The position numbers and the translations under genes were made by a program. Shown piece after piece: positions 1-64,000 of a stretch of 64,000 bases of DNA. The stretch is from Akkermansia massiliensis (GTDB taxonomy: Bacteria > Verrucomicrobiota > Verrucomicrobiia > Verrucomicrobiales > Akkermansiaceae). Position 1 is the first letter of the stretch; each line of letters begins with the position of its first letter. The notes beneath the pieces were generated by a model. It did no database searches. It saw only the letters and a list, made by a program, of their open reading frames with translations, and was not told where the DNA came from. The stretch lies in contig NZ_JAMGSI010000001.1 in assembly GCF_023516715.1 (NCBI RefSeq), positions 806,001 to 870,000 of the forward strand, given 5' to 3'.

Positions 1-1721
1 TCTACGTCCACTCCGGCTTCAATGAGGCCGGTACTGATGCACACAACGGCTTTTCCCTTCCTTCTGGCCTTTTCCAGGGATTCTTTGTCAATACGGTTCG
101 TGATGATTTCTTTCCTGTGGGCAGGGCACATGTTGGTGCTGAGGTGGAAAACGTCCGCCTCTGTATTCAGGTCCCGGCAGGCGCAGGCCAGTTTAGAGGC
201 CAGTTTTTTGGTGTTTACGATGACGAGGGTGGGGCCTTTGGAGAAAGCTTGCTCCATGATGGAGTCCCTCATTTTTTCTACGGTCCAGTAATTGGAGGAT
301 TTTAGTTCACAGACAACCTCGCATTGACGGAATTGGCTAAATTGATCGAAATAAGCTTGGCTGTCCGGAATAATAGGTGTTTCGATGAGATGAGCATGCG
401 TTCCGTCTTCCGTGGCAGTTTCCGGAGGAGTAGCCGTACAGCGGATGGTGCTGCTGTGGCAGATGCCGGAGAGAAAATCCAGCGAATGTTCAAAAAGCCG
501 TAGTGAGGTTGGGGGAATAGCTTGCACTTCGTCAAAAATAACAACGGCATTTGCCAGGGAGTGCATGCGCCGCACATGCTGTTTGCCGGATGCATATAAG
601 GCATTCAAGTATTGGACGGATGTAGTGAGTACAATGGGAACGTTCCATGTTTGAGTGGCTTCCATGTACCAGGTTTTTCTTTTCGGTGACCATGGTTCCA
701 TTTCTCCCTCCTCGTTAAGGGTTTCCTTCACCAGATTGGAATGATGCTCCAGGATGCAGTCTTTATATTCATTTCCAAGTACTTTCCGGATGGCATTGGC
801 CGTTTGGTCAAGAATGGAGGTATAGGGAATGATGTAGATGATGCGTGACAAATGGTGCCGCCGTGCATGTTCCAAGGCAAATCTGAGGCTTGAGAGAGTT
901 TTGCCTGCACCGGTGGGAAGTGTAAGGTTCCACTTGCCAACTTGTCCTGGCGCAGCTTGAAGGCACTCCTGCGACATGGCTGCCCGGCTTTGATTGATGG
1001 GAGTATCAGCCTTGAATTGTTCGAGATGTTTATTCAAGTTTTTTAACATTCCTTCCCAATCCGGGTCCGGAATGCTTTCGTAGCTTCCTTTTCCGGAAGC
1101 ACTGGTGTAATCCGCTTCGATAAGGCTGCTCAAGCAGAACCGTGCGATTAGTCCGGCATGGAATGCTTGTTTTTTTGGACAGTGGCCAAACAGGGTGGCA
1201 AGGAGGGTGTAAACATTCTTGAATTCCGTGGCCAGTTCCGTTTTTTTCAGGAGAGAGTAGTAATGATCTTTCTCCTGAAACGTCAATTTGGACAGGATTT
1301 CATCAAGATGGGTTTTCTCTCCGGATTTTTCCATGCGCTTGGAGAATACGTCATCTCCGGGCATCGTGCCACGGAAGCAGTCAATGAGAGCAGAGTTGTG
1401 ATGGGAGGCAATACATAAAGCAATGATTTGCCGGAAGATAAAAAATTCTTCAGAGTCCTCCGGGATGGGAAAATAATTCCAGACAAACTGGGCTCCAGCA
1501 GTGGAATGGTCTATGCCGCTTTTTGGAATTGGAGGACTGATATGTTGAGAGAGAGCATCCATGTATTGCTGAAAGTCTGCACTCATTTTGCCGAAGTCGT
1601 GCATGCCGCCGATCAAGGCCCCAAATTGCGATAGCCCTAAGGGAGCAAGCAGGGTAGACATCGTACGGGAACATTCTTGTTCGTGAGTGGAAAGAGACTG
1701 ATGGGGGCGAGCCTGATACAT
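1..1721 (-). CDS. cas3: Cas3 helicase-nuclease, type I-C (3' end beyond window)
   Basis: Target-degrading HD nuclease and SF2 helicase of type I CRISPR interference, recruited by Cascade. The frame is open from an ATG at 1721 (an in-frame TAG lies three codons upstream) to the window edge, about 573 codons, so the C-terminus is missing. It begins MYQARPHQSLSTHEQ. The HD motif HDFGK lies near residue 40, Walker A LPTGAGKT near 270, the DExx-box VIFDEVQAIP near 400, motif III as CTATPPET, and motif VI-like CISTGLIEAGVDVD at the edge. All sampled motifs are in one frame, so the gene looks intact. It diverges from cas4 across a 96-bp spacer, whereas type I-C loci usually run co-directionally. The cas5-cas8c-cas7 genes are presumably further left, outside the window. 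Confidence 0.93.
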   Translation of the reverse strand, partial: MYQARPHQSLSTHEQECSRTMSTLLAPLGLSQFGALIGGMHDFGKMSADFQQYMDALSQHISPPIPKSGIDHSTAGAQFVWNYFPIPEDSEEFFIFRQIIALCIASHHNSALIDCFRGTMPGDDVFSKRMEKSGEKTHLDEILSKLTFQEKDHYYSLLKKTELATEFKNVYTLLATLFGHCPKKQAFHAGLIARFCLSSLIEADYTSASGKGSYESIPDPDWEGMLKNLNKHLEQFKADTPINQSRAAMSQECLQAAPGQVGKWNLTLPTGAGKTLSSLRFALEHARRHHLSRIIYIIPYTSILDQTANAIRKVLGNEYKDCILEHHSNLVKETLNEEGEMEPWSPKRKTWYMEATQTWNVPIVLTTSVQYLNALYASGKQHVRRMHSLANAVVIFDEVQAIPPTSLRLFEHSLDFLSGICHSSTIRCTATPPETATEDGTHAHLIETPIIPDSQAYFDQFSQFRQCEVVCELKSSNYWTVEKMRDSIMEQAFSKGPTLVIVNTKKLASKLACACRDLNTEADVFHLSTNMCPAHRKEIITNRIDKESLEKARRKGKAVVCISTGLIEAGVDV

Positions 1722-1817
1722 GTGAAACTATCATAGGTTCCATATGATCATTTGCAATATATGAATTGATTAATTTAGTATTTTATTTAGTGTTTCACCC
1801 TGAACAGAATTTCCAAG
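1722..1817. promoter_or_regulatory. Divergent cas3/cas4 promoter region
   Basis: This 96-bp AT-rich spacer separates the start codons of cas3 (leftward) and cas4 (rightward). It contains TATGAATTGATTAATTTAG and other A/T runs suited to -10 elements. No single promoter can be fixed by eye. Any regulator binding here could control interference and adaptation genes together. Confidence 0.5.
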
Positions 1818-2486
1818 ATGCCTTCTTCCTTTTTTTCAGTGCCCCTGGCGGCATTACAGCATTACTTGTATTGTCCCAGGCAATGCGCGCTGATTCATCT
1901 GGAATGCGTGTGGGCTGATAATCAATTTACGGCGGAGGGGAATGTATTTCATGAACGGGCGGATTCCGGCATGACGGAAAACCGCGGGCGAAAGAGGATC
2001 CTGCGTTCTCTTCATATTTCTTCCCTCCAATGGGGAATTCACGGCATTGCGGATGTCGTGGAGGCTGTTTATGCTGAGAAAGGCGGCATTCCCGTATCCA
2101 TGACGCCCGTGGAGTACAAGGTGGGCAAGCCCAAACCGCACCGTGCGGATGAAGTGCAGGTGTGCGCCCAGGCCTTGTGCCTGGAAGAAATGTTTGGGTT
2201 GGAGATTCCCTCCGGTTTTCTGTTTTATGGAAAGCCCCAGAAAAGGATGGAGGTGGTATTTGATGAAGAGCTGCGTACTCTGACAGCCGGGGTTATCAGG
2301 AATGCCAGGGAGGTGTTAACCGGGGGAGTGACGCCGTTGCCCATGTATTCCAAAGCCTGCAAGTCCTGTTCCCTGGTCAATGATTGTCTTCCTGACGTTT
2401 GCCGGGAGCACAGGCAGACCATGAAGGCCCGGGTGGATGATGTGTTTGAAGATAGTCTTGGTGCAAGTGAAGCTGATGATTTATGA
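1818..2486 (+). CDS. cas4: Cas4 RecB-like nuclease
   Basis: Cas4 is an Fe-S cluster exonuclease that trims prespacers and helps choose the PAM during spacer acquisition with Cas1-Cas2. The 222-residue product has the family layout: an N-terminal YCPRQCALIH motif with the first cluster cysteine, the GNVFHERAD histidine, the PD-(D/E)XK signature VEYKVGK near residue 96, QVCAQ, and a C-terminal CKSCSLVNDCLP cluster holding the remaining cysteines. Length is typical of stand-alone type I-C Cas4. Its stop overlaps the cas1 start by 4 nt (ATGA), indicating translational coupling. Nothing appears broken. Confidence 0.95.
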   Translation: MPSSFFSVPLAALQHYLYCPRQCALIHLECVWADNQFTAEGNVFHERADSGMTENRGRKRILRSLHISSLQWGIHGIADVVEAVYAEKGGIPVSMTPVEYKVGKPKPHRADEVQVCAQALCLEEMFGLEIPSGFLFYGKPQKRMEVVFDEELRTLTAGVIRNAREVLTGGVTPLPMYSKACKSCSLVNDCLPDVCREHRQTMKARVDDVFEDSLGASEADDL

Positions 2487-3502
2487 AGAAACATTTAAAT
2501 ACCTTGTTTGTGACGCTGGAGGGATGCTGGCTGTCCAAGGATGGCGATACCGTGAAAGTCAATTCGGAAGGAACATGTTTGCTGCGGGTTCCCCTCCATA
2601 ATTTGGAGGGTATTGTGACGCTGGGATGGGACATAGGAGTTTCCCCTTATTTGATGGGGGCCTGTGCGGAGCGCGGCATCACGCTTTCCTTCTGCAATCC
2701 TTACGGTAAATTCTTGGCTGGCGTCCAGGGCTTCATGAAGGGAAATATCCTGCTGCGCCGGGAGCAATACCGCTGGGCTGATGATGAGGCAAGATGGGTT
2801 GGCGTTGCCCGGGAAATGATAGGAGCCAAAATTGCCAATTGCCGCAGTTTGCTTTTAAGAGCGCAGAGAACTTACGGGAAAGATTTGTCGGAAGCGGTGG
2901 ACCGTCTGGCTGCTTTTTGCCGCATGGCCCGCGGGTGCAGTTCCGGCGATATGCTGCGGGGCATTGAAGGTTCCGCTGCGGAAACATATTTTTCCTGCGT
3001 GTCCCATTGCCAGAGGACGGAAGAGCCGGAGTTAGTGTTTGAAGGCCGCAACAGGCGTCCTCCCAAGGATTGTTTTAACGCCCTTCTATCTTTTCTATAT
3101 AGTCTGTTGTGCCATGATGCCAGGTCCGCTCTTGAAAGCGCCGGCATTGATGCGGCCGCCGGTTTTCTGCATCGCGACCGTCCGGGGCGTCCCGGAATGG
3201 CCTTGGACCTGATGGAAGAATTCCGGGCGCCGCTGGCTGATCGCCTGGCTCTTACGCTAATCAACCGCAAGCAAATTTCCGCAGATGATTTCGACAAGGA
3301 GGAATCCGGAGCCGTCTTTTTGAAGGAAGATTCCCGTAAGAAAGTATTGAATGCCTGGCAGGAGCGCAAGAAGACCGTTTTGGTGCACCCCTTCCTTCAG
3401 GAAAAGACGACACAGGGATTGCTGATTCACATCCAGGCCCTTTTGCTAGCACGTCATTTGCGCGGAGACCTGGACTGCTATCCTCCGTTTATTGGCAAGT
3501 AA
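2483..3502 (+). CDS. cas1: Cas1 integrase, type I-C
   Basis: Metal-dependent integrase that, with Cas2, inserts new spacers at the leader end of the array. The 339-residue length is normal for subtype I-C. It has an N-terminal beta domain beginning MKKHLNTLFVTLEGCWL, the first metal-binding Glu in LRGIEGSAAETYF (near residue 160), and the His plus acidic set in GFLHRDRPGRPGMALDLMEE (near 230-250). These are the expected E-H-D/E ligands. It is coupled to cas4 by a 4-nt overlap and followed after 14 nt by cas2. The three genes form one adaptation operon pointing at array 1. Confidence 0.96.
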   Translation: MKKHLNTLFVTLEGCWLSKDGDTVKVNSEGTCLLRVPLHNLEGIVTLGWDIGVSPYLMGACAERGITLSFCNPYGKFLAGVQGFMKGNILLRREQYRWADDEARWVGVAREMIGAKIANCRSLLLRAQRTYGKDLSEAVDRLAAFCRMARGCSSGDMLRGIEGSAAETYFSCVSHCQRTEEPELVFEGRNRRPPKDCFNALLSFLYSLLCHDARSALESAGIDAAAGFLHRDRPGRPGMALDLMEEFRAPLADRLALTLINRKQISADDFDKEESGAVFLKEDSRKKVLNAWQERKKTVLVHPFLQEKTTQGLLIHIQALLLARHLRGDLDCYPPFIGK

Positions 3503-3516
3503 AACGCTCCTTAGCC

Positions 3517-3807
3517 ATGTATATTCTCATTACTTATGATGTAGCTACGGATGACAAGGCCGGGCAGCGGCGGTTGCGTCAAGTTGCCCGCGCCTGTGAA
3601 AATATCGGTCAGAGAGTGCAGAATTCCGTGTTTGAATGTGAGCTGGCTCCGGCCCAATTGGTTGACATCAGGAACAAGCTGCTTAAGATTATTGATAACG
3701 AGAGCGACAGCCTGAGAATTTATCACATGGGGTCCAATTGGCATCATAAAATAGAGCAATTGGGCAAGGAGAAGAGTTTCGACATTTCCGGCCCTTTGAT
3801 CATTTAA
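3517..3807 (+). CDS. cas2: Cas2, type I-C
   Basis: Small ferredoxin-fold protein that dimerises at the centre of the Cas1-Cas2 integration complex. The 96 residues open with MYILITYDVAT, carrying the conserved first-strand Asp, continue with RLRQVARACENIGQRVQNSV, and have the IIDNESDSLRIYHMG core typical of subtype I-C. It lies 14 nt after cas1 and is the last cas gene before the leader. There is no sign of truncation. Confidence 0.95.
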   Translation: MYILITYDVATDDKAGQRRLRQVARACENIGQRVQNSVFECELAPAQLVDIRNKLLKIIDNESDSLRIYHMGSNWHHKIEQLGKEKSFDISGPLII

Positions 3808-4009
3808 AAGCTGTCTGAGCACGGCCTTTGCGCCAACCCCAAGCTCACACCAATTTCCCGGGAGATCGGCGATTGGCGTAATACATTGGGAATGGAAGAT
3901 TGACAGATGAATACTTAGAAGAGAAGGCTAGGTGATGATGGCCTTCTTCGGGAGGTTGGCGCAAAGTATCGTTTGCGCTGTTGAATAACAATGTATATGG
4001 TCAGGCGCA
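3808..4009 (+). promoter_or_regulatory. CRISPR leader of array 1
   Basis: This roughly 200-bp non-coding stretch lies between the cas2 stop and the first repeat, where a leader with the array promoter and integration signals is expected. It has no plausible ORF. It contains an inverted element GAAGGC...GCCTTC near 3923-3947 and an A/T-rich segment TGAATAACAATGTATATGG shortly before the first repeat. Leader identity rests on position and on the perfect state of the adjoining repeats. Confidence 0.75.
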
Positions 4010-5382
4010 GTCGCACTCCGCAAGGAGTGCGTGGATTGAAACATTCTCCGTCACGTCCCCTTGTTTGGACACCAGCGTCGCACTCCGCAAGGAGTGCGTG
4101 GATTGAAACTATGTGGGGCAGTTAATGATGATGGCTCTTGAGGGTCGCACTCCGCAAGGAGTGCGTGGATTGAAACCGGTCGTGGAGGCTGATATGCGCC
4201 AGATTGGCAAGTCGCACTCCGCAAGGAGTGCGTGGATTGAAACTTTTTAACCGGCGCCGCAACAGGGGCGGCTTCCGGTCGCACTCCGCAAGGAGTGCGT
4301 GGATTGAAACGTTTTCGTCAACCCGACATATTCTCGGTTGGCGTGTCGCACTCCGCAAGGAGTGCGTGGATTGAAACAACATTGCTCCACTCCTCATCAG
4401 TAGGAGCCGTCAGTCGCACTCCGCAAGGAGTGCGTGGATTGAAACTTTCTCACGAACAGCGTGAAGAAATGCGGTCCATGTCGCACTCCGCAAGGAGTGC
4501 GTGGATTGAAACTTCTCAAATTCTTGCCTAATCCTCCAAACTGACCCGTCGCACTCCGCAAGGAGTGCGTGGATTGAAACGTGAGTTCCGCGATCCAACG
4601 GAACGGAATATGCCGTCGCACTCCGCAAGGAGTGCGTGGATTGAAACCCTACCAGATTCCCCGACTTGGCCGGGACAATGGGTCGCACTCCGCAAGGAGT
4701 GCGTGGATTGAAACAACGTCTCTTCAAGCTTGGGCTTGCTGGGGGGAGGTCGCACTCCGCAAGGAGTGCGTGGATTGAAACATGATCTATGCCTCGGAAG
4801 ACGTTCCCGGCTTTGGTCGCACTCCGCAAGGAGTGCGTGGATTGAAACTTCATCCTCCATTGCAGGTTTTCAATGATGGTTCGTCGCACTCCGCAAGGAG
4901 TGCGTGGATTGAAACTTGTTATGCCTGAATCGTGCTTCCGATTTTGCATGTCGCACTCCGCAAGGAGTGCGTGGATTGAAACCCGTTTGACGCGGTGCGC
5001 AAGGCCGTCCTCGGCTGTCGCACTCCGCAAGGAGTGCGTGGATTGAAACCCATAAAGCCAACAGGGACAATCCGTATGCCTACCGTCGCACTCCGCAAGG
5101 AGTGCGTGGATTGAAACGTGGCGGCTAGGGATATTTTCTTTCCGTTACTCGTCGCACTCCGCAAGGAGTGCGTGGATTGAAACCAGATACCAGCGTGCTT
5201 TCTTGAGGTCTTCAATAGTCGCACTCCGCAAGGAGTGCGTGGATTGAAACGTTAAACTACAAGTAAAACAGCTGTCAAGAAATGTCGCACTCCGCAAGGA
5301 GTGCGTGGATTGAAACAAGTTCAAACTGTTGCATCACCTTGGTCATCAGGTCGCACTCCGCAAGGAGTGCGTGGATTGAAAC
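4010..5382 (+). CRISPR. CRISPR array 1, leader-proximal (21 repeats, 20 spacers)
   Basis: There are 21 identical 33-bp repeats starting at 4010 and recurring at 66-68 bp, the last at 5350-5382. The repeat begins GTCGCACTCC and ends GCGTGGATTGAAAC, the type I-C signature end. Its core is an 8-bp perfect stem CGCACTCC/GGAGTGCG closed by a GCAA tetraloop. The 20 spacers are 33-35 nt, mostly 34, and all appear unique. The array directly follows cas4-cas1-cas2 and the leader, so it should be transcribed rightward and accept new spacers at its left end. A partial spacer of 12 nt follows the last repeat and is cut by the prophage. Confidence 0.98.
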
Positions 5383-5390
5383 GTCGCTGG

Positions 5391-5394
5391 TCAG
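5391..5394. repeat. Left target-site duplication TCAG
   Basis: TCAG immediately precedes the TG that opens the prophage. The same TCAG follows the closing CA at 37684. Mu-type transposition normally duplicates about 5 bp; here 4 bp are identical and the fifth differs (GTCAG on the left, ATCAG on the right if one base is shifted). It lies inside the interrupted spacer (5383-5394). Confidence 0.75.
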
Positions 5395-5549
5395 TGAGGT
5401 GTGACAGGGATCATGGAAAAGGGGTGAATTTGGGGTGAAGAGGGGTGAAAGCTTGATGAATTAAAGGCTCGCAGGGTGGACAACGTGCAGGAAGAAAGAA
5501 GGTGAAAAATTCCGCGATAGAAATGAATTTGACAGAAAGATGGTGAATT
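5395..5549. repeat. Left-end transposase-binding sites and GGGGTGAA repeats
   Basis: The left terminus carries an end-proximal site GTGACAGGGATCATGG (5401-5416), then three direct GGGGTGAA repeats at 5421, 5432 and 5442, a related AAGGTGAAAAATT near 5500, and an internal site at 5529-5549 (TTGACAGAAAGATGG, then TGAATT). The last site recurs in inverted orientation at the right end. Distances resemble the L1/L2/L3 layout bound by MuA at the Mu left end; that functional reading is inference. Confidence 0.7.
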
Positions 5550-5607
5550 TTTTTCGTTGAGTGCAATGTCGTTGCAAGAAGAGTGCAAACTAAGAGAAAT
5601 AGCGGCC

Positions 5608-5829
5608 ATGTCTGAATCAAATACACCTCTTGTTATAACGCCGATCCCAGTGTACGGATCAGTTACTGTCATATCTCCGCAGGACCAGGGTAATGCCCAT
5701 CCCCAGACCTATCATCTGCGGGAGTCGGCCATTGTGCTAATATGGGCCACTCGTCAGGGTCATGAGATAACAGCATGGGTACGGGACGTGCTCAATAACG
5801 TGTGGGTGATTATCCACGAAGACGAGTGA
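5608..5829 (+). CDS. Small phage protein of unknown function at the left end
   Basis: About 73 residues from MSESNTPLVITPIPVYG; a longer frame opens at 5557 but would start within the end-site region. No recognised domain. The sequence is beta-rich with a central hydrophobic strand (ESAIVLIWATR) and an acidic tail ending IIHEDE. It is the only rightward gene left of the early operon and converges on it across a shared terminator. Cargo genes near transposable-phage ends often act on the host or on competing phages, but nothing in the sequence assigns a role here. Confidence 0.55.
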   Translation: MSESNTPLVITPIPVYGSVTVISPQDQGNAHPQTYHLRESAIVLIWATRQGHEITAWVRDVLNNVWVIIHEDE

Positions 5830-5841
5830 AACAGGAAAACA

Positions 5842-5872
5842 AAAAGGCCGCCAGGAGCAACCTGACGGCCTT
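5842..5872. terminator. Bidirectional terminator between converging left-end genes
   Basis: AAGGCCGCCAGG pairs with CCTGACGGCCTT around a short AGCAA loop, with A-rich sequence on the left and TTAATTGTAT on the right. It sits between the rightward gene ending at 5829 and the leftward early operon ending at 5887 and can serve both. Confidence 0.8.
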
Positions 5873-5886
5873 AATTGTATCATAGC

Positions 5887-6120
5887 CTAGTCATCACAAC
5901 ATAAAGCACGGACAAAAGGTGTCATTTCCTCGCCCTGATGATCCTCCAGCAGTTGCTCTATCCTTTCGTCAATGATGCACAGGACAGTAGAATAGAGACT
6001 ATCAGCATACAGTGACTGCTTGGTGGTGACAACAAGCGCTTGGATGGCTAGATTGGACTGTTGGCCATTGCGATCAATAACGTAGCAATTAAGCTTATCG
6101 CCCGGCTCTAAGGTTTTCAT
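5887..6120 (-). CDS. Hypothetical protein, last gene of the early operon
   Basis: The 77-residue product starts MKTLEPGDKLNCYVIDRNGQ and ends FVRALCCDD. I recognise no family. The N-terminal half suggests a small beta-barrel; the C-terminal half is acidic, with two adjacent cysteines near the end. It follows the ASCH gene by 18 nt in the same direction and is the most distal gene of the leftward operon, a place where accessory functions collect. Confidence 0.6.
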   Translation of the reverse strand: MKTLEPGDKLNCYVIDRNGQQSNLAIQALVVTTKQSLYADSLYSTVLCIIDERIEQLLEDHQGEEMTPFVRALCCDD

Positions 6121-6138
6121 GATAGTTTTTCTGTTATT

Positions 6139-6579
6139 TCAATCCGCGCATCCACAGGAGGCATGCACCAGGCGGGGGCGTCCGGTCTGGCATCGGAATT
6201 GATGATACATCTCTTGCCTAAGATATCGGTATCCCTGAGGAGCTGGAAGCATCCAAAGTCCGGTAGGGTACTCATAGACATTGCCGAGGCGGTATGCGAT
6301 AGCTATCTCCTGATCCTGGTAGTATAGATCGTACTGCTTGCGCGTAATACCGCAGCCATCCTTGACGACATCCCATACATCATTGACATAGCCGACATGG
6401 GTACTAATCAGGTCAACCTCGCCAACGATCCGTGATACCGGGGCAGTAGCGTAGATGATCAATCCATCCACCCCTCTGGGTGAGTGGGAGATCTTGCGCA
6501 GCTCCCATATCTTGGAGCCATCCCGGTACATATCCCAGTACTGAGGACGCAAGGGTATCAGAGCAAGCCTCCTGCTCAT
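6139..6579 (-). CDS. ASCH-domain protein
   Basis: The 146-residue product matches the ASCH fold: LIPLRPQYWDMYRDGSKIWE has the 'LSIKPEYA..I..G.K..E.R' pattern at residues 7-27, followed by LIIYATAPVSRIVGEVDL (around 40-57), the characteristic strand pair. ASCH domains are PUA-like and are linked to RNA binding or processing of modified nucleotides; some have nuclease or amidohydrolase activity. The C-terminus adds a Cys/His-rich tail (HASCGCAD). Its ATG overlaps the preceding gene's stop by 4 nt. A role in overcoming host defence is possible but not shown. Confidence 0.75.
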   Translation of the reverse strand: MSRRLALIPLRPQYWDMYRDGSKIWELRKISHSPRGVDGLIIYATAPVSRIVGEVDLISTHVGYVNDVWDVVKDGCGITRKQYDLYYQDQEIAIAYRLGNVYEYPTGLWMLPAPQGYRYLRQEMYHQFRCQTGRPRLVHASCGCAD

Positions 6580-6815
6580 GGCTGCCCCTCCTCACTATCT
6601 GGTGAGACAATACGCCAGGGAGCAGCGATGTCAGCTGCGTCCGGAGTCAAAACCCAGTCCGTCCATATCCAATCCACTAGGACATGGTTGATTGGATCGT
6701 ATATGGCCGTGATATTACCATATTCAGGATTGCAGGCGGAGCACTCAATGACGGCCCCATCCTTGGCAGCCATGAGCGCCTCCGGCCATGTGAGCGGATA
6801 AGTAGGATCATTCAT
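6576..6815 (-). CDS. Small early phage protein, possible DUF2829-like fold
   Basis: The start is taken at ATG 6815, which overlaps the upstream stop by 4 nt, giving 79 residues from MNDPTYPLTWPEALMAAKDG. The frame could extend to 6842, but coupling favours 6815. The pattern 'W.EAL.AAK.G..I' near the start and 'A.DIAAPWRIV' near the end resembles the DUF2829 family, which includes the anti-Thoeris protein Tad2. Similarity is weak and judged by eye. It is Trp-rich (WIWTDW), acidic at the C-terminus, and sits in the accessory part of the early operon. Confidence 0.6.
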   Translation of the reverse strand: MNDPTYPLTWPEALMAAKDGAVIECSACNPEYGNITAIYDPINHVLVDWIWTDWVLTPDAADIAAPWRIVSPDSEEGQP

Positions 6816-7453
6816 GGCTGCACCTCCTGATCTGGCATCCATATATTACTACGGAATCCCCGCTCAGTGGCCTTATGCGGCCCAGGAGTGGGAACAATAC
6901 GTACAGCCCCGACATGATCAGCCAGCTTGCCGGGCGGCATAGTGCACGGATCAGCGTGCGGTTCGTAGGTCTCCTGCCCGGTTTCAGCGACCATCTTGCG
7001 AGTCTCCGCCCGTCCCCGGTTGATGACGGTGTACATCAGGTGCCGGACGTGTTCCACGGCGGCCCAGTTGCGCAATGCCTGGTACACATCCCGGCCCGTG
7101 CAAGGCAGGTGCAGCTGGTCGCGCACAATCTCGGCCAGATAGTCCGGAGTTATCTCATAGCGCTGCATGGCATCACGCAGATTGTGGATGGCCTTGTCCA
7201 TCTCCGACCAGGTACGGTCCTTGACAGGCGCACAGCCAAGATAGGATGCCAGCCTATTATAGATAGGTACGTAGTGCTCCTGGGTGGCTTTGGTCAATGA
7301 CTCGGTGATCCCTGTGGCTGCCCAGACCTCGTCGTGCCTCCAATCTCTCAGAGACGGGAGGGGGCATCCCTGGGACTGGATACGCTTGTAGGCCTTGCCG
7401 GCCATAATGGACAGTACGGCGATCTGTCGCTTGGTAAGTGGCTTATTGTTCAT
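6812..7453 (-). CDS. Early phage protein, possibly GemA-like regulator
   Basis: 213 residues beginning MNNKPLTKRQIAVLSIMAGK. The opening 'T.RQIA.L...A.K' and the segment ESLTKATQEHYVPIYNRLAS recall the DUF1018/GemA family that follows gam in Mu, but the match is partial. The C-terminal half is helical with a Cys and His (DPCTMPPGKLADHVG) and looks unrelated. It lies two genes after gam, as expected for gemA. I hold the assignment as tentative. Confidence 0.65.
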   Translation of the reverse strand: MNNKPLTKRQIAVLSIMAGKAYKRIQSQGCPLPSLRDWRHDEVWAATGITESLTKATQEHYVPIYNRLASYLGCAPVKDRTWSEMDKAIHNLRDAMQRYEITPDYLAEIVRDQLHLPCTGRDVYQALRNWAAVEHVRHLMYTVINRGRAETRKMVAETGQETYEPHADPCTMPPGKLADHVGAVRIVPTPGPHKATERGFRSNIWMPDQEVQP

Positions 7454-7601
7454 GACCGGGATTTTGTAGAGCCTTGATCAGTTGTTGCCGCTGCTTGGGC
7501 GTCAGATAGACAAGAGTGGCTGTTGCTCCTCCTCTATCAGTGCCCGTCCAGATAGTCAGCAGGGTCTGGAATCCATAGTCTTTAACCTCAATCTTAGTCA
7601 T
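7443..7601 (-). CDS. Small 52-residue early phage protein
   Basis: A short frame from ATG 7601 to TAA at 7443-7445 encodes a protein starting MTKIEVKDYGFQTLLTIWTG and ending LIKALQNPGHEQ. It overlaps the gam stop by 8 nt and the next gene's start by 11 nt, the tight packing seen throughout this operon, which supports it as a real gene. The N-terminal half looks like beta strands and the end is an amphipathic helix. No family is recognised. Confidence 0.6.
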   Translation of the reverse strand: MTKIEVKDYGFQTLLTIWTGTDRGGATATLVYLTPKQRQQLIKALQNPGHEQ

Positions 7602-8115
7602 CCCTGGTACTCCTCTCTACGTAAAAAGTCTCCACCTGTTTGATCTCCAAACCCAGCTTGGCGAGCTTGTGAGGCTTGACATGCTGGCGGATTGCATCCT
7701 TGTCAGGAGTCACCTTGGTGACCAGGTACGCCTTGCGGCGCGTAGTCTTGAGCAGGGCGACAATCTTGTCCCACGTCCAGCCCTTGGCGGGCTTGAGGGA
7801 GGGCTGCCCCAGACGATAACCGTAGGTGGTCAAAGCGGTGGTGCCGGATTTGCGGCCCTTGGAAAACAGCTCGTCCCTGCGGGGGGATGCCCATTGCTCG
7901 GCCATCTTGGTGAGCCGGTCAATCTCCCTGGTCAGCTCGCTGATTTTAGGGTCGTGATCCGTGAGCACTTGCTGCATGGCGGTTTCCTTGGCGGCTTGCA
8001 AGGTATCCAGCTCGACGCCTTTGCGGGCGATGTCGTCCAGGGTCTGACAAAATTCAGCCTTGTCCTTAATAATCTGCTGGTCGGTTGCTTTAGTGGTTGT
8101 GCGTATTTTACCCAT
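7594..8115 (-). CDS. gam: Gam-like host-nuclease inhibitor
   Basis: Mu Gam binds double-stranded DNA ends and shields them from host exonucleases; it is related to eukaryotic Ku. The 173-residue length and layout fit: a long N-terminal coiled-coil helix (about residues 15-75), the block SPRRDELFSKGRKSGTTAL, where family members carry '..R..L......K....G', and a C-terminal basic segment WTWDKIVALLKTTRRKAYLV. The start overlaps the upstream stop by 8 nt. Its place downstream of the B gene in the early operon matches Mu. Confidence 0.85.
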   Translation of the reverse strand: MGKIRTTTKATDQQIIKDKAEFCQTLDDIARKGVELDTLQAAKETAMQQVLTDHDPKISELTREIDRLTKMAEQWASPRRDELFSKGRKSGTTALTTYGYRLGQPSLKPAKGWTWDKIVALLKTTRRKAYLVTKVTPDKDAIRQHVKPHKLAKLGLEIKQVETFYVERSTRDD

Positions 8116-8383
8116 TGTTGCGTGTGTGTTGTTTGTTGAGTTGTTTTCTCTTTTTGGCCAGCATGTTTACGACATGCTGCCAGGTAAGGTCTGGCGTGGC
8201 GCTGAGCCACTCCAGAAATCGCTCTCCATCTACAGGGACGTAGTACTGTCCGAGCTGCTCCAGCCGGATGGCGATCATGCCCGGCCAGCGGGGGTCACAG
8301 ACTTCCCAGTGGTCACACGCGCCGGGGAAGCGGGAGAGTTGCAGGCCGATGAGATAGGCCAGTGTATTGGGATCGTAGGTCAT
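8108..8383 (-). CDS. Hypothetical early phage protein
   Basis: 91 residues, MTYDPNTLAYLIGLQLSRFP at the start, with Trp and Pro through the middle (HWEVCDPRWPG) and a Lys/Arg-rich end (MLAKKRKQLNKQHTR). Start and stop overlap the neighbouring genes by 4 and 8 nt, so it is translationally coupled within the early operon. The basic tail could bind nucleic acid, but no domain is recognised. Confidence 0.6.
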   Translation of the reverse strand: MTYDPNTLAYLIGLQLSRFPGACDHWEVCDPRWPGMIAIRLEQLGQYYVPVDGERFLEWLSATPDLTWQHVVNMLAKKRKQLNKQHTRNNG

Positions 8384-8625
8384 GGCTGGTCAATGTAGAT
8401 GTAGACGGGAGGGATGGGATTAACAGGCTCGGCTCTGTTGATCAGCTTGTGTACCAGGTCATCGGATGAAAGATGATTGCCGTGATTGGCGCGGTTCAAC
8501 TCTGAGCGGATGCCCTCGGTCATGATTCTTCGGCACTCCGGGCAGACCGCATAGGTCTGCCCATGGCGCTGGATGATCTCCAGGCGCGCGTGCCGGTGGT
8601 AATAGCAGTAGATATCCTCATTCAT
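8380..8625 (-). CDS. Small zinc-ribbon-like early phage protein
   Basis: The start is taken at MNEDIYCYYHRHARLE (ATG 8625), which overlaps the upstream gene by 8 nt; a longer frame begins at 8652. The 81 residues hold CYYH near residue 7 and CPEC near 28, a possible four-ligand zinc site made of Cys-x2-His and Cys-x2-Cys. The rest is helical, ending PPVYIYIDQP. No known family was recognised; small zinc-ribbon proteins in phage early operons are often nucleic-acid binding. Confidence 0.6.
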   Translation of the reverse strand: MNEDIYCYYHRHARLEIIQRHGQTYAVCPECRRIMTEGIRSELNRANHGNHLSSDDLVHKLINRAEPVNPIPPVYIYIDQP

Positions 8626-8935
8626 GACGGCAGTCCTCTTTGGAAGCATCAAAAAAGCGAGGCAGGAAACGCTTATTCAGCTCTCCCGTGGCTGTGTTAA
8701 TGTGAGAGCTGATACCGTAAATATCGTGCATCAGGCTGAAATGGTCACCTGATGCCATATCCTCCAGCCGCAGGGGGCAGCCGTTGCAATGGCAGGCCTC
8801 CAGATACATCATGATGTCATCCTCACCCATCCGACGATCTGGCGAGATGAATCTGCGCATGATATCTGCAGCCCTCTTGGCGATGCGTTCAATGATCTCA
8901 CGCTCCGCAGGTGTGGCGGTAAACAGATCTTTCAT
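8618..8935 (-). CDS. Hypothetical early phage protein with CxxxCxxC
   Basis: 105 residues, MKDLFTATPAEREIIERIAK, helical through residue 50, then ACHCNGCPLRLEDMASGDHF, which groups three cysteines and a histidine that could bind metal. Phage proteins of this type with a conserved 'AEREII..IA.RA' start are known only as domains of unknown function. It overlaps the upstream gene by 4 nt and the downstream one by 8 nt. Confidence 0.6.
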   Translation of the reverse strand: MKDLFTATPAEREIIERIAKRAADIMRRFISPDRRMGEDDIMMYLEACHCNGCPLRLEDMASGDHFSLMHDIYGISSHINTATGELNKRFLPRFFDASKEDCRHE

Positions 8936-9216
8936 TGTTGGCCCTCCCGGTTGCGATTGATGGCATCGGCCATTACTTCGCCGATAGCGTTCGTGTTGCT
9001 GGCAATGACTGTCTTGAGCAGCGTGTCGACACGTGATGCCGGCGTCTCGTGGTCCGCATCCCGGAGGGTCTCGTTGTAAATAGACAGCCCTTGCTTGCCC
9101 GTGTCCGTGATAACATCCTCAATATGGATGATATAATGGCCTCTCTTGGGGTCCGGTTTGACATTGGGGGCTTGCCGCCCCCTGTCCTGTTGATTGTTAG
9201 TGTTGGTGCTGTACAT
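8932..9216 (-). CDS. Hypothetical early phage protein
   Basis: The start is taken at MYSTNTNNQQDRGRQ (ATG 9216), 10 nt downstream of the previous gene; a longer open frame to 9345 overlaps that gene out of frame and is unlikely. The 94-residue product has a disordered polar N-terminus, a strand pair GHYIIHIEDVITDT, and a helical end. No domain is recognised. Confidence 0.55.
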   Translation of the reverse strand: MYSTNTNNQQDRGRQAPNVKPDPKRGHYIIHIEDVITDTGKQGLSIYNETLRDADHETPASRVDTLLKTVIASNTNAIGEVMADAINRNREGQQ

Positions 9217-9226
9217 GATGGTGGTG

Positions 9227-9583
9227 TTATTGGTTGGAAGTTGAGTCAGGCTGGTCGGCCTCGGTGGGGCCGACGGTGATGCTGGCCAGGCGGATATTGC
9301 CCAGCAGGGCGTGCAGATGGGATATGGCCAGATTGAGGGAGTCATAGTCCGTCTTGGTCAGGAGGGCCACCTTGCAATGGCTGACCCGATCAACATGGAT
9401 ATGCTGGGTGATGTAAAGCAGCTGCCGGTGCCGTTCCCACTGCGCCTCGCTCAATACCGGGATAAGTTCCAGGGCAAGGCTGTGATGCGTGGTGATGAGG
9501 GCGTCGAGGTCAGCCAGGCGGAGGACCACATAGCGGGTCGCTCCCAGGTCAACGATGCTGTACTTGATGGTCTTCTTGCGCAT
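9227..9583 (-). CDS. Hypothetical early phage protein downstream of B
   Basis: The likely start is MRKKTIKYSIVDLGATRYVV (ATG 9583); upstream codons of the open frame (to 9631) overlap the B gene. 118 residues with alternating strands and helices, a His-rich middle (TTHHSLAL, YITQHIHVDRVSH) and an acidic disordered tail. No family is recognised. It is in the position after the transposition ATPase where Mu carries small early genes. Confidence 0.55.
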   Translation of the reverse strand: MRKKTIKYSIVDLGATRYVVLRLADLDALITTHHSLALELIPVLSEAQWERHRQLLYITQHIHVDRVSHCKVALLTKTDYDSLNLAISHLHALLGNIRLASITVGPTEADQPDSTSNQ

Positions 9584-9605
9584 GAGATAAGGGTGGAGTG
9601 AATGG

Positions 9606-10640
9606 TTAAAGGCCCTTGGCAAGCACCTCAATCATATCAGCAGCGCGCTGGAAGTGGTGCCAGCCGTAAGGCTCGCCGGCTTTGGAGGCCAGAGTGTAGC
9701 CAATAGAAAGGAGCTTGGTATAACGTCCCAGGCCGACGTCGTTGGCTACTGCTTTTACATAGCCGATGATGTCCGCGCCCGGTTCCGGCAAACCGTAGTG
9801 CTGCCAAAGTTGTTTCAGGTCGCGCAGGGGCAGCGTGTCTTTAAGAGCCACGGTCATGCCTCGTTTGACGATTTGTTCCAGAACGCCCTTCCAGGACATG
9901 TCCTTATTGAGCGCGTCACACCATACTTTAGTGCCGATAAGCAGCATTCCGCAGTTGCACTCGTCGGCAATTTCGCGGAGCGTTTCCACGGTGCGGATGC
10001 CAAGCTTTCGCTCCTGGAGGATCACCTGGTGTATTTCGTCCACCACAATGAGGTGCTGGGGCGTGATGGTCCGGTACAGGTAATCCATGTACATGTCCAT
10101 GTTTCCCGTGCCGGTATTGCCCAGGGCCTGGGCCATGCGCCGGATCATCTTGCCGGGAGAGGGAGATACCGGGCAGCGCACCAGAACCGTGGCTCCCTTG
10201 GCGGCGGCATATTCGCGGATGGCCGTTGTCTTGCCCCGCTGGGTCATTCCGATAACGGATACAATCTGCTGCCGCACGCGGGCATAGTCCGCCGCGTCCC
10301 ATATCCGTTGCGCCATGCTAGTCTGTACATACGGGGGCTTGTCCCCTGCTTCCAGCCGGGCCTCGTGAAGGGATTTATAGCGGTAAATGCTCGTGATCAC
10401 CTTGTCCACACCAGCGCCATACGTGCCGGAAAGCACGCGCTGCACCACGGTGGGACTGTAGTTGATGGCATCTCCCAGGGAGGCAAGAGTCATGTTTTCC
10501 TGCCGTCCGAGGTTATTGAGCCACAGCACGGCATCGCGCTGGGCGGCCGTATAGGTGGAGCATTCCTTGATGGCTGCTTCGTACTGATCCCACTGCGTTG
10601 CAACCGCAGTGCAATCCTGTTGTTTTGTTGTTTCGTCCAT
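9606..10640 (-). CDS. MuB-like transposition target-capture ATPase
   Basis: AAA+ ATPase that binds target DNA, stimulates the transposase and provides target immunity. The 344 residues have an N-terminal helix-turn-helix (about 48-72, MTLASLGDAINYSPTVVQRV), as in MuB, Walker A GMTQRGKTTA at 131-140, Walker B LIVVDEIHQV with DE at 201-202, and a sensor-like LLIGTKVW further on. It lies 13 nt after the transposase gene. MuB picks AT-rich, poorly bound DNA and avoids DNA near its own ends, so this protein would have helped choose the CRISPR spacer as target. Confidence 0.88.
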   Translation of the reverse strand: MDETTKQQDCTAVATQWDQYEAAIKECSTYTAAQRDAVLWLNNLGRQENMTLASLGDAINYSPTVVQRVLSGTYGAGVDKVITSIYRYKSLHEARLEAGDKPPYVQTSMAQRIWDAADYARVRQQIVSVIGMTQRGKTTAIREYAAAKGATVLVRCPVSPSPGKMIRRMAQALGNTGTGNMDMYMDYLYRTITPQHLIVVDEIHQVILQERKLGIRTVETLREIADECNCGMLLIGTKVWCDALNKDMSWKGVLEQIVKRGMTVALKDTLPLRDLKQLWQHYGLPEPGADIIGYVKAVANDVGLGRYTKLLSIGYTLASKAGEPYGWHHFQRAADMIEVLAKGL

Positions 10641-10653
10641 ATTTTAGGGTTGG

Positions 10654-12699
10654 TTAGAAAAGGTCTGAAATATTCACTTCCACGGCGCTTTCGTCGTTAT
10701 TCGCAGGTGGCGGAGTATCGGAAAGGAGGGCGGACATGTCTTCTTTGCGTACCATGCGCCGCCCTCTGGCGGTGCCGGGAACGGAAGGGGTGATCAGGCC
10801 CAGGTCGGATTGGTCCGCCTCGTGCATCACGTCCTTGTTGGCCTGGTGGCGGCTCGCGTTGAAATTGTTTTCCGCCTGCCAGCGTGCTTTCTGCCGGGCC
10901 ATGTCTGCGGCTTTGCGCGCCTCCACCTTGCCGATGGTCTTGTACAAGTCTTCGCTGAGCGGGTTGACGCGGACATACTGCGGAGCGCGTCCCAGGATGC
11001 GGCCTTGATCATCCAGCACAATCAGCTCGTGCAGGGCATAGGGGTTGATTACCACGCGGTATTCCTTCCGGTCGATCAGCCGGACGGGCGCCTGCCCGTC
11101 ATTGGAAATTTCAGCCAGATAGATAATCGGTTCGCCGTTGTTGCAGAATTTGTCCTGTACCCTGATCAAGCCGTCGATCACGCGCACCGTGCGTCCAAAG
11201 TCACGGTCATCCCCGATCAGGTCCACATAAGCCGCCAGGGGCAGCCTGACCAGACGGCCCTTGCCACGTTCCCATACGTCTGCCGGGCTGAGGTCCGTTT
11301 CCCTCACCAGGTCCGGATGCTGGCCCACCAGTGCCTGGAGCATCATCTTTTGTTCCGGGGACTGTCTGAGGTCGTGTTCATTTACCCAGCAGCCGTTGCC
11401 GATGCAGTACTGTATGGTCTTGTTGCGGCCCCAGCCGCTGATTTTGTGGTCTGTGCGGCCATTGATCAGGGCGTACTTGATAGTGAGGTATTCCGTGAAG
11501 TCCTCAAAGTTCATGACCGGCATATCAATTTTGTCGGCCAGGTCGTCGCGCCCCTTGGCGCGCAGGGCTGCCTGCCAGAAGGCCACCTGTTCTGCCTCGC
11601 GCCTCATGCCCCAGGTGATTGCCGGCTCATTGCGTCCTGTCCAGCCCACCTGCAAGGGCAGATTGCCCTGCACGTTGTGAATCAGGTTGTGCGATCCTTC
11701 GATGCCGGCTTTGGCCTGCGGGTTGCCCTTGCCGCGCGCCGCCCGTCCTCCGATCGCCTTTTGAGCCGCTCCCTTGATGCCGCCCTTGCGGACCTTGAGC
11801 ACGCCGCCCGTGGCGGTTTCCAGCAGTTTGATCTTATCTTCGGAAAGAGTCGCCGTCCGGTGCTCCATCATGATCACGCACGCCTCCGGATGGTAGCCGA
11901 TATAGCGCAGCACATAGGCCAGGAACATGAGGGCCATTTTGCGGTCCAGGGCTTGCCGCCTGTCATCGGACATGCGGCGGAAATTGGGAATATGCCCCCA
12001 ATGGATGCGGCATGCGCTGGCATAGTCGAACATGCCGAATTCGGAGACGCGCACCGCCTGCCCCCGGTACATGACTTCCGCATCGTGCATCACGTCGTCC
12101 ATTTCATACCACTGCCCCGGCTCCAGCACGGAGCGGTCACGCAGCACGGGCAATTCCCGGACGGCTCCCATGCCAAACCGGGCGCGGTGGATTTCCTTTT
12201 CATGGTCGGCAAAAATGCGGTACAAAGCGCGTTCGTTGACTTCTTGCGGAATGGTGCCTGGAACGTGGCGTTCATAGCCGTCAATAGTCATGCCTCCGTA
12301 CAGGAAGATGGTAAATATTTTGCGGATGGCCTCACGGCTGGATCGGCATTCATGTTCGGCAAACCGTACGGCCCAGGCGCGGAAACGAGGGGTTTTGATG
12401 CCGTAGTCCTCTACCGGCTTGTTGTTGCGCACGCGGCCATCCAGCAGAACATGCCAGTCCTGCGTGGCCTGCCAGCGTTTGATGATGCGGGACACCTGGG
12501 TAACGCTCAGTCCCATGTGCCGGGCCATCTGGCTATACAGGCCGCATGGCCCGGTGAGACGCTTGCCCTGTTTAAGCGCGCGCTCCATCCACTCAAGCTC
12601 ATGCGCCCACTTGGTCACACGGTCGCGATGCTTTTCAGGCAGGGATTCAAATTCCTTGTCCGTCGCGGCGGCGGCATAAATGGCAAGAGTTTCCGTCAT
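10654..12699 (-). CDS. MuA-like DDE transposase with altered catalytic triad
   Basis: 681 residues, close to MuA (663). The N-terminal half has two HTH-like segments (YSQMARHMGLSVTQVSRI at about 55-72), then an rve-type catalytic core. The first acid is in YEMDDVMHD (D201). The second site, normally Asp in a 'DHGTA'-like strand end, reads MMEHRTATLSED (E279). The third is in AGIEGSHN (E334). Spacing of 78 and 55 residues compares with 67 and 56 in MuA, so alignment is plausible and the triad appears to be D-E-E. The C-terminus carries a Mu-type beta-barrel and a basic end. It heads the transposition pair with the B gene. Confidence 0.9.
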   Translation of the reverse strand: MTETLAIYAAAATDKEFESLPEKHRDRVTKWAHELEWMERALKQGKRLTGPCGLYSQMARHMGLSVTQVSRIIKRWQATQDWHVLLDGRVRNNKPVEDYGIKTPRFRAWAVRFAEHECRSSREAIRKIFTIFLYGGMTIDGYERHVPGTIPQEVNERALYRIFADHEKEIHRARFGMGAVRELPVLRDRSVLEPGQWYEMDDVMHDAEVMYRGQAVRVSEFGMFDYASACRIHWGHIPNFRRMSDDRRQALDRKMALMFLAYVLRYIGYHPEACVIMMEHRTATLSEDKIKLLETATGGVLKVRKGGIKGAAQKAIGGRAARGKGNPQAKAGIEGSHNLIHNVQGNLPLQVGWTGRNEPAITWGMRREAEQVAFWQAALRAKGRDDLADKIDMPVMNFEDFTEYLTIKYALINGRTDHKISGWGRNKTIQYCIGNGCWVNEHDLRQSPEQKMMLQALVGQHPDLVRETDLSPADVWERGKGRLVRLPLAAYVDLIGDDRDFGRTVRVIDGLIRVQDKFCNNGEPIIYLAEISNDGQAPVRLIDRKEYRVVINPYALHELIVLDDQGRILGRAPQYVRVNPLSEDLYKTIGKVEARKAADMARQKARWQAENNFNASRHQANKDVMHEADQSDLGLITPSVPGTARGRRMVRKEDMSALLSDTPPPANNDESAVEVNISDLF

Positions 12700-12701
12700 C
12701 G

Positions 12702-13397
12702 TTATGCGTTGGTTAAGGCGTTGATGATCCTGAGGGCGTTATTGAGAATGTCTTTACCTTCTGCCAAGGCATCCTGGTTCACCAGCGGCAAGCGTCCGGT
12801 ATCCAGCATGGCTTCAAGGTCCACCATGATGCGGGCAAATTCATCACATGCTGATTTTTGCCGGGCGGCCAGTGCTTCCTCCGGGTCCGCAATGGGCTGG
12901 GGTTTGCCTGTTCCCCGGTTGTCATCAATGGTGCTGGTGCCGTGAGATTTGGGCGGAGTGACCACGCCAAAGTCAAAGTAGGCTTGCCGGAGGCTGTCAG
13001 CGTCGGAAAGCTTGCCGATCTCTTCCAGCGTGCGGGCGTCTCGGCGTCCGCTTTCTATAAGCGCCACATCCACCGTGCCCAGCTTCCGGGCGCGCTTGAG
13101 CACTTCCCGGTAGAGTTTCATGTAGCGTGCAGCCGTGCGATATTCAAAAGTGACACATGTGTCACTTTTGCCAAATAAGGCTTTCCATTCCCCATGCTGG
13201 GCTGCCGCTTTCATGCGTGCGAGCAATCCACCCAGCACAACCGCAGTCATCCAGCGTTTTTGCTCAAGGGTTTGAATTTGATTTGTCAATCCGGTGATTT
13301 GGCCGTGCAGAGCGTTGGCCCGGACGATTGCAATTTCCCAATCCCGGTTGGTAGTTGTCACCTCATTTTGAGGCATGATCTGAATCTCATATTTCAT
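12702..13397 (-). CDS. DUF3102-like phage protein
   Basis: The likely start is MKYEIQIMPQNEVTTTNRDW (ATG 13397), overlapping the upstream gene by 11 nt; the frame is open to 13448. About 231 residues. The pattern LLARMKAAAQHGEWKALFG, then EYRTAARYMKLYREV (about 75-115), is the DUF3102 core ('LLEAK..L.HGEW..W....F..RTA.RYM'). Members are phage or plasmid proteins of unknown function, possibly DNA binding. Oddly, codons for KSDTCVTF form a perfect 26-bp palindrome (13145-13170), and a diverged copy of this segment lies at 15134-15259. It is 2 nt from the transposase gene. Confidence 0.72.
   Translation of the reverse strand: MKYEIQIMPQNEVTTTNRDWEIAIVRANALHGQITGLTNQIQTLEQKRWMTAVVLGGLLARMKAAAQHGEWKALFGKSDTCVTFEYRTAARYMKLYREVLKRARKLGTVDVALIESGRRDARTLEEIGKLSDADSLRQAYFDFGVVTPPKSHGTSTIDDNRGTGKPQPIADPEEALAARQKSACDEFARIMVDLEAMLDTGRLPLVNQDALAEGKDILNNALRIINALTNA
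13145..13170. repeat. Perfect 26-bp palindrome inside the DUF3102-like gene
   Basis: CAAAAGTGACACA and its exact complement meet at the centre ACATGT, with 13 bp in each arm. It lies within codons for KSDTCVTF of the DUF3102-like gene. Two related palindromes occur at 15287-15310 and 15337-15368. Confidence 0.95.
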
Positions 13398-13629
13398 CTT
13401 TGAATTTTCTGAAAGCGATTTTGATTTTGCGCATGGCGGCGCGCTCAATGCTGAAAACCCGTTGCCGGGTTAGGCCCAGATAGAGGCCAATTTCCCGTTG
13501 TGTCAGGCTGCCGGCATGATCCAGGCCATAATGGCGGCGGAATTCCGGCACCCGCCAGAGGGCCTGCCAAATGGCCCATTCTTCCTCCGTCATGGGGATG
13601 TCCATGTTCACGGCGTCCTCAGGTTGCAT
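13387..13629 (-). CDS. Sigma-70 region 4-like HTH protein
   Basis: Start ATG 13629 lies 4 nt after the stop of the small membrane-protein gene; the frame itself extends to 13674. 80 residues with a C-terminal helix-turn-helix, SLTQREIGLYLGLTRQRVFS, followed by IERAAMRKIKIAF, which matches sigma-70 region 4 ('T..EIA..LG.T..RV..IE..A..KL'). It probably regulates the early operon or recruits RNA polymerase. Alternative start MDIPMTEEEW at 13605 has a GAGGA upstream. Confidence 0.7.
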   Translation of the reverse strand: MQPEDAVNMDIPMTEEEWAIWQALWRVPEFRRHYGLDHAGSLTQREIGLYLGLTRQRVFSIERAAMRKIKIAFRKFKDEI

Positions 13630-13633
13630 GGCG

Positions 13634-13798
13634 TTATTTGGTGAGGGGTACAGGCAACACGGCGGTGCGGGCATCCTTGAGGCCCTCGCGCACCTGAGCG
13701 GCTTCTTTGTCCAGGCAATACACCACCGCCCAGGCGGCCAGCCAGCCCATCAGGGCCATAACGGCCACGGCTCCAGCAAATTCTGCAATATCCCGCAT
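13634..13798 (-). CDS. Small single-span membrane protein of the early operon
   Basis: A 54-residue frame from ATG 13798 to TAA 13634. After MRDIAEFAGA comes a hydrophobic stretch VAVMALMGWLAAWAVVYC (about 11-28), then a charged amphipathic tail. Tight spacing (4 nt to the next gene, 13 nt from the previous one) supports coding. Small membrane proteins next to phage repressors can act in superinfection exclusion, but no homologue is recognised. Confidence 0.6.
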   Translation of the reverse strand: MRDIAEFAGAVAVMALMGWLAAWAVVYCLDKEAAQVREGLKDARTAVLPVPLTK

Positions 13799-13811
13799 AA
13801 TGATATTGATG

Positions 13812-14027
13812 TTAATGGTGGCGGCGTTTAGGAAGCTTGCTAATCCTGTCCAGCAGAGCTTTACTCTGCCTTATCCCTGTGAGGACGCTGGCCAGGTGCT
13901 GGTAACAGACACCTAATTCCGGAGCGGCTGTTCTATAGCTCCAGCCCTTGTCCTTGAGTTCTTGCCGTGCCCTCACCAGATTCCCGGTCAGGGCTTTGGC
14001 CTTGTGTTTCTCTTGTGCTCGTGCGAA
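13812..14027 (-). CDS. HTH protein, first gene of the early operon (Ner/Cro-like role)
   Basis: The start is taken at MFARAQEKHKAKALTGNLVR (ATG 14027). About 71 residues, basic, with a helix-turn-helix-like segment WSYRTAAPELGVCYQHLASV followed by LTGIRQSKALLDRISKL. Being the first leftward gene opposite the repressor, it is placed like Mu ner or lambda cro and probably dampens early transcription. The longer frame to 14081 overlaps the repressor start and the operators. Confidence 0.65.
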   Translation of the reverse strand, partial: FARAQEKHKAKALTGNLVRARQELKDKGWSYRTAAPELGVCYQHLASVLTGIRQSKALLDRISKLPKRRHH

Positions 14028-14075
14028 CATACCAATCGGAATATACCGAACCGTATGAACAAGCAAGAAGAAAAT
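14028..14075. promoter_or_regulatory. Lysis-lysogeny switch with operator-like palindromes
   Basis: Between the divergent HTH genes lies CGGAATATACCG (14037-14048), a near-perfect 12-bp palindrome with one mismatched pair at the fourth position. A second inverted pair, AAAATAT and ATATTTT, surrounds the repressor start (about 14069-14092). Both are the size and place of operators for a phage repressor pair. The promoters themselves cannot be fixed by eye. Confidence 0.55.
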
Positions 14076-14405
14076 ATGCAAAACAGTATATTTTCATTGC
14101 GACTTCTTGAAGCAATGAAATCAAATGGACTAACACAGAAGGAATTAGCGGATTCAGCAGGAATTACTCAAGCTGCTGTATCAAGGTATTTGAGAGAGGA
14201 AAATACTCCAAGAGCATCCGAATTAGGGGCACTCGCAATAGCTCTTGGGGTAAGCATGGATTGGCTTTGGGGACGAAGCGGAAACAAAGAAGAGCAACAT
14301 GAGCATTATCACGATCTCGAAAATTGGAAGGTGAGAGCCATTAAGTCTGAAGAGAAGCTGAAGATGCTGAAATCAGCCATGCAGGGGTGGCTGAAAAAAA
14401 TTTAG
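14076..14405 (+). CDS. XRE-family phage repressor
   Basis: Helix-turn-helix repressor that probably maintains lysogeny. The start is taken at MQNSIFSLRLLEAMKSNG (ATG 14076), which has AGAAGAA just upstream; MNKQEEN at 14055 is the alternative. 109 residues: the HTH is LTQKELADSAGITQAAVSRY (about 17-36), then LREENTPRASELGALAIALG and the family's WLWG motif. A helical C-terminal part (ENWKVRAIKSEEKLKML) may mediate oligomerisation. It lacks the LexA-like self-cleavage domain, so induction would need another route. It diverges from the early operon. Confidence 0.85.
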   Translation: MQNSIFSLRLLEAMKSNGLTQKELADSAGITQAAVSRYLREENTPRASELGALAIALGVSMDWLWGRSGNKEEQHEHYHDLENWKVRAIKSEEKLKMLKSAMQGWLKKI

Positions 14406-14601
14406 CAAAAATGTTCGCGGGAGAACAATTAACTTGTTAAAAAGATACGGAACTATGCAAGAATAGTCTTTCTGTAGGATTTTCACCATCATTCAAATGT
14501 TGGATACCCGGCAACATATCCGGAGAAAGATAGAGAAGATGGCTGGAACAAGACTAAAGTAAATAATTCCGAAAAGATATAATACACAGTAAAATATTAC
14601 C

Positions 14602-15132
14602 ATGGACAACACAAAATACTACTATCAATTTAATAGTAAGGCTCGCGGTCCAATCTCCGCAGACAAGATCAAAGCCTTACTGGACTCCGGTCTGATTACC
14701 ATGGATACCATGGTAGCCAAAGAGGGTGATCAACAATGGACGCCGTTAAACCAGGCAGATATCATTTACTCCCCTAAACAAGCTGAGGAAACTACTCCAG
14801 CTGAGGAAGTCAAAAAAAAGAATCCTGTCAGCATGCAACGCCTCATCTACGCTTCTATGGTGTTAATTGCATGCTTGATATTAATCTCCGGAATCAATAC
14901 ATGGCTACTCTGGCAACACAATGTTGTTCTTACAAAAACCGTAAAACCGCAACAATGGGAGTATGATAAAAAATTTATTAGTCTAATCCATGAATACACG
15001 GGAAAAGGATCCTTCGTGGATCGTAACAAAGATTCTGACTGGATCAAAGGAGGATGGGAGCCAATCATGATCATTAACAAAGATGGAATGGGATTTGACT
15101 GCTTGATGCGTCGCCCCAAACCAGCTCAATAG
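14602..15132 (+). CDS. GYF_2 (DUF4339)-domain membrane protein, probable moron
   Basis: 176 residues. Residues 5-50 form a GYF_2 domain, YYYQFNSKARGPISADKIKA followed by LLDSGLITMDTMVAKEGDQQ. One transmembrane helix follows (about 81-103, LIYASMVLIACLILISG), and an extracytoplasmic C-terminal part of about 70 residues. Such proteins are bacterial, not part of the Mu plan, and the gene is AT-richer than its neighbours. It sits next to the repressor with its own upstream spacer, the usual site of a lysogenic-conversion gene. Function unknown; a surface or exclusion role is inference. Confidence 0.7.
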   Translation: MDNTKYYYQFNSKARGPISADKIKALLDSGLITMDTMVAKEGDQQWTPLNQADIIYSPKQAEETTPAEEVKKKNPVSMQRLIYASMVLIACLILISGINTWLLWQHNVVLTKTVKPQQWEYDKKFISLIHEYTGKGSFVDRNKDSDWIKGGWEPIMIINKDGMGFDCLMRRPKPAQ

Positions 15133-15133
15133 C

Positions 15134-15259
15134 ATGAAAGTGGCAGCCCAGCACGGAGAATGGGGAAAGCTTTTCAATCCAAATTCGAACAATTGTGCGA
15201 ATTTCAATTTTGGGCAGCGGGAAGCTAATAAAGTTATGAAGCTTTACCGGGAACCATGA
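15134..15259 (+). pseudogene. Fragment of a second DUF3102-like gene
   Basis: The 41-codon frame encodes MKVAAQHGEWGKLFNPNSNN, then CANFNFGQREANK and VMKLYREP. It aligns with the core of the early DUF3102-like protein (MKAAAQHGEWKALFG...RYMKLYREV), with only this segment retained. Further right, in the same strand, come two more pieces reading KSDTCVVFEYQ and KTETCFRFDAR. It is either debris of duplicated copies or a deliberately kept cassette. Confidence 0.6.
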
Positions 15260-15286
15260 TTCCCATTTCAAATTCAGTAAGGAACC

Positions 15287-15310
15287 AAAAGCGACACATG
15301 TGTCGTTTTT
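15287..15310. repeat. 24-bp palindrome, ACATGT family
   Basis: AAAAGCGACACA faces TGTGTCGTTTTT around the centre ACATGT, with one mismatched pair. Related to the palindromes at 13145-13170 and 15337-15368. On the + strand it reads KSDTCVVF, like the DUF3102 segment. Confidence 0.9.
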
Positions 15311-15336
15311 GAATATCAGCAAAGGGGGGAGTTATT

Positions 15337-15368
15337 CATCAAAACGGAAACATGTTTCCGTTTTGATG
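15337..15368. repeat. Perfect 32-bp palindrome, ACATGT family
   Basis: CATCAAAACGGAAACA and its exact complement meet at the centre ACATGT, 16 bp in each arm. It lies between the moron and the excisionase-like gene, so it could be an operator or a folded RNA element. Confidence 0.95.
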
Positions 15369-15490
15369 CCAGGGATGGGAGAAGATGTCTGAAATTCTGT
15401 CGCGGGGAATGATCAGGCGAAGGGGAGAGGCGCAAGGGCTTTTGCATGGCCTGAAATGTCGGAACAAGGCTGATGCCCGTGTGTTATATT

Positions 15491-15748
15491 ATGCACATGG
15501 ACGCAAATATCACTCGCTGGGTGAAGGGGGGAACTTGTGGAGTGACGGAGGCCGCCCGAATCCTTGGTTACAGCCAGGACACCGTGCGCCGGATGATTGA
15601 GGACGGCGAATTGATCGGTTGGCGTGCCAGGCGCGGAGGCCGTAAATTTTTGATGTACAGGGCGCAAGTAAAAGATGTCGCATCCAGGGCACAGGCTCAG
15701 GCGGTGCAGTATGCGCGGGACATGCAGCAACTGACGCTGCCCCTTTAA
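15491..15748 (+). CDS. Excisionase/MerR-type HTH protein
   Basis: About 85 residues from MHMDANITRWVKGG (a longer start exists at 15473). The winged-helix core GVTEAARILGYSQDTVRRMI (about 15-34), followed by EDGELIGWRARRGGRKFL, is the 'helix_turn_helix_17' excisionase pattern. The tail is helical and Gln/Ala-rich. It stands upstream of clustered TTTGCSGCAAA sites and the lysis genes. Its place between early and late genes is that of the middle/late activators Mor and C in Mu, but the family differs. Late activation is a reasonable inference only. Confidence 0.7.
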   Translation: MHMDANITRWVKGGTCGVTEAARILGYSQDTVRRMIEDGELIGWRARRGGRKFLMYRAQVKDVASRAQAQAVQYARDMQQLTLPL

Positions 15749-15749
15749 T

Positions 15750-15812
15750 TTTGCCGCAAATGCCGCAAATACAGCTTTTGCGGCAAACGCCGCATTTGCC
15801 GCAAACGCCGCA
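15750..15812. promoter_or_regulatory. Clustered TTTGCSGCAAA sites upstream of lysis genes
   Basis: Three 11-bp odd palindromes TTTGC[C/G]GCAAA lie at 15750-15760, 15777-15787 and 15795-15805, with half sites ATGCCGCAAA at 15760-15769 and CGCCGCA on either side of the third. The stretch fills the gap between the HTH gene and the first late gene, where a late promoter is expected. It could be a cooperative activator or repressor site. Confidence 0.7.
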
Positions 15813-15844
15813 GCGCCATCCGGGAAATGGGCTAAACTGCCCAC

Positions 15845-16474
15845 ATGAACGACGCGCAAAAACAAGATTTTGGAGCTGCTACGGATAGTGGAACGCATGA
15901 CGGACAAACCCTCACGTTGGGAAACGTCGGGGTGAGCGAGCCGAAGGCGAACAAATCAAACGCCGGGGCAGCTGCCACGCAGCAAACGGCAAAGAATAAT
16001 ACGCCTTGGTATTTGAGCCGGACATTTTGGATCAACGCTGCCGCCCTGGCCTCTTTATTGGTGCCGGCAGTGAGGGATTGGCTTGAATCCAACCCTGTGG
16101 AATTTACAGCCGCTCTTGGGGCGGTCAACGTATTGCTCCGGTTTGTGACCGTGGGCAAATATCAATTTGCGGAGCCGACCGGTGATCAGGATGGAGGCGT
16201 TGACGAGTCAGCGCCGAGAGCGTCCAACACGTCCGGCGCCGGCGGCTCCGCCCTCCTGCTGATGATCGGCATGTCCCTGGTCATGACGACCTGGGCTTGC
16301 AGCAGCGCGGATAAGCAGACCGCCGCCAGCGTGGCTCTTACGGATGGCCAGGTGGTGGTCATCCGTGGCGGCTCGTCCCTGGTGGTGGACCGTGACAATC
16401 ACAGCGTTTCCTGGTCCCAGTCCACCCCGGACGTGGTTGTGGTGCCGCCCGTGGTGCAGGCAACGGGTAAATGA
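15845..16474 (+). CDS. Holin-like / lipoprotein-like lysis protein
   Basis: 209 residues in three parts. After a polar N-terminus, residues 55-100 hold a holin-like pair, FWINAAALASLLVPAVRDWL and PVEFTAALGAVNVLLRF. Then a second hydrophobic helix, ALLLMIGMSLVMTTWAC, ends in a lipobox-like Cys (about 152) followed by a periplasm-type tail. It is directly upstream of the amidase. The layout could join holin and outer-spanin functions in one chain. Known holins and spanins vary too much to assign by motif, so this is inference. Confidence 0.6.
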   Translation: MNDAQKQDFGAATDSGTHDGQTLTLGNVGVSEPKANKSNAGAAATQQTAKNNTPWYLSRTFWINAAALASLLVPAVRDWLESNPVEFTAALGAVNVLLRFVTVGKYQFAEPTGDQDGGVDESAPRASNTSGAGGSALLLMIGMSLVMTTWACSSADKQTAASVALTDGQVVVIRGGSSLVVDRDNHSVSWSQSTPDVVVVPPVVQATGK

Positions 16475-16504
16475 TAGCAGGCCTTTAGTCTTTAACAGGT
16501 AAAT

Positions 16505-17062
16505 ATGATGAAAGTAGCACTGGACATAGGGCATTGCTCCACGGGCGACCAGGGCGCAGTGAGCCACGACGGCCTGGCAGAGCATCCTTTTTGGGCGCAG
16601 TACACGCCGGCAATCGTCCGAGAACTGGAAAAGCTGGGGCACCAGGTGCGCGTCTTCCGCCGCGAGGATTACAGCCGCAGCATCAAGAATGAATGCGTAG
16701 CCATCAACGCCTGGGGAGCCGATGTAGCCGTGAGCCTGCATCTCAACTCCGCCGACAGCCCAGCCTGTAAGGGGGGGCATGAAGTGGTGCACTACGACGG
16801 CAGCAAGAAAGGCATTGCCCTGGCCAAAGCGATAGACGCGCAATTTGACCTGATTGCGGAGCTGGCCGACCGCAACATACGGACGCCTTATGCCAACCGT
16901 GGCGACGTGTTTTTACAGGGCACCGTGTGCCCGGCGGTGATTGTGGAAGGGGCGTTTTTGTCCGTGGATTCCGATGTGGAATTCTTGCATGAAAAGGGTG
17001 AGGTACTGGCTCAGGCCGTTGCTCACGGCATCCATGCTTACGCAGTGCAATGTGGGGCGTAA
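16505..17062 (+). CDS. N-acetylmuramoyl-L-alanine amidase (endolysin)
   Basis: Zinc amidase of the Amidase_3 type that cuts the bond between muramic acid and L-Ala in peptidoglycan. 185 residues (184 if the second ATG is used). The opening KVALDIGHCSTGDQGAV has the first zinc His; SLHLNSADSP holds the second; VIVEGAFLSVDSD has the conserved catalytic Glu. The family's 'R..D......R...IN.WGADVAVSLH.N' pattern is clear. No signal peptide, so release probably depends on the preceding holin-like protein. It overlaps the next gene by 13 nt. Confidence 0.9.
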   Translation: MMKVALDIGHCSTGDQGAVSHDGLAEHPFWAQYTPAIVRELEKLGHQVRVFRREDYSRSIKNECVAINAWGADVAVSLHLNSADSPACKGGHEVVHYDGSKKGIALAKAIDAQFDLIAELADRNIRTPYANRGDVFLQGTVCPAVIVEGAFLSVDSDVEFLHEKGEVLAQAVAHGIHAYAVQCGA

Positions 17063-17382
17063 TTGCAGAGGCGGCGGCCACCATGGACGCCGGATCGGTG
17101 GGCCAGATGCTGGCCTACTTAATGGGAGCCGGCGTGATCGGCGGGGGTGGGTACGCGATGGGCAAAGCGCGTAAGTCACCCCAGCAATCAGAGGATGCCC
17201 AACGCGTTTATCTGGAAGATAAATTCGCCACCCGTGAAGAAGTTGCCGAAATCAAGCAACAACACCGGGCGGAGGTGTCCGACCTCCACGCTCGCCTAAC
17301 CGGCATCACGGTCAAGCTCAATGAGATGTACGGACAGCAAAACATGATGATTGAAATTCTTAAATCACGGAAATCACTATGA
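17050..17382 (+). CDS. Membrane-anchored coiled-coil protein (DUF2730-like)
   Basis: 110 residues with a small hydrophobic Gly-rich N-terminus (GQMLAYLMGAGVIGGGGYAM) and a coiled coil at about 60-105 (REEVAEIKQQHRAEVSDLHA). The shape and position before the terminase fit Mu gp25 (DUF2730); an inner-membrane spanin of the Rz type is the other option. It overlaps the amidase by 13 nt and the next gene by 4 nt. Confidence 0.6.
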   Translation: MWGVIAEAAATMDAGSVGQMLAYLMGAGVIGGGGYAMGKARKSPQQSEDAQRVYLEDKFATREEVAEIKQQHRAEVSDLHARLTGITVKLNEMYGQQNMMIEILKSRKSL

Positions 17383-17636
17383 ACCAACATGCCAAGGTTA
17401 AAATCGCCATCCTGCGCAGTCTCAAGCGGATGCCCAAGACCTACACGATGCGCGACGAAGCATTGCGCGCGGAGGTCTGTCTGGACGTGCAGCCGCGCCC
17501 CACGCTGCTGGAACTGGAAGACGCTCTTACGGACCTGGAACAATCTTCCTGCATTATCGGCACCCGCAACGAGCTGACCGGGGAACGCAAGTGGATGATC
17601 ACGGATGCCGGAATACTACAGCTTGGACAGATATGA
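17379..17636 (+). CDS. Winged-helix-like protein (Mu gp26-like position)
   Basis: 85 residues, MNQHAKVKIAILRSLKRMPK. The pattern of helices, then LLELEDALTDLEQSSCIIGT and KWMITDAGILQLGQI, suggests a winged-helix fold in which the last part forms the wing and strand. In Mu and B3-type phages a small protein of this size sits just before the small terminase. Function unknown. The start and stop overlap neighbours by 4 nt each. Confidence 0.6.
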   Translation: MNQHAKVKIAILRSLKRMPKTYTMRDEALRAEVCLDVQPRPTLLELEDALTDLEQSSCIIGTRNELTGERKWMITDAGILQLGQI

Positions 17637-17716
17637 CCATCCCGGACGCCATTGTTACCATTGCTTCCATGGCCTTTAGCTTAACCGCTTTATATTTATT
17701 CATTAAATACCGATGA
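17633..17716 (+). CDS. 27-residue membrane peptide between two ATGA overlaps
   Basis: The frame ATG 17633 to TGA 17716 encodes MTIPDAIVTIASMAFSLTAL, then YLFIKYR: one hydrophobic helix of about 18 residues with a basic C-terminus. It overlaps the upstream stop by 4 nt and the small-terminase start by 4 nt, which would place three genes in unbroken coupling. This spacing would be odd for a chance ORF. It may be a lysis accessory peptide. Confidence 0.5.
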   Translation: MTIPDAIVTIASMAFSLTALYLFIKYR

Positions 17717-18273
17717 AGAAACTCCGTCAGGACAGCGTAGCCGCCAATCTGCCGCCCTACCTCCGGGATGCGGTGGACGAGATGTTTTTCTCCGGCACGA
17801 CTTACAAGGCCGTGCAGGAACGGGTGGCGGAAGACGGCATCACCTGGAGCCTGACGAGCATCGCGCAGTATTACCACAACCACGTCCAGCCGCTGATGGC
17901 GACACGCCGCAAGGACATAGCCGCCAAGCTCAACAAGATGGACGCCTCCGACCTGGACGAGGCTACCTTGCAGGCGGTGCGCTCCACGGTGTTTGACCTG
18001 GCAACCTCACCAGGCAGCGACCCCAAAACCCTGAAAACTCTGTTCGGCATCGTGCAGAGTTACGCCAAGGGAAAGATGGAATCCACCCGCCTGCAACTGG
18101 ACATCGACAAATGGCAGACGATGGCCGCCCAGGCTCTGCTGGACAAGGCGCTTTCGCCGGAGGTCCAGGCAATCGTCAATGGCGAGGGCAGTGACGCCCA
18201 GAAGGTGGCCATGCTGCGTCCGCTGCTGTTTGGCAAGGCACAAACAATCACACCGGAATTTATCAATGGATAA
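17713..18273 (+). CDS. Terminase small subunit (DUF3486, Mu gp27-like)
   Basis: 186 residues. The start KLRQDSVAANLPPYLRDAVD followed by MFFSGTTYKAVQERVAEDGI matches the DUF3486 pattern ('LP..VR..LD..L..G..SY..I...L...G...S.SA..RY'), an HTH-containing DNA-recognition domain. The remainder is helical with conserved KWQTMAAQALLDKALSPEVQ. In Mu it marks phage ends for headful packaging with the large subunit. It overlaps the downstream terminase gene by 8 nt. Confidence 0.82.
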   Translation: MKKLRQDSVAANLPPYLRDAVDEMFFSGTTYKAVQERVAEDGITWSLTSIAQYYHNHVQPLMATRRKDIAAKLNKMDASDLDEATLQAVRSTVFDLATSPGSDPKTLKTLFGIVQSYAKGKMESTRLQLDIDKWQTMAAQALLDKALSPEVQAIVNGEGSDAQKVAMLRPLLFGKAQTITPEFING

Positions 18274-19195
18274 AGGCAACTCCCAGCCCCTGATCAATCT
18301 GCTTACCTTCCAGGAAGTGGCCTTTTGGCTGCGGCTGCGCACCATGTTTTTTTTGTGGGCTCGGCAGCGCGGCAAGTCCTACCTTATTGCTGCCAAGGCG
18401 ATAGACCGCATGCTGGAACGTGCCGGACGGAGTTGTTATTTTGTCAGCGCATCCATCGCCACGGGCAAGGAAATCGTGGAAAAGGAGGCCCAAATCTGGC
18501 ACGACGCGCTGGCCAAACTGCGGGCAAAACAGGAAGCCCTGGGCAAGGAACTGGGCGGCAATGTGGTGGACAAGCGTTCTCACAAGCTGCTGGCCGTGGA
18601 TGATCTGGCGGAACTGATGGACAAGCAGACGGCCCAGGTGCGCATCTACCATACGCGCACCTCTTACAGCCGCACCAAGATTCTGGCCCCCAACCCGGAC
18701 ACGGCGCGCGGCTGGACCGGAGATGTGTTTGGGGATGAAGTCGGGTTCTGGCCAGACTTCCGGGCGGTCCTGGACGCTGTGGAGCCGATCATCTCCCGCA
18801 ACCCTGATTTTCTGATGTGGATGTTCACGACGCCGCCGGAGGACGACAAGCATTTCACCTATGATTTTCTCAACCCCGGCCCGTTGGAATTCACGCCCAA
18901 CGCCCAGGGGAATTTTTACAAGACGGAGGCCGGCTATCCGGTCCACCGTGTGGACATTTTTGACAGCGAGCTGGCGGGACTGTCCCTGTTCGATCCGCTC
19001 TCCGGCAAGCCGGTGGCGTTTGAAGAATACCGCGCCCACGCCATGGACAAGGCATCTGCCGATCGCAACTATGCGCTCAAGTTTGTTCAGGGCGGGCAAT
19101 CCGCCGTGCAGCTGGCGTGGCTCAACAACGCCATGTACAAGGGAGCGCAGTGCTGCACGGGCATTGATCTTAGCAAGGAGGTACTGGCAGCATGA
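18266..19195 (+). CDS. Terminase large subunit, ATPase half (split gene)
   Basis: The start is taken at MDKGNSQPLINLLTFQEVAF (ATG 18266). 309 residues. Walker A-like FLWARQRGKSYLIAAKAI (about 30-47) and Walker B FGDEVGFWPDF near 155 are present, followed by the coupling motif FTTPPEDDK. The protein then stops, without the nuclease domain that Mu gp28 (about 550 residues) carries in the same chain. The next gene supplies it with a 4-nt overlap (ATGA). Together the two chains total about 541 residues, matching a normal TerL. Confidence 0.85.
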   Translation: MDKGNSQPLINLLTFQEVAFWLRLRTMFFLWARQRGKSYLIAAKAIDRMLERAGRSCYFVSASIATGKEIVEKEAQIWHDALAKLRAKQEALGKELGGNVVDKRSHKLLAVDDLAELMDKQTAQVRIYHTRTSYSRTKILAPNPDTARGWTGDVFGDEVGFWPDFRAVLDAVEPIISRNPDFLMWMFTTPPEDDKHFTYDFLNPGPLEFTPNAQGNFYKTEAGYPVHRVDIFDSELAGLSLFDPLSGKPVAFEEYRAHAMDKASADRNYALKFVQGGQSAVQLAWLNNAMYKGAQCCTGIDLSKEVLAA

Positions 19196-19890
19196 GCAAC
19201 TATGAGACATTGATACCGTCCACATGGGCGGAACACTTGAAAGGCGGCAAGGTATGCCTGGGCCTGGATGTGGCGTCCACCATTGAGGACAAGTCCAACC
19301 CGAGCTCGCTGACAGTGATGGAGCAATGGGAAGGCGTCTATTATGAACGGCTGGTTGTGCGATGGAAGACGGAAGACCTGGACGTGATGGAATCCATCAT
19401 CCGGCACGTACTCAAACCCATCGCCAAATCATATCGCAAGGCCTTGGTGGTCGATAAATCCAATGAAAAATTTGCGGCTAACAAACTGCGACAAAGACTG
19501 TCCGGCGAAATTCGCGTAATCGGATTTGCTGGGAACAACAATGTCATCTACGAGGGAGAAAAGACCGACGCCAAAACGGCCATGGGGTCCGCGTACTGTG
19601 GCGCGTTGGAAGATGGCCTGATCGCCATGCCCTCCGGCAAATGGCTGAGGGATGATCATCGGCTGGTCAAGCGCAACGGGGCCAAGTTTGAGTGCAAGCC
19701 GGACAAGGACGGCAACCATGCCGACACGTTTGACAGCGGCAAGCTGGCCTACTGGGGATTTATCGGCAAAAGCTTTGTAGTAGTTCCCCCGGAACCGGGA
19801 CGGCGCGACGTGAACAACGCCTACTCAGAGGCGGCTGTCCAGGCAACCCTGGCCAATAACATCAACCTAGATGAAAGACCGTTTGCATGA
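19192..19890 (+). CDS. Terminase large subunit, nuclease half (split gene)
   Basis: 232 residues with an RNase H/RuvC-like fold: first acid in VCLGLDVASTIEDKSN (D26), second in ALVVDKSNEKFAANKL, third in HADTFDSGKLAYWGF. These are the acidic residues that cut the concatemer or host-joined phage DNA when the head is full. It has its own ATG, overlapping the ATPase-half stop by 4 nt, and overlaps the portal start by 4 nt. The cut falls at the natural inter-domain linker, which suggests a stable split and not a random frameshift. Confidence 0.85.
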   Translation: MSNYETLIPSTWAEHLKGGKVCLGLDVASTIEDKSNPSSLTVMEQWEGVYYERLVVRWKTEDLDVMESIIRHVLKPIAKSYRKALVVDKSNEKFAANKLRQRLSGEIRVIGFAGNNNVIYEGEKTDAKTAMGSAYCGALEDGLIAMPSGKWLRDDHRLVKRNGAKFECKPDKDGNHADTFDSGKLAYWGFIGKSFVVVPPEPGRRDVNNAYSEAAVQATLANNINLDERPFA

Positions 19891-22031
19891 GCCGGAACAA
19901 TAAATTCAGAAAGGGAGGAACTCTGGGCAATCTCACGCTGACACCAGCACAGGCTGCCCGCCTGAAAAGCGACAGCAAGCCGGTGGTATTTACCGAGCAG
20001 GACTTGCGCGACATCCTGGGCGACCAATCCCGGCATCTGTCCTATACGCCTCCCCTAGACTTTTTGAACATTTCCACCGTGCGCTCCTGTATGAATGAAG
20101 CCCTGCGCGGAGCGTACGCACAAGTACAGTGGATATGGGAACAGCTGGAACCGGCTGATGCCGTGCTGGCCAGTTGCGTGGAAAAGAGGGACACCGCCCT
20201 GAAAAAGCTACCCTGGCGCATTGTCAAAAAGAAAGGACTGAGTGATCTGGAAGATGCCATTGCGGACGCCCAACTCAGAACGGCCAAGGACTTTTGCAAT
20301 GCCATATCCAACATGGATGAAGCAATCGCTGCATTCGGACAGGCATCTTTCAGGCATTTCCGCCGGTTGCAAATGGTGGAGACTTCCCGTGAATTTATCC
20401 TGCAAGTTACCGATAACTGGAATTGGAGCCGTGACGGCTATGGCGGCCCTTGGCAATGGAACCCACGCGCGACGTTTGGGACAGCGCGGGCGGAAGAGGT
20501 ACCCGTGCCGGAATGGTCCATCCTGACGCGGCTCTGCCCGCGTCCCATTGACCAGGTGGCCATGATGCTGTGCCTGGACCGCAAGAACGCCAAGGCACAG
20601 TGGATGACCTGCAACGGACGTTACGGCACGCCGCCGTTTTTTGTGATCATGCCGGAAGGAACGGATGAAGACACCAAGACGCTTTATCTGAAAATGGCCA
20701 TGCAGTGCATCAGTAACAGCTGCGGCACACTGCCTCCCGGTGCTGATGTCAAGGCCGTGAGCGTACCGGCCAGCACGCCGGACATGTTTCTCAAACTGAT
20801 CGACCTGTCCACCCAGGAACTGGTGCTGCGCTCCACCAACGGCCAGATGACCATGCTGACCGCTCCTGGGGCAGGCACCAACACGGAAACCGGCTCAACG
20901 CACGAAGACGGCTTTGACGATTTGGCTGCGGCCGAAGGCAAGGACATTGCCGGCGTCCTCAACCGGGGTATGGTGCGGCCCATCATCGAACAATGGCACC
21001 CCGGCCAGGAAATTTACGTGGAACTGGAAATCAAGCACCCGGAAGCGGACGACACGGTGGCCAGCGTCACCAACATATCCCAGCTGGCCGGAGCAGGCTA
21101 CCGAACTCCCGACGACCAGGTGCAGGAATTGACCGGGTACAACGTCACCACCCAGGCCATGCCGGGAGCCGACGGGCTGGGCTTGCAATCTCCCCTGCTG
21201 CGGGAGATGCACACCCGTTATGCGCCAACCATGCTGTGGCCGGCAGCGCGTGAAGCGTTTGACCAGTCCTGCATGCGAAAAGACTGCAACAGCCGCACCC
21301 AGGAACCGGCATTGAGCAAGGATGAACTCGATACCCTGCGCCGTATGGCGGAGGTGCCGGGAATAGGAGAAGTGGCCAAATTGGCGGAAACGCTACAGGA
21401 CCCCTTAAAAGCCGCCATGGACACCGAGATGCAAAACGGCCCGCAAGAGCCGGGAACCCCCGTTGCAACCCCGTTGCAAATCGCAAATTTGGAGGATGAC
21501 GACGAAAGGAAGGACACCAACGGGAAGATGAGCCGGTCGGAAGCGGCCAGACACGCCGCCAGAGTGCGCTGGGGGCAGGAAGGAAGAACCGGCCGGAACC
21601 GTGGCGTCGGGCGTGAAGGGGAAACCAGATCCGGCAGGAGCAACACGCCATTGAAAGCCGGCCAAAATGCCACAGTCACCGAAAAAGTGGATGCGGTGGA
21701 AAAGGCTATCCGGAAGACGGCGGCCAAAGGAGGCCGCGTGCAGGGCGTGGCAAAAATCGGAAGCAGCAGCCTGACGGTGGAACATGGCAGCCCCGGTCAA
21801 GGGAAGAAAGGCACCAAAGGGCACGGCAGCAGCCACGCCGCCGCCAAACACTTTGCTGACCCGCAGGACACAGATGCCAGGAAAGCGGCCAGGGCAGCCG
21901 TTGTGGGTAAGAAGTCGAAGGATGCCAAGAGCGGAAACGTTCGCTCAGAACATCAGGGAACCAACACCGTGCTGGGACAAACCGGGAAAAAGAGAGCCAT
22001 CAAGATGATCACGGCCCACAAAAAGAAATAG
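19887..22031 (+). CDS. Portal protein (DUF935) with unusual C-terminal extension
   Basis: 714 residues. Residues 40-500 fit the Mu gp29/DUF935 portal: the long arm, the PLDFLNISTVRSCMNEALRG opening, RHFRRLQMVE, and the ISQLAGAGYRTPDDQVQELT segment. From about residue 540, MSRSEAARHAARVRWGQEG starts a basic Gly/Lys/Arg-rich extension of about 170 residues, containing a KIGSSSLTVEHGSPGQGKKG strand and HGSSHAAAKHFADPQDTDA. Phage portal and MuF proteins sometimes carry nuclease or toxin-like C-terminal domains, and this could be one; the residues are not diagnostic. Usual portals of the family are about 500 residues. Confidence 0.82.
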   Translation: MSRNNKFRKGGTLGNLTLTPAQAARLKSDSKPVVFTEQDLRDILGDQSRHLSYTPPLDFLNISTVRSCMNEALRGAYAQVQWIWEQLEPADAVLASCVEKRDTALKKLPWRIVKKKGLSDLEDAIADAQLRTAKDFCNAISNMDEAIAAFGQASFRHFRRLQMVETSREFILQVTDNWNWSRDGYGGPWQWNPRATFGTARAEEVPVPEWSILTRLCPRPIDQVAMMLCLDRKNAKAQWMTCNGRYGTPPFFVIMPEGTDEDTKTLYLKMAMQCISNSCGTLPPGADVKAVSVPASTPDMFLKLIDLSTQELVLRSTNGQMTMLTAPGAGTNTETGSTHEDGFDDLAAAEGKDIAGVLNRGMVRPIIEQWHPGQEIYVELEIKHPEADDTVASVTNISQLAGAGYRTPDDQVQELTGYNVTTQAMPGADGLGLQSPLLREMHTRYAPTMLWPAAREAFDQSCMRKDCNSRTQEPALSKDELDTLRRMAEVPGIGEVAKLAETLQDPLKAAMDTEMQNGPQEPGTPVATPLQIANLEDDDERKDTNGKMSRSEAARHAARVRWGQEGRTGRNRGVGREGETRSGRSNTPLKAGQNATVTEKVDAVEKAIRKTAAKGGRVQGVAKIGSSSLTVEHGSPGQGKKGTKGHGSSHAAAKHFADPQDTDARKAARAAVVGKKSKDAKSGNVRSEHQGTNTVLGQTGKKRAIKMITAHKKK

Positions 22032-22200
22032 AAAAGCCCCGGTCAGGAACCGAGGCCACAGTCAGGTGATACGGGGCCGCTCCCAACCCCCAATCTACGG
22101 AAGGAGCCCCACTGGTTGACGCTGACAGGCTTCCTCCCGGTGCACGACCGGACATTCACCTTAACAAGCAAGACCCAAATAACAAGAGCGAATTTGAGAC
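22032..22200 (+). other. Intercistronic spacer with GC-rich pairing before the protease
   Basis: This 169-nt gap between portal and protease breaks an otherwise overlapping operon. It has AGCCCCG near 22036 matching CGGGGCC near 22073, capable of a long hairpin, and no ORF or U-tract. It may set the boundary between packaging and capsid transcripts or adjust their ratio. Confidence 0.4.
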
Positions 22201-23367
22201 ATGAAAGTAATACCGTTTAATGACGCGCCCCATGCGCCCTATGAACTGGGGAAAGTGCCGGCTGCCGGATGGTTTGCGGTGGAGCCAACCTGCGAGTGGA
22301 CGCCCAAAATGCAGGATGAACTGCGGCGAGCCCTGAACGATCCTTCCGACACGGTATACCAGGCCCGGCTGGATGCCCAGGGATTGATGATCCTGGAAGA
22401 CAATTTTTCCCTGGAAGATACCGACGGGCGCGGTCTGCCCACTTCCGAGCAGCACAAATTTGAAAAGGCGTTCGGCTGGGTGAAGGCGCTGCACGCGGAA
22501 GGGGATATGCTCTGGGCCTGGATTGAATGGACGCCCAGGGGACACCAGGCCGTGAATGAAGGGGAATATGTGTTCTTCAGCACGGAATACGATTACCCGG
22601 ATTTTGAAGTGATTGACAACCGCGTGGTGGCTCCGGTCCGGCTGGCCGGCCTGAGCGTAACCAACTACCCCAACCACAAGGGACAACTCCCGATGACCAA
22701 TTCTCGCAAACAAGCAAACCGAGATAACCAACAAGACAAAGACATGAAACCGACCAACAAGACCCGCACGGCCATCACCAAGCCGAAGCGCGACAAGAAC
22801 AGCGAGCTGGACCAGACGCCGGATGAACCGACCGAGGAAAAGACGCCTCCCACCCCTCCGGCCCAGGAGGACAACAAACCCGCCGACATGAATTCGGACA
22901 CTGACCCGGATGACCCGGAAAAGGACACCAACGACGACGGAAGCGCTGCCGTAAACATCCTGATGCAACTCGCGGAAGAGATGGACCTGGACGAATCCGC
23001 CAACGCAGAGGACGTGCTGGCCGCCGTCCAAGGCCTCAAGTCCAAGGTGGAGGAACTGACCGCCGCTCTGGCTGCCGCCAACGCATCCGGAGGGCCGGAC
23101 ACCAACAGCCGCAAACGGCGTTACCCGAACCTGGCTCCCCTGCGCGACGTCAACACGCGGATGCAGGGCCAGAAACCCAACCGGGATGTGAGCGTGCGCA
23201 TCAACGGAATGAGGCGCGACGTGAACACCCAGGAGAAAGCCATGACGGACTACTGCCAGGGCCGCGTGGATAAGGAAGAACACAAGCTGGGGCGTCAACT
23301 CAACTCCGCCGAATATGCCCGCGTCTGGCGCGATGCCCGCCAGGACTACCAGGACGGCCTGCGCTAA
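22201..23367 (+). CDS. Prohead protease/scaffold (Mu I/Z-like)
   Basis: 388 residues. The N-terminal 165 match Mu protease I: PAAGWFAVEPTCEWT, then KAFGWVKALHAEGDMLWAWI ('GWI..L...G..L.A.VEWT'), EYVFFSTEYDY and VRLAGLSVTNYPNHKG. The middle (170-255) is polar and disordered, and the C-terminal part has a helix KVEELTAALAAANAS and a basic end, as in the scaffold portion Z. In Mu the scaffold is also made from an internal start; ATGs at residues such as MKPTNKT may serve, but this is a guess. Confidence 0.82.
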   Translation: MKVIPFNDAPHAPYELGKVPAAGWFAVEPTCEWTPKMQDELRRALNDPSDTVYQARLDAQGLMILEDNFSLEDTDGRGLPTSEQHKFEKAFGWVKALHAEGDMLWAWIEWTPRGHQAVNEGEYVFFSTEYDYPDFEVIDNRVVAPVRLAGLSVTNYPNHKGQLPMTNSRKQANRDNQQDKDMKPTNKTRTAITKPKRDKNSELDQTPDEPTEEKTPPTPPAQEDNKPADMNSDTDPDDPEKDTNDDGSAAVNILMQLAEEMDLDESANAEDVLAAVQGLKSKVEELTAALAAANASGGPDTNSRKRRYPNLAPLRDVNTRMQGQKPNRDVSVRINGMRRDVNTQEKAMTDYCQGRVDKEEHKLGRQLNSAEYARVWRDARQDYQDGLR

Positions 23368-23414
23368 GGCATCCGGCAACAACCAACACACCAACATACG
23401 AAAGGAAACCAACC

Positions 23415-23855
23415 ATGATCGTCTATGACAAGCCGGTGCTGCGCCGGCAATACACGGAGGAAGCCAGCAAGCAGGGCCACCTCCATGAAGGCAAATTTGC
23501 CTCCATCAATGCTGCCGGGGAAATCGCCCTGGAAGACAACGACACAATGCCCCATGGCGTGATCAGCGAGCCGGACGGCCAGCTGCGCTCCATGCTGGGC
23601 AATCGGACCGGGGCATCCATCATCCTGTGGTCCAGCCAGTCCATCGTGCAGGCCCAGCTGGGCACAGACCCCGGCACCATCAAGATGAACACCCCGCTCA
23701 AGCGTAACGCTGACGGTACCGTTTCCGCATCCTCGGAAACTGCCGGCGACCTGATTGTGGGTTACGCTGTTCAGGACGTGGCCACCACCAAGGCCGGGCA
23801 GCTGATCAACGTGATCATGTGCAAGCCCTACAAAGTGGAGGCAGCCTCCGAATAA
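23415..23855 (+). CDS. Capsid decoration protein-like
   Basis: 146 residues, MIVYDKPVLRRQYTEEASKQ, then beta-rich sequence with Gly turns: EGKFASINAAGEIALEDNDT and VGYAVQDVATTKAGQLINVI. This is the profile of head-decoration proteins (DUF2190 type), which trimerise on the capsid surface. It lies between protease and capsid genes, the common location. No catalytic motif. Confidence 0.65.
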   Translation: MIVYDKPVLRRQYTEEASKQGHLHEGKFASINAAGEIALEDNDTMPHGVISEPDGQLRSMLGNRTGASIILWSSQSIVQAQLGTDPGTIKMNTPLKRNADGTVSASSETAGDLIVGYAVQDVATTKAGQLINVIMCKPYKVEAASE

Positions 23856-23886
23856 CATCATTATTAACTTTTAACCATTAACTGAT

Positions 23887-24843
23887 ATGAGCACAAATTA
23901 CACTTACTGTTACTCGTTGCACCAGATGGTGGTGGGCTGGTTCCGCCGTTCTCCGGTCAATCCATTGTCCTTTATCGCGCCGTCCGTGAAGGTGGACGGA
24001 GACAGCGGGACGTATGACTATTTTCCCCAGGGATATGCGTTCCGTCGCGTGGACACCTCGCGCGGACGCCATCAATCCGCCCGCAGCCTGGACCTGGTTT
24101 GCACACCACGTCCATTTGCCCTGGAGGACCACAGTCTGCGCATCGGCATCGACGATCAGGATTTGCATTTGTCCAGGGAAGAACTGGACGCCCGCCGCTC
24201 CGAAGTGGCCGCCCTTAAAGCGGAGGCCAGGACGGGAACGCTTCTGGGCGTCTGGCAAAGGTCCATGATTGCCGACGGGTTTGACCATTTCCGCAGCCAG
24301 GTTCAGGCGCGTTCCGGCGTGGGCAACTGGTCGTCTTCCTCCGCCGATCCAATGAAGGAACTCAAGGACGAGATTGACCGCATGGAAACCCAGGCCGGCA
24401 TCAAGCCCAACCGCATTCTGATTCCGAGCAAGAAGTGGGATGTGCTGGGGGCCTCCCCCGCCATCCTGGATGCCATCACCTACAACAGCGCCAGGGAACT
24501 GACCGTTGACTTGTTCAAGCAACTGCTGGGCGTCCATGCCGCCGACGATCTCCAGGTAATGGTGGCCAATGTCTCCGTTGGCAAGGATGAAGCAGGACCA
24601 TCCGTGGAGTTTGAAGGAACCAACTTGCTGGGTGACGACGTATGGCTGACCTATGCCCAGGAGGGAATGGCCGTCGGGGACTTCTCCGGCCTCAAGGTGC
24701 TGAGCGCCGGCGGCGACGCCTACGCGGAAAACGTAGAAAGCTACTACGAGCGCGGCATCCATACCACCTGGTACGAAATCAATATGAAGCATACGTACGC
24801 CGTAACGGCTCCGCCCTGCGTGAGCCGCCTGACGATCAGCTGA
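23887..24843 (+). CDS. Major capsid protein (Mu T-like)
   Basis: 318 residues, close to Mu gpT (305). The N-terminus includes LHQMVVGWFRRSPVNPLSFI, then a P-domain-like segment PKELKDEID-type helices (MKELKDEIDRMETQAGIKPN) with the common capsid phrase KPNRILIPSKKWDVLG, and a C-terminal GIHTTWYEINMKHTYAVTAP. HK97-fold capsids share the 'P..iv....w..L...p.i...i' pattern visible here. It is set apart by spacers on both sides and followed by a strong hairpin, consistent with high expression. Confidence 0.82.
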   Translation: MSTNYTYCYSLHQMVVGWFRRSPVNPLSFIAPSVKVDGDSGTYDYFPQGYAFRRVDTSRGRHQSARSLDLVCTPRPFALEDHSLRIGIDDQDLHLSREELDARRSEVAALKAEARTGTLLGVWQRSMIADGFDHFRSQVQARSGVGNWSSSSADPMKELKDEIDRMETQAGIKPNRILIPSKKWDVLGASPAILDAITYNSARELTVDLFKQLLGVHAADDLQVMVANVSVGKDEAGPSVEFEGTNLLGDDVWLTYAQEGMAVGDFSGLKVLSAGGDAYAENVESYYERGIHTTWYEINMKHTYAVTAPPCVSRLTIS

Positions 24844-24848
24844 TCATG

Positions 24849-24879
24849 GCCTCCCGCTTCCGTTGCGGAAGCGGGAGGC
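24849..24879 (+). other. 14-bp hairpin after the capsid gene
   Basis: GCCTCCCGCTTCCG and its perfect complement flank a TTG loop, 5 nt after the capsid stop. There is no U-tract, so it is more likely a 3' mRNA stabiliser or partial attenuator than a full terminator. Confidence 0.7.
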
Positions 24880-24909
24880 AAAGACTAACAACAACTAAAA
24901 GACCAAATC

Positions 24910-25302
24910 ATGATGACAAAACTTAATACCAGCAAGACCAAAACATCCGCCCCCATGGCTGAACCCCAGGGCGACAACACCAAACCGGCAGACGGAGAAC
25001 CCACCGACCCCAACATGACCAAGCAAGAATATGACGCCTTGACCGGCACGGCATCCCAAGAAGAGGATCCTCCTAAAACGGAAAACAGAGAAATTAAAGG
25101 ACAGGAACCTGTATCATCCGCCGCCACCTTGCGAACAGCTGAACCTTCCCGCGTGGAAATTGCCGCGACTATTGCCTCCGGCCTGGTGGCTCACGGACGC
25201 TATGCAGCACTGCTGCGCGACGAGCGCATGATCCGCGAGCTGGCGCTCAACTCCCTGCGGGTGGCCGATGCCCTGATCTCCGCCGCTAACCCCCAAGCCT
25301 GA
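24910..25302 (+). CDS. Hypothetical head-region protein
   Basis: 130 residues. The first 75 are polar and probably disordered (Thr, Pro, Glu, Lys), and the last 55 form helices: VEIAATIASGLVAHGRYAAL, then RELALNSLRVADALISAAN. No family is recognised. It follows the capsid gene and precedes a DUF1320-like connector, so it may be a head-completion or internal scaffold-like protein. Confidence 0.6.
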   Translation: MMTKLNTSKTKTSAPMAEPQGDNTKPADGEPTDPNMTKQEYDALTGTASQEEDPPKTENREIKGQEPVSSAATLRTAEPSRVEIAATIASGLVAHGRYAALLRDERMIRELALNSLRVADALISAANPQA

Positions 25303-25309
25303 CCGCTTC

Positions 25310-25762
25310 ATGAAAGCCTGGATCAAGCTGACGACGGATGACCTGGCCCTGGTATTCAACGCCAAGGAATTGGCCGTTGTGGCACCGTCCGGCCCGGACT
25401 CCGCCAATCCCTGGACGCTGGACACCCTGGACGACGTGACAGCCATGGTCAGGGAATCCATCGCCAGCAATCCGGCCAACGCGCTGGACGATGACCAGGC
25501 AACCATACCGCGCACGCTGCGCGCTGCCGCGATGGACATTGCGGCGGTGCGCCTGCTCAAGCGTTTCAGCATGGCCATCACCGACGAGCGGCGCAAGGCG
25601 GCGGATGATGCCGCCGCACTGCTGGCCTCCATTGCCAGGGCGGAACGCAAGGTGATGGGGCCGGACGGCAAGGTGCATGTGCCCGCATCGCACAAGCCTG
25701 CCATTATCGCCCCGTCTCCGGCCTACGGCAACGACGGCACAGGCTGGTACCCGGAGCCATGA
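25310..25762 (+). CDS. DUF1320-like head-tail connector (Mu gp36-like)
   Basis: 150 residues. LTTDDLALVFNAKELAVVAP, the helical AMVRESIASNPANA segment, and TLRAAAMDIAAVRLLKR match the connector family that includes Mu gp36 and HK97 gp6 ('t..dl...fg..el..l.....d......l...i..A...id.yL......P..l......iA.y.L'). It would form a ring under the portal. Spacing of 7 nt from the previous gene. Confidence 0.7.
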   Translation: MKAWIKLTTDDLALVFNAKELAVVAPSGPDSANPWTLDTLDDVTAMVRESIASNPANALDDDQATIPRTLRAAAMDIAAVRLLKRFSMAITDERRKAADDAAALLASIARAERKVMGPDGKVHVPASHKPAIIAPSPAYGNDGTGWYPEP

Positions 25763-25808
25763 TCGAGGCATCATGGCAGTTAATAGTGAATAGTTATCAG
25801 GTAATAGC

Positions 25809-27134
25809 ATGCCCGCTCCCGGTCAGTTTATCCTTAACAAGCAAGTCATCCCGTCCGAGCTGCGCAGCCGGGAATGGGAAGCTGCGCGCGTGGATTACTG
25901 GCGTATGGAGCGGGCCTTTGTGATGGCGGGCAAGGTGCGATTTGAGGATGCCCAGGCTTGCCGGAATGCTGCGGCTGCTCTGGCCAACGGGAAAGTGTCT
26001 CTGATTGAAGCGCGCCGGGCGGTCCGGGAAGAACTGGAACGCGCCGGCTACCGTCCCACGCCGGGAACCACCGGAACGATTAAAGACATCTACACCCCGC
26101 GCCGCCTGGATGTAACCTTGAAAACCAATGTCAACATGGCGCGCGGCTATGCGGAAAAGAACCGGCTCACGGGCAATGCCATGTACCCGGCAAGCGAGCT
26201 GCACCGCAACCGTCAATCCCGCGAGCCCAGGGACTGGCAAATGCGCTGGAACGAGGCGGCCGCCTCCGTCAACTACGAAGGTGTAGCCAGGGATGGATCT
26301 TTCATTGCTCTGAATGATTCCCCCATTTGGGCGGCGCTGTCCCGGTGGCGGACGCCTTACCCGCCTTTTGACTACGGCAGCGGCATGTGGTGGCGTCCGG
26401 TGAAATGGCGTGTTGCCGAGCAAAAGGGCCTGGTAACGGACGAAGATATGGAACGCATCGAATCCCAGCGGCCGGAGTCGTTCAACCATGATGTTGCCTT
26501 GGACGCCAATGTCCGGGATGAAGACTTGGGCGCAGCCCTGGCCGAACAGATGAAGGGCATTGCAGAATGGGACGGTTCCTCCCTGCGCCTGGTGGACCGC
26601 AACGGCACACGTCCCTATGATGCCGGAGAGATTGGCCGGGTGATCACCACCCAACCACGCGAGGACGTGCCGGCATCTCTGCGCACCAACTACCAGGCCG
26701 ACGCCCTGGATGAATTTTTAAGCAACCCCGACGGCTTCCGGGCCGATGCGCCAGAGAACCGCGCGGGACTGGATATGATTGAAGACGTGGCGCGCCTGTT
26801 TGGCCGGATTCTTCCGGACGCAGCCCCGGAACTGGAAACGTCCCTCACGCTGACAGCGCAGGATCTGGCAGCCCTGCAATCCGGCGTTTATCGCGTGCCG
26901 CTCACGGTGGCGGCGTTGCCGGCTGTGCCCGTCGGGAGTGCGCCCCCTGCCTCCGGCAACGTGCGCCTGGTGGTGCAAGGCGGTAGCAGCGCTAGGCGCA
27001 TTGACTTGGCGGCGGCTGCCATCGGCCGCCAGGTGGCGCCCGGCAGCCGGGTATTGTTGGGCGGTACGGCGTACCGCGTCACCGGCATCGACACGGCCAC
27101 CAGGCCGGCAACCATCACTGTGCGCGAATTATGA
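25809..27134 (+). CDS. MuF-like minor head protein
   Basis: 441 residues. Residues 60-200 fit the MuF domain: LTLKTNVNMARGYAEKN-type helix, WNEAAASVNYEGVARDGSFI, and ALSRWRTPYPPFDYGSGMWW, where MuF has 'f..l.yPPfdfnsgm'. It lacks the usual Cys-rich end. The last 150 residues are a beta-rich extension (VRLVVQGGSSARRIDLAAAA...VLLGGTAYRVTGI). In Mu the gene lies between portal and protease; here it follows the capsid, an order shift. It overlaps the next gene by 4 nt. Confidence 0.72.
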   Translation: MPAPGQFILNKQVIPSELRSREWEAARVDYWRMERAFVMAGKVRFEDAQACRNAAAALANGKVSLIEARRAVREELERAGYRPTPGTTGTIKDIYTPRRLDVTLKTNVNMARGYAEKNRLTGNAMYPASELHRNRQSREPRDWQMRWNEAAASVNYEGVARDGSFIALNDSPIWAALSRWRTPYPPFDYGSGMWWRPVKWRVAEQKGLVTDEDMERIESQRPESFNHDVALDANVRDEDLGAALAEQMKGIAEWDGSSLRLVDRNGTRPYDAGEIGRVITTQPREDVPASLRTNYQADALDEFLSNPDGFRADAPENRAGLDMIEDVARLFGRILPDAAPELETSLTLTAQDLAALQSGVYRVPLTVAALPAVPVGSAPPASGNVRLVVQGGSSARRIDLAAAAIGRQVAPGSRVLLGGTAYRVTGIDTATRPATITVREL

Positions 27135-27772
27135 TCAGTCTGAATGTGACCATCACGGGCGGCATTGCTTTGAAACTTGGGCGCAAAGAACAGGCCCAGG
27201 TGAATGAAGCCATTGCCCTGGACCTTCAGGACAATCTGCGCACCCGCTTTGAGGATCGCGGCGGCCGGTCTTTTTGGGCGGACGCTGCCCGCGCCACCGT
27301 CGTGGAACCGGACGGCAATGACCGGCTGGCCGTGCGTGTGTACAAGCGCGGCGTCCGGCACCAGTGGCTTGGCTCTATTAAGGCCCTGGGCGGTCCGCTG
27401 CGCGCCAGCGGCCGACCGTCCGAAGTGACGGGAGAACCGACCAAAAATCTGGCCATCCCGACAGAGTATGCCCCGTATGGGTTGAGCATCCAGCAGGCAG
27501 GGCTGGGGGGAAGCCTGGTGTTTGTGCCTTGCAAGGGGCCTGCAACGGGGGTGCTGGTTGGCGGCAAAGACGTTCCCATCACGAGGGGACCGCGCAAGGG
27601 ACAGACCCGGCGTGTGGCAGATCCGCAAAGCCCGATTTTCTACATCCTGATGCGGGAGGTCACCATACCGGAACACCCGGATGTGATGCCCGATGAAGAC
27701 GAAGTGCGCAGCGTGGCCGAGGAAGCCGTACATGATGCCCTGGATTTTTTAAGCAGAAAGAAGAAATCATGA
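27131..27772 (+). CDS. Virion morphogenesis protein (Mu G / HK97 gp10-like)
   Basis: 213 residues with the family outline: MISLNVTITGGIALKL strand, a long helix EAIALDLQDNLRTRFEDRGG, then FWADAARATVVEPDG and later strand-rich sequence. Members fill the head-tail junction or act in tail completion. The C-terminal helix EEAVHDALDFLSRKKKS is basic. Overlaps both neighbours by 4 nt. Confidence 0.7.
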   Translation: MISLNVTITGGIALKLGRKEQAQVNEAIALDLQDNLRTRFEDRGGRSFWADAARATVVEPDGNDRLAVRVYKRGVRHQWLGSIKALGGPLRASGRPSEVTGEPTKNLAIPTEYAPYGLSIQQAGLGGSLVFVPCKGPATGVLVGGKDVPITRGPRKGQTRRVADPQSPIFYILMREVTIPEHPDVMPDEDEVRSVAEEAVHDALDFLSRKKKS

Positions 27773-28242
27773 AGAAAGCGCCCAGTTACCTTTATGCCCG
27801 CAAACTGATGGGACATTTACAGGGGGACACAGATCTTGCCCCGCTGGTGATGCCGGGCCTGTTTGACCGCGTGAGCCAGTGTGACCTGCTCCTGATGACG
27901 GCCAATTCCCAGTATTGCTGCGTGGCCGTCACACCGGGCGATCCAACCAACACGGACCAGGCGCAGCGCACGCGCACCACACGGATGGATTGCCCGATGG
28001 TAGTCGGCATCTACATGCAGCAGGAATCCCTGTTGCCGCCAGGGTATGAATCCGTGGATGAATATCTGGCCGACGTCGCGGCTACCATTATTGCGCGTGT
28101 CCAGAACTGGATGCGTGATGAAGAGGACAACCAGGAAGAACCGGTCGTTATTGGCGTAACGCCGCTGGATTTGAGCAAGCTGGAAAAAATCAAGAACCTG
28201 GTAGGCAAGGCCGTCGTGCTGGCTCCGAGACTTTTTTATTAA
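27769..28242 (+). CDS. Tail-terminator-like protein
   Basis: 157 residues of mixed alpha/beta sequence. VVGIYMQQESLLPPGYESVD, then EYLADVAATIIARVQNWMRD and a final strand AVVLAPRLFY resemble tail-completion proteins that cap the tube. Position just before the tube gene supports that. No sequence signature is decisive. Confidence 0.55.
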   Translation: MKKAPSYLYARKLMGHLQGDTDLAPLVMPGLFDRVSQCDLLLMTANSQYCCVAVTPGDPTNTDQAQRTRTTRMDCPMVVGIYMQQESLLPPGYESVDEYLADVAATIIARVQNWMRDEEDNQEEPVVIGVTPLDLSKLEKIKNLVGKAVVLAPRLFY

Positions 28243-28263
28243 CCCTGAACCATAAATTAAACC

Positions 28264-28467
28264 ATGGCAAAAGCAGAAACCAAACAGGAACAGGCCCCGG
28301 CAGCAGCCGTGGGGGAAGCAACGCGGGAACCCGCCGTCAAGGTGCGCATCCTCAAGACGGGAACCGAGATTGACGGCTGGCGCTTTGCCGCCGGCGCGCT
28401 GGTGACGGTAACGGCCAAACAGGCTGCCGCTCTGGAAGCCGACAAGGCCGCCAGGCGCGTGTATTAA
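28264..28467 (+). CDS. Small tail-region protein
   Basis: 67 residues: a polar Ala/Glu-rich N-terminus, then VKVRILKTGTEIDGWRFAAG and VTVTAKQAAALEADKAARRV. The C-terminal part resembles short phage proteins of the 'kvkvl..g..i.G..y..Gd.v.v....A..L...G.a..v' type. The function of such proteins is not established; some are attached near tail tube genes. Confidence 0.6.
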   Translation: MAKAETKQEQAPAAAVGEATREPAVKVRILKTGTEIDGWRFAAGALVTVTAKQAAALEADKAARRVY

Positions 28468-28505
28468 CATCAGGCTCAACTATTAAAGAAGAAAGACTAA
28501 ACATC

Positions 28506-29093
28506 ATGAGTGAAGCAACAAGACGAGTGAACTACCTGATTGGCGGCATGCCGATCAGGATTGCCAAATTTGGAACCACGGACGGCAGCAAGACAGTGGG
28601 CGCGGACGCATGTCCGGCAATCCCCACCTCCGAAGCTCCCGGCCCCTGGCTGTACCTGGGCAAAATCAAGAGCGGCCAGGTGGAGCAGGTCAAGAAGAAC
28701 GTCCAGATTGAGGGCGTGAATGACGCCACCGGCATGTATGAGACGGAGGATGTAACTATGGTGCAGCAGTACAAACTTAAATTCACCACGCAGTACATTG
28801 CGCCGGAAGTGATTCAACTTGCCTTTGGCGTGGCTGATGAACTGGCGGACAATCAGGAAGCCGTGCCGTTTGTGTCTAACGGAGAAATCAAGGTTTGGCT
28901 ATATGGCCGCCTGACGGATCACGCCGAAAACGGCAAGGAACTGATGGAGTGGTGCGTCATGGGGAGATTGCGGCTGACGAATACTCCGAATTTCGCATCC
29001 GACCCGGCAACCGCTGAATGGGAATTGAGCATTGAATACAGCCCGTTGCAAAAGCTGACGCCCAAGGCATTGGCATCTCCGGCGACGGCCTGA
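28506..29093 (+). CDS. Major tail tube protein
   Basis: 195 residues. Beta-rich with KIKSGQVEQVKKNVQIEGVN, YKLKFTTQYIAPEVIQLAFG and KVWLYGRLTDHAENGKELME, a layout of long-tail tube proteins. It is preceded by the terminator-like protein and followed, after a fibre gene, by the tape-measure-like gene. No sheath gene is seen next to it. A strong hairpin follows, as for the capsid gene. Confidence 0.72.
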   Translation: MSEATRRVNYLIGGMPIRIAKFGTTDGSKTVGADACPAIPTSEAPGPWLYLGKIKSGQVEQVKKNVQIEGVNDATGMYETEDVTMVQQYKLKFTTQYIAPEVIQLAFGVADELADNQEAVPFVSNGEIKVWLYGRLTDHAENGKELMEWCVMGRLRLTNTPNFASDPATAEWELSIEYSPLQKLTPKALASPATA

Positions 29094-29101
29094 TGAAAAC
29101 C

Positions 29102-29135
29102 CGGAGCGGCGGGGGCAGGCAGCCTCCGCCCTCCG
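29102..29135 (+). other. GC-rich hairpin after the tail tube gene
   Basis: CGGAG/CTCCG and GGCGGGGGC/GCCTCCGCC form a near-continuous stem of about 14 bp beginning 9 nt after the tube stop. There is no U-tract. Like the hairpin after the capsid gene, it may protect or partly terminate the message of a highly made virion protein. Confidence 0.6.
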
Positions 29136-29153
29136 CAACCCTAATCACGAGAC

Positions 29154-31352
29154 ATGGAACTGGTAATTGATGGCAGAACAATGGCGCTCCGCTGGCCCTC
29201 CGGGGTGCCGGTGACGGATGTGTCCCTGGTGCTGGGCGATACGGTGCCGGTGCGCATCCGTGTGGAGCATGCCCTGGATAATTGCACACCGGCGCTGGCG
29301 GTCAAGCAGACGATAGGCAGCCCTGACCTGATCATGACCGTGACCGGGTTTGTCCGTGAAGATGACTGGCAGACGGCTGACTGGGTGGTCAATACGGCGC
29401 CGCTCCAGGAGGCGCTTGACAGTGCGGACAGCGTGGCCCTGGTGGCCGAGGTGGTGCTGGTGGCCCCTGATGGAGCGCAACACACGTCTCGCCCGATCCG
29501 GGTGACGGTGCGCCGGGACATCCTGCCGGCAAATTATGCGCCGCCCGCAGAGGTGCTTGCCGACTGGTCCGAACTGGTAGCCGACGCCCTGACCGCACAA
29601 CTGCCGGACGCGCTCAAGGAGGCGGGCGTGGAATTGGCCGCGGCAACCGGGCAATCCACCTTGTCCAGCGGGGACGCCGCCGACACCTGGACCATCGTCG
29701 GAGGCTACGCGATGACCTGGGGAGACGAGATACTGGCGGGGCATCTGCCCGACAGCTGCCGCCTGACGAGTATTTCCACCGTGTATTTTTTCGAGAATCC
29801 GGCCGCTAATCAATATTGCCTGCGGATTTGGCGGCTGACGGACGGCGCTTACAGCCTGATTGGCACCTCCGCCTATGTGTCCAACCTGTCCAGCGGCCAG
29901 ACGGCCACGTGGGTATTTACGCCGGGCATTCCCCTGACGCGCGGGGATGTCATTATCATCCAGGTGTGTGAGGGGACCGAGATAACGCCCTACGCACTGG
30001 GCATGCACGCCGTCCTGACCCCTTCCGTCCCCGGACGCGGTTTGATCACGGAGGTGTCCAACCCGCCCACCGTGAATGGTACGATGGCTCCCTTGATGAC
30101 CGTGGTGGTGGACTATGACGACGGCATCACCCTGGGAGGGATGGAGCTGGCCACCGCGCGGCAACTGGATAGCCTGGGGCGGGATGTGCGCCAATCTTCC
30201 GCGACCGCCGAGGCTGCGGCGCGGACGGCTGGCCAATCCGCCACCACCGCGTCCACGGCTGCCGATAATGCCGCAACATCTGCCACCAGCGCGGCCAACT
30301 CCGCCACAGAAGCCCAGCAGGCCCTTGAGGCCATACCGCAGGTGGATGCATCCGGCAACATGACGCTGGCCGGAGGTCTGACGGCGGCGGGGGCTATTAA
30401 CGCCAATGGCGGCATCAACATTCCGCTTGCCGTGGGGGCAGTAACGGACACGACGGCGGTTAATCGCTTTTATACGTTAGGATTGGCCGGTGCTGTATCA
30501 GCGTTGGTTCAGCCTATATACCTTAATTCCAGTTCGATCACAGTCGCGGGTTCCATTTCTAAATCTTCCAACGGTACTCTTGCCGGGTTGACGCAGCGTT
30601 TTTCGGTGGGCGCAGCTTCTGCCGGGTCCAATGCGTACGGGTCAGCGGTTATTCCCCTGATAGGGCCTAACGGTCAATTTAATTACAGTTCCGTGTGCGG
30701 ATTTTCCCTTGCGGTCAACGCGACAGCCTTCGCTAAATTTACTTTTGGCATAGGCCGCGGCTCAAAAACCAACAGAACCGGGTTGACGATGGATTCTTAT
30801 TCTATGATTCCGGGGAACGAGCTGGCCGTCAACCATGGGGAAATCATCGATGTTACCATCAATACGCCTTACGATACTGTCCGCAAGGGGTATGAAATCA
30901 GAGTAAGGGAAATCTTTTATGTATCGTCCGTTGGACACTGGCAGGTGAAGACGACAACCGTATTTCTTCCGGTAGGCCATAATGAGCTGATGCCAAACGG
31001 GCTGAACAGGCTTATTTACATGCAGAGAGGGCTGCCGAGTACAGCAGTGCGGGAGGAAAAGGCGGCTCTTTATATGGAGCTGGGAGGCGGCAGTACCAAT
31101 ACCCTGTTCAAGATAGCTTCTCTCCGCGGCTTCATCGCTTTCGAGGCAGGAACAGGCGTAAGCACCCTGATTATCGACGCGCGCAATGAGAAAACATATG
31201 CCCTTTCAGCCGACGCGGGCACAGGCACCAGGCACCTTTATTCCAATGGATTGACCAATCCAACCTATCACGCATTGGAAGCAATGGCCATTAACGCCAT
31301 TGAATCCGAGGAAACGGCGGATTTTGAAGATATTAACGTACCTATAGAATGA
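29154..31352 (+). CDS. Tail fibre/receptor-binding-like protein
   Basis: 732 residues. The N-terminal 130 look like an attachment domain (MELVIDGRTMALRWPSGVPV, strand-rich). Around 340-400 an Ala/Ser/Thr-rich coiled coil (ATAEAAARTAGQSATTASTA) is typical of trimeric phage fibres. The remaining 330 residues are beta-rich with Asn/Gly/Ser, as in knobs that bind surface glycans. Its place between tube and tape measure is unusual; fibres normally come last. The codon use of the final third appears less GC-rich than its neighbours, which fits horizontal exchange of host-range domains. Confidence 0.65.
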   Translation: MELVIDGRTMALRWPSGVPVTDVSLVLGDTVPVRIRVEHALDNCTPALAVKQTIGSPDLIMTVTGFVREDDWQTADWVVNTAPLQEALDSADSVALVAEVVLVAPDGAQHTSRPIRVTVRRDILPANYAPPAEVLADWSELVADALTAQLPDALKEAGVELAAATGQSTLSSGDAADTWTIVGGYAMTWGDEILAGHLPDSCRLTSISTVYFFENPAANQYCLRIWRLTDGAYSLIGTSAYVSNLSSGQTATWVFTPGIPLTRGDVIIIQVCEGTEITPYALGMHAVLTPSVPGRGLITEVSNPPTVNGTMAPLMTVVVDYDDGITLGGMELATARQLDSLGRDVRQSSATAEAAARTAGQSATTASTAADNAATSATSAANSATEAQQALEAIPQVDASGNMTLAGGLTAAGAINANGGINIPLAVGAVTDTTAVNRFYTLGLAGAVSALVQPIYLNSSSITVAGSISKSSNGTLAGLTQRFSVGAASAGSNAYGSAVIPLIGPNGQFNYSSVCGFSLAVNATAFAKFTFGIGRGSKTNRTGLTMDSYSMIPGNELAVNHGEIIDVTINTPYDTVRKGYEIRVREIFYVSSVGHWQVKTTTVFLPVGHNELMPNGLNRLIYMQRGLPSTAVREEKAALYMELGGGSTNTLFKIASLRGFIAFEAGTGVSTLIIDARNEKTYALSADAGTGTRHLYSNGLTNPTYHALEAMAINAIESEETADFEDINVPIE

Positions 31353-31753
31353 ACAACGCAGAAATACAAATTCAGTTTCCGCAGCCCGGCGAATGGCAGG
31401 AGTTCACCCTGATGCCCATTTATCAGGACAAGGGCGGTTATAGACCTCCGGCGCGCTATACGCAGGACGAAATTCCAGCGGATCAGGCCCTGGCCATGGA
31501 GGCCGTAGTTGCCGCGCTGGTGGGCATGGGTGAGGACTGGCAGGCGGTGCAGGTGTGGGCGCGGCTGAAAGAGTTTTACGCTCCGGAGGAGGATGACCCC
31601 ATGCGGACGGCGGAAACCGTAGATTTGACCGTTGAGGCCGTCAATCCGCAGGGCGGGCGCAGGGTGTTTACTTCCCGCGACTACCCGGCTTTTGTGATCA
31701 CGGAATCCGCCGCCGTGGCGTTTTTCAGGTTTTTCACGACCAGCAATCTTTGA
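31349..31753 (+). CDS. Hypothetical tail-region protein
   Basis: 134 residues, MNNAEIQIQFPQPGEWQEFT. Mixed alpha/beta: ARYTQDEIPADQALAMEAVV, then AVQVWARLKEFYAPEEDDPM. Overlaps the fibre stop by 4 nt, so probably co-translated and a fibre chaperone or accessory; a tail-assembly chaperone is another option from its position before the tape measure. No family is recognised. Confidence 0.6.
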   Translation: MNNAEIQIQFPQPGEWQEFTLMPIYQDKGGYRPPARYTQDEIPADQALAMEAVVAALVGMGEDWQAVQVWARLKEFYAPEEDDPMRTAETVDLTVEAVNPQGGRRVFTSRDYPAFVITESAAVAFFRFFTTSNL

Positions 31754-31759
31754 CTGATT

Positions 31760-32227
31760 ATGGACGCCTATCGTTCGCAAGATACAGTGATCTACCGCCC
31801 AATCGGAGACGATGCCCCGGAGGCGGTGGCCTTGTGCAGTTACGGGGATGTGATGCCGTCCCTGGTAACTGTGTTTCCCTCCGTCCAGGTGCAGCGCGAG
31901 GCCGTGATCGGCAGCCGCTGGATGCACCAGGCGGCACGCGGCAATGCCGGGTTGCAGATGTCTTTTTCCCTGGCGCGGGCTTTCAGCACTTACGCCGCCG
32001 CCAGGGCATGGGGATTGGACATAGCGGAATTGCTGGCGCTGTACCCGGAGGGCATGGTCACCTGGATGACCGCCTATCATGCCGGCATCCCGCAGCGCAC
32101 GCGGGAATACCACGCCACCCTTGACCATGTGCAGCCTTTGCCGCCGACCAATGATCAACGATATGGGGCCGCAGCGTTTTGGGGGGTGCTGGAAATTCAA
32201 CTTTTTTTAACAGGAGACATTGATTGA
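31760..32227 (+). CDS. Hypothetical tail-region protein
   Basis: 155 residues, MDAYRSQDTVIYRPIGDDAP. Mixed composition, with WMHQAARGNAGLQMSFSLAR and FWGVLEIQLFLTGDID at the end. It lies 6 nt after the previous gene and 3 nt before the tape measure. It could be a tail-tip or tail-assembly component. No motif supports a firmer call. Confidence 0.6.
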   Translation: MDAYRSQDTVIYRPIGDDAPEAVALCSYGDVMPSLVTVFPSVQVQREAVIGSRWMHQAARGNAGLQMSFSLARAFSTYAAARAWGLDIAELLALYPEGMVTWMTAYHAGIPQRTREYHATLDHVQPLPPTNDQRYGAAAFWGVLEIQLFLTGDID

Positions 32228-32230
32228 CCT

Positions 32231-34675
32231 ATGGATTATGACGTAAGCATCAGCATCGGGACCACGGCCAACCTGGGAGACCTGACCAAAGCCAACAAGG
32301 CGGTGCAGGATTTGGCCAAGGCTGCCAAGCAGGTGCCGGATAGTTTACTTTCCGGAGGCGTGGGCGGTACCGCTGCCCCGGCTTATACCGGGGCAGCCAC
32401 CGGAGGCGGCATGACCTGGCGGCTGGAGGGAGCGGCCGAGCTGACCGGGGCCATTAAGCAGGTGGACAAGACGATCGGCACCGCCGCCCAAGGGTTAAAG
32501 ACAAATTCTTCCTGGCTATCCCGCAGCATCAATACCATGACGGCGTTGCCCGGCAAGCTTAGGGGATGGGTTGACCAGCAGATGAACGACTGGCGCAAAT
32601 TTGATGGAGGGCTGCAAAACCTCAAAAATGTTGCCCAGCTTGGTCGTGAATGGTGGGACTATGGCTGGAAAGCCGGTCAAATGTTGTCCGATGCGTTTGG
32701 TGTGGGCGTGAATAAAATCCAGTCCCATATGACTACGGCCTTGGATGCGGCCAAGACCAAAATGGCCGCTTGGCAGGCTTCTCTTTCTGAAACTCTCTCC
32801 CGCCAGAAAGAGGAAAAATGGCTGAAGAAGGAAGAAGCCGGCGTCAAGCAGATCAATGCGGCCTATGAAGCCCGCAGGAAAGTGATTGAAGACCTGGACC
32901 GCAAGGCCCAGGCGCGGCTGGATTTGCAGAACAAGCTGTTGCAGATCGAAACCGAGAAGAACCGCAGCATCATCCGGCAGCGGCAACTCAGAGGGGACAT
33001 TTCCGATGCCCAGGCACGCGACGAACTGGCCAAGCTGGACGCCAAGGATGCCGAAGACCGCCGCCGCATGGAACAGCAGCAGGCGGAACAAGCCCTCAAG
33101 ACCGCCCAGCAGCTGGCCGAAGCTAAGGAAGAACAGGCGCGCCGTCTCCGGGAATTCCAGCGGATGCCAAATAAGGCCGATGTGGAAAACTTAAGCAAGG
33201 AAGATTTGTTCGGGCAAGTGGATGATCTCAAGACAGCAGAAGCCGCCCTCCGGGAATGGCAACGTATAGCGCAACGCAAAGCAGAGCTTGAAAAAGAGCT
33301 ATCTAAATCCAATGGTAACATGATCATGGCGGCTGCGTTGCCCGTGGTCAACACGTCATTGATCGCCGCCCTGCATCAGAAAAAAGCTCAGGACGAAGAA
33401 AGCCTCAAGTCTGTGCTGACCGAACAACAGACCATAGCCGGACAGTACGGCATGCAGGGGAAGGATTTTGGACAGGTAGCAGCCCTGCTGGCCAGGCGAG
33501 CCCAAGAGGCCCGCGCCACCCTGGACAAGTCCATGGATCTGATCAAGGGCACGGGGCTGGTGGGAGATTTGCGCGGCAAGTCCGGGGATGCGGTTTATCT
33601 GGAATACGCACGAGTGCTGGATGTAGTGAAGAATTTCTTAACGCATAATGTAACGGATATAGAAACCGCTCTCAAGGAATCCGCCGCCGCCCAGGAAGAC
33701 GTTGACCGGGCCACGGAACGCCTGCGTGATTTGCTGGCTCTGCACGCCGCCCAGCGCGCGGCCGAGGCCCAGGTAACCGCCGAAACGGACAAGACTAACG
33801 CCCGGCAGGACGACCGGCAGCATGCGGCGACATTGGCCGGCGGCATGGCGGATCGTCTGGCCAGGGCCGCCGAGGCCCGGCACAAGGAGGCCGAACGGCA
33901 ATCCAAAACCGCCGAGGATGCCAAAACGCGGCTGGGGTATGCGGTGGACAGCCTGAACCGCTATGCGGAAAAGTACGAGGACAAGCCGATGGCCGGACAA
34001 ATTGAGCGGATCTTACAGGCCATTACCAAGCTACAGGGGAAACCCGTCAACGAACGGACCAAAGAAGAAGAGCAGGAATTAGTCAGTCTGCGGAAACTGA
34101 TTGCCCTGATAAAAGACACGGGAAAATATGACGGTGTAGTTAAGGCGGCAACCGCGGCCCTGGATAACATGGATGCTGCGCTGGCGGCGGAGAAAAAACG
34201 GAAGGAAGCAGAAGCCAGGGCCAAAACCCTGGAAGAACGATCCCGCAAATTGGCCGATCTGGACGGACAGATGGACCGTAAGAATAAGGAGGTTCTCACC
34301 CTGGATGACTGGCTGGACAAAGAACGCGGACGGATCACCGGGCGCATGGGCGAGCTGGGGCGCTCGGACATGTCCGGGCGCCTCCCGGAAGTGGAGGCGC
34401 TGGTGCGCAAGGTTTTGTCCGACCAGAGCGACGGCGGCAAGGGAATTTCACGCCGTGAATCCGGCGAACTCGCCAGGATGCTGCGGCAGATGGAAGCCAT
34501 TTCCCCCCGTGACAGCACGCCGGAACTGGAAGCGGCTATGTCCCTGATCCGGGACATGCTGACCAGCTACAGAACTACGTCGGCCAACCAGGCCAGGACC
34601 CTAGCGGAACTCAACAAGCTGCGCCAGGAAGTGGCCCGCATCAAGAGTCAATCACAATTCGGCCCACGCAGATGA
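32231..34675 (+). CDS. Tape-measure-like tail protein
   Basis: 814 residues, the largest protein of the prophage. Almost entirely helical with long coiled coils (EAGVKQINAAYEARRKVIED, QQAEQALKTAQQLAEAKEEQ, AEAQVTAETDKTNARQDDRQ). There is no clear transmembrane stretch, which is unusual for tape measures that help DNA cross membranes. Assignment rests on length, helical content and position between tube and hub genes. Its stop overlaps the hub start by 4 nt. Confidence 0.65.
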   Translation: MDYDVSISIGTTANLGDLTKANKAVQDLAKAAKQVPDSLLSGGVGGTAAPAYTGAATGGGMTWRLEGAAELTGAIKQVDKTIGTAAQGLKTNSSWLSRSINTMTALPGKLRGWVDQQMNDWRKFDGGLQNLKNVAQLGREWWDYGWKAGQMLSDAFGVGVNKIQSHMTTALDAAKTKMAAWQASLSETLSRQKEEKWLKKEEAGVKQINAAYEARRKVIEDLDRKAQARLDLQNKLLQIETEKNRSIIRQRQLRGDISDAQARDELAKLDAKDAEDRRRMEQQQAEQALKTAQQLAEAKEEQARRLREFQRMPNKADVENLSKEDLFGQVDDLKTAEAALREWQRIAQRKAELEKELSKSNGNMIMAAALPVVNTSLIAALHQKKAQDEESLKSVLTEQQTIAGQYGMQGKDFGQVAALLARRAQEARATLDKSMDLIKGTGLVGDLRGKSGDAVYLEYARVLDVVKNFLTHNVTDIETALKESAAAQEDVDRATERLRDLLALHAAQRAAEAQVTAETDKTNARQDDRQHAATLAGGMADRLARAAEARHKEAERQSKTAEDAKTRLGYAVDSLNRYAEKYEDKPMAGQIERILQAITKLQGKPVNERTKEEEQELVSLRKLIALIKDTGKYDGVVKAATAALDNMDAALAAEKKRKEAEARAKTLEERSRKLADLDGQMDRKNKEVLTLDDWLDKERGRITGRMGELGRSDMSGRLPEVEALVRKVLSDQSDGGKGISRRESGELARMLRQMEAISPRDSTPELEAAMSLIRDMLTSYRTTSANQARTLAELNKLRQEVARIKSQSQFGPRR

Positions 34676-36825
34676 AGACTGTTGAACTTACGGACAAGGC
34701 CCTGGAAGACGCGTCTTACAGCTGGCAGAATTTTACTCCGATGTGCGTTTCCTGGCGGCAGATAATCCGCCACAATGATGAGCCGCCCCCCTATGACTAC
34801 AAAGAGCCGGCGCGCATTGTCTGGAACGGCTCCACCATCATGGAAGGAACGGTCAGGCGTTGCCGACCTTCCTTTTCCGGCAACAGCTGGGCATGGCAAA
34901 TAGATGTGCATGACATCCTCAAACCGCTGGAAGGGACGCTTTGCTTTAACGCCTCCGGCAGCCTGAAAGGCGCTCTGTATGCCGCTGTGGAGGGCGGCAG
35001 CGGTGCGGATGCTCCGCGCAAAGTGTCTATTGCCGGGACGCTGAACCGCATCCTGAAAGATGCCCGCAAGCATGGATTGCTGGGGGCGGAGGTAGGAATT
35101 CAGGTGGACGTTTCCCCCGCGGCCTGGGTGTGGAACACGGCCCTGGCATGCGATACTTACGCGGGCGTGTTGCGCAAGCTGCTGGGGGCACGCCCCGGCA
35201 TGGTGTGCTGGGTTGATTATTCCGGTTCTTCTCCCGTGATCAGGGTTGCGGATGGTGCCGCCCTTCCTGCGGTCACGCTGGATCGCGCCGGGGATTTGCT
35301 GACGGCCATCGATTTGGACCCGCGCCATGACCTGGTTCCCCCTGCGGTGGGCGTGGTGCTGACGGCCGGGCACATGGCCCGTCAATCCCAGGTTTGGCCG
35401 CGCGGGGCCTCCCTGCGCCAGGAGGGATGCGTAACCGTGCAGCTGGCCATGCCCGGAACCACACCGGAAACGGAAGACGAACCGCCCAGCTCCGAATCTC
35501 CCATCTGGTCTTTCTTAAAGCCCGAGATACTGGTGCTTGGAGACAAGCTGCCCACCGGACCTGATGACGCGGCCGAGTGGTGGCAGGGGAAAGTTCCCAA
35601 GCTGGCGGAAGTTCCGGGGGCGCGTTTCGGGGCTGTGAAGAAAACTGTTCTGAAAAACAAGGCCAGCGACGCCAGCAATTACAGCACGGCGGAAAGCGCC
35701 CAGGTTTATGAGTTGTTCAAAGGGGATTTGTCTCCGGCATGCAAACTGATCAAGTGGTGTTATGTATCACTGACGCAGGAAGTTTATATCACGGTGCCGC
35801 CCCGTCCGGGGTTTGAATTGCTTTTTGGCAAGCAGAAGATCGTGAACGGCCAGAAACGCTGGTACAGCAAACTGACATGGAGGGGGCGCACGGTCAACAC
35901 TCCCAGGCGTTGGTACAGGGCCGACAAGTCCGGGACAACGGGGCCGGAAGATGGTTCCTCAATACCGGATAAGCCGGACACAGGGGAAACAGAGCAGGAA
36001 TGGCCGGATTATACCGGCGTCCTGCGGGATTATTATGAGATTACCCGGCAGCTTCCCTGGGAGGGGACGTTGCAGTCCTTGCGGGCCTTGTCTCCTGCCG
36101 GGTTGGTAGGCCGTCAATTATCCATTACAGGCGGCCGCACGGAATGGGTGGATATGTCCACCGTGGTGCAAGGTGTAAGCGTGGATTTGGCCGGCAGCCG
36201 CACGTCTGTCAACACAGGGGTGCCGGCGCATTTATCGTTGCAGGATATGATGGACCGCGCCAAGTCCCTGCAATCCGGACAGAATGATCTGGATCAGGAT
36301 GACCAGCAGGACAACCCGGTCCAGACTCTCCAATATGACGATGATGCCCGTAAATCTCCGGAGGCTCCCACTTTTGGGCCGGAAGGGGAAGTTGTCTGGA
36401 CCGAGGCGCCCGACCGTCCAGCGGGTTTTGGGTTCCAGGTTGTCCTGGATTGGGATGACGATAATACCACCGTCACCGGCTATCGGCTGCGGCCGGGCCT
36501 GCTGCTGCTCAACGGGACGACGTTCTGCAACGCCGCCCCGGAACCTACCGAGGGAGACTGGTACAAGGGGGCCGTCACCAGCGGGGAAATTTGGCTCAAT
36601 GTGCGGTTCAACGGCAAAGGAAAGTACCAGGGCAGCACGGTAGCGTATTCACAAGGGCCTGTTAATCCCCTACGCCTCCAACCGGAGGAACCGGATGGGG
36701 AAGAGTTTTATTACTCCTTCCACCTGGCCACGATCACCCCTGACCATGAAGTCATCCAGTATGAACTGGGTTCCATCCAGATTCCCGTTCATGGCGGTTC
36801 CAATTATCCCTACGGCCCGGCCTAA
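34672..36825 (+). CDS. Tail hub / baseplate-like protein
   Basis: 717 residues. The N-terminal 200 resemble hub proteins of the gp27/gpD type: PARIVWNGSTIMEGTVRRCR (a 'g....f.G.v....' strand) and WQIDVHDILKPLEG. The middle is Trp/Pro-rich and the C-terminus has a FNIII-like beta segment (FQVVLDWDDDNTTVTGYRL) that could bind sugars. It is the last clear virion gene; 15 nt separate it from the glycosyltransferase. Confidence 0.62.
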   Translation: MKTVELTDKALEDASYSWQNFTPMCVSWRQIIRHNDEPPPYDYKEPARIVWNGSTIMEGTVRRCRPSFSGNSWAWQIDVHDILKPLEGTLCFNASGSLKGALYAAVEGGSGADAPRKVSIAGTLNRILKDARKHGLLGAEVGIQVDVSPAAWVWNTALACDTYAGVLRKLLGARPGMVCWVDYSGSSPVIRVADGAALPAVTLDRAGDLLTAIDLDPRHDLVPPAVGVVLTAGHMARQSQVWPRGASLRQEGCVTVQLAMPGTTPETEDEPPSSESPIWSFLKPEILVLGDKLPTGPDDAAEWWQGKVPKLAEVPGARFGAVKKTVLKNKASDASNYSTAESAQVYELFKGDLSPACKLIKWCYVSLTQEVYITVPPRPGFELLFGKQKIVNGQKRWYSKLTWRGRTVNTPRRWYRADKSGTTGPEDGSSIPDKPDTGETEQEWPDYTGVLRDYYEITRQLPWEGTLQSLRALSPAGLVGRQLSITGGRTEWVDMSTVVQGVSVDLAGSRTSVNTGVPAHLSLQDMMDRAKSLQSGQNDLDQDDQQDNPVQTLQYDDDARKSPEAPTFGPEGEVVWTEAPDRPAGFGFQVVLDWDDDNTTVTGYRLRPGLLLLNGTTFCNAAPEPTEGDWYKGAVTSGEIWLNVRFNGKGKYQGSTVAYSQGPVNPLRLQPEEPDGEEFYYSFHLATITPDHEVIQYELGSIQIPVHGGSNYPYGPA

Positions 36826-36839
36826 AATATAGAACAACG

Positions 36840-37556
36840 ATGATCAGAATTACCATTTTAACTTTTAGTCGTGATGCGGCGCTGTCCCTGGCGGCGTTGC
36901 GTTGCGTGCGCCGGCGTTTGCCGGATGCCGCCGTGACGGTGGCCGATGATGGGCACGATCCGGTCACAGCAGAGGTGGCCGCCCAAATGCAAGCCCTGGG
37001 CGCCAGGTATGTGCAGACGGATTTTCCGCGGCGCGGCAACCTCAACGGCAGTTCCTGCGTGCGTGGCATCCTGGAAACATTGCTGGACGGCACAGCCGAT
37101 GACGATGTTGCCATCAAGCTGGATGCCGACACGGTATTGCGTTCTGACGGACCTGTGCGCCGGATGCTGGCAGCGGGCGCGGAAGGGTTCGGCAGCTGCT
37201 GCGACGGACGGATCATGTGCGGCCTGTGCTACGGGTTCACGGGTGCCGCGTTGCGCCGGATGCTGGCGGTTCTGGACCGGCTGCCCATTGGGAGTGACGA
37301 TCCGGAGGATATAGCAACGGGACGCCTGGCCATGGCCGCAGGGGTTCCTCTTCACATTGAGCGTCCCTGGTCGGCATCACGACCGGAGGGACGCTGGGCG
37401 GCCTACCGCTGGCCAACGATGCCGGCAGTAGCCAAATATGACCGGCTGGACGTGGTGACGCTGGGCACTCTTCACATGCCCCGGCAGCAGATGGACGCAG
37501 CAGAGTTCATCCGCGTATTTGACGAGTTGGCCGCCAGGAACGTGATCGGGGAGTAG
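36840..37556 (+). CDS. Family 2-like glycosyltransferase near the right end
   Basis: 238 residues with a GT-A fold outline: ITILTFSRDAALSLAALRCV start, AVTVADDGHDP (nucleotide-binding strand), and VAIKLDADTVL with a D-x-D metal motif (about 94-96). The acceptor half includes LPIGSDDPEDIATGRLAMAA, where an ED pair could be the catalytic base. No membrane span. It is a cargo gene at the end of the late operon; right-end genes of transposable phages often modify DNA or the host surface. It may glycosylate virion proteins or host glycans. Confidence 0.72.
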   Translation: MIRITILTFSRDAALSLAALRCVRRRLPDAAVTVADDGHDPVTAEVAAQMQALGARYVQTDFPRRGNLNGSSCVRGILETLLDGTADDDVAIKLDADTVLRSDGPVRRMLAAGAEGFGSCCDGRIMCGLCYGFTGAALRRMLAVLDRLPIGSDDPEDIATGRLAMAAGVPLHIERPWSASRPEGRWAAYRWPTMPAVAKYDRLDVVTLGTLHMPRQQMDAAEFIRVFDELAARNVIGE

Positions 37557-37635
37557 GGGGGGCCAGTTCAAGCCGTTTTCAAGGGAGGGGCAACCAGGTT
37601 GCAATGGGGATGCAACGGGGTGGCGTTCAAAGGTG

Positions 37636-37684
37636 AATTCGCCATCTTTCTGTCAATTTTCACCATATTCGCCGTCACGTTACA
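37636..37684. repeat. Right-end transposase-binding sites
   Basis: Read from the right end inward, TGTAACGTGACGGCGAATAT is followed by GGTGAAAATTGACAGAAAG and ATGGCGAATT. The site at 37636-37656 is an inverted copy of 5529-5549 (20 of 21 positions), and the outer site matches the left-end one. Two adjoining sites near the end match the R1/R2 arrangement of Mu. Confidence 0.75.
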
Positions 37685-37688
37685 TCAG
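37685..37688. repeat. Right target-site duplication TCAG
   Basis: TCAG directly follows the closing CA of the prophage and repeats the TCAG at 5391-5394. The 22 nt after it (37689-37710) complete the interrupted spacer up to the next repeat. Confidence 0.75.
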
Positions 37689-37710
37689 ATGCTGGTTGAT
37701 GTAGGCCCTA

Positions 37711-38547
37711 GTCGCACTCCGCAAGGAGTGCGTGGATTGAAACGTCCCGGTAGCTGTAGTAGGCACTGGCACTGGCCGTCGCACTCCGCAAGGAGTGCGT
37801 GGATTGAAACTATCTCGCAAATATCATTATCTGATAAACACAACCGTCGCACTCCGCAAGGAGTGCGTGGATTGAAACCTGAATCCCATCTCAAAATTGG
37901 TAATGACATCGTGTCGCACTCCGCAAGGAGTGCGTGGATTGAAACGGATTTACGCTATCCAAGTAATGATGAAGCACTTGTCGCACTCCGCAAGGAGTGC
38001 GTGGATTGAAACATTAAAGTATTCGACGATATGCCTCAAAGCTGGAGTCGCACTCCGCAAGGAGTGCGTGGATTGAAACATACCATTCGGCGGGATAAAG
38101 CGTTAAGTGCGCTGTCGCACTCCGCAAGGAGTGCGTGGATTGAAACTTTGAACATTTCACACGGCCTTAATTCGCATCCAGTCGCACTCCGCAAGGAGTG
38201 CGTGGATTGAAACCCCACTATGGGCGTGGTAAGGGAAAACGCGGTCCGTCGCACTCCGCAAGGAGTGCGTGGATTGAAACCGTAGTTGTATTCCCACGCG
38301 TAGAATTGAGCGGGTCGCACTCCGCAAGGAGTGCGTGGATTGAAACTTCACCGTCTTGACGGCAAACACCCCAGCCAGTTGTCGCACTCCGCAAGGAGTG
38401 CGTGGATTGAAACGGTATCATGGTCACAGGTCAGGTGCAGGACAACGGTCGCACTCCGCAAGGAGTGCGTGGATTGAAACTCGTTGAGATTATCCAAAGC
38501 TATAGCAGACAAATGTCGCACTCCGCAAGGAATGCGTGGATTGAAAC
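37711..38547 (+). CRISPR. CRISPR array 2, leader-distal (13 repeats, 12 spacers)
   Basis: Thirteen 33-bp repeats in the same orientation as array 1, starting at 37711; twelve are identical to the array 1 repeat. The last (38515-38547) reads GGAATGCG in place of GGAGTGCG, breaking one stem pair, as expected at the old trailer end. Spacers are 33-35 nt. No leader, cas gene or promoter adjoins it. It is the downstream half of the array cut by the prophage, followed by a terminator. Confidence 0.98.
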
Positions 38548-38596
38548 ATCGGAAAGGCTTGCTATGTCCGGATTTGCGTAACTCTTCCTAAAAATG

Positions 38597-38636
38597 AAAA
38601 GCTCTCCAGGCTTGTTTGGTCTGGAGAGCTTTTTTT
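38597..38636. terminator. Terminator after CRISPR array 2
   Basis: AAAAGCTCTCCAG pairs with CTGGAGAGCTTTT around an 11-nt loop and is followed by a further T run; the A-rich left side makes it usable from both strands. It would end the CRISPR transcript and the converging leftward genes at 38650. Confidence 0.9.
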
Positions 38637-38649
38637 CGGGTTTCGTTGT

Positions 38650-38913
38650 TTATTTTTCAGCCGGGGGCTGCCGGTTCAGATCGAGTTCTGCGGGAGGGAG
38701 GGACTGGAGCAGGGTCAGAATGGGGTCCTGCGGTGCGGCGCCCGCTTCCCGCTGGCGTTTGAATTCCTCCTCTTCCTGCTGGAGGGCCGCCAGTTTGGTA
38801 TCTTCCACCAGCGCCTTGAATTTGTCCGCCTGGGAGTATTCTCCATCCGTATCCCGGAAGACGCGGGCCAGCCAGCGGCGTTTTTCTTCCGTGCTGAGCA
38901 GGGGCTCTTTCAT
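38650..38913 (-). CDS. Small phage-remnant protein, terminase-small-like
   Basis: 87 residues, MKEPLLSTEEKRRWLARVFR, with DKFKALVEDTKLAALQQEEE following. The pattern 'LS.EERR..LA.I.RD......D..KAL......L' is common in the HTH part of small terminases, but the protein is short and lacks a partner large subunit here. It overlaps the preceding gene by 4 nt and ends beside the shared terminator. Confidence 0.55.
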   Translation of the reverse strand: MKEPLLSTEEKRRWLARVFRDTDGEYSQADKFKALVEDTKLAALQQEEEEFKRQREAGAAPQDPILTLLQSLPPAELDLNRQPPAEK

Positions 38914-39203
38914 GGGCTGGGGAGGGTGTTTTTATCCAGCAGGTTTCCTGCAAGCTGTTCCCCATCCGCGGTGGGGCGGTAGACGTAAGGGCGGCTGTCC
39001 CCGAAGCGGTTGATGTATCCCTGTGCAATGAGGTCCTGCAGGATGTTGGTAACGGTATTGGGATGCAAGCGCGTGGCTTCCGTAATGGTACTGTGGCGCC
39101 TGTATCCGGCAATGACGGCCAGGATGACCTGGGCGCTGCTGAGGCGGAAGTCCAGCCTGCGGACGTTGGAGGCGAATATCTGTATGAAGTCCAGGGCTTT
39201 CAT
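38910..39203 (-). CDS. Winged-helix (MarR-like) DNA-binding protein
   Basis: 97 residues. AQVILAVIAGYRRHSTITEA then TRLHPNTVTNILQDLIAQGY form a clear winged helix-turn-helix, followed by a wing (INRFGDSRPYVYRPT) and a short helical tail. Small size suggests a phage regulator or DNA-recognition subunit. Coupled by a 4-nt overlap to the downstream gene. Confidence 0.7.
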   Translation of the reverse strand: MKALDFIQIFASNVRRLDFRLSSAQVILAVIAGYRRHSTITEATRLHPNTVTNILQDLIAQGYINRFGDSRPYVYRPTADGEQLAGNLLDKNTLPSP

Positions 39204-39253
39204 GAGCTTGTATTCACAAGTTGTTGTTATGTTGCTGCCTTGTTATTCTCCTG

Positions 39254-39874
39254 TTATTCACATTCCTCCGGGCAGGCGGGCGACTTGATTTTCCTCAGCA
39301 GGTCCAGCAGGGGGTGGGAGTCGTTGGAGAAGCTCTGCACCGCATTGACGGTTGCCGCCTGCGGGAGAATGATTTTATGGAATTCCTGGTGAAGATTCTG
39401 GCGAAGGCTTTGGTTGCCCGTCAGGGGCATGGCCAGCTTTTCTGCCAGGCGGGTAGCCAGCGCGTCCATGAAGAGGGGATCGAATTGTTCGGCGTCTTCA
39501 ATGTCGGCTATGTAGCTCATGGGCAGCGGCGCGCGGGAGGCGTGGATGCGCCTTCCCTGCATTTTCCATTCCGTGCATTCCACATCCAGCACGCGCAGGC
39601 AGTCCGCAGGCAGGGTGAATTGATAGGGTGTCAGGGAGTTGGGCGCCTGAGCGGAGACGGAGTCCAGCGTGGTTTGCGTGGTGGCGAAGGTCCAGCGCGC
39701 CATGCAGAGGGTTTCCCTCCGTGCCGGGTGGTAATGAAGAACGCAGAGACGGGATGCCGTGGATTCATTGGCAATCAGCGCGTCCAGCGGAGCCTCCCCT
39801 ATTTTGGAGAGTGCCGCGTTGCAGATGTCCAGCGCGGAGGGAGTGTCCGGCTGAAGTAAGGATTCATTGATCAT
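39254..39874 (-). CDS. Tail tubular protein A-like (T7 gp11-type)
   Basis: 206 residues. ALDICNAALSKIGEAPLDAL, SRLCVLHYHPARRETLCMAR and WTFATTQTTL match the 'A...iCN.AL..IGq..i.sl......A..c...y...r...L....W.FA' signature of the podovirus tail tubular/head-tail protein. The C-terminal half includes LPADCLRVLDVE. It sits opposite in strand to the portal gene of the same remnant and is apparently intact. Confidence 0.8.
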   Translation of the reverse strand: MINESLLQPDTPSALDICNAALSKIGEAPLDALIANESTASRLCVLHYHPARRETLCMARWTFATTQTTLDSVSAQAPNSLTPYQFTLPADCLRVLDVECTEWKMQGRRIHASRAPLPMSYIADIEDAEQFDPLFMDALATRLAEKLAMPLTGNQSLRQNLHQEFHKIILPQAATVNAVQSFSNDSHPLLDLLRKIKSPACPEECE

Positions 39875-40156
39875 AACGCCACATGTTTGGCGGAAACGGA
39901 TGCGGAATGCATCACGTTTGGGAACACCCTCTTTGATGCCACCGGTGGCACGTATGCGCCCGGTTTTTCCCCGGATGCATTTTCCTCCAATTCATCTATT
40001 TGATAAATGCATGCACCTTCCCGGGCAATTCCGGGCAGGTGAGGAGACCGCCCTTTTCCTCCGCGGGGAGCGAACGTTCCCGCCGCATGGATCGTCCGTG
40101 CGGCAGGCGTGGAAGGGGCCATCAGTATAAACCATGCATAGAAAGTAAAAGAGATT

Positions 40157-40372
40157 ATGGGATTTATGAAACCGTCCACTCCTTCCACTCCAGCTCCGGA
40201 GCAGGCCATCCCGGTTAAGGCGGAGAGCGTGGGAGAGGAAGTGGGAGAAGATTATCAGGCCCGGGAGCGGCAGAGGCAGGGGATGATTTCCACCATTCTG
40301 GCGCGCCGCAATTCTTCCGTCGGGCAGGGGGAGGTCAATCCCCGGACTCTGCTTAGGAAAACCCTGGGATAG
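40157..40372 (+). CDS. Small podovirus-type protein upstream of portal
   Basis: 71 residues, MGFMKPSTPSTPAPEQAIPV; Pro/Thr-rich then a charged helix ERQRQGMISTILARRNSS and basic end RTLLRKTLG. Short proteins of this kind ('...gg...i..t..g..g........kktllG') precede the portal in podoviruses. It lies 8 nt before the portal gene. Function unknown. Confidence 0.6.
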   Translation: MGFMKPSTPSTPAPEQAIPVKAESVGEEVGEDYQARERQRQGMISTILARRNSSVGQGEVNPRTLLRKTLG

Positions 40373-40380
40373 GCACCGCC

Positions 40381-42015
40381 ATGGAAGAGAGAGTTGCGGA
40401 GCTGAATTCCGTGTACAAGTCCCTGGCCGCCCAGCGCGCGCCGTGGGAGACGTGGTGGGACCGCCTGAGGGATTACGTGCTGCCCCGCCGCCTGAACCGG
40501 GAAGGGGAGGTTTCCCTCCCCAACAGGGACGCCATGGACCGCATGACGGATACCACTGCCGTGGAGGCGTGCCAGAAGCTGGCCAGCGGCCATATGTCCT
40601 ACATTACGCCCAGCCATGACGTGTGGTTCAAGTGGTCGGCTCCGGACGACCGGGGAGGGGACGAGGCGGAGGCCTGGTACAATCAGTGTTCGGAGATTGC
40701 CCTGAAGGAGCTGTCCGTTTCCAATTTCTATACGGAGATCCATGAGTGTTTTCTGGACCGCGTGGCTTTGGGGACCGGCAGTTTGTTTACGGGAAGTTCC
40801 TCGGACGGAAGGCTGCTGTTCACCAATATTCCGTGCGGTCAGTTCGCCTGTGCGGAGAATGCGGAAGGCCGGGTGGATACCTACGTCAGGGAGTTTACCT
40901 ATACCGCCCACCAGGCGCGTTCCATGTTCGGCATGAAGGCCCTGGGGCCCAGGGCGCGGGAGGTGCTGGAACGCGGCGGCAATCCGTACGCCACGTCCCT
41001 GCGGTTCCTGCATGTGGTGCGTCCGCGCACCCGCCGGAGCCGCCGCAGGGAGCAGGCCGCCCACATGCCGTTTGAAAGCGTGTATCTGTCCCTGGACGAC
41101 CAGGTGATCGTGGAGGAGGGGGGATATATGGAGTTTCCCTACCTGGTAACCCGGTTTTTGAAGTGGGGCAGCGGTCCGTACGGCCTCGCGCCCGGCAGGC
41201 TGGTGTTTCCCGCCATCCAGCAGGTTCAGTTCCTGAACCGCATTCTGGACACGCTGGGGGAGGTGGCCGCCTTCCCACGCATTCTGGAGCTCGCCAACCA
41301 GATTGGGGAGGTGGACCTGCGGGCCGGCGGCAGAACCGTCATTACCCCGGAGGCCGCCTCCCTCCACCTTCCGCGGGAGTGGGCCACGCAGGGCAGGTAT
41401 GACGTCGGGATGGACCGTCTGGCGCAGAAGCAGGACGCCATCCGGCGCGCCTATTACCTGCCCATGCTGGAGCTTTGGAGCGGCCACCGCGGCAGCATGA
41501 CCGCCACGGAGGTGATGGCCCGGGAGAACGAGCGCGTGCTGATGTTTTCCCCGTCCTTCACGCTGTTTGTGAGTGATCTGTATTCCACCATGACGCGCAT
41601 TTTCTCCCTGCTGTTCCGCATGGGCAAGTTTCCCAGGCCTCCCCGCGCCGTTCTGCGGGAGGGGAGGGACGGCTCCATTGCCGTCGGAGAGCCCAGGGTG
41701 GTGTACCAGTCAAAGATTGCGCTGGTGCTCAGGCGCTTGCAGAGCGAGGGGATGGACCGCAGCCTTCAGCGCCTGAATATGATGATGCAGGCCGCTCCGG
41801 ATTTGGCGGATCATGTGGACTGGGACCATTGCTTCCGCCTGTCCACCCGTGTGGACGGCGCTCCGGAGAGCATGCTGAGGCCCTGGGCCGATGTCCAGGC
41901 CATGCGGAAGGAACGGGCGGACCGCCAGCAGGGGGCCGCACAGGCTCCGGCGGAAGAGGATCCGTACGCTTCCCTCAATCCCTTGCTTGACCAGTTAACC
42001 ACGATTCAGGAATGA
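40381..42015 (+). CDS. Podovirus portal / head-tail connecting protein
   Basis: 544 residues. LAAQRAPWETWWDRLRDYVL at the start, QKLASGHMSYITPSHDVWFK, ECFLDRVALGTGSLFTGS and LELWSGHRGSMTATEVMARE are hallmarks of the Bacteriophage head-to-tail connecting family (T7 gp8 and BPP-1 type). Length is normal and no frameshift is seen. In a live phage it forms the dodecameric portal. It overlaps the next gene by 4 nt. No major capsid or large terminase gene is in the window, so it belongs to a remnant. Confidence 0.88.
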   Translation: MEERVAELNSVYKSLAAQRAPWETWWDRLRDYVLPRRLNREGEVSLPNRDAMDRMTDTTAVEACQKLASGHMSYITPSHDVWFKWSAPDDRGGDEAEAWYNQCSEIALKELSVSNFYTEIHECFLDRVALGTGSLFTGSSSDGRLLFTNIPCGQFACAENAEGRVDTYVREFTYTAHQARSMFGMKALGPRAREVLERGGNPYATSLRFLHVVRPRTRRSRRREQAAHMPFESVYLSLDDQVIVEEGGYMEFPYLVTRFLKWGSGPYGLAPGRLVFPAIQQVQFLNRILDTLGEVAAFPRILELANQIGEVDLRAGGRTVITPEAASLHLPREWATQGRYDVGMDRLAQKQDAIRRAYYLPMLELWSGHRGSMTATEVMARENERVLMFSPSFTLFVSDLYSTMTRIFSLLFRMGKFPRPPRAVLREGRDGSIAVGEPRVVYQSKIALVLRRLQSEGMDRSLQRLNMMMQAAPDLADHVDWDHCFRLSTRVDGAPESMLRPWADVQAMRKERADRQQGAAQAPAEEDPYASLNPLLDQLTTIQE

Positions 42016-42293
42016 ACCAGGATACGACATTGCAGCAGGAGGCCTCCGTCCGGGAGGCCCGTCTCAGAAGGCGCCAGCTTTTCCGGGTGTTTGACACTCC
42101 GGACGGGCGGGAGGTGCTGACCTTTCTGGAAGCCCGCTTCCAGACTGATTTGCCCGTTTTTCAAGGCAGCCCGGGGAGTTATGACCCCCTGGACGCCATG
42201 AGGCGCGATGCCTACAGGGAGGTTTTCCTGTACATCCGCCGTCAAGTTCAGTTAGCCATTAAAGAATCCACAGCAGAAGAAAAGAATGATTGA
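42012..42293 (+). CDS. Bbp19-like podovirus protein
   Basis: 93 residues. RVFDTPDGREVLTFLEARFQ followed by DPLDAMRRDAYREVFLYIRR matches the short Bbp19-type family of Bordetella phage BPP-1 relatives ('vF.t.dGr.vL..L...f........dp......eG.R.v...I...l'). Function unknown. Overlaps the neighbours by 4 and 8 nt. Confidence 0.7.
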   Translation: MNQDTTLQQEASVREARLRRRQLFRVFDTPDGREVLTFLEARFQTDLPVFQGSPGSYDPLDAMRRDAYREVFLYIRRQVQLAIKESTAEEKND

Positions 42294-43167
42294 TTCCATT
42301 GATAATAATATGGCCGCTCCCTCCGGGGAGGCGGATTTTTCCGGGGCAGTTTCCCCGGAGGCGGAAGCGTTGACAGAAGCCGCGGCTCAAGCCGTGCCTC
42401 TTCCTTCCCTTCTGGGGGAGGACGGCGGTTTTGTTCCGGATTGGTATGCCCGGTTTGATGAGTTGAAGGGGATGGAGAAGTCCCTTTCCAAGTTCAAGAC
42501 GCCAGAAGCGCTGGCGAAGAGTTATGCGGAGCTGGAGCGCCTGCGGCATTATCCCGGTGTGGAGAATGAGGAGCAGATGGCTCGGTTCCGCCGGATGGCC
42601 GGCCTGCCGGAATCGGAGGAAGATTACCGCCTGGAACGTCCGGAGTCCACGCCGGAAAGCGAGTGGAATGCAGGGCTCGCAGAACGCATGGCCCGCACGG
42701 CCTACCGTTACGGCGTACCGCCGGAAGCCATGAACGCTCTCCAGGAAACGATGGCCCAGGCATATGAGGAGGCCCGGGAACAGATGGCGGATTCCCGGAT
42801 GGAGATGGAAACGCAGGCGGAACAGTCCCTGCAGCAGGAATGGGGCGCCAATTATGAGCGCAACATGGGCAGGGCTACCGCCGCACTCCAGCGGCTTGCG
42901 TCCGAGACGGGAGTGGATGCGGATGCCCTGCTTGACAATCCGGGTTTAGGGTCCAATCCGGACGTCATCCGCCTGCTGTACCAGGCCTCACGCCTGCTTG
43001 ATGAAGCTCCTCTTCATCATTCGGGGGCCGCAACGCCCTCTCCGGCAGAAGAAGCCATGCGCATGGAGTCGGATCCCTCCCATCCGCTTTATGAGGCGTA
43101 TATGAATGTGAACCATCCCAATCACAGATACGCCAATGAGTTATACGACCGTTTGACTTCCCGGTAG
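42286..43167 (+). CDS. Scaffold-like capsid assembly protein
   Basis: 293 residues, acidic and helical. PDWYARFDELKGMEKSLSKF then KTPEALAKSYAELERLRHYP is the opening of many podovirus scaffolds, followed by a Glu/Met-rich helical region (MADSRMEMETQAEQSLQQEW) and a helical C-terminus. The capsid gene expected just downstream is missing; the gene is followed at once by a terminator and then tRNA-Val. This loss marks the cluster as a truncated prophage. Confidence 0.75.
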   Translation: MIDSIDNNMAAPSGEADFSGAVSPEAEALTEAAAQAVPLPSLLGEDGGFVPDWYARFDELKGMEKSLSKFKTPEALAKSYAELERLRHYPGVENEEQMARFRRMAGLPESEEDYRLERPESTPESEWNAGLAERMARTAYRYGVPPEAMNALQETMAQAYEEAREQMADSRMEMETQAEQSLQQEWGANYERNMGRATAALQRLASETGVDADALLDNPGLGSNPDVIRLLYQASRLLDEAPLHHSGAATPSPAEEAMRMESDPSHPLYEAYMNVNHPNHRYANELYDRLTSR

Positions 43168-43206
43168 CCGTCCGGGCCGTTTCAGCAACGGAATTGGTTG
43201 AAAAGC

Positions 43207-43240
43207 AAGCCCGGCGGGAGAATTCTTCCGCCGGGCTTTT
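43207..43240 (+). terminator. Terminator after the scaffold-like gene
   Basis: AAGCCCGGCGG and CCGCCGGGCTT form an 11-bp stem with an AATTC-type loop, then TTT. It ends the rightward portal operon and marks the right border of phage-like genes. Confidence 0.88.
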
Positions 43241-43543
43241 AATGGTCATTATTTCATCAGGGAAGGAGGGTCAAGGGCTGGGGCCTTCATCTGCCTTCAT
43301 ACCTTTAGCGTCCCGAAACAGGGCTTGCGTTCAAAAAAAGTTGGAAAAATATTTTTTTCCGTATGGATGGAGAAGGGAGGAAGATATGACTTATACCTTT
43401 TACCGTAAGTAGGTATGGATAGTATTTTCACACTGGTTCTTATTCAGGCAGCTTCCATCAATTTTTACACAAACCGTCCGTTGATGCTGGCATTTTTCAA
43501 CAGGCGCCAGACCGCATCATCCCATTCATCAGGGAGGGGCAAT

Positions 43544-43576
43544 AAAAAATCCCGTCCGGAAAGGGACGGGATTTTA
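43544..43576. terminator. Terminator downstream of tRNA-Val
   Basis: AAAATCCCGTCC and GGGACGGGATTTT flank a GGAAA loop, directly after the tRNA 3' end on the minus strand. The A/T borders allow use from either strand. The stretch between 43241 and 43543 holds no convincing gene. Confidence 0.85.
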
Positions 43577-43582
43577 AGAAGA

Positions 43583-43657
43583 TGGTACGCGGTATAGGAT
43601 TTGAACCTACGACCTCCACCATGTCAAGGTGTTGCTCTACCACTGAGCTAACCGCGC
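43583..43657 (-). tRNA. tRNA-Val (GAC)
   Basis: Minus-strand cloverleaf: acceptor GCGCGGT, D-arm GCTCAGTGGTAGAGC, anticodon arm ACACC-TTGACAT-GGTGG, so the anticodon is GAC (valine). The T-arm has the GTTCAAATC loop, and the 3' acceptor ACCGCGT is followed by A and an encoded CCA. Its 3' end faces the podovirus-like remnant, so it could have been that phage's attachment site. Confidence 0.93.
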
Positions 43658-43829
43658 GTTTTGGAAGTGCGGGCGGATTATTACCCGATTAAGGCGGAAA
43701 GAGCAATACTTTTTTTGAAAGCGGTCCATTTTGTGAAAGGGGGAGGAAGCATTCCTGCCGGGAGGAAGACGCTGATTTTTCTTCCTATGCGGTGTATTTT
43801 TGCTAATTTGGGAAGAACATTTCACAAGT

Positions 43830-44333
43830 ATGATGAACAGACATTTTATTTTTGCGTTGTGCGCCGTCTTGGGATTCAGCGTTTCCGGCGTTTCCATGGC
43901 CCAGAGCACTCCCGCGGACAAGGAAGCCGCCGCCAAGGCCGCCAAGGCGGCGAAGGTGAAATTCCGCTGGGGCAAGAGCCTGAAGAGCGCCCAGAAGCAG
44001 GCGGAGGAAACCGGCCTTCCCATCGTCCTTCTTTTCACGGGAACGTCCTGGTGCGGCTACTGCATTAAGCTGGAGAAGGAAATCCTTTCCAAGAAGGAGT
44101 TCAAACAGGGCATGGACGGCGTGGCTATCGGCGTCAAGTTCGAGTTCGGCAGTTCTGATTTCAGCAAGTCCAAGGAAGCCAAGACGTATAGAATCACCGG
44201 CGTTCCGGCCATGGTCGTGGTGGACGCGGAGGGCAAGGAACTGGGCCGCACGGGTTATATTCCCGGCCAGACTCCTGTCCAGTACGTTGAATTTTTCAAG
44301 AAGTACGCGCCCAAGACTGCGGAGGCCAAGTAA
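43830..44333 (+). CDS. Secreted thioredoxin-fold protein
   Basis: The start is taken at MMNRHFIFALCAVLG (ATG 43830; a longer frame opens at 43800). The N-terminus is a signal peptide ending near SMAQS, then an Ala/Lys-rich linker. The thioredoxin domain has LLFTGTSWCGYCIKLEKEIL with the CxxC redox pair (CGYC), and YRITGVPAMVVVDAEGKEL with the conserved cis-Pro. It resembles periplasmic disulphide reductases of the DsbD-gamma/thioredoxin_7 type. Exported role in protein quality control is likely; no partner gene is adjacent. Confidence 0.85.
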   Translation: MMNRHFIFALCAVLGFSVSGVSMAQSTPADKEAAAKAAKAAKVKFRWGKSLKSAQKQAEETGLPIVLLFTGTSWCGYCIKLEKEILSKKEFKQGMDGVAIGVKFEFGSSDFSKSKEAKTYRITGVPAMVVVDAEGKELGRTGYIPGQTPVQYVEFFKKYAPKTAEAK

Positions 44334-44524
44334 CGTATTTGTTCCGGATCGGAACGTTTTCAGCGGGAGCGGCGGCAGAACAATCGTCGCTCCTGCCGTG
44401 TTTTGGGAAGAAAGATGGGAAATTTTCCCTACACTGTTTTTGATGGCTCAAGTTCAAAAGAAGCTCCATGAAATTATGACAAACGCATATTGAATGAAGG
44501 ATTTGCCCATCCGGTCCTACCTGC

Positions 44525-44869
44525 ATGCCTGAATTTACAAATGCATTTAGCGGATTAAAGGAAGGCCGGATGCTTACCCATGATGAATTGGTAAGGGCCA
44601 TCCGGTTCATGATTGCTGCGGAATATGAATCTATTCAGATTTATACCCAGCTTGCCGCGTCCATTGACCACAAATTGGCCCAGGAAGTCCTTTGGGATAT
44701 TTCCAATGAAGAAAAGGAACACGCGGGCGAATTCCTCCGCCTCCTTCAAGTGCTGGCCCCGGACGAACAGGGTTTCTACGATGAAGGGATGGGTGAAACC
44801 AATGAAAAGATCGACAAATTGAAGGCGTCCTGCCCGGACGGCAAATGCAGTTCTCAAGCCACCCAATAA
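44525..44869 (+). CDS. Ferritin-like protein, copy 1
   Basis: 114 residues from MPEFTNAFSG, or 99 from MLTHDELVRAIRFM (44570), which has an AGGAAGG upstream and is the family's usual start. Helical pair with metal ligands: Glu in FMIAAEYESIQIYTQLAASI and EEKEH in ISNEEKEHAGEFLRLLQVL. This matches the short ferritin-like proteins associated with encapsulins in other bacteria. The C-terminal CPDGKC adds two cysteines. No encapsulin shell gene is nearby. Likely an iron-oxidising or peroxide-protecting protein. Confidence 0.75.
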   Translation: MPEFTNAFSGLKEGRMLTHDELVRAIRFMIAAEYESIQIYTQLAASIDHKLAQEVLWDISNEEKEHAGEFLRLLQVLAPDEQGFYDEGMGETNEKIDKLKASCPDGKCSSQATQ

Positions 44870-45165
44870 AGGGTTTTCCAGCCGCCACTGCAAGACGCCC
44901 GTTTTTTTCCACGAAGAATCCGGGCGTTTTCTCATGCCGCGCATGTGTCCCGGCTCGCCTCTTTCATTTCATGCCGACAGTGGGGAAAGTCCCGCAGCGG
45001 GAAAATTGAGGAGGGAAAAACTGCCGTTTCCTCATATGGAAAAAAGCCGGAATGCGAGGCTGGATTCCTTAGACCGTTTTTAATGGAAAAAGTTCAAAGA
45101 ATGTCGCGAAAAATATATGACAAAAACATTTTGAATACATTAGTGGTGATTTGAGTCATACCTGC

Positions 45166-45510
45166 ATGCCTGAATTTACAAATGCATTTAGTGGACAAAA
45201 AGAAGACCGGATGCTTACCCATGACGAATTGGTAAGGGCCATCCGGTTCATGATTGCTGCGGAATATGAGGCCATCCAGCTTTATACCCAGCTTGCGGAA
45301 TCCATCGATAACAAGCTTGCGCAGGAAGTCCTTTTGGACATTTCCAATGAAGAAAAGGAACACGCGGGCGAATTCCTCCGCCTCCTTCAAGTGCTGGCCC
45401 CGGATGAACAGGGCTTCTACGATGAAGGGATGGGTGAAACCAATGAAAAAATTGACAAATTGAAGGCGTCCTGCCCGGACGGCAAATGCAGTTCCCAGGC
45501 CGCTCATTGA
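45166..45510 (+). CDS. Ferritin-like protein, copy 2
   Basis: 114 residues from MPEFTNAFSG (a TTG start at 45151 would add five). Nearly identical to copy 1: metal ligands in AAEYEAIQLYTQLAES and EEKEHAGEFLRLL, and the same CPDGKC end, with changes clustered at residues 11-15 and 40-60. Upstream sequence is also related (ATGACAAA.. and TTGAATACATT), so the duplication covered the promoter. Short, recent tandem duplication; dosage or differential induction is the likely reason. Confidence 0.75.
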   Translation: MPEFTNAFSGQKEDRMLTHDELVRAIRFMIAAEYEAIQLYTQLAESIDNKLAQEVLLDISNEEKEHAGEFLRLLQVLAPDEQGFYDEGMGETNEKIDKLKASCPDGKCSSQAAH

Positions 45511-45529
45511 CGGAATCTTCTGTCTGATT

Positions 45530-45568
45530 AAAATGCCCGGTTTCCCTCCATGGGGGACCGGGCATTTT
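45530..45568. terminator. Bidirectional terminator
   Basis: AAAATGCCCGGT and ACCGGGCATTTT pair around a loop of about 15 nt. It separates the rightward ferritin-like gene from the leftward C_GCAxxG_C_C gene and can serve both. Confidence 0.9.
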
Positions 45569-46043
45569 AATGATGCCGGGCTTTTGCTTCCAGCTCGGCC
45601 CCGTGGCGGGCGCAGAAGGCAATGCAGCGTTCACAGGGGCGGGAGGCGTAGTAGGCGGCGGTTCTTTCTCCGGGGCGCGCCGTCTCCGCAGCCAGGCGTT
45701 CCGGAGACAATCCCAGCAGTTCCCTGCAGTAAAGCGTGCCGAATTCCTGCTTGAAGGAGGCGGCCAGTGATTGGACCAGGGAAAAGATTTTTTCCTTTTC
45801 TCCGGTTTCCGGAGAGCTGTTTCCATACAGGCTCCCCGCCAGCATGCTCAGTCCGCAAAAAGCGCCGCATACTTCCCGCATGCGTCCGATGCCCGCTCCC
45901 AGGGGGGAGGAGAGCTTCAGGGCCGTTTCCTCCGTCAGGCCGCAGACGTCTGCAAAAGCCGCAAAGACGGACTGGGAACAGTTGTATCCCTGGTGGAAGT
46001 AATCCAGCGCCCGGACTGCCCGGTCTTCCTTGGAACCGTTCAT
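45567..46043 (-). CDS. C_GCAxxG_C_C family protein
   Basis: 158 residues. YFHQGYNCSQSVFAAFADVC, SSPLGAGIGRMREVCGAFCG and a C-terminal CERCIAFCARH give the conserved cysteine layout of this putative redox protein family ('GYNCAQAV...A......G.....GG..g.G.vCGA..g'). Its function is not established; members are common in gut anaerobes. It is followed by dedA, which reads the same way from 46735. Confidence 0.8.
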   Translation of the reverse strand: MNGSKEDRAVRALDYFHQGYNCSQSVFAAFADVCGLTEETALKLSSPLGAGIGRMREVCGAFCGLSMLAGSLYGNSSPETGEKEKIFSLVQSLAASFKQEFGTLYCRELLGLSPERLAAETARPGERTAAYYASRPCERCIAFCARHGAELEAKARHH

Positions 46044-46060
46044 GGGAAAAAGGTTTTCTT

Positions 46061-46735
46061 TTACTGCTCCTTTTCAGCGGGAGCGTCCGCTGCGGCGTCT
46101 TCCGGTTTTTTGCGGTCCGTCAGGCGCAGCATGAGGATGTAGCAGACGGCCAGCACCAGCACGGCCAGAATAAGGGGAAGGCTTTCGCTCTTGACGGTGG
46201 AAATCAGCTCCTCCGGGGACTTGAGCAGTTCCGGATGCCGTTCCCCGATGCGGTGGCCGTACCAGGCGAGCACCGTGCACCAGACAAACGCGCCGAGCAC
46301 GGTGACCAGGGAAAAGACGCCGAAGCCCATGCGGACAATGCCTGCGGGAATGGAGATCAGGTGCCGGATGACGGGCAGAAGGCGGGCGAAGAAAACGCCT
46401 GACACCTCATACCGCTGGAGGAAGACTTCCGCCTTCTCCACCTTGTTGGGCGGCATGAAAAAGAATTTGCCCCAGCGCATGATGACCGGGCGCCCCACAA
46501 TACGGGCTACGGCGTAGGTAATGGCGGATCCCAGCCAGGAGCCGAACGTTCCGGCAACCACCACCCCCCAGAAGCTCATGGATGCTCCATCCTGGGCGGA
46601 CAGAATGGCCGCAGGCGGGATGACTACCTCACTGGGGACGGGGAAAATGGAGCTTTCCATGGCCATCAGGACGATGACGCCCGCATATCCCCAGTCCTGC
46701 ACCCAGGACATCCAAAGTGAGATCAACTCATGCAT
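46061..46735 (-). CDS. DedA-family membrane protein
   Basis: 224 residues with four to five membrane segments. ESSIFPVPSEVVIPPAAIL carries the family's 'E....P.P.E' motif, GSWLGSAITYAVARIVGRPV the glycine-rich re-entrant part, and FFARLLPVIRHLISIPAG the conserved 'R..P.vR....i.aG'. DedA proteins recycle undecaprenyl phosphate or phospholipids across the inner membrane. The C-terminus is an acidic Ala/Glu tail. It is 17 nt upstream of the C_GCAxxG_C_C gene and diverges from lpxB. Confidence 0.9.
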   Translation of the reverse strand: MHELISLWMSWVQDWGYAGVIVLMAMESSIFPVPSEVVIPPAAILSAQDGASMSFWGVVVAGTFGSWLGSAITYAVARIVGRPVIMRWGKFFFMPPNKVEKAEVFLQRYEVSGVFFARLLPVIRHLISIPAGIVRMGFGVFSLVTVLGAFVWCTVLAWYGHRIGERHPELLKSPEELISTVKSESLPLILAVLVLAVCYILMLRLTDRKKPEDAAADAPAEKEQ

Positions 46736-46845
46736 AACGGCGCGTATCTTGCATTAAAATCCTTGAAAGAAAAGTCTTTTATTGCACCTTGGAAAAGAGG
46801 CTGGTAAGGTTGGAAGGCATACGGCGCGCGCCGTTGCAGAGAGTG

Positions 46846-47964
46846 ATGAAGCTTTACATGATAGCAGGCGAGAAGAGCGGGGACATTCACGGAGCCCTGC
46901 TGTTGAAGAATCTGCTGCGCCTGATGCCCGGCATGGAGGTCAGGGGACTGGGCGGCCACGGCATGCATGCGTTATGCCCCGGCGTGGAGGATTGGGCGGA
47001 TGAAGCCGCCGTCATCGGCGTGGTGGAGGTGCTCAAGAAATACGGGTGGTTCCGGAAGCGTTTTCTCTCCATTCTGGAGCAGATACGGCAGGACCAGCCG
47101 GACTGCCTCATTCTGATCGACTACCCGGGATTCAACCTGCGTCTGGCGGAAAAGGTGCGCAAGTGCTGCCCGCATACCAAAATCATTTATTTTATTTCCC
47201 CGCAGGTATGGGCATGGCACCGCGGCCGCATTCCCAAGATGGTGCGCATGCTGGACCTGATGATGTGCATCTTCCCCTTTGAGGCTCCCTTGTTCCAGGA
47301 AGCCGGGCTGAAAACGGAGTTCGTAGGGCACCCCCTGGTGGACGAGATTGCTTCCATCCGGAAGGATGACGTCCGGGAGGCGTCCCTGGTCGGTCTCTTT
47401 CCCGGCAGCCGGAACCGTGAGATTGACAGGCATTTCCCGGTGTTGATAGAGGTGGTCCGCCGCCTTTCCGGGGAACGGCCGGAGCTGTCTTTTGAAACCG
47501 CAGCTTCCACGGAGGCGCTTGCAGAAAGAATGCGCGGCATGGCGCAGAAGGCCGGCATGCCGCCGGAGCTGTTCCACATTACGGTGGGGGGCTATCATGA
47601 ACTGATGGACCGCGCCGCCGTGGGCGTGGTGGCTTCCGGCACCGCCACGATGGAGGCCGCCTTGCACCGGCTTCCGTACATGCTGGTGTACAAGGTTCCC
47701 CTGCTCACGTACTGGATGGCGCGCATGCTTATTAAAATACGCTTCATCGGCATGGTGAACATTCTGGCGCAGAAATCCGTAGTCAAGGAGCTGATCCAGT
47801 TTGATTTTACGCCGGACCAGGTGATTGAGGAAATAGAACGCCTGCTGGTTCCGGAAAACAGGGATGCCCTGCTGGCGGAAATGAAGCAGGCCTCCGACAA
47901 GCTGGGGCAGGGCGGAGCGGCGGAACACGCGGCCCAGGCCGTCTGCCGTCTGCTGAAGGAGTAA
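46846..47964 (+). CDS. lpxB: Lipid-A-disaccharide synthase
   Basis: GT19 enzyme joining UDP-2,3-diacylglucosamine to lipid X to form the lipid A disaccharide at the inner membrane. The start is taken at MKLYMIAGEKSGDIHGALLL (ATG 46846; the frame is open to 46789). About 372 residues, normal for LpxB. IDYPGFNLRLAEKVRKCCPH, FISPQVWAWHRGRI, GLFPGSRNREI and GVVASGTATMEAALHRLPYM are the conserved motifs. It confirms an outer membrane with LPS. No other lpx gene lies next to it. Confidence 0.93.
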   Translation: MKLYMIAGEKSGDIHGALLLKNLLRLMPGMEVRGLGGHGMHALCPGVEDWADEAAVIGVVEVLKKYGWFRKRFLSILEQIRQDQPDCLILIDYPGFNLRLAEKVRKCCPHTKIIYFISPQVWAWHRGRIPKMVRMLDLMMCIFPFEAPLFQEAGLKTEFVGHPLVDEIASIRKDDVREASLVGLFPGSRNREIDRHFPVLIEVVRRLSGERPELSFETAASTEALAERMRGMAQKAGMPPELFHITVGGYHELMDRAAVGVVASGTATMEAALHRLPYMLVYKVPLLTYWMARMLIKIRFIGMVNILAQKSVVKELIQFDFTPDQVIEEIERLLVPENRDALLAEMKQASDKLGQGGAAEHAAQAVCRLLKE

Positions 47965-48349
47965 TGCTCCGGTTTTTTGACGATTTGAACCGGGAAGAAT
48001 TGCGCCGGCCATTTTATTGATGGAAACGGGTTCGCAACCGGAATGGGGAAAATACATCCGTGGCCGTTGTCTGGTGAAATGCCGGTTCCGTTTTTCCATT
48101 CTGTCTCCCGGTCCGGACCAGGGGATTTGTTGCCGTGAATTCCCGGTGAACGTTCCTTTTGGAATCGGAAGTAGTTTTTCAGGCAGAGAAATCCTTCTGT
48201 GGAATGTTCCTGCTCGTTCTGCCGGGCGCAGCATTTAAAGCTATTTCCGGGCCGGAGAGGCCCCTTGAAAGGAATAAAAGAAAAGCGCCGGGCGAACCCG
48301 GCGCTTCTGTTGTGTTTTACGTTGGCAGCAAGTGTGTCACAACCGGGAC
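47965..48349. other. Intergenic region between lpxB and gdhA
   Basis: 385 bp between convergent genes with only short non-coding frames. Apart from the gdhA terminator at 48283-48306 I see nothing convincing. Confidence 0.5.
48283..48306 (-). terminator. gdhA terminator
   Basis: AAGCGCCGGG and CCCGGCGCTT form a 10-bp stem; on the minus strand the stem is followed by CTTTTCTTTTATT. It lies 44 nt after the gdhA stop. Confidence 0.88.
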
Positions 48350-49705
48350 TCAAACCACTCCCTGGTCGATCATGGAATCCGCCACCTTCACGAAGCCGGC
48401 AATATTGGCGCCGGTGACGTAGTTGGTGAAGGATTTGTCGGAAGAGTATTCCTGGGCGTGGGCCAGGGCGTTCGCGTGGATGTTGGCCATGATGCTCTTC
48501 AGCTTGTGGTCCACTTCCTCGCGCGTCCAGGAGAGGCGCTGGCTGTTCTGGGACATTTCCAGACCGGACGTGGCCACGCCGCCGGCGTTGGCGGCCTTGG
48601 CCGGGCCGTACAGGATTTTGGCGGCCAGGTAGGTTTCAATGCCTTCCAGGTCCGTGGGCATGTTGGCGCCTTCCGCCACCAGGGTACAGCCGTTCTTGAT
48701 GAGGGTGCGGGCGTCTTCTCCGTTGATTTCGTTCTGCGTGGCGGAGGGGAAGGCGCAGTCGCACGGAACGCTCCAGGGACGCTGGCCTTCAAAGTACTGC
48801 GCCTTCGGGAACTGCTTCACGTATTCCGCAATGCGGCCGCGGCGATTGTTCTTGAGTTCCATGACCCAGGCCAGTTTTTCCGGGGAAATGCCGTCCGGAT
48901 CGTAAATGTAGCCGTTGGAATCGGACATCGTGACGGGCTTTGCGCCCAGTTCATTGAGTTTTTCCACCGTGTACTGGGCCACGTTGCCGGAGCCGGACAC
49001 CAGGCAAACCTTGCCCTGCAAATCGTCGTTGCGGGTGGCGAGCATGTTCTGGGCGAAGTACACGCAGCCGTAGCCGGTGGCTTCCGGACGGATGAGGGAA
49101 CCGCCCCAGTTCAGGCTCTTGCCGGTGAGAACGCCGGTGAATTCATTGCGGATTCTCTTGTACTGGCCGAAGAGGTAGCCGATCTCGCGGCCGCCCACGC
49201 CGATGTCCCCGGCGGGAACGTCCGTATCCGCGCCGATGTGGCGCTGGAGTTCCGTCATGAAGCTCTGGCAGAAGCGCATCACTTCATTATCGCTCTTGCC
49301 CTTGGGGTCGAAGTCGGAGCCTCCCTTGCCGCCGCCCATGGGCAGGGTGGTGAGGGAGTTTTTGAAAACCTGTTCAAAGCCCAGGAACTTCAGAATGCCG
49401 AGGTTCACGCTGGGGTGGAAGCGGAGGCCGCCCTTGTACGGCCCGATGGCGCTGTTGAATTCCACACGGTACCCGCGGTTCACCTGAACCTTCCCCCGGT
49501 CGTCGATCCACGGCACGCGGAACAGGATGGTTCTTTCCGGTTCCACGATCCGTTCCAGAATCGCGTGGGCTTCATACTTGGAATTCGCGGCCAGAACCGG
49601 CTCAATCGTGTTGAGCACTTCCTGAACGGCCTGGATGAATTCTTTTTCGTGGCTGTTCCTGGTTTTCACCAAGTCGAGCACGCGCTGGGAATATGTCTGT
49701 GCCAT
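48350..49705 (-). CDS. gdhA: NADP-type glutamate dehydrogenase
   Basis: Makes glutamate from 2-oxoglutarate and ammonium. 451 residues, typical of hexameric GdhA. NSAIGPYKGGLRFHPSVNLG, then LTTLPMGGGKGGSDFDPKGK with the catalytic Lys, DVPAGDIGVGGREIGYLFGQ and the dinucleotide motif CLVSGSGNVAQY. The Ser/Asn pattern at the end of the cofactor loop fits NADP use. Single-gene unit with its own terminator. Suited to nitrogen assimilation at high ammonium, as in a gut mucus dweller. Confidence 0.95.
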   Translation of the reverse strand: MAQTYSQRVLDLVKTRNSHEKEFIQAVQEVLNTIEPVLAANSKYEAHAILERIVEPERTILFRVPWIDDRGKVQVNRGYRVEFNSAIGPYKGGLRFHPSVNLGILKFLGFEQVFKNSLTTLPMGGGKGGSDFDPKGKSDNEVMRFCQSFMTELQRHIGADTDVPAGDIGVGGREIGYLFGQYKRIRNEFTGVLTGKSLNWGGSLIRPEATGYGCVYFAQNMLATRNDDLQGKVCLVSGSGNVAQYTVEKLNELGAKPVTMSDSNGYIYDPDGISPEKLAWVMELKNNRRGRIAEYVKQFPKAQYFEGQRPWSVPCDCAFPSATQNEINGEDARTLIKNGCTLVAEGANMPTDLEGIETYLAAKILYGPAKAANAGGVATSGLEMSQNSQRLSWTREEVDHKLKSIMANIHANALAHAQEYSSDKSFTNYVTGANIAGFVKVADSMIDQGVV

Positions 49706-50164
49706 CTTCTCTGTTGTTGTATTTGGGTTGACGCTTCATGCGCGGTTTTTCGCACGCGCTTTTCGTTTATCATTCCGCGGCGCGGACTGGCAATCATTTT
49801 TTTCCCCGGAAAGTGTAAAGGGTCAGCAGGAAAATAGAAAATATCTTTTTATGTTGTAATTTGTAAACTGACCCCTATGGACGATGGATATTCGTTCATA
49901 CGGCATATTCCGGGGGGTGGAAACCGGAGGACATACCTGGTAATCCGGCTTCTTTTTCCCCGGAGGCGGATTTTGAATCCGGTGTCAATAAGGAATGAAT
50001 GAAAAAGAAAAAGTTATCAGGAAACGCCGCTGTGCCATAGGCGGAATTCGCCTGTGATGAATGGACGGGACATTTTTTATAAACAGGCGGTTTTCTGCGT
50101 CTTGCGTGATTGTCCGGATTCAAAATCCTTAAACTGGCCTCCATTGTCAGAATAGTCAAAAACC
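49706..50164. other. Intergenic region upstream of gdhA with RAYT-type box
   Basis: 459 bp. It should hold the leftward gdhA promoter and the rightward promoter of the PEP-CTERM gene. At 49820 GGGTCAG and at 49868 CTGACCCC can pair; AACTGACCCCTAT (49867-49878) matches AACCTGACCCCTAT at 52083-52096 next to the transposase. No gene seen. Confidence 0.5.
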
Positions 50165-50890
50165 ATGAAGAAAACATTATTCCTGCTTATTTCCGGAGGG
50201 GCTTTTTCCATCGCCCAGGCGGCTTCCGTTTTTGTGGACGTGTACAGGGATGGCCCAGGCAGAGACGGCATGAACCAGTACACTTCCAATGCTGCGGCTG
50301 TTCTCCCCTTGGCGGACGCTTCCGGAAGCGATACTCCCTACACGCTTAAAATCGTTAAAAGCGCCGGGAATTTCTTTAACACGGAGCTTTCCGCCGTAAC
50401 TTCCGGGGAGGGTGACCCTGCCTATTACGCCTATTACCAGAACAAGGCGGCGATGACGGATCTGGTCAATACCCTCGGTTCTTTTGATTACGGTGCGCTG
50501 TCCTCCTACATGGCTCCCGGCGCCGGAGGCTCCACCACATCCTCCATTCAATTGGGGGGGCTGACGGTGGGAGACACGGTGACATTTTACATGTTCATTT
50601 CCAGTATCGTGGCCGCTCCGGGGGCCACTACCGTGACCGGGGGAACCGGCACCTTTGAATACGCGGCAACGGACGGGACCGGTTTTTCGTCCACGCCTTC
50701 CTTCGCCAACGGCAAGCTGACCCTGGTCAAATGGACAGGGGAGGCGACGGCGGATACTCTTGATTTCCGTATCGGAGGGCAGAAAGCCGGGGTTGCGGCC
50801 ATGGCGTTTTCAGTTGTTCCGGAACCGGCTTCGGCATCCATGGGATTGCTTGGCCTGGCCGCTATGCTGGTGCGCCGGCGCAGGGCATAA
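50165..50890 (+). CDS. PEP-CTERM sorting-domain protein
   Basis: 241 residues. Signal peptide MKKTLFLLISGGAFSIAQA, then an Ala/Gly/Ser/Thr-rich beta protein. The C-terminus has VPEPASASMGLLGLAAMLV and RRRRA, the PEP-CTERM recognition signal processed by an exosortase. Probably anchored or secreted on the cell surface. No catalytic motif. It is followed by a terminator and then a transposase gene. Confidence 0.85.
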   Translation: MKKTLFLLISGGAFSIAQAASVFVDVYRDGPGRDGMNQYTSNAAAVLPLADASGSDTPYTLKIVKSAGNFFNTELSAVTSGEGDPAYYAYYQNKAAMTDLVNTLGSFDYGALSSYMAPGAGGSTTSSIQLGGLTVGDTVTFYMFISSIVAAPGATTVTGGTGTFEYAATDGTGFSSTPSFANGKLTLVKWTGEATADTLDFRIGGQKAGVAAMAFSVVPEPASASMGLLGLAAMLVRRRRA

Positions 50891-50932
50891 CATCGTTCGC
50901 TCCGGCGTTCTTTATCCTGTCACGGGGTGATG

Positions 50933-50970
50933 TCCGGAGGGACGGCATGGTTCCCTCCCTCCGGATTTTT
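50933..50970 (+). terminator. Terminator after the PEP-CTERM gene
   Basis: TCCGGAGGGA and TCCCTCCGGA pair over a loop of about 13 nt, followed by TTTTT. It lies 43 nt after the stop. Confidence 0.88.
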
Positions 50971-51021
50971 CCATGTGACGGGCCGGGAGAAGCTTCTTTT
51001 GGACGCTCCCGCAGGGAAAAA

Positions 51022-52032
51022 TCAGGCGGTCAGGCGTTCGATCCATGCCCGCGTCTTCAAGTCTGTTTCCGCCATCTTCTTGGCCCGGTGGAGCAGGGTG
51101 CCCATGGATTTGGGAATGCCCATGTGCAGGCGGTTGCTGATCCAGGCGTACGGAACCAGCGTGCTTTGCCGGACGGCCAGGGCAATGATGAGCTTGGACG
51201 GATGGCTGTAGGGCGTGACGAGCAAGTCCTCCTCCGAGAGCCCGAACGCCTTCAGGCCGTTTTTCACAATGATCTCCGCCTGGTATTCCCCTATTTCCGA
51301 GGCGCGCATGCCCGTCGTGACGGGCTTTCTGCGCGCCAGCCGGGGAAGTTCGCCCACCAGCCTGGCGCGAAAGGCGCTGGAGCCGTAGCACCAGCCCCGC
51401 TGGACGGTGCCGGGGCCCACATGGCCGGCGGGGAGCAGGGAGCGTTCGTCCATGCGTTCCGCTTCAAAGCGGCCCATCAGGTGGTTGAGGTATTTCTGGC
51501 GGCCGTCGTCCGTGTCGTCGCAGCCAAAGCAGACGAGGCCGCGCTCCGGATGAATCCACTTGGGCCTTTTGGCGGGCGCGTCCAGCCATGCGGGCAGGCT
51601 GGTCCATTTGCAGCCGGAAAGGAACGTGTGGCGGCGTGCCAGGCCGGACCGCGCCGGATTCAGATGGATATAGTCGATGATGGTGGAAAAATAGTGGGCG
51701 TTTTCCGCTTCCACCACCATGGCGTGGTACCTGCCCGCAAACAGGTGGCCCCGCATGCGGTGGCGCGCGTTGAAACGCTGGGTGTAGGCAGTCTGGAGCC
51801 ATTTCATGCCGTCCACCAGGTTCGCGCGCGCGGTCTGGAAGAGAATGTGGTAGTGGTTGGCCATCAGGGCATAGGCGTACACGGTCCAGCCGCTTCTGCG
51901 GGCCGCCTCCTGGAAAGTGCGCAGAAAGGTCTCCCTGTCTTCGTCATCCAGGTAAATGGCGTCTCCGCGGTTGCCCTCGCTCTGCACGTGATAGACCGCT
52001 CCAGGGTATTCTATTCTCAGGGTACGGCTCAT
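51022..52032 (-). CDS. RAYT-type (IS200-like) HUH transposase
   Basis: 336 residues, Y1 transposase family. Opening MSRTLRIEYPGAVYHVQSEG, the HUH metal site ALMANHYHILFQT (about 63-70), and the catalytic Tyr in STIIDYIHLNPARSGL are intact. The length beyond the roughly 150-residue core is typical of REP-associated tyrosine transposases, with a C-terminal DnaA-like HTH region. CCTGACCCCTATT lies 50 nt upstream of its start, and a similar box is at 49867. It is probably active in spreading short palindromes rather than whole elements. Confidence 0.85.
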   Translation of the reverse strand: MSRTLRIEYPGAVYHVQSEGNRGDAIYLDDEDRETFLRTFQEAARRSGWTVYAYALMANHYHILFQTARANLVDGMKWLQTAYTQRFNARHRMRGHLFAGRYHAMVVEAENAHYFSTIIDYIHLNPARSGLARRHTFLSGCKWTSLPAWLDAPAKRPKWIHPERGLVCFGCDDTDDGRQKYLNHLMGRFEAERMDERSLLPAGHVGPGTVQRGWCYGSSAFRARLVGELPRLARRKPVTTGMRASEIGEYQAEIIVKNGLKAFGLSEEDLLVTPYSHPSKLIIALAVRQSTLVPYAWISNRLHMGIPKSMGTLLHRAKKMAETDLKTRAWIERLTA

Positions 52033-52520
52033 GCCGGAAGCATACCGGATGAGGTCAAAAATGCAAGTTTGTTGTTATTTTTAACCTGACCCCTATTGCG
52101 AAAAAAGAGGGTGGAAAAAATGCGTTTTTAAGCGGGTCCGTGTTTCCGGAAAGGGGGAGCCCGCCTCCGGTGAACGCCGGACAGGATGCTGCCGGGAAAG
52201 ACCGGGAAGCCCTTTGCCCGGATGGCAGCGGCGCAGCCATGCCGGCGTTTCCCCGTCTTTTTTCATGAAAGGTTTGCGGAGGAATGAGGCGCCGGAGAAG
52301 GCCGCGGTGTTTTATTCCCTGAATTCCGTCGGGAGCGCCGCATGCCAATGCGGCGACGGAAAAGAAAAAGGGAGCCAGCGGACGAAGAGAAAAGAGAAGG
52401 CTTCCTTTGAATTAACGGAGAGGGTTGCCTTTGTCCGTGTATTTTTTAAGAGCCCCTGGGGCCTGGTGCGCTTCCCGCGGGTCTTCCCGGAACCAGGGCG
52501 CGGCCCGGAAAACGCCTCTC
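52033..52520. other. Intergenic region between RAYT gene and ClC gene
   Basis: 488 bp with no believable gene. It holds the AACCTGACCCCTAT box at 52083-52096, and otherwise GC-rich sequence with short frames. No clear terminator for the leftward ClC gene was found. Confidence 0.45.
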
Positions 52521-54311
52521 CTATTGCAGCTTTTCCCGCCGCATGATTTCGGAGAGAACCAGGTAAAGGTCCGTCTTGTTGACCACTCCCAGCAGCAGAT
52601 CGTTGTTCGGGTTCACCAGCGCCAGGGATTCCGAGCAGTGGGGGCGCGAGAAGATGCCCAGAGCTTCCGGAAGGTGCATGTCCGCGGGAAGCGTGGGCAT
52701 GTCGCTGCGCAGCACGTCCATGGCCAGGACGGCCTGGGCCAGTTCCTTGTTGCGGGCGAAGGCCGCCACATCTTCCGCTACCACGCTGCCCAGGTATTTG
52801 CCCGCCGGGGAGGTGACGAAGATGGGCTGCGCCGGGTTCTTGATGAGCATGGAGGCAATCGTGCCGAATTTATCCAGCGGGTGGACCACGGGCGGGTCCT
52901 TGCGCGCCACGTCCTGGAGCTGCACCTGGGCCAGGGGCTTGTCAAAGGTGCTTCTGGGTCCGAAGGCCAGGGAATCATGGTACATGGACTGGGCCTTGGT
53001 GAGCCTCGCCATGCCGTAGGAGACCAGAACGCCGATGATCAGGGGGAACATCATGTGCCCGGCCATGGTGAATTCCACTACCAGCACCAGGGAGGTGATG
53101 GGGGCGTTGGCCGCCGTGGTGAAGAAGGCGGCCATGCCCACCAGGGAATAGGCGATGGCATGGTCCCCCGGAACTCCGAGCTGGGTGAGCGCCGCGCTGA
53201 ACAGGAAGCCGCAGACGCTCCCGATGGTCAGGCTGGGCGTCAGGGCGCCCCCCACCGTACCCACGCCGAAGACGATGGCGACGGTGAAGATTTTCAGGAA
53301 TAGCAGGATGCCGGCCCTCGTGGCGTCAAATTCATAATGAATGAGGGAGGTGATGATGTTTTTGCCGTTCCCCACGATTTCCGGGTAAAAGATGGCGATG
53401 ACGCCCACCAGCATCCCTGCGGCCATCAGGCGCACGGGAAGCCACTGGCGCTTCCCGTTCAGGTACTGGCGCGATTTTTTGAGGATCAGGAGCCAGAAGC
53501 TGGCGACCAGGGAGGCCAGCGCGCCCAGCAGAACGCACCAGAGCACATGCTGGTTGCCCGTCAGGGACACTTCCTGCTGGAGCTGGTAGATGGGGGCCGG
53601 TTCATGGAACAGGCCCATGGTGAAGTATCCGGCGCAGCTCGCCACCAGCAGGGGGGCGAGAAAGTCAATGGTCAGCGCGCCCAGCACGATTTCACTCACG
53701 AACAGGCCGCCGGCCAGGGGCGTATGGAAGGCGGAGGACATGCCGGAGGCGGCGGCGCAGGCAACCACCAGGCGCAGGCGCGGGGCGGAGAGATGGAAGA
53801 AGCGGCCCAGGGCGGACCCCACCACGGCGGCGGCCTGCACCAGCGGGCCTTCACGGCCGATGGAGGCGCCGGAACCTACGGAGAAAACGGCGGACAGGGA
53901 GCGCAGCAGGCTGGGCTTGGGCGGCACATAGCCGTTGCCCAGCGCCACGGCTTCCATGTATTCCGTGGCCTTGGCCGGGACAAAGCGATGGGTGAAGAGA
54001 AGGGTGAGGCCGGCCAGCAGGCCGCCCGCCGCCGGAACGAAGATGCACCAGGCCCAGTCCTGGCTGGCCATTTCCTGAAAGACCTGGATTTGCTTGTAGC
54101 TGGTGCGTCCCGTCAGGACGTCCTGCACCAGTTCCACCCCCATTTCAAAAACAAGGGCCGTCAGGGCGCCCAGCGCGCCGACGACGACTGCCCAGATGAA
54201 GATGACTTGCTTGTCACCCAGCTTGACCTTTTCACGCAGGCTCAGCGCCATGCGCAGCCATGACCAGGAAATGTGCGTCTTCGCCGCAGGCTGGTTCTTC
54301 TTGTCCGTCAT
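52521..54311 (-). CDS. ClC-family chloride channel/antiporter with CBS domains
   Basis: 596 residues from MTDKKNQPAAKTHISWSW (ATG 54311, overlapping the EIIA stop by 4 nt; the frame extends to 54362). About 10-12 membrane helices. VGSGASIGREGPLVQ carries the GREGP anion motif, and VGGALTPSLTIGSVC the second filter. The C-terminal 150 residues form a pair of CBS domains (VHPLDKFGTIASMLIKNPAQ; PLPADMHLPEALGIF-type). CBS domains bind adenine nucleotides. Not an E. coli clcA-type length; more like regulated bacterial ClCs. Confidence 0.88.
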   Translation of the reverse strand: MTDKKNQPAAKTHISWSWLRMALSLREKVKLGDKQVIFIWAVVVGALGALTALVFEMGVELVQDVLTGRTSYKQIQVFQEMASQDWAWCIFVPAAGGLLAGLTLLFTHRFVPAKATEYMEAVALGNGYVPPKPSLLRSLSAVFSVGSGASIGREGPLVQAAAVVGSALGRFFHLSAPRLRLVVACAAASGMSSAFHTPLAGGLFVSEIVLGALTIDFLAPLLVASCAGYFTMGLFHEPAPIYQLQQEVSLTGNQHVLWCVLLGALASLVASFWLLILKKSRQYLNGKRQWLPVRLMAAGMLVGVIAIFYPEIVGNGKNIITSLIHYEFDATRAGILLFLKIFTVAIVFGVGTVGGALTPSLTIGSVCGFLFSAALTQLGVPGDHAIAYSLVGMAAFFTTAANAPITSLVLVVEFTMAGHMMFPLIIGVLVSYGMARLTKAQSMYHDSLAFGPRSTFDKPLAQVQLQDVARKDPPVVHPLDKFGTIASMLIKNPAQPIFVTSPAGKYLGSVVAEDVAAFARNKELAQAVLAMDVLRSDMPTLPADMHLPEALGIFSRPHCSESLALVNPNNDLLLGVVNKTDLYLVLSEIMRREKLQ

Positions 54312-54751
54312 TGCAGGGCGTGTTGAAGGGACGCCAGCAGGCTGGCTTCGTCTCCCGTCCATTCCCCGTTGGGGCCCAGGGGAGCGTTTTTATGCCACCG
54401 CAGCAGCTTCTGCATGGTGGTCAGGTAGCCGGTCACCATGGCGGTGGGAACGCCCAGCATCACGATGAGGTGGGCATTGCGTGCGTCATCCGGCCAGAGG
54501 ACGCCTTCCGGACTGATGCCTACGGTGACTTGCATGGAGTCCAGCGCGCTGGTGCGCCCGTGGGGGACGGCCAGGCCGTGGTCCAGATAGGTGGTTTGCG
54601 TTTCCTCGCGCAGAAGGACCGCATTCTTGATGTGCCTTAGCTGACGTTCGTCAAGGACTTCCGCCATGGAATCCGTCAAGGTTTCCAGAGCCTGTTCCTG
54701 AGTGGTTGCGGGCTGGAACGTGCGTACGTGAATTTGAAGATTGTCTGCCAC
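54308..54751 (-). CDS. PTS EIIA type-2 (fructose/nitrogen)-like protein
   Basis: Phosphocarrier-like domain. NAVLLREETQTTYLDHGLAV then PHGRTSAL has the active-site His in the 'tgig.GiaiPH.r' context. The frame opens at ATG 54904, but the first codons fall in a terminator-type hairpin (54874-54898), so I place the start at GTG 54751 (VADNLQIHVRTF), giving about 147 residues, the normal domain size. It overlaps the ClC start by 4 nt. EIINtr-like proteins regulate K+ or phosphate systems by binding; direct regulation of the channel is a plausible idea. Confidence 0.7.
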   Translation of the reverse strand: MADNLQIHVRTFQPATTQEQALETLTDSMAEVLDERQLRHIKNAVLLREETQTTYLDHGLAVPHGRTSALDSMQVTVGISPEGVLWPDDARNAHLIVMLGVPTAMVTGYLTTMQKLLRWHKNAPLGPNGEWTGDEASLLASLQHALQ

Positions 54752-54873
54752 CGGGTCTGCTAAAGGCTTTTGGCTTTTAATTCTATGAAGGGAACCATGA
54801 TTATCAAGGAAATTCTGGCCTGCGTACGGGGAAGGAGGCTTTCCCTGTGAATTGGGGCGGACAAAAAGGACCC

Positions 54874-54898
54874 CCGCGCCTTTCCGGCGCGGCTTTTT
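54874..54898. terminator. Terminator-like hairpin upstream of EIIA
   Basis: CCGCGCC and GGCGCGG flank TTTCC, followed on the + strand by CTTTTTTG. No rightward gene ends just before it, so its role is unclear; it may be a remnant, or an attenuator on the minus strand. Confidence 0.55.
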
Positions 54899-54968
54899 TG
54901 ACACAAACGCGGCGGAACGGCCTGTTTTTAGGCTTTCTCTTCCGCGGGAATGAAGCTACCCTGCCGCC

Positions 54969-55508
54969 ATGATGCAGGATTCAGAGGTCATCAAACTCGT
55001 CAAGCCCGTGCCTTCCGACCGCCTGGCGACCCAGGTGCTGGTGATGTGGTACAATACGGTGCGCCCCAAGTGGAAGAAACCGCTGGATCTGGCCATCACC
55101 GCCTTTTTTGTGCTGATGACGCTGTACTCCTTCTCCCTGCGCCCGCTGCCCATATTCGCGTGGCTGTCCCTGGCCGGGGCGCTGATGGCGATCATCCTGT
55201 CCTGGTTCTATGTTCCCTTTCTGGCGAAGGCCGCCCTGGCCGCGAACAAGAAGGTGCCCATGTACCATCAGGAAAAGGATTACGTCTTCCATGAGGATTA
55301 CATGACTTTCTCCAGCAAGGACGTCGAGCCCATGAATATCCCCTACGACCGCTTCACTACCCTGTGCAAGACGCGCCACGCCCTGCTGTTCCTGTTCGGC
55401 AAGAAGCTGGTGCTGTGGTTGCCGCTCAAGCTCATGAGCACGGATCAATTGGAAAGCATCATGCGCCGGTTCCGGAACCACGGCGTGGAAGTCCGGGATA
55501 TTTCCTGA
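54969..55508 (+). CDS. YcxB-like membrane protein
   Basis: 179 residues. Two membrane helices (about 40-60 and 64-84, FFVLMTLYSFSLRPLPIFAW and AGALMAIILSWFYVPFL), then a YcxB-like C-terminal part: YVFHEDYMTFSSKDVEPMNI and LLFLFGKKLVLWLPLKLM. Function unknown in most bacteria. It diverges from the EIIA-ClC pair and is followed after about 100 bp by the Nudix gene. Confidence 0.72.
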   Translation: MMQDSEVIKLVKPVPSDRLATQVLVMWYNTVRPKWKKPLDLAITAFFVLMTLYSFSLRPLPIFAWLSLAGALMAIILSWFYVPFLAKAALAANKKVPMYHQEKDYVFHEDYMTFSSKDVEPMNIPYDRFTTLCKTRHALLFLFGKKLVLWLPLKLMSTDQLESIMRRFRNHGVEVRDIS

Positions 55509-55606
55509 GGCGGAAAGCCGTTCGGGGCCGTTCCGGAAGGGGCTCAAATTTGCCGTTTCCGCGCCTTTTTTGTTGAGCGCGGGGTCAAAACGGGTAGGGT
55601 GTCTCC

Positions 55607-56227
55607 ATGTCACGTTACAATGGAGAACAGGTTCTGGTGGTTCCCCGCGCCACGTTTGAAGAAGCGGGTTATTTCCAGGGACACCGGGAAGGCGGGGATC
55701 ATTATCTGAATGCGTTCATGAAGCCGGGGGTCTCCTCCTTCATGGACCGGGAGGCGGCGGAAAACGACCCCTCCCACAAGCAGATCATCGCCTATGCCAT
55801 TTTCTGCCACCAGGGCCGCATCCTGCATTACACGCGCGGCGGCTCCGGCGGTGAGGCCCGGCTGCATGACAAGGGCTCCATCGGCATCGGCGGCCATATC
55901 AATCCGGTGGACCGCCAGTCCGGCCATGACGATGTTTCCACCTATCTGGCCGGGGTGGAGCGTGAAATCCGCGAGGAACTGGTTATTGACGGGAGCTGCA
56001 CCCAGCGGGTGCTAGGCGTGATCAATGACGATTCCAATGACGTGGGAGCCGTGCATCTGGGCATCGTCCATCTGTTTGAGCTGGATACGGACCGGGTGCG
56101 CGCGAATGAAGCCGCGCTGGCCAATCTCCGTTTCGTGGCCCCGGAGGAACTGTCCGGGGAGATGTTTGAGAAGCTGGAAACCTGGTCCCAGCTTGCGCTG
56201 GAGCTGTTTAAAAACAGGGGAGCCTGA
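55607..56227 (+). CDS. Nudix-family phosphoesterase
   Basis: 206 residues. GSIGIGGHINPVDR, then STYLAGVEREIREELVIDGS contain a Nudix box ending REIREEL with the metal-binding Glu residues. The N-terminal 70 (EQVLVVPRATFEEAGYFQGH) match predicted phosphoesterases of this subgroup. The substrate is unknown; family members hydrolyse nucleoside diphosphate derivatives. Followed by a strong terminator. Confidence 0.85.
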   Translation: MSRYNGEQVLVVPRATFEEAGYFQGHREGGDHYLNAFMKPGVSSFMDREAAENDPSHKQIIAYAIFCHQGRILHYTRGGSGGEARLHDKGSIGIGGHINPVDRQSGHDDVSTYLAGVEREIREELVIDGSCTQRVLGVINDDSNDVGAVHLGIVHLFELDTDRVRANEAALANLRFVAPEELSGEMFEKLETWSQLALELFKNRGA

Positions 56228-56295
56228 AGCCTTGCGCTTCCATGAAGCGCCCGGCGGGCGTAGCAATACGCCTCCTCTTTCGTTTCCTTCCATGG

Positions 56296-56328
56296 GAAGC
56301 CCCCGCGGCATACGCCTGCGGGGGCTTC
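56296..56328. terminator. Terminator shared by the Nudix and SGNH genes
   Basis: GAAGCCCCCGC and GCGGGGGCTTC form an 11-bp stem followed by TTTCG; it lies between the converging Nudix gene and the large leftward hydrolase gene. Confidence 0.88.
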
Positions 56329-56364
56329 TTTCGTCCATCAGGGCCTGAAGAAAACAAAGGGCCG

Positions 56365-59361
56365 TTAATGGAAGATTTTTCTGCGCCTGCGCCACAGCAG
56401 GGCGGCCAGTCCGGCCAGACCCAGGGAAGCGCTCCCCGGCTCCGGCGCCTGGGCGAAGACCATGGCGGAATTGGCCTGGAGGTCCGTGGACATGGCCGCA
56501 TCATACAGAATGCCGCCGTTCAGGAATTTGATGTTGTCCAGATTGGCGGGAATCTCCGTCAGGGAAAGCGTGTAGTGGCTGGTGCCCGTAATGTCCACGA
56601 TGACTTTGTCCGCGGTAAGTCCCTGAAGAGTCAGGGAGGCGTGTTCCCCAAGAATGAGCGTGGTCATGTCTGAAACTCCGTTCAGGACGAGTCCGCTTCC
56701 GGCTTCAATGGTTACGGTGAGCGCTCCTCCCAGGGAATCCAGCGTGGTGCGGGTCTGGTTGACGGCGGAAACATGGGTGAAATCGCTCAGGGAAGCCTGG
56801 AAATGCTCCACGGTCACATGGTCCAGCACCAGGCTTCTGCCGCCGCTCACATTCGTGCCGCCGCTGATGGTTCCGGCATACTTGTCAAAACCGTAGGCCG
56901 CCGTCCCGGAGGAAAGATCCTGGATGCGCACGATGGAGCTGCCGTTGACGGCGCCGCCGGAACCGCCCCCGGAGATACTGCTCCAGGACTTCCCGTTGTG
57001 AAGCGTGGCGGAGTTTCCGGCCACGGTGACGGACGTATTTCCCTGAACGGTGCCGCCGGAGCCTCCCGCATACACATCTCCCTTGATGGTGCCCCCTGTA
57101 ACGCGTACCGCGCTTCCCTCCCGGATGGAGCCTCCCTTGCCTGCGCCGTAAACGGAGCCGGCGATGACTCCGCCCGTGACGGTGGCGTTGGAACCGCCGG
57201 AAATGGAGCCTGCCAGGCCTCCCCCCATCACGTCTCCGTTAATGGAGCCTCCGTTGACGTAAACGTGCGTGGCTCCCCCGATGCTGGTCGTGCCGTTGTT
57301 GGCATTCGCGTAAATGCCGCCCATGATTTGGCTGGAAAAAGAGCCGGAGTTAATCACGATGTCCACGTTCCCCTTGATATCCGTAGCATAGGATCCGACC
57401 ACGGAGGAGGCGCTATTGCTGGTGAAGGTGCCGAAGGAGGCGTTTTCCGCGGAGAATTCCAGATAAACGTTTCCGGTCACGCCGGAGGCGTTCACGGCGC
57501 CGAAGACGGTGCTTCCGCCCGTGGCGGCGTCCGTAAAGCGCAGGGCGGCATTCCCGTTCAGCGTTCCGGAATTTCCATGGGCCCCGTACCAGGCGGAGGC
57601 CTGCCCTTCCTTGGCGATGGTCAGCCAGACGTCCCCCGTATAATTGCCGGTGCTGGCATACACATGCGTGGCGTTTCCGGAAGTGATGGTGACGTTCACG
57701 GAGTTTCCCAGCCTCCCGGAGGAGGCGTCCGCCTGGGCGCGGGCATCGAAGACGCCGGAGCAATTCTGGTTGGCGGCGGAATGCGTGAAGCCAGTTTCCG
57801 GCCACGCGATGTTGCCCTCCGGAGTGCCTGACGAGCCCCCGGAGTCCGCTCCGGCGGAAATAAAGGCGTTCTCTTCATTGACCAGCCCGGAAGTGGGTGG
57901 GGCATACGATCCTGTACCATCCATGGACAGGTCTTTCAGGATGGCGTTTCCGCTGCCGTCATACTGGATGATGACGCCGTTGCTGCCGGAACCGGAGGTG
58001 ACGGAAAGCGCTTCCCCGATCAGCATGTCCCCCAGCCAGACGTAATAGCCGCCTTTCAGGCCTTCCTGCTCATTGCCCGTGACGTACGCCATGCGCAGGT
58101 TTTCCGTATTGGCGGACATGTCCAGGGAATACAGGATGGTATCCCCCCATTTGATATAGGCCTCGTTAATGTTGAGCGTGCCGTAAAAAGAGCCGTTCCC
58201 CAGGCTGACGCTGAACTGGTCCGAGAGATTCCAGCCGTTTGCCGCCCCGTCTCCCAGGACCAGGTTAAAATCAAAGGTAAAGCCGTTTTTCAGGGCCGTT
58301 CCCTCCGTCCATGTCCGGGAAATGGAACTTGTCCCCGCCTGTCCCAGGCTGATGCCTTCCGCGTTCACGCCAATGTTGGATACGGAAAAGCCCGCATCCG
58401 CCAGGTTCTGCACTCCGTTCCATGCGGGCGCTCCTGCGCCCTGGTGGAAGTTGACGGCCATTTCCCCGGCGTCCCGGCGCAGTTGTCCGGCAGAGCGGCC
58501 CGCATAGCCCATGGCTTTGGCGATGTTGCCAGCCATGAGCAGGTCTCCCTGGGCGTTGGGGTGGAGTCCGTCCGCCGCGGGATTATTGAACATGGACCGC
58601 ACCCCGTAAAACGGCTTGGAGGAAGCCACGTCGATGATCCCTCTGTTGACGTCGATGACCGTGACGCCCTGCCTGGACTGCCCCCAGGAATTCAGGGAGG
58701 CGTTATAGGTTTCCACCGCCTGGTGGGTGGCGTCCGAATTGCCATTGGAATGCTGGGTCCAGCAGGGAATGGTTAGAACGATGACGTTCGCGCTGCCGTT
58801 GGCGGCGTGCATGGTGTCTACGATGGCGTCCATGTCTGCCAGAAGATCCCGGGTGACTGAATCAAGACGGCTGTCCAGGGTGGAATTGTCGCCGTCGGAG
58901 AGAAGGTCGTTGGTGCCGATCATCACGAAAAAGGTATCCGGCGTGTCCGTTCCCGTGAAGGTCGGGCCCTGGTAGGCTGCTCCGTTTGCTTTGGCATCGG
59001 AAAGCCCCAGCCAGTTGGAGATGTTGGAGCCGTCAAACCTGCTTCCGGTTTTCCTGCCGGATATTTCCCAGGCCCTTGCGCTTGCCTGGGAGGAATGTTC
59101 GTTGTTGAAAACCTGGCCGCCGTAGGAGGTTCCCGCGGTGACGCCTCCGGAATTCACGCCTTCCGCATGGTAGGAAATGCCGTTGTCCGCAAATATTTTA
59201 TGGAGGGCCCAGCGGTAAGTGCCGCTGTTCATGCCGTGGGTGATGGAATCGCCTACGTACATGACGTTGCCCAGGTCCGTGCCCGCAGGGGCGGCGATGG
59301 CGGAGGGGAAAGCCGCCAGCAGGGCGGCCAGGAGGGAGAGAGGGAGCCTGGTTTTCATCAA
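56365..59361 (-). CDS. Large secreted SGNH/GDSL hydrolase with PEP-CTERM tail
   Basis: 998 residues. Signal peptide ending near SAIAAPAG, then an SGNH esterase: MYVGDSITHGMNSG (Ser39), MIGTNDLLSDGD (Asn151) and ADGLHPNAQGD (His267). Residues 300-480 form a beta-sandwich-like domain; 550-900 are Gly/Asn/Ser-rich beta repeats (GGSINGDVMGGGLAGSISGG, VYGAGKGGSIREGSAVRVTG) reminiscent of passenger stalks. The tail APEPGSASLGLAGLAALLW then RRRRK is a PEP-CTERM signal. The domain chain suggests surface display of a deacetylase, perhaps on mucin O-acetyl groups, which is inference. Confidence 0.85.
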   Translation of the reverse strand: MMKTRLPLSLLAALLAAFPSAIAAPAGTDLGNVMYVGDSITHGMNSGTYRWALHKIFADNGISYHAEGVNSGGVTAGTSYGGQVFNNEHSSQASARAWEISGRKTGSRFDGSNISNWLGLSDAKANGAAYQGPTFTGTDTPDTFFVMIGTNDLLSDGDNSTLDSRLDSVTRDLLADMDAIVDTMHAANGSANVIVLTIPCWTQHSNGNSDATHQAVETYNASLNSWGQSRQGVTVIDVNRGIIDVASSKPFYGVRSMFNNPAADGLHPNAQGDLLMAGNIAKAMGYAGRSAGQLRRDAGEMAVNFHQGAGAPAWNGVQNLADAGFSVSNIGVNAEGISLGQAGTSSISRTWTEGTALKNGFTFDFNLVLGDGAANGWNLSDQFSVSLGNGSFYGTLNINEAYIKWGDTILYSLDMSANTENLRMAYVTGNEQEGLKGGYYVWLGDMLIGEALSVTSGSGSNGVIIQYDGSGNAILKDLSMDGTGSYAPPTSGLVNEENAFISAGADSGGSSGTPEGNIAWPETGFTHSAANQNCSGVFDARAQADASSGRLGNSVNVTITSGNATHVYASTGNYTGDVWLTIAKEGQASAWYGAHGNSGTLNGNAALRFTDAATGGSTVFGAVNASGVTGNVYLEFSAENASFGTFTSNSASSVVGSYATDIKGNVDIVINSGSFSSQIMGGIYANANNGTTSIGGATHVYVNGGSINGDVMGGGLAGSISGGSNATVTGGVIAGSVYGAGKGGSIREGSAVRVTGGTIKGDVYAGGSGGTVQGNTSVTVAGNSATLHNGKSWSSISGGGSGGAVNGSSIVRIQDLSSGTAAYGFDKYAGTISGGTNVSGGRSLVLDHVTVEHFQASLSDFTHVSAVNQTRTTLDSLGGALTVTIEAGSGLVLNGVSDMTTLILGEHASLTLQGLTADKVIVDITGTSHYTLSLTEIPANLDNIKFLNGGILYDAAMSTDLQANSAMVFAQAPEPGSASLGLAGLAALLWRRRRKIFH

Positions 59362-59405
59362 GGGGAGCAGGGGAATGAAACGGATGTTTGAAAAAAGTGA
59401 ATAAA

Positions 59406-59437
59406 ACGGCCATCCCTGAATGGACAGGGATGGCCGT
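59406..59437 (-). terminator. Terminator downstream of the small PEP-CTERM gene
   Basis: ACGGCCATCCCTG and CAGGGATGGCCGT form a 13-bp stem with a short loop; on the minus strand TTTTATT follows. It ends the gene at 59450, so the SGNH gene is likely a separate unit with its own promoter. Confidence 0.9.
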
Positions 59438-59449
59438 GGCTGGAAGAGA

Positions 59450-60220
59450 CTAGGCTCTCCGGCGGCGTACCAGCAGGATGCCCAGGCCCAGCAGGCCGAG
59501 GGAGGCCGCGGCCGGCTCCGGAACGGCGCTCAAGGCGTATTCCTTCATCTGGTCTTCTGTCAGTGCTCCCAGGTACAGGTCAAAATTGTTCAGGGTATAT
59601 TCCCCGGTGACGCCGTCCGGAGGAGTCCAGGTGTTTCCGGAACCGTCCTTGGCGGAAAAATTGAGCTGGTTCATGGTGACGCTGCCGAATTTGACCCCGG
59701 AGCCGTTCAGGGAGGCCAGAGTGGTCAGGGTGGACGTATCGTCCCCCAGCATGGCGGAAATAGTGACATTCCCGTCATTGTATGTGTAAAACAGGGTGAG
59801 AGCCTGTCCTGCGGAATAGCCGGAAAGCGTTTGCGTTTTCCAGGGGGAGGTGCCTGCCGTGCCTCCGTTGTAGTTAAAGCCGCCTGCGCACAGAGTGAGA
59901 TCTCCCGACTCCGTCAGCCGGTAGCCCATCCCCTCCAGGTTCTTATAATTGGATGTGGTATTATAGGTAAACAGCAGGCCTACATCCGTCCCCGAGGTGG
60001 TGCCCAGGTCGGAAATGGTCAGGGCCATGGTCCATGGAGTGGCTCCGGAGCCGGTATGCACGGGTACGGAGGGAGAGGAAACATTCAGGGTGTCTCCGTT
60101 GTTTCCGTCATAAATGGTGTAACCCTTTGAATAAGAGGAATCCATTCCATTGATGGAAGCGGCGAAGGATAGACTACCTCCCAGAACGGCGGCCAGGAGG
60201 GTCAGGTATGTGGTCTTCAT
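59450..60220 (-). CDS. PEP-CTERM sorting-domain protein
   Basis: The start is taken at MKTTYLTLLAAVLGGSLSFA (ATG 60220; the frame is open to 60259). 256 residues: signal peptide, then a concanavalin-like beta-sandwich outline (TPWTMALTISDLGTTSGTDV, KDGSGNTWTPPDGVTGEY) and the tail VPEPAAASLGLLGLGILLV then RRRRA. Similar outlines are found in surface or carbohydrate-binding proteins. Sits upstream of the SGNH gene in the same direction. Confidence 0.82.
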   Translation of the reverse strand: MKTTYLTLLAAVLGGSLSFAASINGMDSSYSKGYTIYDGNNGDTLNVSSPSVPVHTGSGATPWTMALTISDLGTTSGTDVGLLFTYNTTSNYKNLEGMGYRLTESGDLTLCAGGFNYNGGTAGTSPWKTQTLSGYSAGQALTLFYTYNDGNVTISAMLGDDTSTLTTLASLNGSGVKFGSVTMNQLNFSAKDGSGNTWTPPDGVTGEYTLNNFDLYLGALTEDQMKEYALSAVPEPAAASLGLLGLGILLVRRRRA

Positions 60221-60278
60221 ATTGATTGCTGTACGGATTGGAGAAATGTTCCCGCGCAAGAGAACGTCCGTTTTTTAT

Positions 60279-60458
60279 CGGATTCCTAATCCGCTTGTGG
60301 ACCCATCCAATGCAAGCATGGATAAAGGCTAGAGAATCATGGGAAAAGGAATTGTCCTGAAAAGACCAGATCTTTTAAATTATGATGAATATCAATATTT
60401 TATGACAAACAATACATTTACCGTTAATATTTTTAATTGTTGACGGATTAGGAATCCG
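60279..60458. repeat. Paired operator-like inverted repeats CGGATTCCTAATCCG
   Basis: CGGATTCCTAATCCG at 60279-60293 and its exact reverse complement at 60444-60458 bracket 150 bp of AT-rich DNA. Each 15-mer is itself a 6-bp inverted repeat with a CCT/AGG centre. They lie upstream of the PEP-CTERM gene. The larger intergenic stretch (60221-60922) shows no gene. Confidence 0.7.
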
Positions 60459-60843
60459 CCCAGGCGCTTGAAATCAGCTGTAAGAGCAGGAGCAGTATGG
60501 AGTTGCCCGTAATTATGGAATAGAAAAATCGTGGATAATTAATTCCTGAAAAAGACGATGCAATTCTTTTACGCCATCTTGATTGTAAATGAATTGGTTC
60601 CAAATCAATTCCAAAACTGCTTCCGTCCCCGCGGAACCCGAGCCGGGGAAAGGGAAAAAAAGGAGGTGGGCAGGAGATGCGATGCCCGGCAATCCGTGAA
60701 GCGGCGAAAACAGTGGATAATCCATTGATCGTCCCGCTCCGGACTCATCAATCCCTTCTGCCGGAAGCGGGAAGACCGCGGATGCCCGGCCTGCCAGGGA
60801 CTGGGAAGGCGGCGCGTCTGTTTTCCGCTCCGCCGGAGAGCAA

Positions 60844-60875
60844 ATTCCCCGGCAAGCTTGTACTTGCCGGGGAAT
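60844..60875. terminator. Hairpin downstream of the RND outer-membrane gene
   Basis: ATTCCCCGGCAAG and CTTGCCGGGGAAT pair in a 13-bp stem. It lies about 48 nt after the outer-membrane gene's stop on the minus strand. The U-tract after it is weak on that strand and stronger on the other. Confidence 0.65.
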
Positions 60876-60922
60876 GAAAAAAACAGTCAAGGAAACTCCC
60901 GATTTTAAGGGAGGAGCGTTTT

Positions 60923-62362
60923 TTATCGCTTGGGCGGGCCATCCATGATAGCCTTGTGGCTCATGTTCCAGCCGCCGCCCAGGGCCGTGTACAGGGAAAC
61001 CAGCGTGCTGGCGTGCTGATAGTAGTACTGGGAAAGCTGAATCTGCGCAGGGTACAGGTTCTGCTGGGCGTACAGCACTTCAATGTAGTTGGAAAGGCCC
61101 GTGCGGTAGCGCTCAAAGGAGAGCTTCACCGCTGTTTGGTAGGCTTCCACGGCCTCTGACTGGATGGAGGTGATATTGCGCAGCTTGGCCCGCTGGATGA
61201 GCGTGCTGGAGACTTCCGCCAGGGCGTTCAGCACCGTCTGTTCATAGTCGTTGCTGGCTGCCAGGAATTCGGCCTTGGCAGCCTTTTCGGAAGCCGTCAG
61301 TTTGCCCGCCTGGAAGAGGGGGCCGGTCAGGTTGGTTCCAAAGCCCCAGCCGCCGCGGCGCCCCTGCACGTGGCGCAGGTCTGCGGAGGCCAGGCCGCCG
61401 GCCGCCGTCAGGGAAATGGTTGGGAAATAGTTGGCAATGGCTACGCCCACTTCCGCGTTGGCCGCGCGCAACTGGTATTCGCTCTGGCGGACGTCGGGCC
61501 TTCTGGAAAGGATGTAGGCCGGAATGCCGGCGGGAACCTTCACGTTGTAGGCGATGTCACGGGTGCTGCCGGAACGGCGGATGCGGCCGGGAGCGCGTCC
61601 GGCCAGGACGGAGACCGCGTTTTCCAGATTGGCGATCTGCACCTGGATGGCGGGAATCTGTGCCTGGGAGGAAGCCAGGGCGGCCTTGGCGGAGGCTACC
61701 TGGAGCCTGTCGCCCACCTGGCCTTCAAGCTGTTCGTCGAACAGGCGGAGGCTTTCGGAATAGGATTCCACGGATTTCTGCACAATGGCAAGCTGTTCGT
61801 CCAGCTGGAGGAGCTGGAGGTAGGAGTCAGCCACCTGGCGGAGCAGGGAGAGCATGAGCGCGCGCTGGCCTTCTTCGGAAGCGAGGTAGTCTGCGCGGGC
61901 CGCTTCCGTCATCCGGCGCGTCTTGCCCCAGATGTCCAGCTCCCAGGAGATGCCGGCGTCAATGGATCCGGGCGTCAAGGTATTGCCAACGGCGGAGGTT
62001 TGGACCACGTTGCCGCTGGTGTAGTTGGAGCCCTTGCTGAGGGAGCCGGAATAATCCGCCCACGGGAAGAGCGGGGCTTCCGTGATGGTGATGTACTGGC
62101 GGGCCTTTTCCACGCGCGCCATGGTGGCCTTCAGGTCACGGTTGTTTTGGTAGGTATCCGTCAGGAGGTCCTGGAGATCCTTGTTCTTGAAAACTTTCCA
62201 CCAGGGCAGGTCCGCAATGGACTCCGTGGCCGCGGAGGCTCCTCTGAACGCCGTGGGCATGGGCATGTCCACCGGCTTGAAGTCGGGACCCATCATGCAG
62301 GAGGAAGCCGTGATGGCCGTGCCCAGCAGGATGGCGCGTGTGATGTATTGGTTCGGTCGCAT
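60923..62362 (-). CDS. RND efflux outer-membrane lipoprotein (NodT/OprM-like)
   Basis: TolC-type channel of a tripartite pump. The start is taken at MRPNQYITRAILLGTAITAS (ATG 62362; the frame extends to 62395). The lipobox TASSC places the acylated Cys near residue 22. Two OEP repeats follow: SIADLPWWKVFKNKDLQDLL opening, QQ-rich helices RVEKARQYITITEAPLFPWA, and PAYILSRRPDVRQSEYQLRA, the conserved 'P..ll.rRPDi..AE..L'. About 479 residues, normal. It follows the pump gene by 42 nt. Confidence 0.9.
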   Translation of the reverse strand: MRPNQYITRAILLGTAITASSCMMGPDFKPVDMPMPTAFRGASAATESIADLPWWKVFKNKDLQDLLTDTYQNNRDLKATMARVEKARQYITITEAPLFPWADYSGSLSKGSNYTSGNVVQTSAVGNTLTPGSIDAGISWELDIWGKTRRMTEAARADYLASEEGQRALMLSLLRQVADSYLQLLQLDEQLAIVQKSVESYSESLRLFDEQLEGQVGDRLQVASAKAALASSQAQIPAIQVQIANLENAVSVLAGRAPGRIRRSGSTRDIAYNVKVPAGIPAYILSRRPDVRQSEYQLRAANAEVGVAIANYFPTISLTAAGGLASADLRHVQGRRGGWGFGTNLTGPLFQAGKLTASEKAAKAEFLAASNDYEQTVLNALAEVSSTLIQRAKLRNITSIQSEAVEAYQTAVKLSFERYRTGLSNYIEVLYAQQNLYPAQIQLSQYYYQHASTLVSLYTALGGGWNMSHKAIMDGPPKR

Positions 62363-62404
62363 AATGGCGTTTTGTCTGTTTTTAAATGGTTTCAAGGGCG
62401 GTTT

Positions 62405-64000
62405 TTACCCTTTCAGTGATTCATGGGCTTCATGGAAGAGGTGCTTCCGGGCGATGATTTCATCCGGATCCTCCGTTTCCACCGTCTTCCGGGCGATGCG
62501 GACACGGAAAAGCTTCATGATGAAGTAGAAGGAGCACGGGATCAGGAAGACGCCCACTACCGTCGCCATCGTCATCCCGGCAATCACCACAATACCGATG
62601 ATGTTGCGGGAGTAGGCGCCGGAACCGGAGGCCAGGGCCAGCGGAACGCAGCCCAGGATGAAGGCGAAGGAGGTCATCAGGATGGGGCGCAGACGGATTC
62701 TGGCCGCGGAGAGCGTGGCTTCCATCAGCGTCTTGCCGCGTTCCATTTCAATGACGGCGAATTCCACGATCAGGATGGCGTTCTTGGCCGCCAGGCCGAT
62801 GAGCATCACCAGGCCGATCTGCGCGTACAGGTTCAGTTCATACCCGAACCAGTACAGGCCCAGGAAAGCGCCCAGGGCCGCGATGGGCACCGTCATGAAG
62901 ATGCTGAGCGGCAGGGACCACCGTTCATACAGGGCCGCCAGGATCAGGAAGACGAAGACGGAGGAGAGCAGGAAGATCTGCACGATGCCGATGCCGTTCT
63001 GGATCTTTTGTTCCTGATAGCTCATGTCTGCGTAGCTGTAGCCCATGTCCGTGGGCATGCTGGCCTCAAAGGTCTGTTCCAGCGCTTCCATGGCCTGGGA
63101 GTTGGAGTAGCCCTGGGCCGGGGTGACCATGAGCTTGGAGGAGTTGTACAGGTTCTGGCGCAGCAGGAATTCCGGACCCTTGATGTCCGTGATCTTCACG
63201 AGGGTGGAGAGGGGGACGGAACTGCCCGAGTCATTCTTCACATAGAAGTTCTTGAGCATGTCCGTTCCGGTGCGGTCGCTGCCCTGCGCCTGGATGTACA
63301 CCTGCCATTGCTGGCCGTACAGGGTGATGTAGTTGATGAACAGGGAGCCCATGTAGGCCTGGAGCAGGCTGTTGGCCTCACTGATGCTGACGCCCAGCGT
63401 GGCGCACTTTTCTTCATCCAGCCGCACGTCCTTCTGCTCCACGGCAAAGGACATCACGCTGCGCACGCCGCCGTTCTTCTGCGGGTCGAATATCGGGAGC
63501 TTGCTTGCTTCCTTGACAAAGATGTCCGTTTGTTCCGCCAGGTATTCCGTGCCCTTGCCGTCGCGGTCTTCCAGCATGAAGGTGACGCCGTTGGCGGAGC
63601 CCACCCCTGCAATGGCCGGGGGCTGGAAGCACATGGGGATGCCTTCCGGAACCTTGGTGCTCAGCAGGGCGTTGAGCTGGGCGGTGACCGCCTTGGCGCT
63701 CTGGTCCGGATTGGGGCGTTCCTCCCAGGGCTTCAGCATGACGAAGAAGAAGGCGTTGTTCGTGCTCTGCACCCCGGTCAGCAGGCTGAAGCCGGAAATG
63801 GCGATCACGTCCTTCACGTTCGGGTTCTGGCGGATGAGGTCTGAAACCTTGTCCGCGGCGGCCGTTGTCAGCTGGAGGGAGCGGGCTTCCGGCATGATCA
63901 GGGCGGAGAACAGGTAACCCTGGTCTTCGTCCGGCAGGAAGCCGTTGGGAATCTGCTTGGCTACGGGCAGGATGGCGTACGCGATCAGGGCCAGCAGGGG
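62405..64000 (-). CDS. RND efflux transporter permease (5' end beyond window)
   Basis: AcrB/MexB-type inner-membrane drug:H+ antiporter. The frame runs from the right edge to 62405, so the N-terminal half is missing. PNGFLPDEDQGYLF opens the visible part, which is the second half of the pump. QKIQNGIGIVQIFLLSSVFV, LPLSIFMTVPIAALGAFLGL, QIGLVMLIGLAAKNAILIVE and RLRPILMTSFAFILGCVPLA are HAE1-family signatures. The C-terminus has a helical tail. The periplasmic adaptor is expected to the right, outside the window. Confidence 0.93.
   Translation of the reverse strand, partial: PLLALIAYAILPVAKQIPNGFLPDEDQGYLFSALIMPEARSLQLTTAAADKVSDLIRQNPNVKDVIAISGFSLLTGVQSTNNAFFFVMLKPWEERPNPDQSAKAVTAQLNALLSTKVPEGIPMCFQPPAIAGVGSANGVTFMLEDRDGKGTEYLAEQTDIFVKEASKLPIFDPQKNGGVRSVMSFAVEQKDVRLDEEKCATLGVSISEANSLLQAYMGSLFINYITLYGQQWQVYIQAQGSDRTGTDMLKNFYVKNDSGSSVPLSTLVKITDIKGPEFLLRQNLYNSSKLMVTPAQGYSNSQAMEALEQTFEASMPTDMGYSYADMSYQEQKIQNGIGIVQIFLLSSVFVFLILAALYERWSLPLSIFMTVPIAALGAFLGLYWFGYELNLYAQIGLVMLIGLAAKNAILIVEFAVIEMERGKTLMEATLSAARIRLRPILMTSFAFILGCVPLALASGSGAYSRNIIGIVVIAGMTMATVVGVFLIPCSFYFIMKLFRVRIARKTVETEDPDEIIARKHLFHEAHESLKG

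Follow-up and report, generated by a model that had tools for sequence, protein, structure and literature searches.

The 64,000-nucleotide stretch of Akkermansia massiliensis DNA analysed here (the window, in genome G000; other G-numbers are the other genomes or IMG/VR records compared) raises the question of why a CRISPR array at 37711-38547, array 2, stands without a leader, and whether its spacers are still expressed. The first-pass annotation had described a leaderless array of twelve spacers some 32 kb away from the leader, and had proposed that phage state switches it on and off. The locus is composed as follows.

3-1721, minus strand: cas3, N-terminal part, extending upstream past the window edge
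1818-2486, plus strand: cas4 (Pfam and PADLOC)
2483-3502, plus strand: cas1 of type I-C (Pfam and PADLOC)
3517-3807, plus strand: cas2 (Pfam and PADLOC)
3808-4009, plus strand: leader, with a core that three other Akkermansia I-C leaders share
4010-5382, plus strand: array 1, 21 repeats and 20 whole spacers, leader-proximal
5383-5394, plus strand: split spacer 21, 5' part (12 nt), ending in the target duplication TCAG (5391-5394)
5395-37684, no strand assigned: Mu-like prophage p1, 32,290 bp, with TG...CA ends, a 4-bp duplication and Mu-type genes
37685-37710, plus strand: split spacer 21, 3' part (26 nt), starting with TCAG (37685-37688)
37711-38547, plus strand: array 2, 13 repeats of 33 nt and 12 whole spacers, leader-distal and leaderless
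38596-38634, plus strand: terminator (hairpin and T-run) after array 2, fold -27.3 kcal/mol, z -5.5

The two arrays have an identical repeat and the same direction, with 34 repeats in total; in array 2, 12 repeats match the consensus exactly while the final one carries one change, which marks the trailer end. When p1 is removed in silico, the two parts of spacer 21, which have TCAG in common, close to a spacer of 34 nt with one TCAG, and therefore array 2 is the old, leader-distal end of one type I-C array and no separate array. It has no leader because a Mu-like phage transposed into one spacer and split it. The first-pass annotation was thus right on the twelve spacers and on the distance, with the leader ending about 33.7 kb before array 2 and the insert itself accounting for 32,290 bp. 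Of the type I-C gene set around the leader, cas5c, cas8c, cas7c, cas4, cas1 and cas2 were identified by Pfam and PADLOC. The minus-strand genes are cas3 and, after it, cas5c, cas8c and cas7c, and part of this group lies upstream of the window; cas3 is an 823-aa frame without stops that was assigned by its position and homologues, its C-terminal 249 aa having no Pfam match. None of these genes has an internal stop, and interference may be functional. Of the three leaders whose alignment shows the shared core, one lies in the same genome. An inversion of the cas operon was ruled out, the divergent layout being native in relatives. The terminator after array 2 is conserved in G090, G091 and G096, and 11 other genomes of the genus have a match at 79-95% to the first 1.75 kb past the array (38548-40300). 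Farther on, the window holds a head-tail adaptor-like gene at 40381-42015 (PHROG 332, 1e-83) and two 300-nt direct repeats (44514-44813 and 45155-45454) that are 91% identical.

The inserted element is a Mu-like prophage by its transposase, its MuB-type ATPase and its ends, TG...CA ends being typical of Mu-like phages. Its main features are given below.

5844-5872, minus strand: terminator near the early end of p1
5887-6120, minus strand: small conserved phage ORF, 77 aa, directly downstream of the repeat mimic
6136-6166, minus strand: solitary CRISPR-repeat mimic (candidate RNA anti-CRISPR), overlapping the 3' end of ORF 6139-6579
7594-8115, minus strand: Mu Gam-like protein (family match)
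9606-10640, minus strand: MuB-like AAA/TniB protein (PHROG 296)
10654-12699, minus strand: MuA-like transposase (PHROG 310)
13962-14405, plus strand: phage repressor-like HTH protein, divergent from the transposase operon
18179-24843, plus strand: late operon with terminase, Mu portal, protease and major head genes
36840-37556, plus strand: last late gene, 238 aa
37557-37684, plus strand: late end of p1, where neither a terminator nor a convincing promoter was found

For the product of the last late gene, neither Pfam nor PHROGs nor NCBIfam gave a family. As regards the Cas effector genes that a CRISPR-associated transposon would encode, no Cas match was found among the p1 proteins scanned, a subset of its ORFs.

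The insertion of p1 is not the only one of its kind. Ten Mu-like prophages were found at array loci, nine with CRISPR repeats at the junction and the tenth in the array trailer, and these related prophages of Akkermansia or its close kin sit in leader, repeat, spacer and trailer and in both orientations. All six insertions whose two junctions are readable show 4-bp duplications, namely p1, p2, p3 and those of G004, G042 and, at a non-array site, G041. The second Mu-like prophage of G000, p2, lies between array B and cas7 (L106 4010-5621, L066 15564; G000:C1:766010-801565), some 25 nt beyond the final, degenerate repeat of that array; its duplication is CTAT. In G046, a spacer of array B is split by p3, which is closely related to p1, with GAAA duplicated in array orientation, its junctions sitting on two separate contigs that have this 4-bp duplication in common, and the spacer closes to 34 nt; a p2-like phage in G004 splits another spacer, which also closes to 34 nt, with CCTG duplicated; and the phage of G042 lies inside an array leader with CATG duplicated, the uninterrupted leader being seen in G040. 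Single junctions were read in the IMG/VR records G090 and G094, in spacers 6 nt and 11 nt from the repeat respectively, and in G096, inside a repeat, which is the only one of the ten sites plainly within a repeat. The end of the G084 phage, placed by eye, lies 46 nt beyond the nearest repeat of a 106-repeat array, and the early end of the G091 phage is placed by flank homology in the trailer of array A, beside the conserved terminator, in a record without any repeat. Hence two or three of the ten sites, those of p2, G091 and perhaps G084, lie past the last repeat. Two insertions were seen to strike the centre of a palindrome, one in the G042 leader (CCTCC-CATG-GGAGG, G042:C40 about 9855) and one in the loop of a repeat (L198 3842). 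In a tree with long branches that meet, the transposases of the array-sited phages fall in several lineages, so array siting does not track one MuA clade and no single targeting protein is singled out.

The samples that bear on the frequency of such sites are of uneven value. Four of the ten cases are IMG/VR records, whose hosts count as array-bearing solely through the junction; these records are trimmed, and G092, G095 (47.6 kb, phage end not placed), G097 and G098, with no readable junction, could hide counter-examples. G041 carries its phage at a non-array site with ACGG duplicated, most of the compared proteins being 93-100% identical to those of the G042 phage and some lower, and its genome has 0 matches to GCGTGNRTTGAAAC in a search that covered this one repeat pattern. 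G013 is array-bearing (38 matches to GCGTGNRTTGAAAC) and has three Mu-like transposases, two of them identical, with no array found in the 65, 65 and 34 kb read around them; of the third copy just the transposase region is recognised before the contig end. Two arrays of G013 lying 13.6 kb apart were considered as a split array and rejected, with housekeeping genes, recognised from translations, between them. G002, G009, G010, G055, G060 and G078 have Mu-like genes and no match to GCGTGNRTTGAAAC and are uninformative, and the short or cut phage pieces of G039, G065, G070, G075 and G085 were left unscored, though G085, with 47 matches to GCGTGNRTTGAAAC and a 7.2-kb phage piece, could be a counter-example.

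Counted with generous flanks, array loci occupy 0.24-0.85% of the genomes that have arrays. With the largest fraction used throughout, 10 of 13 insertions being array-sited gives p 5e-19. Excluding the window case leaves 9/12 (p 5e-17), excluding in addition G091 and G084 leaves 7/10 (p 4e-13), whole genomes alone give 5/8 (p 2e-9), and with both junctions required 4 of 7 remain (p 2e-7); if G085 and G095 are scored as counter-examples, 4/9 still corresponds to p 6e-7. Moreover, none of the 11 sites with a junction read, ten at arrays plus that of G041, lies in a cas gene, the cas genes offering a target of 7.9 kb against 8.4 kb for all arrays of G000 and 2.9-3.3 kb for those of G004, G042 and G046.

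These phages also carry a repeat-like element of their own. The mimic of p1 lies about 740 bp inside the early end, and a counterpart is present in seven of the ten array-sited phages (p1, p2, p3, G004, G042, G090 and G091) and in G041, L065 and L203; none was found in G084, while in G094 and G096 the mimic region falls outside the contig. The copies (L066 14750-14780; L065 15947-15979; L068 14119-14151; L133 8044-8076; L138 11491-11523; L148 5682-5712; L149 5332-5363) lie in the early operon, in several phages directly upstream of the conserved ORF of about 77 aa. Their stems vary in sequence and remain paired, GGATTGAAA being kept in 8/8 aligned copies, while those of p1 and G090 are degenerate and the p1 hairpin has a bulge. 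As a single repeat-like hairpin outside arrays and of the host's own I-C subtype, the element has the make-up of a solitary repeat unit, and the simplest reading is that it would act as an RNA anti-CRISPR. A role of the mimic in targeting arrays is a speculation; the association of its presence with array siting is weak, with a Fisher p of 0.024, or 0.067 if the identical pair of G013 is counted once. ORF 6139-6579 on the minus strand, which ends inside the mimic, resembles the PADLOC candidate family PDC-M11B (6e-22), and the Akkermansia phage Chantilly (ON453895.1; L105 5008-5040) has a single CRISPR-repeat-like copy with 3 mismatches.

The spacers themselves bear on the conflict between these phages and CRISPR. 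In G004, two of the eight leader-distal spacers (L133 8841 and 8906) match the resident prophage, differing only at position 1 and with the PAMs TTC and TTT, and none of the seven leader-proximal spacers does. In array A of G044 (L074), 11 of 29 spacers find a match in the present group of Mu-like phages at <=2 mismatches, a TTC PAM accompanying 8 of these matches, and one of the G044 spacers is a perfect match to p1 37505-37537. For the host of p1, no match to p1 or p2 at <=6 mismatches was seen either among the 119 whole spacers extracted, a set without other CRISPR types or the last spacer of array B, or for the split spacer, and thus silencing gave p1 no visible protection. Self-targeting as the cause of the p1 site was rejected, with 0/32 window spacers matching the window phage at <=8 mismatches. 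A self-targeting memory that would have been silenced is therefore visible in the G004 case and absent in the window case. In the phage collection, the search for protospacers of array 2 gave nothing convincing, only repeats and weak matches, and one spacer of array 1 was found at 91% in the Akkermansia phage Chambord. A 5.2-kb entry among the phages, MT838487.1 ('Bacteriophage sp.'), has seven places that match the arrays and may be a misfiled CRISPR array.

As to the expression of array 2, the signals at the phage ends have to be considered together with the readings they would support. The last late gene, like those head and tail genes that were recognised, is read on the plus strand toward array 2, in the sense direction of the array, and it ends 128 nt short of the phage end; moreover no outward intrinsic terminator was found in 37557-37710, and 37557-37684 folds no better than shuffled sequences (z 0.26), so that the first-pass annotation holds for both the direction of the late operon and the missing terminator. 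Late read-through on induction could thus give array 2 pre-crRNA; Cas5c is present in G000 (Pfam/PADLOC), and Cas5 is the crRNA-processing protein of type I-C (in the cited part of PMC10651486). The proposal drawn from this, namely a functional arrangement in which array 2 stays silent in the lysogen until induction brings late read-through, appears quite improbable to us. In the seven array or leader insertions the late end faces the leader-distal repeats in four (p1, G042, G094 and G096) and the early end in three (p3, G004 and G090), which means that the switch is not a conserved design; besides, the induced cell is presumably doomed, and immunity may just then be dampened by the repeat mimic that the early operon carries. 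The two ends differ, as all six copies examined have a strong terminator 0.4-0.6 kb inside the early end, and among eight late ends those of p1, p2, p3, G004 and G096 have no terminator, that of G094 a weak hairpin, that of G042 one hairpin and that of G041 two. Late read-through into array 2 may thus occur in this strain, incidental to the landing orientation. The opposite possibility, that cryptic promoters in the spacers or the phage end keep array 2 constitutive and the split hardly matters, seems unlikely. Each repeat ends in a -35-like TTGAAA, array 1 has a -10-like match in 3 of its 21 repeat-spacer pairs, and cryptic promoters in arrays are documented in Sulfolobales (the cited part of PMC10883916), but array 2 has such a match in 0 of 13 pairs (by chance about 5% each), and the strict promoter scan of 36800-38700 is empty, the relaxed scan of 37400-37760 giving a single weak site at 37639 (8 of 12, gap of 19 nt). 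These consensus scans have little power, and since they find no better site in the leader itself, the missing promoter is weak evidence; the silence of array 2 in the lysogen is plausible from the signals seen.

The siting of the phages may also be seen as a matter of survivorship, that is, insertion might occur anywhere and lysogens persist only where the I-C immunity against the phage is weakened, a reading that we take as rather unlikely. It would agree with the cut-off half of the G004 array, where both spacers against the resident prophage lie, with the G044 array, where so many spacers match this phage group, with G041, a host without such repeats that has its phage elsewhere, and with DMS3, whose transposition deleted CRISPR regions in Pseudomonas aeruginosa lysogens under autoimmunity (as given in the cited part of PMC11406979). 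But it does not readily account for the pattern, because no site with a junction read lies in the cas genes, though they offer 7.9 kb against 2.9-8.4 kb of array, and because two or three of ten insertions, being beyond the final repeat, would have no spacers to silence; nor was any G000 spacer found against p1 or p2. Recombination between the phage mimic and the array repeats, on the other hand, can be put aside as almost certainly wrong. The mimic does resemble the repeats, and Camara-Wilpert et al., citing Varble 2021, refer to repeat-like sequences by which viruses integrate into arrays (PMC10651486, in the passage cited); but the junctions coincide with the phage termini and show 4-bp duplications, which contradicts such an exchange, and the mimic lies well inside the early end of p1.

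We therefore return to a preference for array loci as the reading that we favour. On top of the observed insertions, it supposes that the transposition machinery, or something carrying it, would prefer CRISPR array loci, that in the lysogen the spacers beyond the insertion would be cut off from their promoter and so silent, among them the two of G004 that match the resident prophage, and that the solitary repeat RNA would add an anti-CRISPR action by occupying Cas proteins; taken as a whole, this explanation is in our opinion rather likely. As for its more specific form, the chances appear evenly balanced that the Mu-like phages of Akkermansia aim at arrays by a repeat-binding factor, or by the repeat RNA together with host Cas proteins, and so silence leader-distal memory, in one case including anti-self spacers.

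Prophages are said to reach the direct repeats of a type II-A locus in Streptococcus pyogenes by an integrase and reportedly carry a protein anti-CRISPR. For that species, the integration of prophages into CRISPR loci has been described as leading to evasion of immunity (Varble et al. 2021, Nat Microbiol 6:1516, in the part cited), and p1 likewise is a temperate phage inside a CRISPR locus, separating spacers from their leader. The present case differs in a transposable Mu-like phage with transposase-type genes, 4-bp duplications, type I-C, many array positions, with one of ten sites plainly in a repeat, and an RNA repeat mimic. In its gene content p1 agrees with transposable Mu-like phages, which have MuA-, MuB- and Gam-like genes, a Mu portal and about 32 kb (PMC7761591 and PMC11406979, in the parts cited); those are described with low sequence preference and a 5-bp target duplication (the same part of PMC11406979), whereas here a 4-bp duplication and an apparent preference for CRISPR arrays are found. 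A parallel in effect is DMS3, where Mu-like transposition also remodels the host CRISPR locus, although by large deletions under autoimmunity and with a 5-bp duplication, while here simple insertions with 4 bp leave the cas genes of G000 intact (PMC11406979, as far as the cited part goes). The 28 IS insertions reported in CRISPR-Cas loci are likewise transpositions with target duplications, but there the insertion sequences are described as entering cas genes, whereas here whole phages land at arrays (from the cited part of PMC10359306). The mimic may be compared with RNA anti-CRISPRs or solitary repeat units, single phage repeat-like hairpins of the host's subtype, for which RacrIC1 is a type I-C example (Camara-Wilpert et al. 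2023, PMC10651486, in the part cited), except that the p1 mimic, a candidate of this kind, overlaps an ORF end and has a bulged hairpin. Among the best-ranked literature matches no report of transposable phages targeting arrays was found; prophages in CRISPR loci, Mu-like CRISPR deletions and IS insertions are thus known precedents, to which recurrent landing by transposition appears to add a new form.

The recurrent landing at arrays is a larger finding than the leaderless array 2 with which the question began, and Mu-like phages seem to use CRISPR arrays as a landing site again and again. If array-landing transposable phages are real, they would constitute an integrase-free route for phages to edit CRISPR arrays, and in a culturable gut genus such as Akkermansia it would become testable by what means a transposase locates arrays and what happens to spacers severed from their leader.
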